Shown here: piece by piece, positions 1 to 26,475 of the stretch | How the letters are laid out: every line of letters starts with the position of its first letter | Numbering within the stretch: position 1 is the first letter of the stretch | DNA from: a virus | IMG/VR virus record: IMGVR_UViG_3300017724_002943 | Location: 1-26,475 of that record | Length of the DNA: 26,475 nucleotides | Strand: one strand, 5' to 3' | Notes under the pieces: generated by a model | Seen by the model: the letters and a program-made list of their open reading frames with translations, nothing else | Told to the model about the DNA's origin: nothing | The model's database searches: none | Made by a program: the position numbers and the translations under genes

Positions 1-1
1 A

Positions 2-421
2 CCTACAATCCCTGAAAAAAAGGAGTGGCAATTTGTTTATGATTTCATCCTCGAAGAACTCGAGGAATATAAACATGCTTGTGAAACAGGAGATATTGTT
101 GAGATTCTTGATGCTTTATGTGATATTGCCTACGTTTCATTGGGTAACGGAACTATGCTACATGGTCTTAAAGATAAAATATGGCCAGCATATCAAGAAG
201 TACAAGGGTCGAATATGTCGAAGGCTTGCTCAAGCGAAGAGGATGCACAAGCAACCGTGGAACTTAGATCAAAAGAGCAAAAAGAACCGTGTCACTATGA
301 GAAGGTTGGAAAATATTATATTGTCTATAGAACACGTGATAGAAAAGTAATGAAAAATGTCAACTATTACAGACCAGATCTTAAACAATTTTTTACAAAA
401 GAAGAAATAAAGAATGTATAA
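2..421 (+). CDS. MazG-like nucleotide pyrophosphohydrolase, 5' end outside window
   Basis: The reading frame is open from base 2 to the stop at 421 (139 residues visible), so the start lies upstream of the window. Residues 18-37 carry the all-alpha NTP pyrophosphohydrolase signature: EELEE followed by DIVEILD, whose acidic residues bind Mg2+ in MazG/HisE-type enzymes. The phrase SNMSK near residue 70 and the ending NYYRPDLKQFF also match, from memory, phage members of this family. These enzymes hydrolyse (d)NTPs to monophosphates, which in phages is thought to tune nucleotide pools or alarmone signalling. It overlaps the polymerase gene by 8 bp. About 40-45 percent GC over the first 300 bases contrasts with the AT-rich neighbours. 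Family is fairly sure; substrate unknown. Confidence 0.8.
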   Translation, partial: PTIPEKKEWQFVYDFILEELEEYKHACETGDIVEILDALCDIAYVSLGNGTMLHGLKDKIWPAYQEVQGSNMSKACSSEEDAQATVELRSKEQKEPCHYEKVGKYYIVYRTRDRKVMKNVNYYRPDLKQFFTKEEIKNV

Positions 422-2096
422 AAAGGCATTTGCAAGACGTCTTAAAGATAATAAGTTTTTAATACATTTATGGGAAGATCAGGGTTATTCTAAAGTAGAA
501 TGGGATAATCAAGCTTATATTGAATGTCATGAAGCTGATGCTCAATTTACTGGACTAAATGGTGAACCTCTTAAAAAAATTAAGAACTATAGAAATGATA
601 CTCCAAAACTTCATTTCCATGATATGCCTCCCTATCAAAAATTTCTAGTTGAAAAATATGGAATTAATGATGAGCCCTCTTTAACCCATAGAGAAATATT
701 TTTTGATATTGAAACAGAAATGGGTGATGCTCTTACAGAAGAATACATCAAGTCAGCACCTAAAAAAGTTACATCAATAGCTTGGTATGATAAACAAGTA
801 GATTTGTGGGGTATTGTTATTTTAGATCCTAAAGGACAACTAAAACATACTAAAGCAAAAAACAAAGAAATAATTCCTTGTAAAACAGAAGGAGAATTAT
901 TAGCTAAATTTCTAGAATTGTTTAGGGAAATGGATCCTGATATTATAGTAGGGTGGAATAGTGATTACTTTGACGTTCCTTATTTATATTATAGAATGTG
1001 TAATGTATTAGGAGAAGATTTTGCAAGACATTTATCTCCTATTGGTTATGTAAGAGAAACACCTTGGTTTAAAGATCAATACATTCAAATAGCAGGTGTT
1101 GAATCTTTAGATTATATGAGACTACACAAAAAATTCAGTTGGGCAGATGAACCCTCTATGAGGTTAGATGCTATTGGAGAAAAATATGTAGGAATGAATA
1201 AAATAGAATATGAAGGTAACCTTGATCAATTATTTGAAACTGATATTCATAAATTTATTAAATATAATTTTGTTGATGTTGAGATATTAAAAAAACTAGA
1301 TGAAAAGTTAGATTATTTAGCATTAACTAAAAATCTAGCACATAAAGGTAAACATAATTATAGTGAGGTTTATGCTAATACTAAAACACAAGATGGAGCT
1401 ATTTCAGCTTATTTATTAAGTAAAGGTATTATCCCTCCTGCAAAGGAACGTAATCCAATTTCTAAAAAGAACTATGCTGGTGGGTATTTATTTTGCCCTA
1501 AAGCAGGAATTTATAATTATGTTTTTGATGAAGATTTAACATCACTATATCCTTCAATTATTATGACTATTAACATTGGTAAAGAAACTATGGTTGGGAG
1601 AATTATAGATGCCGATGATAGAAATAATCGTTTAGGTTTAAATGATTTGAAATGTAGAGATTATGCTGAAGAATTAATTGTTGAGAATTTAAAAAGAAAT
1701 AGAACAAAAGTTAATATAGGTAGAATTGTTGCAATGGTAGAACAAAATGATTTATCAATTTCAGCAAATGGTGTTATGTTTAGTACAGATCGTGAGTCAG
1801 TATTATCTACTATTTTAAAAAAATGGTTTGATGAAAGAGTTAAGTATAAAAACGAAATGAAAAAATCATATAAATCCGGAAATAAAGAAGAAGGTGCTGC
1901 TTTTCATATGAAACAATATACTATGAAAATTTTACTCAATTCGTTATATGGTGCCACAGCTTTAGGATCATTCCGTTATGGGAATGTTATATTATCTGAA
2001 GCTATAACGCTTAGTGGACAACGAATTATACAAGAATCTGCATTAGCAGCTAATAGGCACATGAATAAAGTTATAAAAGAAGGATTAGAATTATGA
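414..2096 (+). CDS. 43A: DNA polymerase gp43, N-terminal part (exonuclease, motifs A and B)
   Basis: This is the N-terminal 560 residues of a T4-type family B replicative polymerase. The 3'-5' exonuclease motifs are visible: FFDIETE (Exo I, D98/E100), IIVGWNSDYFDVPYL (Exo II, about 178-191) and YNFVDVEIL (Exo III, about 284-292). Polymerase motif A is DEDLTSLYPSI (372-382) and motif B is KILLNSLYG (505-513). The chain stops shortly after motif B, so the catalytic DTDS motif C is missing here and lies in the next gene. The two pieces total 870 residues, close to the roughly 900 of T4 gp43, so nothing large is lost. The stop overlaps the start of 43B in ATGA, suggesting translational coupling. 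It overlaps the upstream pyrophosphohydrolase gene by 8 bp. Confidence 0.96.
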   Translation: MYKKAFARRLKDNKFLIHLWEDQGYSKVEWDNQAYIECHEADAQFTGLNGEPLKKIKNYRNDTPKLHFHDMPPYQKFLVEKYGINDEPSLTHREIFFDIETEMGDALTEEYIKSAPKKVTSIAWYDKQVDLWGIVILDPKGQLKHTKAKNKEIIPCKTEGELLAKFLELFREMDPDIIVGWNSDYFDVPYLYYRMCNVLGEDFARHLSPIGYVRETPWFKDQYIQIAGVESLDYMRLHKKFSWADEPSMRLDAIGEKYVGMNKIEYEGNLDQLFETDIHKFIKYNFVDVEILKKLDEKLDYLALTKNLAHKGKHNYSEVYANTKTQDGAISAYLLSKGIIPPAKERNPISKKNYAGGYLFCPKAGIYNYVFDEDLTSLYPSIIMTINIGKETMVGRIIDADDRNNRLGLNDLKCRDYAEELIVENLKRNRTKVNIGRIVAMVEQNDLSISANGVMFSTDRESVLSTILKKWFDERVKYKNEMKKSYKSGNKEEGAAFHMKQYTMKILLNSLYGATALGSFRYGNVILSEAITLSGQRIIQESALAANRHMNKVIKEGLEL

Positions 2097-3025
2097 AACA
2101 TTTAGAAGATACCCCATGGTGGATTTGTGATTCAGATGATACAAATTATGTAGCATACTCAGATACAGATTCAATTTATATACATGCTGAACCTTTATTA
2201 AGACATTTATATCCTGAATTTGAAACTATGCCTAGTGAAGAAAAAGATGATAAACTAGAAGATATTGCTTTAAAATACCAAGATATTATTACTAATTCTT
2301 ATGATTCATTAGCTACAGATTGTTTTAATGCTAAAGGCAAACATAGATTAGAAATGAAAACTGAATGTGTTATTCGTTCAGCTTACTTTAGGGCTACAAG
2401 ACGTTATGCTCAATGGATTACAAAACAAGAAGGTATTGTAAAAGAATCCCTTGATGTTAAAGGTCTTGAATTTAAAAAAGCTAATTTCCCTCCTGTATTA
2501 GGTAAATTTTTTCATAAAACTCTAGTTGATGTTTTAAAAGGAACAGAACAAAGTGAAATAGATAGTAGATTAAAATTATTTAAAACACAAATTTTAGATG
2601 GAACAATTCCTCTTACAGAATTAGGAAATCCTACATCCGTTAAAAAATTAAATAAATACACAGAGCGTAAGGCTAGAGCTGGAGAAATGTTTTCAATTAT
2701 AGGTAAAGGAGCACCAGCAGCTGTTAAAGCAACAATTATTTATAATGATTTACTTAAATTTTGGGGTTTAAATAAAAATCATAATTATATTACACAGGGT
2801 AGTAAAGTTAAATGGATTTATATGAAACCAAACCCATATCAAATTGATGCTATTGCTTTCCTAGACTATGATTTACCAGAAAAAATTCGTATATTCATTG
2901 AGCAATATGCAGATAGAAAAAAAATATTCGAGTCCATATTATTAAATAAATTAGAAGGATTTTATAATGATTTAGGATGGACACTAAATTTAAATCCTTA
3001 CCAACAAATGTTTTTTAATATATAA
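2093..3025 (+). CDS. 43B: DNA polymerase gp43, C-terminal part (motif C, thumb)
   Basis: 310 residues continue the polymerase directly. YSDTDSIY at 22-29 is motif C with the two catalytic aspartates (D24, D26). DVKGLEFKKANFPP further on corresponds to the palm-thumb transition of T4-like polymerases. The last residues, NPYQQMFFNI, resemble a clamp-binding tail with paired aromatics, as at the C-terminus of T4 gp43; this is inference. The ATG at 2093 lies inside the stop of 43A, and about 20 residues precede motif C, so the start is well placed. Active polymerase must form by assembly of both chains. The frame is open upstream only to about 2069, so a one-base change within roughly 28 nt would fuse the genes. 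Confidence 0.95.
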   Translation: MKHLEDTPWWICDSDDTNYVAYSDTDSIYIHAEPLLRHLYPEFETMPSEEKDDKLEDIALKYQDIITNSYDSLATDCFNAKGKHRLEMKTECVIRSAYFRATRRYAQWITKQEGIVKESLDVKGLEFKKANFPPVLGKFFHKTLVDVLKGTEQSEIDSRLKLFKTQILDGTIPLTELGNPTSVKKLNKYTERKARAGEMFSIIGKGAPAAVKATIIYNDLLKFWGLNKNHNYITQGSKVKWIYMKPNPYQIDAIAFLDYDLPEKIRIFIEQYADRKKIFESILLNKLEGFYNDLGWTLNLNPYQQMFFNI

Positions 3026-3026
3026 T

Positions 3027-3407
3027 ATGGCTAAAGATAAACCCGATATGTTTGCAGAAAATAAGGCAATTATGCCTTATGGAGATAGTGTGGGAGCACC
3101 TGCTATTCGACCTACTAATATTGGGGCTTTTAAACAAGAAAAAATCTTAAAAACTAATCATTACTTTAAATCTCGTTTTGATGAAATAAAAGATGAATAT
3201 AAAAAATTATTAGAGGCTTTTAAATGGAATGATTTAGTTTATAGTAGTGACTTTAGATTTGAACCTATAAAAGGTCATACTTATCACTTGTATCAAAAAG
3301 AAGATGAAACATTATTTTTATCATTAATAAAACCTAATGAGTGGGATATGATTTTTATAGGATCTTTTGAAATGGGTTCGGATGATAAATGGAATAAAAT
3401 AAATTGA
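3027..3407 (+). CDS. DUF2452-like protein
   Basis: 126 residues of unknown function. The order of motifs matches, from memory, the DUF2452 family that is common in Bacteroidota genomes: MPYGDSVGAPAIRP near the N-terminus, FKSRFDEIKDEYKKL, a GHTYHLYQK segment, LFLSLIKPNEW and a C-terminal GSFEM...DKW. No signal peptide or membrane segment is visible, so it is probably cytoplasmic. It starts one base after the 43B stop and is followed within 5 bp by the clamp gene, placing it inside the replication operon. A role as a replisome accessory is possible but only from position. The family match also supports a Bacteroidota host. Confidence 0.75.
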   Translation: MAKDKPDMFAENKAIMPYGDSVGAPAIRPTNIGAFKQEKILKTNHYFKSRFDEIKDEYKKLLEAFKWNDLVYSSDFRFEPIKGHTYHLYQKEDETLFLSLIKPNEWDMIFIGSFEMGSDDKWNKIN

Positions 3408-3411
3408 AAAT

Positions 3412-4146
3412 ATGATAAATAAACAAAAACTCCAATCAGTAATTAACAAATATTATTTAAATGTTAATGAAGCAGTAAAATGGGTTATAGAAGATAACAC
3501 ATTAAGTATTGACTTTATGTCTCCTACTAAAGATATTATAGGTAAACTTACTTGTAATGAATTTGAGTTAGAAGATAGTACATTAGCAATTTATGATACT
3601 AAAAAATTAAATAGTTTAGTTAGTATTTGTAATGGAGATTTACTTTTAGAACTAGAAAAAACAAATAAGATATTTACTAAATTAAAAATATCAGATTTAA
3701 ATTTTAACTTAACATATGCTTTATCTGATGCTTTACTTATTGGTAAAGTTGGAACTGTTAATATACCAGACTTTGTAGTTAAACTAAATTTAACTACTGA
3801 AGATATTGAAAATTTAATTAAAGCAAAAAGTGCATTATCCCAGGTAGATAATATGTTAGTAACAACAACTACCAATTTAGATGGAGAAAACATTTGTGAA
3901 TTTATATTTGGTGATGAATCAGGACATAATAACAAAATTACCTATCAAATAATGGGTGATATAACAGAACAAGATTTAAAAATTCCATTTAATTCAGATA
4001 CATTTAAAACAATTCTTCATGCTAATAAAGATATGGAAGAAGGAACATTAAATATTGGTTCAATGGGATTAATTGAAATGAAATTTAAAACAGATACTAT
4101 TTCCTCAGAATATTTTATGGTAAGGAAAGCAGAAACTGATTTTTAA
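3412..4146 (+). CDS. 45: Sliding clamp gp45
   Basis: 244 residues, close to the 228 of T4 gp45, the trimeric ring that tethers the polymerase to DNA and also activates late transcription in T4. Sequence identity to T4 is low. The assignment rests on length, the FELEDSTLAIYDTKKLNSLVSI segment (equivalent to the DVAIYDLNGFLGILSLV region of T4 gp45), the two-domain beta-rich pattern, the ending SEYFMVRKAETDF (T4 ends NYVVALEADSTHDF) and its place just after the polymerase. It starts 4 bp after the DUF2452-like gene. In T4 the clamp is directly followed by 44 and 62; here about 3.2 kb of chaperone and unknown genes lie between. Confidence 0.88.
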   Translation: MINKQKLQSVINKYYLNVNEAVKWVIEDNTLSIDFMSPTKDIIGKLTCNEFELEDSTLAIYDTKKLNSLVSICNGDLLLELEKTNKIFTKLKISDLNFNLTYALSDALLIGKVGTVNIPDFVVKLNLTTEDIENLIKAKSALSQVDNMLVTTTTNLDGENICEFIFGDESGHNNKITYQIMGDITEQDLKIPFNSDTFKTILHANKDMEEGTLNIGSMGLIEMKFKTDTISSEYFMVRKAETDF

Positions 4147-4170
4147 TATATGTATTAGAGAATAAACTGA

Positions 4171-4687
4171 CCTAAGGGCGTAAGTTATTTATTTTATTAT
4201 TAACCGCTGATCTAACGACAGCATAAAAACAAAGTGATATGAGTACACATTTTTTAGAGAGATTTTACAACCCGTATGATCTATTATTTCGCAACCTGTT
4301 TGAATCAGGAGCAACATTTACACCGGCTGGAGAAGCCAAACAACAATATCCAATTAATATTTTTGAAGATGATCTAGGTCTAACTTTTGAGTTAGCTTGT
4401 ACTGGCATTCCTAAAGAAGCCATTGAAGTTAAATTAGAAGGAGATATGATTACCTTTGCATATGATAAGGATAAAACACCAGAACCCGAAAGGAGTTATA
4501 TTCATAGAGGGATTGCCAAACGTTCTTTTAATTTAGCTTATAAATTAGGAACAAAATTTACACCAAATAAAGCAAGTGCTAATTTTAATGATGGATTACT
4601 AATAGTTACAGTACCATTTGCAAAAGAAGCTGCGCCTAAAGTTTTAAAAATTAATTAATTAGTCTTAACAGAAGTTCGCCCTTTAGG
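4171..4687. repeat. Short imperfect inverted repeat flanking the Hsp20 gene
   Basis: CCTAAGGGCG at 4171-4180, in the gap before the Hsp20 gene, is nearly the reverse complement of CGCCCTTTAGG at 4677-4687, in the gap after it; the second copy has one extra T. Both copies are followed by similar T/A-rich stretches. The 92-bp gap at 4147-4238 has no other recognisable element and no clear promoter of the type seen elsewhere in the window. The pair could be operator-like sites or chance; only about 10 bp match. Confidence 0.25.
4239..4658 (+). CDS. Hsp20 / alpha-crystallin small heat-shock protein
   Basis: 139 residues. The alpha-crystallin domain runs from about residue 38 to the end: PINIFEDDLGLTFELACTGI, then KEAIEVKLEGDMITFAYDKD, RSYIHRGIAKRSFNLAYKLG, and the hallmark GLLIVTVPF close to the C-terminus. 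Small heat-shock proteins hold unfolding proteins without ATP and hand them to other chaperones. Hsp20 genes are known in T4-like marine phages, especially cyanophages. Here it lies just upstream of a GroES/GroEL pair, giving an apparent complete holding-and-folding set. It has gaps of 92 bp before and 83 bp after, unusually wide for this window, so it may be expressed separately; no clear promoter was found upstream. Confidence 0.93.
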   Translation: MSTHFLERFYNPYDLLFRNLFESGATFTPAGEAKQQYPINIFEDDLGLTFELACTGIPKEAIEVKLEGDMITFAYDKDKTPEPERSYIHRGIAKRSFNLAYKLGTKFTPNKASANFNDGLLIVTVPFAKEAAPKVLKIN

Positions 4688-4718
4688 TTGGATTATTTAA
4701 TTATTATTCGTATATTAC
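4688..4718 (+). promoter_or_regulatory. Bacteroidota-type promoter (TTGG-N19-TATAT)
   Basis: TTGG at 4688-4691 and TATATTAC at 4711-4718 are separated by exactly 19 bp up to TATAT. The same arrangement recurs at three other gaps of the window. It resembles the Bacteroidota vegetative promoter, a TTTG-like -33 box and TAnnTTTG -7 box. It lies 24 bp before the small gene at 4742 and would drive that gene plus groES and groEL. Confidence 0.65.
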
Positions 4719-4741
4719 GGTAAACAAAAATAAAAAGTTAT

Positions 4742-5038
4742 ATGGCAAAAATTACAGACCCCCTATTAGAACCCTATTTTATAGGCAAAGATACACATTG
4801 TTATACTGTGTATGAAGTTGTTACCCCCCAAGCAAAGTATTTAGAAAAAGGTAGTGAAGGTAAAGATTATGAAAAACCTCAAGGACATTATTCTTCTTTT
4901 GGGGCTGCTTTACAAAAAATAGCAAAAGAAAAACTAAATAGTGAAAAAGATCATTATAGTAGTATTAAAGAATATGTTGAAAGGTGGGAGGAATTATTAA
5001 TCGAATTAAAAAAATTACAAAATTATAAAGGACTATGA
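4742..5038 (+). CDS. Small protein of unknown function upstream of groES
   Basis: 98 residues that I do not recognise with confidence. The N-terminal half contains DTHCYTVYEVVTP and GHYSSFGAALQKIAKEKL, a pattern reminiscent of small phage proteins in which a beta hairpin is followed by a helix (DUF5405-like, weak memory only). The C-terminal third, EYVERWEELLIELKKLQ, is probably a helix able to form a coiled coil. No membrane segment or metal-binding motif is seen. It is the first gene after a predicted promoter and overlaps groES by 4 bp (ATGA), so it is probably co-translated with the chaperonin genes. A link to chaperonin function is possible but rests only on position. Confidence 0.75.
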   Translation: MAKITDPLLEPYFIGKDTHCYTVYEVVTPQAKYLEKGSEGKDYEKPQGHYSSFGAALQKIAKEKLNSEKDHYSSIKEYVERWEELLIELKKLQNYKGL

Positions 5039-5427
5039 ATTTAGAAGCATTATTTAACGCAGTTATTGTTAAACCCTTAGAAGTAGAGGAAGAAACATAT
5101 GGATCAATTGTAGTACCAGATATTGGTAAAGATAAAAACGAACATGGTACTGTAGTAGCAGTAGGCCCAGGTTCAAATACACATATGGGTCATTTTATCC
5201 CAAATGTAATTGAAGTTGGGGATATAGTTGTTCTTCCAACTCAAGGTTTTACTAAATTAGAACATGAAGGAGAAGAATATTACATTGGACCCGAAAATCA
5301 AGTTTTAGCTAGAGTAAAAAAAGAAGTTAATGTTGAAGAAGTATTAGCTGAAACAGAACCATTAGATGAAAACCATTTAATTAGTGAAGAAGAATTTAAT
5401 CAATTAGAAAATAAAGACAATGAGTAA
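5035..5427 (+). CDS. groES: GroES-like co-chaperonin (Cpn10)
   Basis: 130 residues. The first 97 form a Cpn10 fold: FNAVIVKPLEVEEETYGSIVVPD corresponds to the first strand and the mobile loop, with GSIVVP matching the GGIVLP-like tripeptide that docks to GroEL. GTVVAVGPG, VGDIVVLPTQGFTKLEHEGEEYYIG and QVLARV follow in the usual order. A strongly acidic tail of about 33 residues (98-130), absent from E. coli GroES, extends the protein; its role is unknown. T4 gp31 is a functional GroES analogue needed to fold the major capsid protein, so a similar role is likely. It overlaps the upstream gene by 4 bp and groEL by 8 bp, consistent with tightly coupled expression with its partner. Confidence 0.93.
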   Translation: MNLEALFNAVIVKPLEVEEETYGSIVVPDIGKDKNEHGTVVAVGPGSNTHMGHFIPNVIEVGDIVVLPTQGFTKLEHEGEEYYIGPENQVLARVKKEVNVEEVLAETEPLDENHLISEEEFNQLENKDNE

Positions 5428-7045
5428 AGTTATAGAATTTGGCCCTGAAGGGAGAAAAAAATTAGTAAAAGGAATTGACACTTTAGCTAACGCAGTTGTG
5501 TCAACATTAGGACCTAATGGAAGAAATGTTGTAATTGAAAAAGAACACCAACAAGTACAATCTACAAAAGATGGGGTTACAGTAGCAAGACATATATCAG
5601 TAAAAGATCCTGTTGAAAATTTAGGAGTTAATTTAGTTAGAGAAGCATCAATTAAAACAGCAGATAAAGCTGGAGATGGAACAACTACTTCAACTTTATT
5701 AGCTAGAGAAATGATTAATGAAGGATTACAACATTTAGCTAATGGAGCTAATGCTGTTGAAATTAAAAGAGGAATTGATAAAGCTGTAAATTCAGTAACA
5801 GATAGTCTTAGAAAGAATATAGCTGAAGATATAAGTGAAGAATCTCAATTAGAACAAGTAGCGACTATATCAGCAAATAATGACCCTGAAGTAGGAAAAT
5901 TAATCGCAACTGCTATTCAAAAAGTAGGACATGAGGGTGTAGTCCATATTGAAGAAAGTAAATCAGGAGATACTTATTTAGAAACTGTTGAAGGAATGCA
6001 ATTTGAGAGAGGTTATAAATCTCATTATTTTGTAACTAATAATAGTACTATGACTAGTACTTTGGAAGATGTCCAAATCCTTATAGTAGATGAAAGAGTT
6101 ACAACTGTAAAAAATTTATTACCTATTTTAGAAAGTGTATCTGCTAATAATAAATCACTTTTAATTATTGCTGAAGATATTGATAATGAAGCTTTAGCAA
6201 CTCTTATTGTTAATAAAGGAAGAGGAATTCTAAAAGCATGTGCCGTAAAAGCACCAGATTTTGGAGATAGAAGAAAACTTATTTTAGAAGATATAGCAAC
6301 TTTAACAGGAGGAACAGTATTTTCAAAAGAAAAAGGTCATAAATGGGATAAATTCCAACATAGTTGGTTTGGTGAAGCTAGAACTGTTACTATTACTAAA
6401 GATAAAACAACAATTATTGATGGTAAAGGTGAAGAAGATAAAGTTAATTCAAGAATAGAGAATCTTACATCACAGATAGAAAATGCTGAAAGCGATTTTG
6501 AAAAAGAACAATTACAAAACAGATTAGCTAGATTATGTGGAGGTGTTTCTATTATTCATGTAGGAGGATTTACTGAAACTGAAATGAATGAGAAAAAAGA
6601 CAGAGTAGATGATGCCCTAAATGCTACAAAAGCAGCAATTGAAGAAGGTATTGTACCTGGAGGAGGAACAGCATTATTATATGCTAGACAAGCTATTGAT
6701 AATTGTAATATTGGGGCTGGAATTGTTTACAAAGCATGTGGTAAACCTTTTGAACAAATATTAGTAAATGCTGGTCATGATTCAGTTGGAGCCCAAATGT
6801 TAGGTAAATATCAATTAGTTGAAGGTGGGAATAATACATGGGCTGGTTATGATCTTAAAAAAGCAGAAGTTGTTAATATGAAAGAAGCTGGGATTATTGA
6901 TCCTACTAAAGTGACAAGAGTTGCTCTTGAAAATGCGGCTGCAGTAGCAGGTACAGTATTGTTAACAGAATGTATAGTAGTAAATGAACCTAAGGAGGAT
7001 GACAATCAACCACAAATTGACCCTTCATCAATGATGGGGATGTAA
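5420..7045 (+). CDS. groEL: GroEL-type chaperonin, full length
   Basis: 541 residues, collinear with E. coli GroEL (548). The ATP-binding GDGTTT is at 85-90, and the hydrolytic aspartate lies in RVDDALNATKAAIEEG. Apical substrate and GroES-binding residues are kept: RGYKSHYF, LLPILESV and ALATLIVN correspond to Y199/Y203/F204, L234/L237 and the V263/V264 region. TKVTRVALENAAAVAGT near the end is canonical. Differences are an unusual GHKWDKFQHSWFG segment at the apical-intermediate boundary, a short deletion near DNCNIGAG, and PSSMMGM in place of the long GGM tail. All catalytic elements look intact, so it is probably an active ring chaperonin that works with the adjacent GroES on virion proteins or host proteins. 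Confidence 0.98.
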   Translation: MSKVIEFGPEGRKKLVKGIDTLANAVVSTLGPNGRNVVIEKEHQQVQSTKDGVTVARHISVKDPVENLGVNLVREASIKTADKAGDGTTTSTLLAREMINEGLQHLANGANAVEIKRGIDKAVNSVTDSLRKNIAEDISEESQLEQVATISANNDPEVGKLIATAIQKVGHEGVVHIEESKSGDTYLETVEGMQFERGYKSHYFVTNNSTMTSTLEDVQILIVDERVTTVKNLLPILESVSANNKSLLIIAEDIDNEALATLIVNKGRGILKACAVKAPDFGDRRKLILEDIATLTGGTVFSKEKGHKWDKFQHSWFGEARTVTITKDKTTIIDGKGEEDKVNSRIENLTSQIENAESDFEKEQLQNRLARLCGGVSIIHVGGFTETEMNEKKDRVDDALNATKAAIEEGIVPGGGTALLYARQAIDNCNIGAGIVYKACGKPFEQILVNAGHDSVGAQMLGKYQLVEGGNNTWAGYDLKKAEVVNMKEAGIIDPTKVTRVALENAAAVAGTVLLTECIVVNEPKEDDNQPQIDPSSMMGM

Positions 7046-7046
7046 T

Positions 7047-7319
7047 ATGGAAACAGTAATTAATGAACATAATGAACTAATAGCAACAAGAATACCACCT
7101 GGAGACAGGTGGGAACTTGTTGGTGATAGTAAAAAACAAGTATGGCCTACTCTAACAGAAACATTAGAGGCCTACTTAAATAAAACAAAATTTCAAGGAG
7201 AATATAGGTTAGATCCTATGGGGAGTAAATTATATGCTATCCATTCTACTGAAGAAGAAGTAAAACCAAAAGAAGAAAAAATGTATTCTTTATATGGTGA
7301 ATTTAGACAGGGTGTTTAA
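7047..7319 (+). CDS. Small protein of unknown function after groEL
   Basis: 90 residues, not recognised. It has a WELVGDSKKQVWPTLTETLEAYL stretch that could form a beta strand plus helix, then GEYRLDPMGSKLYAI, a likely hairpin, and a charged C-terminus. No signal peptide, membrane segment or cysteine motif is present. The start lies one base after the groEL stop (TAATATG), so it belongs to the chaperonin transcription unit. It is the last gene before the promoter that precedes the clamp-loader gene. Confidence 0.7.
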   Translation: METVINEHNELIATRIPPGDRWELVGDSKKQVWPTLTETLEAYLNKTKFQGEYRLDPMGSKLYAIHSTEEEVKPKEEKMYSLYGEFRQGV

Positions 7320-7321
7320 GT

Positions 7322-7352
7322 TTGGGAGTTTAATAAATATTTTGTATATTTA
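7322..7352 (+). promoter_or_regulatory. Bacteroidota-type promoter with start codon almost at the transcription start
   Basis: TTGG at 7322-7325, 19 bp, then TATATTTA at 7345-7352. The ATG of gene 44 is at 7357, only 4 bp past the -7 box. Transcription would begin at or within a few bases of the ATG, so the mRNA is predicted to be leaderless or nearly so. The motif matches the copies at 4688, 11134 and 24046. Confidence 0.7.
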
Positions 7353-7356
7353 GGTT

Positions 7357-8259
7357 ATGAAAGATCACGGATTATTAGTAGAAAAATATCGTCCTACAAA
7401 TTTAAATAATTATGTAGGTAATGAAAGTATTAAAAAATCAATATCTAGTTATATTGGTCAAAATGACATTCAAAATTTAATATTTTATGGTCCAGCTGGA
7501 ACAGGTAAAACTACATTAGCGAAATTAATTGTTAAAAATATTGAATGTGATCATCTTTATATTAATGCTTCTGATGAAAGAGGTATTGAAACAATTAGAG
7601 ACAAAGTATCGGGATTCGCTAGTACAATGTCTTTTAAACCCCTTAAAGTAGTTATTTTAGATGAAGCCGATTTTCTTACTATTCAGGCACAAGCTTCTCT
7701 TCGTAATGTTATTGAAACATTTTCACGCACAACCAGATTTATTTTAACTTGTAATTTTATAGAACGTATTATTGATCCCTTACAATCAAGGTGTCAAACA
7801 TTAAAAGTAGTACCTCCTAATAAATTAGATATTCTTAAACATTTAGTAAAAGTAGTTAAAAGAGAAAATATTTCTACAGTTGAAGAAGATTTAAGAATTA
7901 TTGTTGATAATAATTATCCTGATGTGCGTAAAATGCTTAATACTATACAAGTATCTACAACAGATAATAAACTAAATCTAGATACAACAGCATTAGTATC
8001 ATCTAATTATATTAAAGAAGTAGTTGAGGAATTATCAAACCAAAAATCTTGGATAAAAATAAGACAAATAATAGCAAATGCTAATGTAAAAGATTTTGAA
8101 GAATTATATCGTACTTTGTATGATGAATCGTCAAAATTTGCTCCTGGAAAGGAAGGAATGATTGCTTTTCATATAAATCAATTTTCATACCAATCAAATT
8201 TTAGAATTGATAAAGAAATTAATTGTATGGCTTTAATGAATCAATTAATTAATTTATAA
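7357..8259 (+). CDS. 44: Clamp-loader ATPase gp44
   Basis: 300 residues, slightly shorter than T4 gp44 (319). This AAA+ subunit uses ATP to open the gp45 ring and load it onto primer-template DNA. Visible motifs are the opening LLVEKYRP, typical of clamp-loader subunits; Walker A GPAGTGKT (45-52); Walker B VVILDEAD (98-105); sensor 1 LTCNF (around N133); and SRC with the trans-acting arginine finger (144-146). The start is fixed because the conserved EKYRP begins nine residues in, and no alternative start lies nearby. It has its own predicted promoter and probably leads the run of genes down to the nuclease at 11150. Its stop overlaps the next start by one base. Confidence 0.96.
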   Translation: MKDHGLLVEKYRPTNLNNYVGNESIKKSISSYIGQNDIQNLIFYGPAGTGKTTLAKLIVKNIECDHLYINASDERGIETIRDKVSGFASTMSFKPLKVVILDEADFLTIQAQASLRNVIETFSRTTRFILTCNFIERIIDPLQSRCQTLKVVPPNKLDILKHLVKVVKRENISTVEEDLRIIVDNNYPDVRKMLNTIQVSTTDNKLNLDTTALVSSNYIKEVVEELSNQKSWIKIRQIIANANVKDFEELYRTLYDESSKFAPGKEGMIAFHINQFSYQSNFRIDKEINCMALMNQLINL

Positions 8260-8894
8260 TGAAGTGGATAACTGAACCTACTGATCATAAAGGGTATTTA
8301 ATTAATGATATTATTTATACAAATGATGGTAGATTATTAGATAGTAATGGTAATGCTGTTATGATGGAATGGGAAAAACCTATAATGAAAGATGCTGCAT
8401 CTCTTATATGTAGAGATGGAGGTAGAATACTTAATGTAGGATTTGGATTAGGTCTTATAGATAATTACATTCAATCCCAGGATATAAAAGAACATTGGAT
8501 AATAGAAGCCCATCCTGGGGTTATTCAAAAAATGAAAGATGAAGGGTGGGATAAAAAACCTAATGTAAGGTGTATTTTTGATAAATGGCAGAATGTATAT
8601 AAAGATTTACCTAAATTTGATGGAGTATATTTTGATACATGGAAAGAAGCACATGAAGATTTTCATCAAATAATAGAAAGTATTCTAAACCCAGGAGCTA
8701 AATATTTATATTTTTTTGGACAGGTAATGTCCAATTCTTCAATTAAAGAATGGAGTAAATATGGGTTTGAATTAGAAGAACATACAACACATTTAAAAAA
8801 AATTGCAAAAAATCAACACCAACATTCACAATACTGGAATGAAAATAATAAAGAATTTAAACAAAATCTATTAATATATAATCAAAAACAATAA
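8259..8894 (+). CDS. Rmt2/GAMT-like SAM-dependent N-methyltransferase
   Basis: 211 residues, one class I methyltransferase domain. GNAVMMEWEKPIMKDAASL (31-49) precedes motif I ILNVGFGLG (57-65). Then come WIIEAHPGV (80-88, E83 expected to bind the ribose) and FDGVYFDTW (120-128). This exact series is typical of yeast Rmt2 (protein arginine delta-N-methyltransferase) and of guanidinoacetate methyltransferase, both of which methylate a guanidinium group. The ankyrin-like N-terminus of eukaryotic Rmt2 is absent, leaving only the catalytic domain. It sits between clamp-loader genes 44 and 62, a place with no such gene in T4. The substrate is unknown: an arginine on a phage or ribosomal protein, or a small guanidino compound, are possible. 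Confidence 0.8.
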   Translation: MKWITEPTDHKGYLINDIIYTNDGRLLDSNGNAVMMEWEKPIMKDAASLICRDGGRILNVGFGLGLIDNYIQSQDIKEHWIIEAHPGVIQKMKDEGWDKKPNVRCIFDKWQNVYKDLPKFDGVYFDTWKEAHEDFHQIIESILNPGAKYLYFFGQVMSNSSIKEWSKYGFELEEHTTHLKKIAKNQHQHSQYWNENNKEFKQNLLIYNQKQ

Positions 8895-8897
8895 AAA

Positions 8898-9140
8898 ATG
8901 AGTGAACAATTAAACCAGCCCCAGATAGACTTAAAAAGTACTACGGGATTCGAAGATGAAAATGGAAATAAAGTTTTCCAACAAGGATACATTCTTAGAA
9001 AAGTATCTAAATTTATATCAGGAGGTAATGAAGATGCTATGATGCCTATTCCTGTATTTTACGAACCAAGCACAGGTAAAATAGTAGGAGCTACATTACA
9101 CCCAGATTTAAAAGAAGAATTTAAGGATGAATGTATTTAA
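8898..9140 (+). CDS. Small protein of unknown function upstream of gp62
   Basis: 80 residues, not recognised. The N-terminus is polar. The central KVFQQGYILRKVSKFI and PIPVFYEPSTGKIVGATLHPDLKEEF suggest a small beta-rich fold. It begins 3 bp after the methyltransferase and its last 14 bases overlap the gp62-like gene, so it is likely co-translated with the clamp-loader subunit. No motif suggests a function. Confidence 0.7.
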   Translation: MSEQLNQPQIDLKSTTGFEDENGNKVFQQGYILRKVSKFISGGNEDAMMPIPVFYEPSTGKIVGATLHPDLKEEFKDECI

Positions 9141-9543
9141 TTGGTTAGAAGAAATTACTGTTAAGAAATCACCAGCATCCCAATTTTCTCAAAAGGATTG
9201 GGATGACTGGAATTCTTATATGGTTCATAGATTTTTATCTATGAATATGAGTTATGTTAATATAGTTAATATTGCTCAAGAATTTCAACCAACTGATAAA
9301 AAAGGTATCTATAATTTTTATAAAGAAATATTACCCCAAAAGAAAATATGGAATAAATATATAAAAAATAAAAGTAAAAAAGATACAAAAGAATTATCTA
9401 AAATTATATCTAATTATTTTAAAATTGGATTCAATGAAGCTAATTCGTATATTCCCATATTAGGGAAAGAAAGTATTATAGAAATACTTAAATCTATAGG
9501 AAACGAAAAAAAAGAAATAACTAAATTAATAAAAAATATATGA
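9127..9543 (+). CDS. 62: Clamp-loader small subunit, gp62-like
   Basis: 138 residues, shorter than T4 gp62 (187). The pattern VFNWLEEITVKKSP, then YMVHRFLSMNMSYVNIVNIAQEF, then YNFYKEILPQKKIWNKYIK, and a C-terminal helical region (IISNYFKIGFNEANSYIPIL, then IIEILKSIG) fits the phage clamp-loader A subunit as seen in T4-like marine phages. In those, NPF/YMVNRxLS, a QYxFY segment and a K/R-F-x-K/W segment occur in the same order (recalled, not searched). gp62 forms a 1:4 complex with gp44. Position downstream of 44 supports the call, although here a methyltransferase and a small gene intervene. It overlaps the next gene by 4 bp. Confidence 0.75.
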   Translation: MNVFNWLEEITVKKSPASQFSQKDWDDWNSYMVHRFLSMNMSYVNIVNIAQEFQPTDKKGIYNFYKEILPQKKIWNKYIKNKSKKDTKELSKIISNYFKIGFNEANSYIPILGKESIIEILKSIGNEKKEITKLIKNI

Positions 9544-9761
9544 ACTTAGAATTATATAACATGCTTATGACATCAGCTGAAGCGGATAAAGCAAAAGCCT
9601 TATTGTCATTAGATTTGTTAGGGAATAAAGCAACAGGTATTGGAGATCACTCAACAGAAGATTTTTACAAAAATGCTGAAGAAGCATTAGTTAAGCTAGT
9701 TGACGCCGACGATAGAATTAATACCCTTAAAATTTATTTTCACAGTAAAAAAGTTGTTTAA
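9540..9761 (+). CDS. Small helical protein of unknown function
   Basis: 73 residues, not recognised. It appears to be mostly helical: YNMLMTSAEADKAKALLSLDLL, a glycine-rich turn with GIGDHS, then TEDFYKNAEEALVKLVDADDRINTLKIYF. Start and stop overlap both neighbours (ATGA with the gp62-like gene, one base with the next), typical of coupled translation. No catalytic motif is visible. Confidence 0.7.
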   Translation: MNLELYNMLMTSAEADKAKALLSLDLLGNKATGIGDHSTEDFYKNAEEALVKLVDADDRINTLKIYFHSKKVV

Positions 9762-10189
9762 TGAGTGATATAGTTAAAAAATATTATGAAAATATGAGTG
9801 ATAGAGAAATTATGGATGCTAAAAATGGAAAATCAACTCCTGATTTAAATTCATCACCAATAGAAGTATTTGAACATGAATACCCAGAATTATCAGATGA
9901 GTTTAAACAAATACAAAATGAAATGTATGAAATGTTTGCTCGTAAGCATATGGATTATGGTTTAAATAATATTTCTTTAGGAGGTGATATATTAAATAAT
10001 AATGATGATAAAAAATTCTCATTAACAGGTTTAGCTATTAGACTCACAGATAAAATTTCACGTTTAAAAAATCTTCTTCTTAATGGAAGGAATTTTGTTG
10101 AGGGAGAAGGTATGGAAGATACATTTATTGATATTGCTAATTATGGAATAATTGGAATGTTAGTAGGAAGAAATAAGTGGAAAAAATAA
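9761..10189 (+). CDS. DUF1599 / Nmad1-like nucleotide-associated protein
   Basis: 142 residues. The C-terminal two thirds fit the DUF1599 family (nucleotide modification associated domain 1): FARKHMDYGLNNISLGG, SLTGLAIRLTDKISRLKNLL and DTFIDIANYGIIGMLV correspond to the family's KxxDYG, KxxRixxL and DxxxDxxNYxI pattern. The acidic and asparagine residues arranged on helices recall the MazG-like all-alpha pyrophosphohydrolases. The biochemical role is not established; the domain is often found near genes for modified nucleotides in phages. Together with the MazG-like gene at the window start it hints at nucleotide-pool handling. It sits 4 bp before the nuclease gene. Confidence 0.75.
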   Translation: MSDIVKKYYENMSDREIMDAKNGKSTPDLNSSPIEVFEHEYPELSDEFKQIQNEMYEMFARKHMDYGLNNISLGGDILNNNDDKKFSLTGLAIRLTDKISRLKNLLLNGRNFVEGEGMEDTFIDIANYGIIGMLVGRNKWKK

Positions 10190-10193
10190 TATT

Positions 10194-11150
10194 TTGGCTA
10201 AAAAGAAATTACCTATAATAGTAAGGGATATTAGGGAAAATCCACCTACACCTCTTAATTTTGCAGTTGAAAAAAATATTTCATACTCCCAACTTTCCAT
10301 GTTCACTCAGTGCCCTAAAAAATGGTCACTCCAATATAGAGATGGTCATAAAATTAGTGAGCAAAGTATTCATATGACTTTTGGAACAGCTTTACATGAG
10401 GTTTTACAACATTATTTAGATATAATGTATGATAAAAGTGGAGCTGAGGCTGATAGAATTAATATAGAAGAATTATTTGAAGAAACATTAAGAGAATGTT
10501 ATGCTAATGATTATAAAAAAAATAAAGGCAAACATTTTAGCACACCTGAAGAATTAAGAGAATTTTATGATGATGGTATAGCAATCCTCCAAAATTTCAA
10601 AAAGAAAAAAGGGGGTCATTTTAGTAAAAAAGGATGGTATTTAGTTGGTTGTGAAATACCTATAGTTATTGCGCCTAATTTGCGTCTTAACCGTGTTAAA
10701 TACATGGGTTACTTAGATATCGTAATGTATCATGAACCCACAAATACATTTAAAATAATCGACATAAAAACATCAACAAAAGGGTGGAGTAAATATGCTA
10801 AAAAAGATGAATCTAAACAATTTCAATTAATACTTTATAAATATTTCTTTAGTAAGCAATATAATATACCTATTGAAAATATTGATATTGAGTTTTTTAT
10901 AGTTAGAAGAAAGGTATATCTAGATGGAGAATTTCCTCAAAAAAGAATACAAACTTTCACTCCAGCATCTGGTAGAAATAAAGTAAACAAAGCAACTAAA
11001 AATTTAGATGAGTTTATAAATAAAGCATTTAACTTGGATGGGTCCTATAAAGATAGTATATTCCACGCAAAACCAAGTAAATGGAATTGTACATTTTGTC
11101 CATATAAAGATAATAAAGAACTTTGTAATGCAGTTGGTAAATCTCTTTAA
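10194..11150 (+). CDS. RecB/Cas4-like PD-(D/E)XK exonuclease with probable Fe-S cluster
   Basis: 318 residues from a TTG start; no ATG lies close enough, and the TTG directly gives MAKKKLP, like other starts here. SYSQLSMFTQCPKKW (30-44) is the opening signature of RecB-type nucleases. GTALHEVL has H68, GYLDIVMY has D175, IIDIKTSTKGW has D190 and K192, and QFQLILYKYF matches the conserved Q-x-x-x-Y motif. C40 together with C299, C302 and C311 (CTFCPYKDNKELC) reproduce the one-plus-three cysteine pattern that binds 4Fe-4S in Cas4 and AddB. It probably degrades or resects DNA in recombination, repair or host DNA breakdown. The -33 box of the next promoter lies inside its 3' end. Confidence 0.88.
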   Translation: MAKKKLPIIVRDIRENPPTPLNFAVEKNISYSQLSMFTQCPKKWSLQYRDGHKISEQSIHMTFGTALHEVLQHYLDIMYDKSGAEADRINIEELFEETLRECYANDYKKNKGKHFSTPEELREFYDDGIAILQNFKKKKGGHFSKKGWYLVGCEIPIVIAPNLRLNRVKYMGYLDIVMYHEPTNTFKIIDIKTSTKGWSKYAKKDESKQFQLILYKYFFSKQYNIPIENIDIEFFIVRRKVYLDGEFPQKRIQTFTPASGRNKVNKATKNLDEFINKAFNLDGSYKDSIFHAKPSKWNCTFCPYKDNKELCNAVGKSL

Positions 11151-11164
11151 TCTGCATATATGTA
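11134..11164 (+). promoter_or_regulatory. Bacteroidota-type promoter upstream of the RHH-like gene and glycan island
   Basis: TTGG at 11134-11137, 19 bp, TATATGTA at 11157-11164. Spacing is identical to the other three copies; the -7 box has G in place of T at its sixth position. It lies 31 bp before the ATG at 11196 and is the only such element seen before the long glycan island. Confidence 0.6.
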
Positions 11165-11195
11165 TAGACAAATATAACATTAAAAAATAAAGATT

Positions 11196-11384
11196 ATGGC
11201 ACAAAAAGAAATGACACTTACAAGTGTAAAAGTAAAAAGTGATTTATTTGAAGATTTTAAAATTGAATGTGTAAAAAGAAAATTTAGTTTTCAAAAATTA
11301 GCAGATAGATCTCTTTTTTTATATTTAACAGATGATGATTTTAGAAAAAAAATAAATTCACAAGTTAATTTAGAAAAAAATTAA
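11196..11384 (+). CDS. Ribbon-helix-helix-like small protein, possible regulator
   Basis: 62 residues. EMTLTSVKVKSDLFEDFKIECVKRKFSFQKLADRSLFLYL has the layout of an Arc/CopG-type ribbon-helix-helix domain: a short strand (TSVKV), a helix, a turn (KRKFS), a second helix. The remainder is a charged tail. RHH dimers bind DNA by the paired strands and often repress their own operon. It is preceded by a predicted promoter and stands at the head of the glycan island, which fits a regulator, but the DNA target and role are inferred. It could equally be an anti-host or structural small protein. Confidence 0.6.
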   Translation: MAQKEMTLTSVKVKSDLFEDFKIECVKRKFSFQKLADRSLFLYLTDDDFRKKINSQVNLEKN

Positions 11385-11407
11385 TAATAAATAAAATAAG
11401 TTTTTAA

Positions 11408-12838
11408 ATGAAGGAAGGTTATATTAAAAGAGAAGAAAGAAAAAAAATTCTTCTTCTAACAGATGATATTAGAGTTCACTCTGGGGTTGCTCAAATTGGA
11501 AGAGAAATAGTAATGCATACTGCCCATAGATACAATTGGGTTCAATTAGCAGGAGCTATTAAACATCCTGATACTGGGAACCTCCAAGATTTAAGTGATG
11601 ATACTAATAAAAAAATGGATCTAGAAGATTCTAATGTTTTGTTATATCCTTGTGATGGTTATGGGGATGAAAAATTAGTTCGTTTAGTTATAGAAAAAGA
11701 AAAACCAGATGCGATTCTTTTAATAACAGATCCACGTTATTTTGAGTGGTTATTTCAAATAGAAGATGAAATTAGAACTAAAATTCCTATAACATATTTA
11801 AATATTTGGGATGATTTACCAGCACCTATGTATAATCAAGATTTTTATGATTCATGTGATGGTTTATTTGGAATTTCTAAACAAACAAAAAATATCAATG
11901 AAATGGTATTAGGGAGTAAAGTTGAAGGAAAAACAATTAAATATATCCCTCATGGATTAAATAATAAAAAGTTTAAGATTTTAAAAAGTGATGATAAGGA
12001 ATTACTAAATTTTAAAAAAGAATTAAATGGAGAAAATAAAATAAAATTTTCACTTTTATTTAATTCTAGAAATATTAGAAGAAAATGTATTCCTGATACA
12101 ATATTAGCTTGGAAATTATTTTTAGATACTTTACCAAAAAAAGAAAGAAACCAATGTCAATTAGTTTTACATACTAATCCTATAGATCAACATGGAACTG
12201 ATCTACCATCAGTAATTAGATTTTTATTCCCAGATGATGATCATAACATTGTAATGTCAACTAATAAACTTTCGATTGAACAAATGAATTGTTTATACAA
12301 TAATGCTGATGGAGTAATATTATTATCCTCTGCTGAAGGTTGGGGATTATCTTTAACAGAAGCTATGTTAACTGGTACTCCTTTTATAGCTAATGTAACT
12401 GGGGGAATGCAAGATCAAATGAGATTTGTAGATAAAAATGGAGATTGGTATACACCAACACCTGATATTCCTTCTAACCATAGAGGAACTTATAAAGAGT
12501 GTGGAGAATGGGCTTTACCTGTATTCCCTTCAAACTTATCATTAGTAGGTTCTCCTAAAACACCTTATATCTATGATGATAGGTGTAGTGCTGAAGAAGC
12601 AGCATTAAAAATAAAAGAATTATACAGTATGAGTAAAAAAGAGAGAGAAGATAGAGGAAAAAAGGGTATGGAATGGGCTTTAGGAGATGAGGCTGGATTT
12701 ACTTCTGAACACCAAGCAACTAGATTTATAGATGCTATAGAAGAAACAATAAGTAATTTTGTACCTAAAAAAGGTTTTTCTTTTACTAGTGATAGTAACA
12801 AGTCAAACAAAGTTTTAAACCATAAATTAATATATTAA
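11408..12838 (+). CDS. GT-B glycosyltransferase, family 4-like (first)
   Basis: 476 residues. The N-terminal Rossmann half begins with KILLLTDDIRVHSGVAQIGREI, the usual opening with a donor-side glycine turn. KYIPHGLNNKKF at about 178-189 is the interdomain region. The C-terminal half holds SSAEGWGLSLTEAM (308-320), the E-x7-E motif (E310, E318) that contacts the nucleotide-sugar donor in GT4 enzymes. GTPFIANVTGGMQDQM follows as expected. It should be a retaining glycosyltransferase using a nucleotide sugar; the sugar and acceptor are unknown. It starts 23 bp after the RHH-like gene and opens the glycan island. Confidence 0.88.
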   Translation: MKEGYIKREERKKILLLTDDIRVHSGVAQIGREIVMHTAHRYNWVQLAGAIKHPDTGNLQDLSDDTNKKMDLEDSNVLLYPCDGYGDEKLVRLVIEKEKPDAILLITDPRYFEWLFQIEDEIRTKIPITYLNIWDDLPAPMYNQDFYDSCDGLFGISKQTKNINEMVLGSKVEGKTIKYIPHGLNNKKFKILKSDDKELLNFKKELNGENKIKFSLLFNSRNIRRKCIPDTILAWKLFLDTLPKKERNQCQLVLHTNPIDQHGTDLPSVIRFLFPDDDHNIVMSTNKLSIEQMNCLYNNADGVILLSSAEGWGLSLTEAMLTGTPFIANVTGGMQDQMRFVDKNGDWYTPTPDIPSNHRGTYKECGEWALPVFPSNLSLVGSPKTPYIYDDRCSAEEAALKIKELYSMSKKEREDRGKKGMEWALGDEAGFTSEHQATRFIDAIEETISNFVPKKGFSFTSDSNKSNKVLNHKLIY

Positions 12839-12839
12839 T

Positions 12840-14129
12840 ATGAAAAATACATTTGTTATAAGTTGTCCAATTGATACTTACAGTGGATATGGTGCACGAA
12901 GTAGGGATTTTGTAAAAGCCTTAATAGATCTAGATAAATATGATATTCAAATTTTACCTCAAAGGTGGGGTAAAACTGCTGAAGGTTTTATTGATAATAA
13001 TAAAGAATGGGAATTTTTAAATGATCACATAATTCCACAATTAATGGCAAAACCTGACTATTGGTGTCAAATTACAGTTCCTAATGAATTTCAAGCTATA
13101 GGACAATATAATATTGGTTTAACAGCTGGAATGGAAACAACTATTGTAGATGGAAGTTGGATTGAAGGTTGTAATAGAATGGATTTAATTCTTACATCAT
13201 CTAACCATTCTAAAAAAACATTTCAAAATAGTCAATTTTATAAAGATGGAAATGAAGAAAATCTTATTAAATTAGAAAAACCTATTGAAGTTTTATTTGA
13301 AGGTTTAAATTTAGATGTTTATAAAAAAACAAAAACATTTACAAATTCCGATTTATATAATGAAATTAATTCTATAAAAGAAGATTTTTCTTATTTAACT
13401 GTAGGTCATTGGATGCAAGGTGAATTAGGTGAGGATAGAAAAAATATAGGTTTAACAATTAAAGCATTTTATGAATTATTTAAAAATAGAACAAACACAC
13501 CAGCTTTAATTCTAAAAACTTGTATAGTAAATGGAAGTATTATGGATAGGTCAGAAATACTTAGAAGAATTAATATAATTAAAGAAGGTATCCAAAATGC
13601 TAAAACTCTTCCAAAAATATATGTACTTCATGGTAATTTTACAGACCCTGAAATAAATGAATTATATAATCATCCTAAAGTAAAAGCAATGATTAGTTTA
13701 ACAAAAGGAGAAGGTTTTGGGAGACCATTATTAGAATTTAGTGCTATTGATAAACCCATTATAGCTTCAAATTGGTCAGGACATTTAGATTTCTTAGAAG
13801 AAGAACACACAGCATTAGTAGGAGGTAAATTAGACAAAATTCATCAATCAGCAATTGTTCAAAATATGATTATACCTGAAGCTGAATGGTTTAGACCTGA
13901 ATTACAAGATATAGGGTATTCTTTTAATATTATTTGGGAAGAATATAAAGAATTTATAAAAAAAGCAAAAAAACAAGGATCGCATTCAAGAAATAATTTT
14001 TCATTTAATAAAATGAAAGATAAAATAGAAGAAATTTTTAATAATAATTTAATAGATTTACCTAAAAAGCTAGATTTAAAAATTGCTAATATTGAAATGC
14101 CTAAAAAACCAACACTAAAAAAAGTATAA
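12840..14129 (+). CDS. GT-B glycosyltransferase, family 4-like (second)
   Basis: 429 residues. The start resembles the preceding gene in layout (CPIDTYSGYGARSRDFVKAL, with a glycine turn). IEVLFEGLNLDVYKK (149-163) corresponds to the interdomain hinge, and SLTKGEGFGRPLLEF (286-300) is the E-x7-E motif (E291, E299). DKPIIASNWSGHLDFL follows. It is probably a retaining transferase acting on the same glycan as its neighbour. It begins one base after the previous stop. The two GT4 genes are not close copies, so they probably add different sugars. Confidence 0.85.
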   Translation: MKNTFVISCPIDTYSGYGARSRDFVKALIDLDKYDIQILPQRWGKTAEGFIDNNKEWEFLNDHIIPQLMAKPDYWCQITVPNEFQAIGQYNIGLTAGMETTIVDGSWIEGCNRMDLILTSSNHSKKTFQNSQFYKDGNEENLIKLEKPIEVLFEGLNLDVYKKTKTFTNSDLYNEINSIKEDFSYLTVGHWMQGELGEDRKNIGLTIKAFYELFKNRTNTPALILKTCIVNGSIMDRSEILRRINIIKEGIQNAKTLPKIYVLHGNFTDPEINELYNHPKVKAMISLTKGEGFGRPLLEFSAIDKPIIASNWSGHLDFLEEEHTALVGGKLDKIHQSAIVQNMIIPEAEWFRPELQDIGYSFNIIWEEYKEFIKKAKKQGSHSRNNFSFNKMKDKIEEIFNNNLIDLPKKLDLKIANIEMPKKPTLKKV

Positions 14130-14130
14130 A

Positions 14131-14628
14131 ATGGTAGAAACTGATAAATTAATAAAATGTAATAGATGTGGGGGAGATGCTTGTTATAAGCAAGAAATAA
14201 ATGGTATAGAATTATATTCTTGTTACGGTTGTGGGTTTCAAACTTCATCTATAATGAAAAAAGGAGAAAAGTTTTTTGAAGAACAAATGGAAATTCTTCC
14301 TGAGTTATATAAAGCTTTACTTGGAGAAGATGAAGAGGGAATGATTTGGATGCCCCAAACAGTAAATCTACCACAACAAGGGATGGTTTTTGCCTCTGTA
14401 GCTAAAGATCATGCTGTTGTAAATGAAACCCCCTCTCAAGATAATTATGAATGGGCTGCTGTAAAGGCTATTCCAATACCTGAAGAAGATAAAGAAAAAT
14501 ATCCTATACCTAATAAAGAAGGAGAATTTTATGAATGGAGAATGGATATGACTACTGAAAAAAGATTTGCTCATAATGATTTTGTAGAAGCTTTAGATTA
14601 TATTGGGATATTTGGTAAAGAAGAGTAA
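14131..14628 (+). CDS. Zinc-ribbon protein of unknown function in glycan island
   Basis: 165 residues. A zinc ribbon is visible at the N-terminus: IKCNRCGG (C10, C13) and YSCYGCGF (C31, C34). The rest has no motif I know; it is acidic and ends with EWRMDMTTEKRFAHNDFVEALDYIG. It begins one base after the second GT4 gene and ends 3 bp before the GT9-like gene, so it is embedded in the glycosylation genes. It may bind nucleic acid or stabilise a partner, but position is the only guide. Confidence 0.8.
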   Translation: MVETDKLIKCNRCGGDACYKQEINGIELYSCYGCGFQTSSIMKKGEKFFEEQMEILPELYKALLGEDEEGMIWMPQTVNLPQQGMVFASVAKDHAVVNETPSQDNYEWAAVKAIPIPEEDKEKYPIPNKEGEFYEWRMDMTTEKRFAHNDFVEALDYIGIFGKEE

Positions 14629-14631
14629 ATA

Positions 14632-15561
14632 ATGAAAAAAATAGCTGTCTATATTGATATGCCAGCATTAGGGGATACACTAGCTGCTATTCCTACAATA
14701 AACAAGCTTTACCAAGCACATGATACACCTATAACTGTATTTACTTACCATCCACTTTTATTTAAAGACCACCCTTCAGTTTTAGAAGCATTATATGTTC
14801 ATCAATCAGATCATAACTTATATGATTATTTTTATACAACACCATTTAAGGAAAAGATTAAAATTAATGGTAAAGATGTAGAATTTAAACATTCCCAAAT
14901 TGATATAAGACAATTTCATGCTTTATCTTTAGGTTTTTCATTAACCCCAAAAGAAATGGAGATTGACCTTTATATAAAAGAAGATTGGGATATAGGATTT
15001 AAAGATTATGTTATAATTCATCCAACTTATACTTGGGATTCTAGAACATGGGATACAAAGAAATATCAAAAATTAATAGATAAACTAAATAATAAAGGGA
15101 TACCAGTAGTAGCTATTGGTAAAAATAGCTCAGAAACTGGTTTTCATAATATATCTAAACCAGTAATGGATATTAAAATCCAATATGGAGTAAATCTATT
15201 AAACCATCCTGAGGGAAGTTTACCTAAAATTAGAAGTTTAATAGATAAAGCTAAATGTTTAGTAGTTATGGACTCAGGGATATTACATTTAGGAGGTACT
15301 ACAGATGTAGAAATTATTCAATTAGGATCATCAATTGATCCTTATTTTAGAGCACCTTATAGGAAAGGAAGTCAAAAACATAAGTATACTTTTATTGGAG
15401 GTGGTTGTGATTTATTTTGTACTTCAAATATGAAACATCATTTAAAAGAATGGGACACAATTCAAGGTGTACCTCCTTTAGTAGGATGTTTGGAAAATAA
15501 ACCCTCATTTGAATGCCATCCTGATGTAGATAAAGTATTTAATAAAATTTTAACATTATGA
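14632..15561 (+). CDS. GT9-like (heptosyltransferase-type) glycosyltransferase
   Basis: 309 residues. IDMPALGDTLAAIPTINKLYQ at the N-terminus is the GD-x-L/I-x-x-x-P motif of the GT9 heptosyltransferases, which normally add heptose from ADP-heptose to the lipopolysaccharide core. YVIIHPTYTWDSRTWDTKKYQKLIDKL matches the central HP...R.W...L motif, and VVMDSGILHLGG corresponds to the D-S-G-x-x-H donor-binding loop. A cysteine-bearing C-terminal region is less typical. Together with the HldE-like kinase downstream it suggests heptose-like sugars in the glycan. It overlaps the next gene by 4 bp. Acceptor is unknown. Confidence 0.82.
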   Translation: MKKIAVYIDMPALGDTLAAIPTINKLYQAHDTPITVFTYHPLLFKDHPSVLEALYVHQSDHNLYDYFYTTPFKEKIKINGKDVEFKHSQIDIRQFHALSLGFSLTPKEMEIDLYIKEDWDIGFKDYVIIHPTYTWDSRTWDTKKYQKLIDKLNNKGIPVVAIGKNSSETGFHNISKPVMDIKIQYGVNLLNHPEGSLPKIRSLIDKAKCLVVMDSGILHLGGTTDVEIIQLGSSIDPYFRAPYRKGSQKHKYTFIGGGCDLFCTSNMKHHLKEWDTIQGVPPLVGCLENKPSFECHPDVDKVFNKILTL

Positions 15562-16403
15562 AAATATTAGTAACAGGTGGGGTGGGTTTTATAGGAACTG
15601 CTCTTATAAAAAAATTATTGGATGAAAAACATATTGTTCATTCTTTAGATAATTATAAAATTGGGTGTAAAGAAAATGAAATTGAAGGTTGTTACTACCA
15701 TAATGTAGATATAGAAAATATTCACCTAATGGATAAAGATTTTGATTTAATTTTCCATTTAGCAGCTTTATCTAGAATTCAACCTTCTTTTAATAAGCCT
15801 GAAGATACATTTAGAGTTAACACTATTGGAACTCAGAAAGTATGTGAATTTGCTAGATATATTGGAGCTAAAGTTGTATATTCTGGTTCATCTTCAAAAT
15901 GGCATAATCCATATCAATCACCTTATGCTGCATGTAAACATATGGGTGAAGAAGCTTGTAAAATGTATAAAAAAACATATGGGATGGATATTGAAATAGC
16001 TAGATTCTATAATGTTTATGGTCCTGGTGAAATAATAGAAGGAGATTGGGCAGCTGTTATAGGAAAATGGAGACGTCAAGTTAAAAATAATGAATTAATA
16101 ACAATAGTAGGAGACGGAGAGCAAAGAAGAGATTTTACTTATATAAAAGACATAGTAGATGGCTTGTGGAGAATTGGGATGAAAAATGAAAAACATATAG
16201 ATGCATGGGAATTAGGTAATGGTGAAAATTATTCCATAAATGAAGTATATCAAATGTTTTATGAAAAATTTAACATAGAATGTAAACACATCCCAGAACA
16301 AAAAGGAAACTATAGAAAAACATTAAGAGAAAATGATGATGCTCTTAAAAGATTAGGTTGGCTCCCAACAGGTAATTTATTATATTATATCCAAAGTTTA
16401 TAA
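15558..16403 (+). CDS. SDR nucleotide-sugar epimerase/dehydratase (UDP-glucose 4-epimerase-like)
   Basis: 281 residues, extended short-chain dehydrogenase. GGVGFIG (7-13) binds NAD(P), LDNY (30-33) follows the second strand, FHLAALS (67-72) is typical, SGSSS (109-113) and YAACK (Y123, K127) form the catalytic set. RFYNVYGPGE and GDGEQRRDFTYIKDIVDGL are characteristic of nucleotide-sugar epimerases. The protein is about 40 residues shorter than most GalE-type enzymes, mainly at the C-terminus. The specific substrate cannot be told from motifs alone. It overlaps the GT9-like gene by 4 bp and is followed after one base by a GT2-like gene. Confidence 0.88.
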   Translation: MKILVTGGVGFIGTALIKKLLDEKHIVHSLDNYKIGCKENEIEGCYYHNVDIENIHLMDKDFDLIFHLAALSRIQPSFNKPEDTFRVNTIGTQKVCEFARYIGAKVVYSGSSSKWHNPYQSPYAACKHMGEEACKMYKKTYGMDIEIARFYNVYGPGEIIEGDWAAVIGKWRRQVKNNELITIVGDGEQRRDFTYIKDIVDGLWRIGMKNEKHIDAWELGNGENYSINEVYQMFYEKFNIECKHIPEQKGNYRKTLRENDDALKRLGWLPTGNLLYYIQSL

Positions 16404-16404
16404 T

Positions 16405-17028
16405 ATGAAAATAAGTTATGCAATTACAGTCTGTGATGAGTTTGTAGAAATCCAAAGATTAATTCCATTTTTATTAGAAAATAAAAAATATGGGGATGAA
16501 ATCGTAGTTTTATATGATTCCATAAATGGAGACGAAAAGGTTGAAGAATTTTTAAGAGCAAAATCAATTAATGGTGAGTTTAGTTGGCATAAAGATAAAT
16601 TTAATAATCATTTTGCAGATTGGAAAAATAAACTTACTGAAAAGTGTGATGGAGATTGGATATTCCAAATTGATGCAGATGAAATGCCTCATATAGATTT
16701 AATTACATATCTTCCTGAAATTATTTTAAGTAATCCTAAAAATGAAGTTATAAAAGTTCCAAGAATTAATACTGTTCATGGTTTAACTGAAGAATATGAA
16801 AGAAAATGGGGGTGGAGAGTAAATGAAAAAGGTTGGGTCAATTGGCCTGATTTTCAATGGAGAATTTGGAAGAACCATCCTAAAATAAAGTGGGTAAATA
16901 AAGTTCATGAAGTATTAGATGGTTATAGTACTTATGCTGATTTGAATCAAGAAGAACGTTTCTCTCTATATCACCCTAAAGATATAGAAAAACAAGTTAA
17001 ACAAAATAATTATTATGAAAGTATATAG
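16405..17028 (+). CDS. GT2-like glycosyltransferase
   Basis: 207 residues. The GT-A opening MKISYAITVCDE is followed by DGDWIFQIDADEMPH with the metal-binding D-A-D (90-92). The C-terminal part has WRVNEKGWVNWPDFQWRIWKNHP and WVNKVHE, a pattern common in short family 2 transferases of surface polysaccharide clusters. It should be an inverting, nucleotide-sugar dependent enzyme, cytoplasmic. It overlaps the GT10-like gene by 14 bp. Confidence 0.82.
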   Translation: MKISYAITVCDEFVEIQRLIPFLLENKKYGDEIVVLYDSINGDEKVEEFLRAKSINGEFSWHKDKFNNHFADWKNKLTEKCDGDWIFQIDADEMPHIDLITYLPEIILSNPKNEVIKVPRINTVHGLTEEYERKWGWRVNEKGWVNWPDFQWRIWKNHPKIKWVNKVHEVLDGYSTYADLNQEERFSLYHPKDIEKQVKQNNYYESI

Positions 17029-17941
17029 TAATTACTTACCTATTGAAAGGTATGAAAAATTTATTTTAAGTAAAGATAAATTTAAAGATCTTCCTATAAC
17101 TATCTTTAATGACTATTTTACTAAAGATAATTGGAAAGAGTTAGGAGAAAATCCAATAAATATTCTTATTTTAAATGAACCAGACCAATTATTTGGACAC
17201 CACACTCAAGTTCAAAAATTCAATAATAATTATAGTTTAATTTTAACTTGGGGTCAAAATGTAATAGATAATTGTGATAACGCAAGATTATTTATTCATG
17301 GTGAAACTAATTTAGACTTGGAATATATAAATTCATTCTATAAAAATAAAGAAAGAAAATTTGAAGTAACTTTTTTAAGTGGTGTGTTAAAATTAATTGA
17401 GGGGCATAAATTAAGACAAAAAATATTATCTATAGAAAATGAAATAAATATTCCTACAAGGTTTTGGAAGGTATTAAGTGATTTTAATTATGAAACAGGA
17501 AATAGACCAGGTTATAGAGACCCAGGTTGTGAAGTTATAACTACAAAAGGAACACCTATTGAAGGGGAAGGAAAAAAAGAAGTTTGGAATAGAAATTCAA
17601 TGTTTCACATAGCTGTAGAAAATTCAAGAAATTTAAATTATTATACAGATAAAATAGTAGATTGCTTTGCTACTAAAACTATTCCTATATATTGGGGTGC
17701 ACCTAATATAGGAGATTACTTTAATAAAGATGGAATAATTACATTTGAAAATGAAGAAGATCTAATAGATATTTTAAATAATTTAACAGAAAAAGATTAT
17801 AAAAATAAGTTGGAAGCTGTAGAAGAAAATTATATATTAGCACTTAATAATGGTTTCTTTTTTGAAAGATTAGAACGATTTTTAGACTCAATTATAGAAC
17901 TTAATAATATAACCAATAGGGGAATTAGCTCAGATGGCTAG
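17015..17941 (+). CDS. GT10-like (alpha-1,3-fucosyltransferase-type) transferase; 3' end overlaps a tRNA
   Basis: 308 residues. The C-terminal half carries the GT10 signature, FHIAVENSRNLNYYTDKIVD followed by TKTIPIYWGAPNIGDYF (197-236), equivalent to the FxxxFENS...TEKxxDxxxxxxxPxYxG motif of alpha-1,3-fucosyltransferases that use GDP-fucose. The N-terminal half is divergent. A GDP-fucose synthase-like gene lies at 21406, supporting a GDP-6-deoxysugar donor. The last residues NRGISSDG and the TAG stop are encoded by the 5' part of the tRNA-Ala gene (23 bp overlap), so the natural C-terminus may have been replaced when the tRNA arrived. The conserved core is complete. Confidence 0.83.
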   Translation: MKVYSNYLPIERYEKFILSKDKFKDLPITIFNDYFTKDNWKELGENPINILILNEPDQLFGHHTQVQKFNNNYSLILTWGQNVIDNCDNARLFIHGETNLDLEYINSFYKNKERKFEVTFLSGVLKLIEGHKLRQKILSIENEINIPTRFWKVLSDFNYETGNRPGYRDPGCEVITTKGTPIEGEGKKEVWNRNSMFHIAVENSRNLNYYTDKIVDCFATKTIPIYWGAPNIGDYFNKDGIITFENEEDLIDILNNLTEKDYKNKLEAVEENYILALNNGFFFERLERFLDSIIELNNITNRGISSDG

Positions 17942-17992
17942 AGCGCTTCGCTTGCACCGAAGAGGTCATCGGTTCGACTCCGATATTCTCCA
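17919..17992 (+). tRNA. tRNA-Ala (anticodon TGC)
   Basis: 74 nt fold into a full cloverleaf. The acceptor stem is GGGGAAT with ATTCTCC (one G-U pair). The D arm is GCTC...GAGC, the anticodon stem CTTCG/CGAAG with loop CTTGCAC (anticodon TGC), and the T arm ATCGG/CCGAT with loop TTCGACT. Discriminator base is A; the following CAA shows that CCA is not encoded. From memory it closely resembles flavobacterial tRNA-Ala genes, supporting the host assignment. It lies in the middle of the glycan island. Confidence 0.95.
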
Positions 17993-18006
17993 CAAAATAT
18001 TAAATA

Positions 18007-18147
18007 ATGAAAGATAATCAAAATAATGGTAACCCTCATACTAATGAAACCCGAAATGGGCTTAATAATAAAATTAGTAAATTAGCAATGTTGGGTCAAT
18101 CTAAAAAAGTAAAATGGTCTGATAAAAGACGTTTTAGAAACATATAA
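18007..18147 (+). CDS. Small basic protein, 46 residues
   Basis: A 46-residue frame begins 14 bp after the tRNA (AATAATG) and ends one base before the next ATG. The N-terminal half is rich in Asn and Thr, the C-terminal half basic (SKKVKWSDKRRFRNI). The spacing, matching start context and fit between the tRNA and next gene support it as real. Function unknown. Confidence 0.55.
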   Translation: MKDNQNNGNPHTNETRNGLNNKISKLAMLGQSKKVKWSDKRRFRNI

Positions 18148-18148
18148 T

Positions 18149-18547
18149 ATGAATAGAAAATATTTACCAACACTATCAGAATTAATAGATCGATTATCTA
18201 TTGTTCAATTAAAAGAAGTTTTCATTACTGAGCATAAAGAAGAATATGCTAAAGAAATAGCAGAAATAACTCATGATATAGGGGAAATAATTAATAATGA
18301 AAAAATTACACTAACAGGAGAAGATGTTAGAGCAATTGTAGTTCTTTCTCAAATGAATCTTCATATATGGCATAATGAAACTAAATATAGAGCAGGAACA
18401 GGAGATGGTAATTTAGGACTAACACATGGATTAAATGGGATAAGAAATACTGCAAAAAATAAAATACAAGAAAACGAAGGAGGAAGAAAAGATTATAAAG
18501 TTGATTGTATAGCAGCTGAATTTAAAGACTGGGAAATATCATGGTAA
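18149..18547 (+). CDS. Protein of unknown function in glycan island
   Basis: 132 residues, probably all helical. LPTLSELIDRLSIVQLKEVFI at the N-terminus is a motif I remember from small proteins next to sugar genes in other phages, but I cannot name a family. The middle is HNETKYRAGTGD and the C-terminus ends in EFKDWEISW. Its last 7 bases overlap the HldE-like kinase gene, suggesting a functional link with sugar activation, but no catalytic motif is visible. Confidence 0.75.
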   Translation: MNRKYLPTLSELIDRLSIVQLKEVFITEHKEEYAKEIAEITHDIGEIINNEKITLTGEDVRAIVVLSQMNLHIWHNETKYRAGTGDGNLGLTHGLNGIRNTAKNKIQENEGGRKDYKVDCIAAEFKDWEISW

Positions 18548-19293
18548 AAATATTAGTAATAGGAGATAGTTGTGTAGATGAATACATTTATTGTACAACG
18601 AATAGATTCTGCCCAGACGCACCTGTACCCATTCTAAAACCTGAATCATATGTTTCAACTGAAGGTATGGCTGGTAACGTAGCTGATAATTTAAGAGCAT
18701 TAGGAGCTGATGTAGATTTAATTTCAAATGCTAATCAAATTAAAAAAACAAGGTATGTTGATGAAAGAACAAACCATATGTTTATTAGGATTGATGAAGG
18801 TGAAGATGATATATTTCCTATAGCTAAAAAAACGCTAGAAAATATTGAATGGGATAAATATGATGCTGTTGTTATAAGTGATTATTGCAAAGGATTTCTT
18901 ACAGAAGATGAAATAGCTTACATTTCTCATCAACATATAAATACTTTTTTAGATACTAAAAAATTATTAAATTCTTGGGCTGAAAATATAGGATTTATAA
19001 AAATTAATGATGTAGAATATAACTACAATTTAGATAACCATTCAATAAATCTAATTGAAAAAATGATTATTACTAGAGGATCTAGTGGGGCTGAATATAA
19101 TGGAATAATGTATCCCGTAGATAAAGTTGATGTTAGAGATACTAGCGGAGCTGGTGATACATTTTTAGCTGGTTTAGTATACGCTTATATAAATGGAAAT
19201 AACATAGCAGATGCCATTAAATTTGCAAACAAATGTGCAACACAGATAGTTCAGAAAAAAGGAACAGCAAAAATTAATAATAGAGAATTATGA
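18541..19293 (+). CDS. PfkB-family sugar kinase, HldE/RfaE kinase-domain-like
   Basis: 250 residues. VIGDSCVDEYIYCTTNRFCPDAPVPIL matches the N-terminal signature of the HldE kinase domain (GDxxxDxYxxGxxxRxSPEAPVP), and GMAGNVADNLRALGA the ribokinase GG-x-A-x-N-x-A motif with one Gly replaced by Met. VISDYCKGFL is the HldE-type SDY-x-KG element, and DTSGAGDTF (200-208) holds the catalytic base D206. The family phosphorylates heptose-7-phosphate on the way to ADP-heptose. The domain is about 60-70 residues shorter than in HldE, and the nucleotidyltransferase domain is absent, so the phage would rely on host enzymes for other steps. It overlaps the next gene by 4 bp. Confidence 0.83.
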   Translation: MVKILVIGDSCVDEYIYCTTNRFCPDAPVPILKPESYVSTEGMAGNVADNLRALGADVDLISNANQIKKTRYVDERTNHMFIRIDEGEDDIFPIAKKTLENIEWDKYDAVVISDYCKGFLTEDEIAYISHQHINTFLDTKKLLNSWAENIGFIKINDVEYNYNLDNHSINLIEKMIITRGSSGAEYNGIMYPVDKVDVRDTSGAGDTFLAGLVYAYINGNNIADAIKFANKCATQIVQKKGTAKINNREL

Positions 19294-19820
19294 AATACGA
19301 ATATAGTAAAAAATTAGGATTAGCAGTTATCCAACCAGATATATTTTATGATTATAGAGGTGAATATGTCGAAACATGGAATATTGAAAATTATAAGGTT
19401 TTTAATCCTAAAGGATCAGGGAATGAAATAATTTTTAAACAAGATGATATTAGTACATCTACTAAACATACATTAAGGGGTTTACATGGTGATAATAAAA
19501 CATGGAAACTAGTATCATGTATTTATGGTTCTTTATTACAAGTAGTTGTTGATATGAATTATGATAGTGCAACATATTTGGAATGGGAGTTATTTACGAT
19601 AAATGATAAAAATAGACAACAAATATTAGTTCCGCCAGGATATGCTAATGGTCACTTAGTAATGAGTGATTTTGGGATATTTAGTTACAAACAGTCAACA
19701 TTATATGGGGGAGCTAAAGAACAATTTACAGTTAAATGGAATGATCCTAAATTAAAAATTCCGTGGCCTATTGATAATCCTATATTATCTTCACGTGATA
19801 AAAATGCAAAACTACTATGA
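19290..19820 (+). CDS. RmlC-like dTDP-4-dehydrorhamnose 3,5-epimerase-type protein
   Basis: 176 residues, cupin fold typical of RmlC. DYRGEYVETW, then DDISTSTKHTLRGLHG (catalytic His H66), GSLLQVVVDM, ILVPPGYANGHLVMSD and FSYKQS (Y133, matching the catalytic Tyr) follow the family order; KIPWP and SSRDKNAKLL close it. In the usual GFAHGF motif the His is replaced by Asn but another His lies two residues on (GYANGH), so the active site is slightly altered. The usual partners RmlA and RmlB are not seen, so the enzyme may use another 4-keto nucleotide sugar. It overlaps the SDR gene by 4 bp. Confidence 0.87.
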   Translation: MKYEYSKKLGLAVIQPDIFYDYRGEYVETWNIENYKVFNPKGSGNEIIFKQDDISTSTKHTLRGLHGDNKTWKLVSCIYGSLLQVVVDMNYDSATYLEWELFTINDKNRQQILVPPGYANGHLVMSDFGIFSYKQSTLYGGAKEQFTVKWNDPKLKIPWPIDNPILSSRDKNAKLL

Positions 19821-20758
19821 AAAAAAACGTATTAATAACAGGAGGAGCTGGTTATTTAGGATCAGTATTAGCTGAAGTATTATTAGATAATGGTTATCAT
19901 GTAACTGTATTTGATAATTTAATGTATAAACAAACATCATTATTACATTTATGTGATAATAAAAATTTTAATTTTATTAAAGGGGATGTTACTAATAAAA
20001 AGGAATTTCTACCACAAATTGTTAATCATGATATAATTATCCCTTTAGCAGCTATAGTAGGAGCGCCAGCTTGTGACGCAAATAAAGAACTAGCAACAGC
20101 TATTAATTATGGTCAAATACAATTTATTGTAGATAACTTAAGAAAAAATCAAAAGTTATTAATGCCCAATACAAATAGCCAATATGGTAGTTCAGAAAAT
20201 ATAATTACCGAAGATTCACCATTTAATCCCTTATCTCATTATGCTATTACTAAATGTAATGCTGAAGAATATATAATGGATTGGGGTAATGGAATTTGTT
20301 TAAGGTTAGCTACTGTATTTGGGTCATCTCCTAGAATGCGTACTGATTTATTAGTAAATGATTTTGTATATAAAACAATGACTGAAGGTGTATTAGTTTT
20401 ATTTCAATCCCACTTTAAAAGAAATTATATACACGTAAGAGATATAGCTTATACTTTTCTCCATTGTATTGAAAATTATAATGAATTAAATGGGGAAGTA
20501 TTTAATGTAGGACTATCCGATGCTAATTTAAATAAAAAAGAATTAGCTGAAACTATAAAAAGATACTTCCCAGAATTAGTAATTATAGAGAATGAATTTT
20601 CAACTGACAAAGATAATAGAAACTATATAGTATCTAATGATAAATTAGAAAACACAGGATGGAAACCACAATATACTATTGAAGATGGTATTGATGAGTT
20701 ACTATCAGCATATAAAATGGTAATTACAGATAATAATAAAAAATATACAAATTTATGA
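19817..20758 (+). CDS. SDR nucleotide-sugar epimerase/dehydratase
   Basis: 313 residues, extended SDR. GGAGYLG (9-15) is the NAD(P)-binding loop, VFDNL follows strand 2, IIPLAAIVGAPAC holds the family's H/P-LAA motif, NSQYGSS is the active-site Ser region and YAITK (Y142, K146) the catalytic pair. RLATVFGSSPRMR and RNYIHVRDIAYTFLHCI are characteristic of nucleotide-sugar modifying members. The IVGAP...C segment is like that of SDR proteins in surface-polysaccharide clusters that act with RmlC-type epimerases, fitting its neighbour. The precise reaction is not clear. It overlaps the methyltransferase gene by 4 bp. Confidence 0.87.
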   Translation: MKKNVLITGGAGYLGSVLAEVLLDNGYHVTVFDNLMYKQTSLLHLCDNKNFNFIKGDVTNKKEFLPQIVNHDIIIPLAAIVGAPACDANKELATAINYGQIQFIVDNLRKNQKLLMPNTNSQYGSSENIITEDSPFNPLSHYAITKCNAEEYIMDWGNGICLRLATVFGSSPRMRTDLLVNDFVYKTMTEGVLVLFQSHFKRNYIHVRDIAYTFLHCIENYNELNGEVFNVGLSDANLNKKELAETIKRYFPELVIIENEFSTDKDNRNYIVSNDKLENTGWKPQYTIEDGIDELLSAYKMVITDNNKKYTNL

Positions 20759-21402
20759 TAACACTAGATACAAACCATCCTATAGCATATGACTCCCCTG
20801 ATCATATTTGTCCTTGGGGTACAAAAAGAGATAATTTTACAAGTAAAGGATTTATAGATGAAACATTAAATTTTCATTCCCAAAAAGGAAAAGATAAAAT
20901 AAATTTTTTAGATTTGGGGTGCTCAGGTGGTCAACTTGTAATAGATTATATTAATAGGGGACATTTAGGTGTAGGATTAGAGGGAAGTGATTATAGTGCA
21001 ATAAATGGAAGAGCTAATTGGCCTAAATATTATAATAAAAATTTATTTACTTGTGATGTTACAAAAAAGTATGAATTGTTTGAAAATGATATAAAATTAA
21101 ATTTTGATATTATTACAGCTTGGGAAGTTATAGAACACATTAAACCTGAAGATCAAAAACCATTTTTTAAATACATTAATGATAATTTAAATAGTGGAGG
21201 ATTTTTTTGTGGTTCTATTTCTACTAGAGAAGAAGTTATAAATGGTTACTCTTTACATCAAACTGTTTGGAATGAAGCTACTTGGTATAAAAACTTCCCA
21301 GATATTCTAAAAGAAACTAATTTAGAATTATATCAATATCCTTTTAACAATAAAGTTAGGGATTTAAATGATTCTTTTTATATTTTATTACTAAAAAATT
21401 AA
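20755..21402 (+). CDS. Class I SAM-dependent methyltransferase, sugar or lipid type
   Basis: 215 residues. FLDLGCSGGQL (51-61) is motif I, LGVGLEGSD (71-79) the acidic post-I loop, FDIITAWEVIEHI the motif II with the EVIEH of UbiE/Coq5-like and sugar O-methyltransferases, and LNSGGFFCGSIS motif III. The short N-terminal region contains CPWG. Located between sugar-modifying genes, it most likely methylates a glycan or nucleotide sugar, possibly capping the chain, but this is inferred from position. The next gene starts 3 bp after the stop. Confidence 0.83.
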   Translation: MITLDTNHPIAYDSPDHICPWGTKRDNFTSKGFIDETLNFHSQKGKDKINFLDLGCSGGQLVIDYINRGHLGVGLEGSDYSAINGRANWPKYYNKNLFTCDVTKKYELFENDIKLNFDIITAWEVIEHIKPEDQKPFFKYINDNLNSGGFFCGSISTREEVINGYSLHQTVWNEATWYKNFPDILKETNLELYQYPFNNKVRDLNDSFYILLLKN

Positions 21403-21405
21403 ATA

Positions 21406-22293
21406 ATGAAAATATTAGTAACAGGATCTACAGGATTTGTAGGTAAACATTTAATTAAGGCATTAGAAAAAGAAAACCATGAAATACTTAGTTTTAATTC
21501 TTCTAATTTTACAAAGATGTGGTATTGTCAAAAAGATACTATTGATGTAATAATTCATTTAGCTGTTAAAACAGCAGCAGGTGGATATTGTCAAAACCAC
21601 CCAGGTGAACAGTGGATAGTAAATAATAGTATTAATTCTGATATGTTAGCTTATTGGGCACAATATCAACAAAGAGCTACTATGATTACCTTTGGATCTT
21701 CTTGTGGTTATAATAATGATGTCATTAAAACCGAAGATAACTATTTAGTGGGTGAACCTGAAAAAGGTTATGAAGTATATGGAATGGTAAAACGTAATTT
21801 ATTAGTGGGATTAAAAGCATTATCAAAAGAATTTCAAATGGACTCTAACTACATGATACCATCAGTGTTTTATGGGCCTAATTATGATTTAAAAGATAAA
21901 CATTTTATATTTGATTTAATTCGAAAAATAGTTAATGCTAAAAATGGAGGTGAAGAAGTTGTTCTTTGGGGAGATGGAACACAGGAAAGAGAATTAATTT
22001 ACATTGACGATGCTATTAATATTATTATGGCTTGTATGAATAATCCTGAAGCCCCAAAAATGTTTAATCTATCTTCTGGGAGTACTTACACACTTAAAGA
22101 ATATGCACAAACTATTTGTGATATAATAGATTATGATTTTGATTTAATTAAATGGGATACAAATGCTTTTGTAGGTTCTCCTAGTAAAAAATTAATTAAT
22201 ACCCACTTAAAAGGATTCAATTTCACCCCCCTTAAACTTGGTTTAGAAAAAACAATAGAATATTATGAAAATAGCATCAGTAGTAGTAAATAG
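21406..22293 (+). CDS. GDP-L-fucose synthase-like SDR reductase/epimerase
   Basis: 295 residues. GSTGFVG (7-13) binds NADP. FGSSCGYN (97-103) contains the Ser and the Cys that act in GDP-fucose synthase (GSSCIYP in Fcl/WcaG), and GYEVYGMVKR holds the catalytic Y125 and K129. MIPSVFYGPNYDLKDKHFIFDLIRKI and VVLWGDGTQERELIYIDDA are the typical Fcl motifs. The enzyme would convert GDP-4-keto-6-deoxymannose to GDP-fucose or a related sugar; the preceding dehydratase (Gmd) is not found here, so the substrate would come from the host. It pairs logically with the GT10-like transferase. The last 29 bases overlap the next gene. Confidence 0.85.
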   Translation: MKILVTGSTGFVGKHLIKALEKENHEILSFNSSNFTKMWYCQKDTIDVIIHLAVKTAAGGYCQNHPGEQWIVNNSINSDMLAYWAQYQQRATMITFGSSCGYNNDVIKTEDNYLVGEPEKGYEVYGMVKRNLLVGLKALSKEFQMDSNYMIPSVFYGPNYDLKDKHFIFDLIRKIVNAKNGGEEVVLWGDGTQERELIYIDDAINIIMACMNNPEAPKMFNLSSGSTYTLKEYAQTICDIIDYDFDLIKWDTNAFVGSPSKKLINTHLKGFNFTPLKLGLEKTIEYYENSISSSK

Positions 22294-23137
22294 AAATGAC
22301 GGTTATAAAGATTTAGAAAGAGGAATACTTCATTTTAAATTTATGAGTGAAACTTTTGATGAAGTTAATTATGTAGATTGGAATTCATCAAATGGTTCTT
22401 TTTTATGGGAGATTGAAAATAAAATTCCATCTAAAGGCAAAATAAAACATTTTTGTATCCCTTCTAATATAGTTAACCAAATTATTATGGACCCTAATGC
22501 TCAAAAATGTAATGAAGCTTTAAGTAGAAATATTGCTATTAAAAGAAGTAATGCTGATTGGATTATTTCTACTAATATTGATATTATCCCTCCTACAAGA
22601 AAAGAATTAAAATCTTTAATTAAAACTTTAGATAAAAATACTTTTTATACCATTTCTAGAAGAGAAGCTCCTAAAGATATAGTATATAATACTAAAATAA
22701 CTAAATTAAGAGAATCCCTTTCAACAATCCCAGCTAGACATTTTCCTGCAAAAGTATCACCTAATGATAATTATAGTTTAATAAATTGTTGTGGAGATTT
22801 TCAAATAGCACATAGAGATGTTTGGAATAAAATTAAAGGATTTGAAGAAGAAATGATTTATGCCTGTTATGTAGATACTAATATTCAGAAAAAAGCAGTA
22901 TTAAATGATTATAAATTAGAAGTATTATATGAACCTGCATTATATCACATGGAACATGGAGCTTATTATACCAAAGAAGATGGTACAAGAATGTTAGATA
23001 ACAATAATGAAGGCCCTTACAAAGGGGATAACAAAGCTTATAATGATCCTTGGAAATGGGTTGAAACTTTCTCAAAAACTAATAATACAAAAGAGTGGGG
23101 ATTAGGAAATGTTGATATAGAAGTAGAGGTAATTTAA
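22265..23137 (+). CDS. GT-A glycosyltransferase, family 2/7-like
   Basis: 290 residues. The opening MKIASVVVNRNDGY is GT-A like. ADWIISTNIDIIPP (97-110) holds the metal-binding D-x-D equivalent, here as N-I-D with only one Asp, a variation. NCCGDFQIAHRDVWNKIKGFEEEMIYACYVDTNIQKKA recalls the C-terminal GT7/galactosyltransferase motif (GDFxxxxRxxWxxIxGFDE). YEPALYHMEHG fits the third metal-ligand histidine region. It is the last gene of the glycan island and overlaps the GDP-fucose synthase-like gene by 29 bp, the longest overlap of two coding regions here, with a good ATG start at MKIASVVV. Confidence 0.8.
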   Translation: MKIASVVVNRNDGYKDLERGILHFKFMSETFDEVNYVDWNSSNGSFLWEIENKIPSKGKIKHFCIPSNIVNQIIMDPNAQKCNEALSRNIAIKRSNADWIISTNIDIIPPTRKELKSLIKTLDKNTFYTISRREAPKDIVYNTKITKLRESLSTIPARHFPAKVSPNDNYSLINCCGDFQIAHRDVWNKIKGFEEEMIYACYVDTNIQKKAVLNDYKLEVLYEPALYHMEHGAYYTKEDGTRMLDNNNEGPYKGDNKAYNDPWKWVETFSKTNNTKEWGLGNVDIEVEVI

Positions 23138-23146
23138 TATTTATAA

Positions 23147-23497
23147 ATGTACACCCCAAAAACTATACCAATGGAAAAAGATAAATTAGTCAAAGAAAGA
23201 GAAACCACAGGTATTGAAATTATATATAATGATAGTGAAGATTTAAAAACATTATCTTCAAAAGAAGAATTTGTATCTTTCATCTTAGAAGATAGTTTTA
23301 AAACCATAGAGATGGCTTTGAAAAATAAATTGGATAAGGTTGAACTATTTAATATATTTAATTTATCAATAGTAGTAGAAATAGAAAGAAATAATTATAA
23401 AAATGTTCTCAATAATTTAATAAAATTTTATATCTTAGAAGAGAATTACGAAAAATGTTCATTAATAAGAAGTATTATAAATAAATATGAAATATAA
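23147..23497 (+). CDS. Helical protein, paralogue of the gene at 25177
   Basis: 116 residues, unknown function. From about residue 38 it aligns by eye with the protein encoded at 25177: a helix around EEFVSFILEDSFKTIEMALKN, VVEIERNNYKNVLNNLIKFY, and an ending EENYEKCSLIRSIINKYE. The last part resembles the UVR-type helical hairpin in which an ExYExxxxIR motif repeats, but this is only a resemblance. A later in-frame ATG at 23171 (MEKDKLVKE) is an alternative start. It follows the glycan island after 9 bp and is followed by an overlapping small gene. Confidence 0.7.
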   Translation: MYTPKTIPMEKDKLVKERETTGIEIIYNDSEDLKTLSSKEEFVSFILEDSFKTIEMALKNKLDKVELFNIFNLSIVVEIERNNYKNVLNNLIKFYILEENYEKCSLIRSIINKYEI

Positions 23498-23636
23498 ATT
23501 TACAACTAAAAACTCAAAAGATGCTATTGGTTATGTAAAAGCAGATAGTAAATATGAAGCTGAAATATTAGCATCTCAAATGAAACAATTAAAATTAAAA
23601 GACTTTTTAAAAATATTTGAAGTAAAAGAAGCATGA
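23487..23636 (+). CDS. Small protein, 49 residues
   Basis: The ATG at 23487 lies within the last codons of the preceding gene and the TGA overlaps the next ATG (ATGA), giving a 49-residue protein. The start MKYKFTTKNSKDAIGYVKADSKYEAEILAS reads like a compact strand-helix unit, and KDFLKIFEV ends it. The tight fit on both sides, with no alternative reading, supports a real gene. Function unknown. Confidence 0.65.
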   Translation: MKYKFTTKNSKDAIGYVKADSKYEAEILASQMKQLKLKDFLKIFEVKEA

Positions 23637-24043
23637 GTCAAGATTTTGAATTTGAAGGAAAAGATGATTTAAAAAAACTATTTGAGGATATTTTAGGATC
23701 AAACATTATTTTAAAAGATACTTTAGCTAATCAAGATCAAGAAGAAAATGTATTTTGTTTAATAGTAAATAAATTAGATACAGCTCATAAAGATGATGAA
23801 GCTTTATTTGAATTATCAGGTATAGATTTGACAAAATCAAAGAATGAACTATGGGTTGTTATTGAAGCTTTATTAAAAATAGCATATGGAAATGATGCTT
23901 TTGATATGATTATGTGGTATATTTTAGATAGATTCAACCCAGATGGAAAAGTTGTCCCTTTTGAAGATGAAAAAGGAAAACAATTTTCATTGTTAACTGC
24001 AAAAGATCTATTTTCATTTGTAAAACATAGATTTCCAAACTAA
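23633..24043 (+). CDS. Acidic protein of unknown function
   Basis: 136 residues, acidic, mostly helical by appearance (EGKDDLKKLFEDIL, NELWVVIEALLKIAY, FDMIMWYILDRF). A loop NPDGKVVPFEDEKGKQFSL connects to a last helix. No catalytic motif or membrane segment is seen. It is joined to the preceding small gene by an ATGA overlap and is the last gene before the promoter at 24046. I do not recognise the family. Confidence 0.75.
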   Translation: MSQDFEFEGKDDLKKLFEDILGSNIILKDTLANQDQEENVFCLIVNKLDTAHKDDEALFELSGIDLTKSKNELWVVIEALLKIAYGNDAFDMIMWYILDRFNPDGKVVPFEDEKGKQFSLLTAKDLFSFVKHRFPN

Positions 24044-24045
24044 AT

Positions 24046-24076
24046 TTGGATACCCCAAAACATTTTTGTATATTTA
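24046..24076 (+). promoter_or_regulatory. Bacteroidota-type promoter
   Basis: TTGG at 24046-24049 (TTTG from 24045), 19 bp, TATATTTA at 24069-24076. The -7 box is nearly identical to that before gene 44 (TTTTGTATATTTA in both). It lies in the 61-bp gap before the DksA-type gene and probably drives the run of small genes downstream. Confidence 0.7.
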
Positions 24077-24104
24077 CGTGAAATTTTAAAGGTTACGTAT
24101 AATT

Positions 24105-24371
24105 ATGAATATGACAAAAGATAAACTAAAAATGATACCTTGTATAGCTTGTGGTGAACCTATGCCCGAGTTAAGACTAACTAAATTTGGTTATAAAGTT
24201 TGTGTAAATTGTTCAACAACTGGAGCTTATAGAGCTGTATCTACAATTAATGGAAGTGGGGATCATACATGGAATGATATTCAAATATTAACTCCTGAAC
24301 AATATAAATCTTATGAAAAAACAGAAGAATTATCTTCAAAAACACTAAAATCATTTAATAAAGAAGATTAG
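24105..24371 (+). CDS. DksA/TraR-type zinc-finger protein
   Basis: 88 residues. CIACGEPMPELRLTKFGYKVCVNC (C13, C16, C33, C36) is the four-cysteine zinc finger of DksA/TraR proteins, including the typical CxxCGxxxPxxRL and YKVCVNC parts. Classical DksA binds RNA polymerase through the secondary channel using a long coiled coil. Here only about 12 residues precede the finger and a short charged tail follows, so a full coiled coil is missing, and the protein may bind polymerase differently or something else. It has its own predicted promoter. A second ATG at 24111 is an alternative start. Confidence 0.8.
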   Translation: MNMTKDKLKMIPCIACGEPMPELRLTKFGYKVCVNCSTTGAYRAVSTINGSGDHTWNDIQILTPEQYKSYEKTEELSSKTLKSFNKED

Positions 24372-24372
24372 T

Positions 24373-24999
24373 ATGCCAAAAGCAAAACCTTTAAATAAGG
24401 AATTAATAATGGCAGCTATGAATAAAACAAAATCAAATAGAGCAGCTGCCAGGTATTTGAATGTATCTTATGTGCATTATAAAAGATGGGCTAAAATATA
24501 TGAAAGTGATACCCACGATAACTTATTTGAACAACATAAAAATCAGTCTGGAAAAGGTATTCCTAAATTTTTAAAAAGTACAGGAAAAGAACCAGCATTA
24601 ATTGATATAATTGAAGGTAGAGTAGATGCTTCTTCATTCTCACCAGATAAGCTTAAATATAGACTTATAACTGAAGGATATTTGTTAGAAGAATGTGGTT
24701 CATGTGGGTTTAAAGAACGCAGAGTTTTAGATTATAAAATGCCTTTACTTCTTCATTTTAAAGATGGGAATAAAAAAAATTATAGAAAAGAAAATATAGA
24801 ATTACTTTGTTATAACCATTATTTCCTTACAGTAGGAGATATTTTTTCAGATAAACAAGTAAAAGGTATAGAAGATCATAAACCTATAAATCAAGGAGAT
24901 GTTGAGTGGGAATTAGATGATTACCAAAGACAAAGATTAATTGAATTAGGGCTTGAAAAAAAAGAAGATGATGGTTTAGATATAATATCCTATACATAA
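24373..24999 (+). CDS. HTH plus HNH-endonuclease-like protein
   Basis: 208 residues with two parts. Residues 17-42 (NKTKSNRAAARYLNVSYVHYKRWAKI) form a Fis-like helix-turn-helix. Residues 106-150 look like an HNH domain with a zinc-binding CGSCG (C108, C111), LLLHFKDGNKKN (H128, D131, N133), RKENIELLCYNHYF (N141, C146, H149). In place of the usual C-x-x-C-H the second pair is C-Y-N-H, and the first H is followed by F rather than H or I, so catalysis is uncertain. It may be a free-standing homing-type nuclease or a DNA-binding regulator. The stop overlaps the next start by one base. Confidence 0.7.
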   Translation: MPKAKPLNKELIMAAMNKTKSNRAAARYLNVSYVHYKRWAKIYESDTHDNLFEQHKNQSGKGIPKFLKSTGKEPALIDIIEGRVDASSFSPDKLKYRLITEGYLLEECGSCGFKERRVLDYKMPLLLHFKDGNKKNYRKENIELLCYNHYFLTVGDIFSDKQVKGIEDHKPINQGDVEWELDDYQRQRLIELGLEKKEDDGLDIISYT

Positions 25000-25175
25000 T
25001 GGCAAAGAAAATAAGAAATATTAAAAGAAAAAAACATGATCAAATTGTAAATGATTATGATAAGATAAAGTCAAAACATTTAGAAAAATTGGCTACAAAA
25101 ATTCTTAAAGATGAAGAAAAAAATAGTAGATTAAAAGATAAAAATATTAAAGGAGACTTTTTAAAAAATTTTTAA
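24999..25175 (+). CDS. Small basic protein, 58 residues
   Basis: Start and stop touch both neighbours: it shares one base with the preceding stop (TAATG) and ends one base before the next ATG. The 58 residues are very rich in Lys (MAKKIRNIKRKKHDQIV, DKIKSKHLEKLATKIL), probably one or two helices with a strong positive charge. It may bind nucleic acid or a phage structure, but no family is recognised. Confidence 0.6.
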   Translation: MAKKIRNIKRKKHDQIVNDYDKIKSKHLEKLATKILKDEEKNSRLKDKNIKGDFLKNF

Positions 25176-25176
25176 T

Positions 25177-25473
25177 ATGGCTAAAACAATAAAAGTAAAA
25201 GACAGTGAAGAATTTACTCAATTACTAGAAGATAAGGATATTAGAATTTCTAGAGCAATAGTAGAGGGAATTTTAGAAAATTTAGTAGGAAAAAGGAAAA
25301 ATATTCATGTATTAGAAGTTTATTTAAAAAATGAAGATTCTATAGTTGATATAACAGTACATAGAGAGGACTTTATTCAAACTTTAGAAGAAAATCTAAA
25401 AACTTTTATATACCATGAAGAATATGAAGCATGTTCAGGTATACAAAAAGCAATTAATTATTTAAAAGGATAA
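25177..25473 (+). CDS. Helical protein, paralogue of the gene at 23147
   Basis: 98 residues, unknown function. The order of helices matches the 116-residue protein at 23147: ISRAIVEGILENLVGKRKN, then VDITVHREDFIQTLEENLKTFI, then HEEYEACSGIQKAINYLKG. The shared E-x-YE-x-CS-x-I signature is the clearest link. It starts one base after the preceding stop (TTTTTAATATG) and is followed within 3 bp by the glucosaminidase-like gene. Confidence 0.7.
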   Translation: MAKTIKVKDSEEFTQLLEDKDIRISRAIVEGILENLVGKRKNIHVLEVYLKNEDSIVDITVHREDFIQTLEENLKTFIYHEEYEACSGIQKAINYLKG

Positions 25474-25476
25474 AAT

Positions 25477-26040
25477 ATGAAACTTTACAAATACAACAAT
25501 AATAGATTAAAATATGAATCAGTAAATTTACCAATTATATTTTTAAAATTTTCAATAGGATTTTTATCAATATTTTTATTTTTAGGATTAACCAACCTTC
25601 CTAAAGAACCTGAATATTTTACAGAAACAGAAAAAATATTAATTATAAACGAATTAAATGAATTTAGTGAAGAAAAATTAATTAATGAAATTAGTAAATT
25701 AAATTTCAAATTTCCTCATATTGTTTTAGCTCAATCTATTCTAGAAACAGGTCATTATGAATCTAAAATATTTAAAGAAAATTTTAATTTATTTGGAATG
25801 AAAGAAGCACGTGTTAGACTTAATTTAGCTGTAGGTACTCAATATGGGCATGCTTATTATAATAATTGGGAAGAGTCAATGATGGATTATGCTTTATGGT
25901 ATTCTACATATGCTTATAAATGTAAAACAGAAAAACAATTATATAAGTTATTAGATAGGCAATATGCAGAAGCTTCATCATATGTATCATCGTTACAACA
26001 TATAATTGAAATTAATAACTTAAAAGAAAAATTCGAATAA
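25477..26040 (+). CDS. Membrane-anchored glucosaminidase (GH73/Bax-like)
   Basis: 187 residues. Residues 19-38 (LPIIFLKFSIGFLSIFLFLG) form one hydrophobic segment after a Lys/Arg-containing cytoplasmic start, a signal anchor rather than a cleaved signal. From about 78, FPHIVLAQSILETGHYESKIFKENFNLFGMK is the glucosaminidase motif, with E90 as the expected catalytic acid. YGHAYYNNWEESMMDYALWYS and YAEASSYVSSLQHII continue the fold. Such enzymes cut the glycan strands of peptidoglycan, here probably from the periplasmic face. It could be a lysis enzyme or a local wall-opening enzyme for the virion. No holin is recognised nearby. Confidence 0.83.
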   Translation: MKLYKYNNNRLKYESVNLPIIFLKFSIGFLSIFLFLGLTNLPKEPEYFTETEKILIINELNEFSEEKLINEISKLNFKFPHIVLAQSILETGHYESKIFKENFNLFGMKEARVRLNLAVGTQYGHAYYNNWEESMMDYALWYSTYAYKCKTEKQLYKLLDRQYAEASSYVSSLQHIIEINNLKEKFE

Positions 26041-26175
26041 ATGGCTAGATTAATTGCTTCTAACTACACTAAAAAAAAGCAGAAAAAAAGACCGGGTGTT
26101 CATGCTAAGTGTAAAACATCAAAAATGAAAAAAAGTAAAAATTATAAAAAACTATATAAGGGACAAGGAAGATAA
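26041..26175 (+). CDS. Very basic small protein with KKRPGVHAK motif
   Basis: 44 residues, begins directly after the preceding stop and shares one base with the next start. The sequence runs KKKQKKRPGVHAKCKTSKMKK and ends KNYKKLYKGQGR. I recall this RPGVH-x-K...SKNYK-x-Y-x-GQG pattern from small open frames in many phage genomes, so it is likely a real conserved gene. The charge suggests nucleic-acid or ribosome binding. Function unknown. Confidence 0.7.
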   Translation: MARLIASNYTKKKQKKRPGVHAKCKTSKMKKSKNYKKLYKGQGR

Positions 26176-26381
26176 TGGTAAAAAATAAAACAATGAATAT
26201 GTTCCAAGATTTAAGTTTTACTGATATATTTGACACTTTTGATGATGAATATTTAACATTAATGGCAGAATCAAACCCAGAACAGTTAAAGAGAATGTGT
26301 TTATTTTTAAGTTTAGACACTCAATTATTAAAAGAAAAATTTCATAGAGAAATCAAACAAAATAAAGATAAATTAAATTAA
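26175..26381 (+). CDS. Small protein of unknown function
   Basis: 68 residues, probably helical with an acidic centre: LSFTDIFDTFDDEYLTLMAESNPEQLKRMCLFLSL, followed by a basic C-terminal helix (LLKEKFHREIKQNKDK). No family recognised. The ATG overlaps the preceding stop by one base; a second ATG follows six codons in and could also serve as the start. Confidence 0.65.
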   Translation: MVKNKTMNMFQDLSFTDIFDTFDDEYLTLMAESNPEQLKRMCLFLSLDTQLLKEKFHREIKQNKDKLN

Positions 26382-26389
26382 AATAAATT

Positions 26390-26475
26390 ATGACACATAC
26401 TTATTCAATCAGAGATTTAGAACGTGAGGCATCAACCGGAGTTGTTACTAAAGTCTTATGGAAATTAACAACAAT
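26390..26475 (+). CDS. Conserved phage protein, 3' end outside window
   Basis: Frame begins at ATG 26390 after 8 bp and runs off the window end (28 codons visible). The start MTHTYSIRDLEREASTGVVT resembles short phage proteins with a TYxIxxLER-x-x-x-x-GVVT opening that I recall from other marine phages; function unknown. The window ends too early to say more. Confidence 0.6.
   Translation, partial: MTHTYSIRDLEREASTGVVTKVLWKLTT

Follow-up and report, generated by a model that had tools for sequence, protein, structure and literature searches.

The yeast enzyme Rmt2, a type IV protein arginine methyltransferase, carries an N-terminal ankyrin-type repeat region ahead of its methyltransferase domain. 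It methylates Rpl12 (uL11), in which the target is Arg67 (PMC3020972, PMC3365026). In guanidinoacetate methyltransferase (GAMT), residue Asp134 removes a proton from the guanidino nitrogen undergoing methylation (PMC12842229). Viral genes assigned to GAMT (K00542) are also known: a 2024 ocean survey found them in nine ocean virus populations, 85.4-fold enriched over microbes, and a role in the supply of creatine was suggested (PMC11360552). The first-pass annotation of the DNA analysed here stated that no described phage arginine delta-methyltransferase was known to it. None was indeed found in the literature searched, but the viral 'GAMT' genes of that survey had already been reported.

The methyltransferase gene and its family

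A gene related to these enzymes is present in the window (the whole stretch of DNA that was analysed, 26,475 nucleotides of an IMG/VR virus record). It starts with ATG, occupies positions 8259-8894 of the plus strand and encodes a GAMT/Rmt2-type class I SAM-dependent methyltransferase of 211 aa, as indicated by phmmer, profile and fold comparisons. The open reading frame had been read correctly at the outset, including its one-base overlap with gp44: the ATG of the methyltransferase and the TAA stop of gp44 have one base in common (TTATAATGAAG). Both flanking genes are also on the plus strand and were recognised by their PHROG matches as T4-type clamp-loader genes, namely gp44, the large subunit of the sliding-clamp loader, directly upstream (7357-8259; PHROG 168, E = 6e-73), and gp62, the small subunit (9127-9543; PHROG 225, E = 2e-15). 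The earlier placement between genes 44 and 62 was correct as regards these flanks, but it omitted an 80-aa ORF that precedes gp62 on the same strand (8898-9140). This ORF is conserved in the lineage and has 29% identity to an ORF of phage immuto.

Among GroEL proteins, that of Flavobacterium phage immuto comes closest to the one in the window (57.5%). Nine genes of the window have matches within a 20-kb stretch of the same phage, among them the nuclease and the glycosyltransferase run, in the same order. The gene cut by the left end of the window (2-421) has 79% identity over 137 aa to an immuto gene, and the other shared genes 29-57%. Shine-Dalgarno sequences were found at few window genes, and their scarcity is usual in Bacteroidota; the Bacteroidota promoter pattern was not enriched in the window (1 match vs 2.6 expected). 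The DNA derives from a marine phage whose host likely belongs to Bacteroidota.

In a phmmer search of the PDB, the protein matched rat GAMT (1xcj) at E = 3e-19 over residues 27-166, and the family profile (47 rows) gave E = 6e-37, covering nearly the whole domain. The AlphaFold model, for which the input alignment comprised 46 sequences, has a mean pLDDT of 91.1 and a pTM of 0.89. Its predicted ordered part starts near residue 10, and the 211-aa form lacks an extra substrate-binding domain. The five best PDB folds were all GAMT chains (E 3e-14 to 1e-11, TM 0.63-0.76), followed by spermidine synthase and other Rossmann methyltransferases at E = 3e-8 and above. The Pfam, PHROG, NCBIfam and PADLOC models gave nothing above chance for this protein, nor was there any Pfam or NCBIfam match to models of the canonical PRMTs (types I-III). 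Membership in the GAMT/Rmt2 superfamily, as proposed in the first-pass annotation, is supported by sequence, profile and predicted fold, and no other, unrelated methyltransferase family was matched.

The four motifs named in that annotation were all found, far above chance, with phmmer and the family profile: NAVMMEWEKPIMK (residues 32-44; 8352-8390), the SAM-binding motif ILNVGFGLG (residues 57-65; 8427-8453), in which G61 and G63 are invariant, WIIEAHPGV (residues 80-88; 8496-8522), with I81, I82, E83 and H85 invariant, and FDGVYFDTW (residues 120-128; 8616-8642), all encoded on the plus strand. In the alignment to 1xcj, which covers all four motifs, Glu39 (codon 8373-8375, plus strand) corresponds to GAMT Glu45, which we take to be a guanidine contact, and Asp126 (codon 8634-8636, plus strand) to Asp134, the catalytic base in GAMT. 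The guanidine-binding acids have not been lost; both are invariant across all 75 rows, of which 47 are viral and 28 bacterial.

GAMT (PDB 1xcj, 3orh) and the window protein are alike in their whole-chain fold, the SAM motif, the W-E motif with Glu45, the catalytic Asp134 and the C-terminal Tyr region. However, their core identity is ~32%, and the 7-residue insertion that follows Asp-Thr in GAMT is absent from the window protein and reduced in length in the viral rows displayed. Directly after Asp-Thr, the viral proteins have W128 or a variable residue, whereas GAMT has Tyr-Pro. The GAMT-type loop (DTYP plus 7 residues) after Asp134 is kept in the CPR and Saprospiraceae rows. With yeast Rmt2 the protein shares the superfamily and, by analogy, would share the kind of chemistry, and its EAHP and NVGFG motifs resemble what we take to be the corresponding Rmt2 motifs; unlike Rmt2, it lacks an N-terminal ankyrin-type region. 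Given the GAMT folds, the invariant Glu39 and Asp126 and the role of Asp134 in GAMT, guanidine N-methyltransferase is the best-supported class for the predicted enzyme, which would methylate a guanidine nitrogen if its chemistry follows that of GAMT.

Viral and cellular relatives

At least 554 viral relatives of the methyltransferase are present in IMG/VR, while the phage collection has a single record encoding one, from an uncultured phage of 634 kb. With strict patterns, 33 relatives were found in genomes of Rhodospirillaceae, Chlamydiae, candidate phyla and others, and the family profile matched 2 of the 198 Bacteroidota genomes, one strongly and one weakly. Uncultured phages commonly carry predicted guanidine methyltransferases of this kind, which the usual family models fail to recognise.

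A tree built from 76 rows places all viral rows but that of the 634-kb phage in a single clade (46 rows, support 97/86), the sister of which consists of TPR-fused Rhodospirillaceae proteins (98/91 for the joint group). The TPR repeats are confined to these Rhodospirillaceae relatives. The rows of Chlamydiae and those related to them group in a clade of their own. In this tree, whose root was set on a single long-branched GAMT row, GAMT and the GAMT-like bacterial sequences fall outside the viral clade. The viral 'GAMT' genes of the ocean survey, which likewise come from ocean viruses, are probably the same kind of gene, matched by annotation and not by sequence; they differ in having been interpreted as genes of creatine synthesis. 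The best predicted viral structure match (E = 2e-16) was A0A8D9CBY1 of an uncultured marine phage, a distant protein (27% identity) whose name in UniProt, putative guanidinoacetate methyltransferase, is annotation only. In view of the relation to the published viral GAMT genes and the lack of reports of a phage arginine delta-methyltransferase in the literature searched, the methyltransferase clade is best described as a large and separate branch, made up of viral proteins, within an enzyme family that is already known.

The relatives occupy diverse genomic positions. In other phages they adjoin the tail sheath/tube module, elsewhere they are fused or close to DUF3310, together with an APS-kinase-like gene, and a relative in a different lineage follows closely after gp43. 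In three viral loci (L041, L059 and L082) the methyltransferase is near 2OG-Fe(II) oxygenase-type genes, and in L082 it also adjoins a SET-domain gene. No guanidine-metabolism genes were recognised in the neighbourhoods of relatives that were read.

Several of these loci have further features. In L057, L053, L072 and L081 the methyltransferase continues at its C-terminal end into a fused DUF3310 domain, and DUF3310 is a separate gene close to it in L045 and L130. The viral contig L059 carries two divergent methyltransferase copies (2947-3531 and 5995-6630) 2.5 kb apart, the first of which overlaps a 2OG-Fe(II) oxygenase gene. Two bacterial loci from the chlamydia-type clade, L118 and L120, and the phage locus L082 have SET-domain or SET-like genes (6915-7484, 3927-4538 and 6649-7035, respectively) adjacent or close to the methyltransferase.

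Candidate substrates

The reading that we favour, with a probability of roughly 0.55, is that the gene encodes an accessory SAM-dependent methyltransferase of the GAMT/Rmt2 superfamily, carried as cargo and not as part of the replisome, and more likely arginine-directed than creatine-forming. As to its substrate, the side chain of an arginine in a protein of the host or the phage, modified at the delta nitrogen as by yeast Rmt2 but not at the uL11 site, is our leading candidate, at slightly under even odds. The preference for an arginine on another protein draws on two indirect arguments, the TPR-fused relatives and the neighbourhoods containing modifying enzymes. The same direction is indicated by the missing 7-residue insertion of GAMT and by the lack of an amidinotransferase in 20 viral records. 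A counterpoint is that phages could draw guanidino compounds from the host or from seawater.

To our knowledge, delta-N protein arginine methylation is not known from bacteria. We only tentatively raise the possibility that the protein is a viral type IV (delta-N) protein arginine methyltransferase, the first of its kind, which would mark a host-bacterial or virion protein and occupy a slot shared with other methyltransferases. The gene may be either metabolic or a phage-borne arginine modifier, and the choice affects viral gene catalogues.

The substrate ranked next is a small-molecule guanidine other than guanidinoacetate, such as free arginine, agmatine or a host metabolite, which would be methylated during infection. 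The 211-aa form, with no extra substrate-binding domain, and the best fold matches, which are small-molecule enzymes (GAMT and spermidine synthases), are consistent with such a substrate. However, the nearest cellular relatives bear TPR repeats, and guanidine-metabolism neighbours were absent from the contexts read; we consider this substrate rather unlikely.

It is improbable that the protein is a true guanidinoacetate methyltransferase making creatine, as proposed for the 'GAMT' genes of ocean viruses. Among solved structures GAMT alone is closely related, its catalytic acids are matched, and both the survey that suggested creatine supply and the UniProt name of the marine phage protein agree with this proposal. 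However, no amidinotransferase (PF02274) that would supply guanidinoacetate was found in any of the 20 related viral records with the methyltransferase gene, several of which are fragments. A parallel search for the kinase (PF00217) gave no match anywhere, controls included, and is thus uninformative. The family profile matches hardly any of the 198 genomes from Bacteroidota, the group of the likely hosts. Because a partner amidinotransferase is lacking, the loop after Asp-Thr does not fit and the viral clade lies apart from GAMT and the GAMT-like bacterial rows in the tree rooted on the single GAMT row, creatine formation is not favoured, and its published interpretation is poorly supported by the present sequence evidence.

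The slot after gp44 and the remaining readings

In the lineage of the window, gp44 is followed by the methyltransferase, in some cases by a 66-aa ORF, and then by the 80-aa ORF and gp62. This neighbourhood was surveyed in the best 80 gp44 matches in IMG/VR and cross-checked by tblastn. A GAMT-like methyltransferase directly follows gp44 in 23 of these 80 loci, an unrelated Methyltransf_23 enzyme is present in its place in 16, another methyltransferase of a third type in one, and none in 40 (tblastn). Two methyltransferases were never found in one of the 80 loci. If the GAMT-like and Methyltransf_23 genes were distributed independently, 4.6 co-occurrences would be expected, compared to none observed; the hypergeometric value of 0.002 serves as a guide only, since the loci are related and some of them shortened. 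The GAMT-like gene is missing even at some loci whose gp44 is 93-94% identical.

The Methyltransf_23 enzyme (~180 aa, with an MHHE start) lies between the 80-aa ORF and gp62, for example at 3537-4079 in L206 and 3854-4408 in L190, and in 14 other loci.

Given that its relatives in other phages sit in tail, post-gp43 and modification-enzyme regions, the methyltransferase gene is optional cargo, and the slot that it occupies behind gp44 is variable. Since this slot houses optional genes, location there tells little about what the enzyme does, and the predicted enzyme would act outside the replisome. A role during early replication, possibly by modification of a replisome protein, had been suggested from the placement between gp44 and gp62. 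It could be argued in its favour that the position after gp44 is fixed in those loci of the lineage that have the gene, and that a relative adjoins gp43 in another lineage. However, the survey of the best 80 gp44 loci led us to reject a replication role deduced from gene order: half of the loci lack the methyltransferase, including some with nearly identical gp44, an unrelated methyltransferase substitutes for it in 16, and the relatives elsewhere have other neighbourhoods, such as tail modules. We therefore consider this role very improbable.

A ribosomal protein had also been named as a possible target, and the most concrete form of this proposal is an Rmt2-like enzyme acting on host uL11 at the equivalent of yeast Arg67. 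In the uL11 alignment, for which the yeast reference sequence was identical to the PDB chain over 165 residues, E. coli and two other Pseudomonadota have an Arg one column beside the Arg67 site, which would fit such an activity. However, the corresponding residue is Lys in all Bacteroidota read, where the stretch is Asp-Lys, and so the residue targeted by yeast Rmt2 is missing from the likely hosts of the phage. Provided that the host belongs to Bacteroidota, a uL11 target of the yeast type is disfavoured, and we give it very little credence.

Modification of phage DNA, for instance of an amidine-bearing 7-deazaguanine, is equally hard to credit: QueC co-occurs with the methyltransferase gene in 8 of 23 viral records (those of L063, L024, L071, L040, L039, L085, L066 and L131) and the related phage immuto encodes the 7-deazaguanine DNA-modification pathway, but no such methyltransferase was found in immuto, and QueC is missing from the 108-117 kb records of other lineages that carry the gene, for which reason the link was rejected as a general one. 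A search for TGT found none, although divergent DNA transglycosylases might escape it.

The window has further features. The gp43 gene (family B DNA polymerase) is represented by two overlapping ORFs (414-2096 and 2093-3025), and a homologue of the second part is present in 16 loci. The genes for Hsp20, GroES and GroEL are grouped upstream of gp44 (4239-7045), an arrangement conserved in the lineage, and an extended series of genes for glycosyltransferases, epimerases and sugar-nucleotide functions (11408-22293) is located 3' of the replication genes.

Follow-up and report, generated by a model that had tools for sequence, protein, structure and literature searches.

A glycan island with a constant glycosyltransferase core and a variable cassette carrying a predicted heptose-remodelling block in a marine T4-like phage

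Gene content and phage context of the island

The window analyzed here is a 26,475-nucleotide stretch of viral DNA (IMG/VR record IMGVR_UViG_3300017724_002943, positions 1 to 26,475), which carries an island of glycan-related genes between conserved flanks. The features are listed below with their coordinates and strand; fractions refer to a set of 25 non-redundant islands.

10194 to 11150 (+): PD-(D/E)XK nuclease of the conserved left flank (PHROG exonuclease match)
11196 to 11384 (+): small conserved protein of the left flank, 92 to 97% identical in close relatives and also present in Flavobacterium phage immuto
11408 to 12838 (+): GT4a, core glycosyltransferase (PF00534, 2.5e-9; clustered in 22/25 islands)
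12840 to 14129 (+): GT4b, core glycosyltransferase (PF00534, 2.8e-7; 24/25 islands)
14131 to 14628 (+): Znr, core zinc-ribbon protein with a CxxC...CxxC pattern (25/25 islands)
14632 to 15561 (+): GT9, heptosyltransferase family (PF01075, 1.6e-12; 2/25 islands)
15558 to 16403 (+): SDR1, nucleotide-sugar epimerase type (PF01370, 2.6e-46)
16405 to 17028 (+): GT2a, core GT-A glycosyltransferase (PF00535, 22.5 bits against a cut-off of 23.3; 24/25 islands)
17015 to 17941 (+): GT10, fucosyltransferase family (PF00852, 2.2e-6), with relatives in cyanophages
17919 to 17993 (+): tRNA-Ala (TGC), overlapping the 3′ end of GT10
18149 to 18547 (+): hyp18, cassette protein (88% mean column identity)
18541 to 19293 (+): HldK, short heptose-7-phosphate-kinase-like PfkB protein (PF00294, 3.9e-21; rfaE_dom_I, 2.5e-38; GAGD motif)
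19290 to 19820 (+): predicted RmlC-fold heptose C3/C5-epimerase (dTDP_sugar_isom, 1.5e-41)
19817 to 20758 (+): SDR2, predicted Cj1427-type NDP-heptose C4-dehydrogenase (Epimerase-type SDR by Pfam, 5.4e-31)
20755 to 21402 (+): MT, SAM-dependent methyltransferase adjoining SDR2 and SDR3 (PF13489, 2e-10)
21406 to 22293 (+): SDR3, predicted GDP-fucose-synthase-like C4-reductase (Epimerase-type SDR by Pfam, 6.1e-34)
22265 to 23137 (+): GT2b, final cassette gene, GT2/7-like by motif only
23147 to 24999 (+): conserved right flank of three small proteins and an HNH protein (24373 to 24999)

A sequence-only reading of this DNA had listed glycosyltransferase (GT) and sugar-modifying genes running in one direction, and these lie on the plus strand where it placed them, with Pfam support for the two GT4 proteins, GT9, GT10, the three SDRs, the dTDP_sugar_isom protein, the PfkB kinase, and the methyltransferase. 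Its list of glycosyltransferases stands for these families, while GT2a falls just under the Pfam cut-off and the final GT2/7 is assigned by motif only; the tRNA-Ala, Znr, and hyp18 were absent from that list. The packing is indeed tight, with gaps of 1 to 3 bp or overlaps of 4 to 29 bp, but the 1- to 29-bp overlaps described earlier are interrupted by a 207-bp gap holding the tRNA-Ala.

The island is a genuine part of a marine T4-like phage genome. Misassembly or chance is ruled out by a block of 99% identity across 23 kb in another contig and by the position of GT4a and GT4b 3′ of the nuclease, in the same slot, in 31/31 informative contigs (retrieved via the clamp-loader gene and with enough sequence past the nuclease to judge), with a nuclease-to-GT4a distance of 247 to 346 bp in all 31. 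The reading of the block as a host segment was likewise rejected, as the GT4 pair occupies the same slot in the cultured phage immuto and the only GT4b relatives beyond viral records in a genome scan were on two MAG contigs, both with the same phage locus. Relatives carry T4-type gp20 and gp23 genes (the window itself is a fragment). The phage origin and the glycan role first proposed are supported. The carriers are marine T4-like phages that probably infect Bacteroidota. No near-identical DNA was found among 50,697 phage records.

Constant core, variable cassette, and related phage loci

The left end of the island is constant (GT4a, GT4b, the zinc-ribbon protein, and GT2a) and is followed by a variable cassette. 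Across the 25 islands, the span from GT4a to the HNH gene ranges from 5 to 21 kb, each core gene is present in 22 to 25 islands, and 68 of the 104 gene clusters are singletons. GT4a also gave a weak GT4-conflict match in Pfam (19 bits against a cut-off of 26). The AF2 model of Znr (pLDDT, 89.5) found no fold match in the PDB (best E of 1.0 by Foldseek; top VIA Z of 3.8 across 67 residues), which does not establish a new fold, and one uncharacterised phage relative in a viral library.

Among the cassette genes, GT9 has weak matches to TibC and Waa-type proteins, and neither GT9 nor MT matched the PDB. The nearest solved structures to SDR1 are of the UDP-glucose 4-epimerase and UDP-xylose synthase types. 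Family searches returned nothing for hyp18, and the tRNA-Ala is confined to the lineage of the window among the loci tested. GT2b had no Pfam or PDB match, its PDB profile search returning only chance matches to cystatins, and its AlphaFold model reached a pLDDT of 39, too low to be of use. GT2b and the GT2 cluster c8 are alternatives that never occur together in one of the 25 islands, and their profiles are not significantly similar (hhalign E, 0.14). PADLOC defence models matched none of ten island proteins.

All genes tested are under purifying selection (dN/dS mostly 0.05 to 0.35), and the catalytic motifs of the island enzymes are intact. Between the siblings that are 99% identical over 23 kb, dS is 0.31 for SDR2 versus 0 to 0.08 for the other genes; SDR2 alone has been exchanged between otherwise 99%-identical siblings.

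With its several GT and sugar-nucleotide genes side by side in a T4-like genome, the island belongs among the marine T4-like glycan/LPS clusters. The T4-like cyanophages S-SM2, S-SSM7, and P-SSM2 carry LPS clusters (Sullivan et al. 2010, PMC3037559), which are likewise large unidirectional sets of GTs, SDRs, and heptose enzymes. However, clear homology to S-SM2 genes is limited to the HldE-type kinase (47%) and GT10; GT4a, GT4b, Znr, GT2a, and the heptose-type RmlC had no S-SM2 match at 1e-5, the SDR2 match is weak (23%), and the phosphoheptose isomerase and nucleotidyltransferase genes of S-SM2 were not seen here. The cyanophage clusters lie near hli03, phoH, and tRNAs, whereas this island sits beside polymerase, clamp, and nuclease genes, between the nuclease and HNH, and thus does not fit the Sullivan type, defined by a location near hli03/phoH and tRNA clusters and by seven common LPS gene clusters. 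The pelagimyophage host-recognition cluster (PMC7029224) is also variable and rich in GTs, and rfaE-type genes occur in these marine T4-like phages, but it surrounds the tail fibres, whereas the present island lies in the replication region and has a constant GT core. The synteny in Bacteroidota phages that the sequence-only reading had proposed to look for was found in immuto (MW353175), whose laboratory host is LMO8: slot, flanks, and the core GT4a-GT4b-Znr-GT2a are shared (38 to 55% identity). The immuto cassette differs, with aminotransferases and other GTs but without the heptose block, and the immuto DNA polymerase carries a family A annotation.

A predicted heptose-remodelling block

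The sequences support a route of the Campylobacter capsule type, leading to a modified seven-carbon sugar rather than to rhamnose or fucose, as the function of the variable part in the window. SDR2 matched PDB 6vo6/6vo8 over its full length (2.2e-106, 358 bits; next best, 71 bits). We take 6vo6 to be Campylobacter jejuni Cj1427, a GDP-heptose C4-dehydrogenase, an identity supported by the gene context of the bacterial SDR2 relatives: the two closest adjoin GHMP kinase and nucleotidyltransferase genes, and one also adjoins a SIS isomerase. The best PDB matches of the RmlC-like protein are the C. jejuni heptose epimerases (128 to 132 bits, versus 102 for true RmlC), and it carries the heptose-type residues Q84, N120, and H122 along with the catalytic H66, K73, Y133, and D170; in heptose C3/C5-epimerases, Asn121, His123, and Gln85 replace the RmlC-type residues (PMC7949155). 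SDR3 has GSSC and YxxxK motifs and matched GDPFucSynFcl (4.1e-33) and PDB GDP-L-fucose synthase (2.2e-22). Its nearest solved structures are GDP-fucose synthases rather than the C. jejuni reductases MlghC/DdahC, so fucose-type chemistry is possible at this step. The best PDB match of HldK is heptose 7-phosphate kinase, and the target of MT is probably the sugar. The rhamnose, fucose, and ADP-heptose pathways, used earlier as yardsticks for this gene set, are therefore misplaced, as SDR2, the RmlC-like matches, and the active-site residues fit C. jejuni heptose remodelling instead. A dTDP-rhamnose pathway was considered separately and rejected: no RmlA-type NTP_transferase was found, the SDRs score far under the RmlB and RmlD cut-offs, and the active-site residues are of the heptose type.

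In C. jejuni, the order of the pathway is C4-dehydrogenase, C3/C5-epimerase, and C4-reductase (PMC10680097). These types occur together in its capsule genes (Cj1427, Cj1430/MlghB/DdahB, and Cj1428/MlghC/DdahC), and all three are predicted in the cassette, whose remodelling part appears essentially complete. The phage version differs in being phage-borne, in its GDP-fucose-synthase-like reductase, and in its kinase: the phage enzyme belongs to the PfkB type (beta-anomer route), whereas C. jejuni relies on a GHMP kinase in its route to GDP-heptose. SIS_2 and NTP_transferase searches for the isomerase and pyrophosphorylase of a GmhA/HddA/HddC supply gave no match in ten phage records, mostly fragments, and the NDP-heptose precursor is presumably taken from the host. 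The earlier suggestion that incomplete pathways divert host sugars thus holds for the upstream NDP-heptose supply but not for the remodelling part.

No SDR2 relative at an E value of 1e-50 was found in 397 Flavobacteriaceae genomes, and three strong relatives were found in 395 Bacteroidota genomes. The SDR2 scan supports a modified heptose mostly beyond the synthetic reach of the presumed flavobacterial hosts. In 60 Flavobacteriaceae, the HldE nucleotidyltransferase domain gave sub-cut-off matches only.

Proposed glycan, its acceptor, and alternatives

We consider the island to be a locus for a phage glycan, with an invariant core and an exchangeable cassette, making a modified heptose glycan for virion proteins, at a probability of about 0.5. 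Its layout, here inside a T4-like phage, resembles the O-antigen and capsule loci of bacteria. As GT4a, GT4b, Znr, and GT2a are constant, they most likely assemble the unvarying inner portion of a single oligosaccharide, and the variable part would determine the outer sugars; in the heptose block, NDP-manno-heptose would be oxidised at C4, epimerised at C3 and/or C5, reduced, and perhaps methylated. These two steps have support from the sequences. The host may then supply the NDP-heptose precursor along with common nucleotide sugars, with outer residues added by GT9, GT10, and GT2b. In the last and least certain step, the glycan would be attached to virion proteins in the cytoplasm, giving a strain-specific virion coat that could be altered by the exchange of cassettes or single genes.

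Two absences favour virion proteins as the acceptor: no flippase, polymerase, or polytopic membrane protein is encoded in any island, and a hydroxymethylase-type gene is missing from two large relatives. None of the 387 open reading frames of the 25 islands encodes a polytopic membrane protein (flippase, polymerase, or transporter), and the same transmembrane scan detected the holin and other membrane proteins elsewhere in the genomes of relatives. Signals from the scan in SDR2 correspond to Rossmann strands. A Wzx/Wzy or ABC polysaccharide export locus was rejected, no open reading frame of the islands having at least two credible transmembrane segments. In a 164-kb relative, extra GT4, GT25, and GT9/TibC-like genes lie between a 3007-amino-acid tail protein and the tail sheath. 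The chlorovirus PBCV-1 capsid N-glycan system (PMC7826918) offers a functional analogy only, in that its GTs are virus encoded and act outside host organelles, and a conserved glycan core occurs in all known chloroviruses (PMC7826918); PBCV-1, however, is a eukaryotic algal virus with a proven acceptor, whereas virion proteins are a candidate acceptor here.

The same membrane evidence leaves room for modification of the LPS core, since LPS-core GTs at the inner membrane need no flippase. In the customary reading of GT clusters in marine T4-like phages (PMC7029224), phage GTs would alter the LPS core or another lipid-linked glycan at the cytoplasmic face during infection, so that rivals could not adsorb or released progeny could not re-adsorb. 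GT9 and the HldE-type genes belong to LPS-core families. We hold this to be possible but doubtful, as the 25 islands lack a lipid-linked initiating enzyme, flippase, polymerase, or ligase and the genome scan gave no bacterial relative of GT4b other than on phage contigs.

Decoration of phage DNA, a target also offered by the sequence-only reading, would have the GTs glycosylate a modified base for restriction evasion. T4 DNA glucosyltransferase genes adjoin replication genes; in Bacteroidota phages and Microcystis phage Mel-JY01, the GT4 pair has DNA polymerase, clamp, and nuclease genes as neighbours, and a GT4a relative in RM378 adjoins replication genes. Various sugars occur on phage DNA according to Pyle 2024, as cited in PMC12619734. 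Nevertheless, the PF00303 family, which produces hydroxymethylated pyrimidines, was not found in two relatives with the island (158 and 164 kb), where the search control was positive, which makes this target improbable. The 164-kb relative instead has homologues of 7-deazaguanine genes, a modification that, to our knowledge, involves no sugars. A PF01702 (TGT) search gave no match even in immuto, despite its annotated DpdA, and does not exclude DpdA. Non-functional cargo or stuffer DNA of bacterial origin, raised for the cyanophage LPS clusters (PMC3037559), has a negligible chance of being correct given purifying selection, intact catalytic motifs, and a core constant across distant phages.

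If virion proteins are the acceptor, the island might, more tentatively, be a phage "serotype locus" whose soluble, self-contained machinery makes a strain-specific virion glycan with a host-absent Cj1427-type heptose, diversified by swaps of cassettes or genes. Marine T4-like phages were already known in 2010 to carry glycan clusters, and the present one is another variant, with a core and cassettes. It adds evidence of selection, a layout of core and exchangeable parts, and a testable sugar to a field that had considered "stuffer DNA." A remodelled heptose lacking in the presumed hosts would be a chemical marker for virions, host LPS, and DNA, so that one set of measurements could decide among these three long-discussed targets. 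Beyond this, the island would provide rare-heptose enzymes from a virus and exemplify how a lytic phage can diversify in a serotype-like manner.

Gene content and position of the glycan locus

The ORFs listed by the sequence-only reading of this 26.5-kb IMG/VR fragment are present where it placed them. Pfam and NCBIfam support its three SDRs, RmlC-like protein, heptose-kinase-like protein (HldK), methyltransferase (MT), and, at least at the level of domains, five of the six glycosyltransferases (GTs) it claimed; the last GT (GT2b) is supported by motifs only. Two conserved ORFs (zinc-ribbon protein and hyp18) and a tRNA-Ala in the sole real intergenic gap of the island had been overlooked. The island comprises:

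11408-12838, +, GT4a (core)
12840-14129, +, GT4b (core)
14131-14628, +, zinc-ribbon protein (core)
14632-15561, +, GT9
15558-16403, +, SDR1
16405-17028, +, GT2a (core)
17015-17941, +, GT10
18149-18547, +, hyp18
18541-19293, +, HldK
19290-19820, +, RmlC-like protein
19817-20758, +, SDR2
20755-21402, +, MT
21406-22293, +, SDR3
22265-23137, +, GT2b

The tRNA-Ala (17919-17993) overlaps the 3′ end of GT10; of 12 loci tested, the window and its sibling alone have it at this position. GC content along the window displays no shift across the island.

Contigs were collected through the clamp-loader gene, which carries no bias toward glycan genes, and those reaching at least 3.2 kb beyond the nuclease gene left of the island were counted (n = 31, some near-duplicates of one another). 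GT4a and GT4b lie within 3.5 kb past the nuclease gene in all 31, with a nuclease-to-GT4a spacing of 247 to 346 bp. The pair occupies the same slot in the cultured Flavobacterium phage immuto, whose genes there follow the same order. The order polB, clamp, clamp loader, nuclease, GT4a, GT4b, GT2a recurs in Microcystis phage Mel-JY01, although other genes are interspersed and its GT4a is annotated as two ORFs. In Rhodothermus phage RM378, a GT4a relative precedes a single gene similar in length to GT4b. Binning had placed two phage contigs with this locus in MAGs, L277 and L278 being assigned to a Woesearchaeota MAG and a Flavobacteriaceae MAG.

Elsewhere in the window, the family B DNA polymerase (T4 gp43-like; 414-3025) is encoded by two ORFs (560 and 310 aa, four-base overlap), a split kept in relatives; the immuto polymerase is annotated as family A. 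Hsp20-like, GroES-like, and full-length GroEL genes (4239-7045) within the replication gene block are also kept in relatives, and this GroEL is 57% identical to that of immuto. A methyltransferase-like ORF between two clamp-loader genes (8259-8894; GAMT/RMT2-like by eye) is found in the window's lineage and the G001 clade and is missing in other close relatives.

Comparison of 25 nonredundant islands (387 ORFs of at least 80 aa, 104 clusters) recovered the zinc-ribbon protein in 25, GT4b and GT2a in 24 each, and GT4a in 22, the missing core genes mostly reflecting contig-end cuts or divergence past the cluster threshold. The right-hand part of the island varies freely: 68 of the 104 clusters are singletons, and the span from GT4a to the HNH gene is as short as 5.1 kb, where a single GT2 gene joins the core, and as long as 21 kb. 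Cassettes of relatives include additional SDRs, DegT aminotransferases, methyltransferases, GT2, GT10, UDP-sugar dehydrogenase, and WbqC-like genes. GT2b and the GT2 cluster c8 are alternative last genes, never found together in the 25 islands. The zinc-ribbon protein has a confident predicted fold with no match in the PDB. The most conserved cassette protein, hyp18 (mean column identity of 88% across 8 islands), shares those 8 islands with GT10 and has no match in Pfam, PHROG, or phage records.

A predicted heptose-remodelling block

Residues 1 to 304 of SDR2 match PDB entries 6vo6/6vo8 (2.2e-106, 358 bits; next structure, 71 bits), named there only as "putative sugar-nucleotide epimerase/dehydratase," which we take to be Campylobacter jejuni Cj1427. 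The RmlC-like protein scores best with C. jejuni heptose epimerases (128 to 132 bits, versus 102 bits for dTDP-rhamnose enzymes). Where Gln85, Asn121, and His123 are reported for heptose enzymes (PMC7949155), it likewise has Gln, Asn, and His, and the catalytic residues His, Lys, Tyr, and Asp are present too. SDR3 possesses motifs of the GDP-fucose-synthase type; the C. jejuni C4-reductases are likewise related to this type of SDR. Of the bacterial relatives found, the two closest have SDR2 together with GHMP kinase and nucleotidyltransferase genes, and one of them additionally has genes for a SIS isomerase and an SDR of the Fcl type, a neighbourhood resembling a GDP-heptose locus. Because of these matches, residues, motifs, and bacterial context, we read HldK, RmlC, SDR2, MT, and SDR3 as a newly recognised, predicted heptose-remodelling pathway, and not as incomplete rhamnose and fucose pathways. 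Seven of the 25 islands hold SDR2 and SDR3 as well as HldK and RmlC, and a less related phage contig (L093) carries relatives of SDR2, RmlC, and HldK with a cytidylyltransferase-like gene.

SIS isomerase and NTP transferase families were not found in ten phage records, three of them 158 to 164 kb long, and the NDP-heptose precursor is therefore presumably drawn from the host, whose identity we infer from immuto. A search of 397 genomes from the family of a Flavobacteriaceae MAG yielded no SDR2 relative at E 1e-50; three strong matches (1e-73 to 1e-100) in 395 genomes of that MAG's phylum indicate that the search is capable of finding them.

Candidate acceptors of the glycan

We favour the virion as the acceptor, with a probability of about 0.5. 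The pairing of an invariant core with changing outer enzymes suits an acceptor that does not vary, for example a virion protein, and a 164-kb relative (IMGVR 3300025874_000005) has extra GT4, GT25, and GT9/TibC-like genes within its tail gene block. This second GT cluster (L267:3927-8795) has the gene for a 3007-aa tail protein on one side and that for the tail sheath on the other, and it consists of a 903-aa GT4 plus GT25 fusion, a GT4, and a GT9/TibC-like gene. Modification of the host surface is a weaker candidate: flippase, polymerase, and other polytopic membrane proteins, which would serve export, are absent from the 25 islands in a scan that detects membrane proteins elsewhere, but modification of the LPS core would need none of these, so this alternative stands. 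DNA is an improbable target, given that the PF00303 family is missing from two island-bearing genomes (158 and 164 kb) and that the 164-kb relative has 7-deazaguanine gene homologues. That relative (L260-L261) and immuto encode homologues of DpdA, QueC, QueD, QueE, and FolE, representing a 7-deazaguanine route of DNA modification among phages that bear the island.

Exchange and selection

Most flanking replication proteins of the window are 93 to 98% identical to those of contig 17781_000051, versus 72% for GT4a, 61% for GT4b, and 51% for GT10; groES (78%) and the small clamp-loader subunit (71%) have also diverged, and mosaicism is therefore not confined to the island. Contig 20165_000031 (IMGVR 3300020165_000031) is 99% identical to the window across 23 kb (roughly 0 to 6 mismatches per 250 bp), except at 19750-20750, the SDR2 gene (12 to 30 mismatches per 250 bp), where dS is 0.31 compared with 0 to 0.08 in other genes. 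From this divergence between otherwise nearly identical phages, we conclude that SDR2 is being exchanged on its own, by allele replacement of a single gene. Pairwise dN/dS between the window and relatives is mostly 0.05 to 0.35, reaching 0.48 for GT10 against one divergent allele. Purifying selection thus acts on the island genes, which are not the stuffer DNA that was considered as a possibility for clusters in cyanophages (PMC3037559). This phage glycan locus is real, modular, and under selection, and its general kind is already known; newly described here is its architecture of a fixed slot, a constant core, and swappable cassettes.
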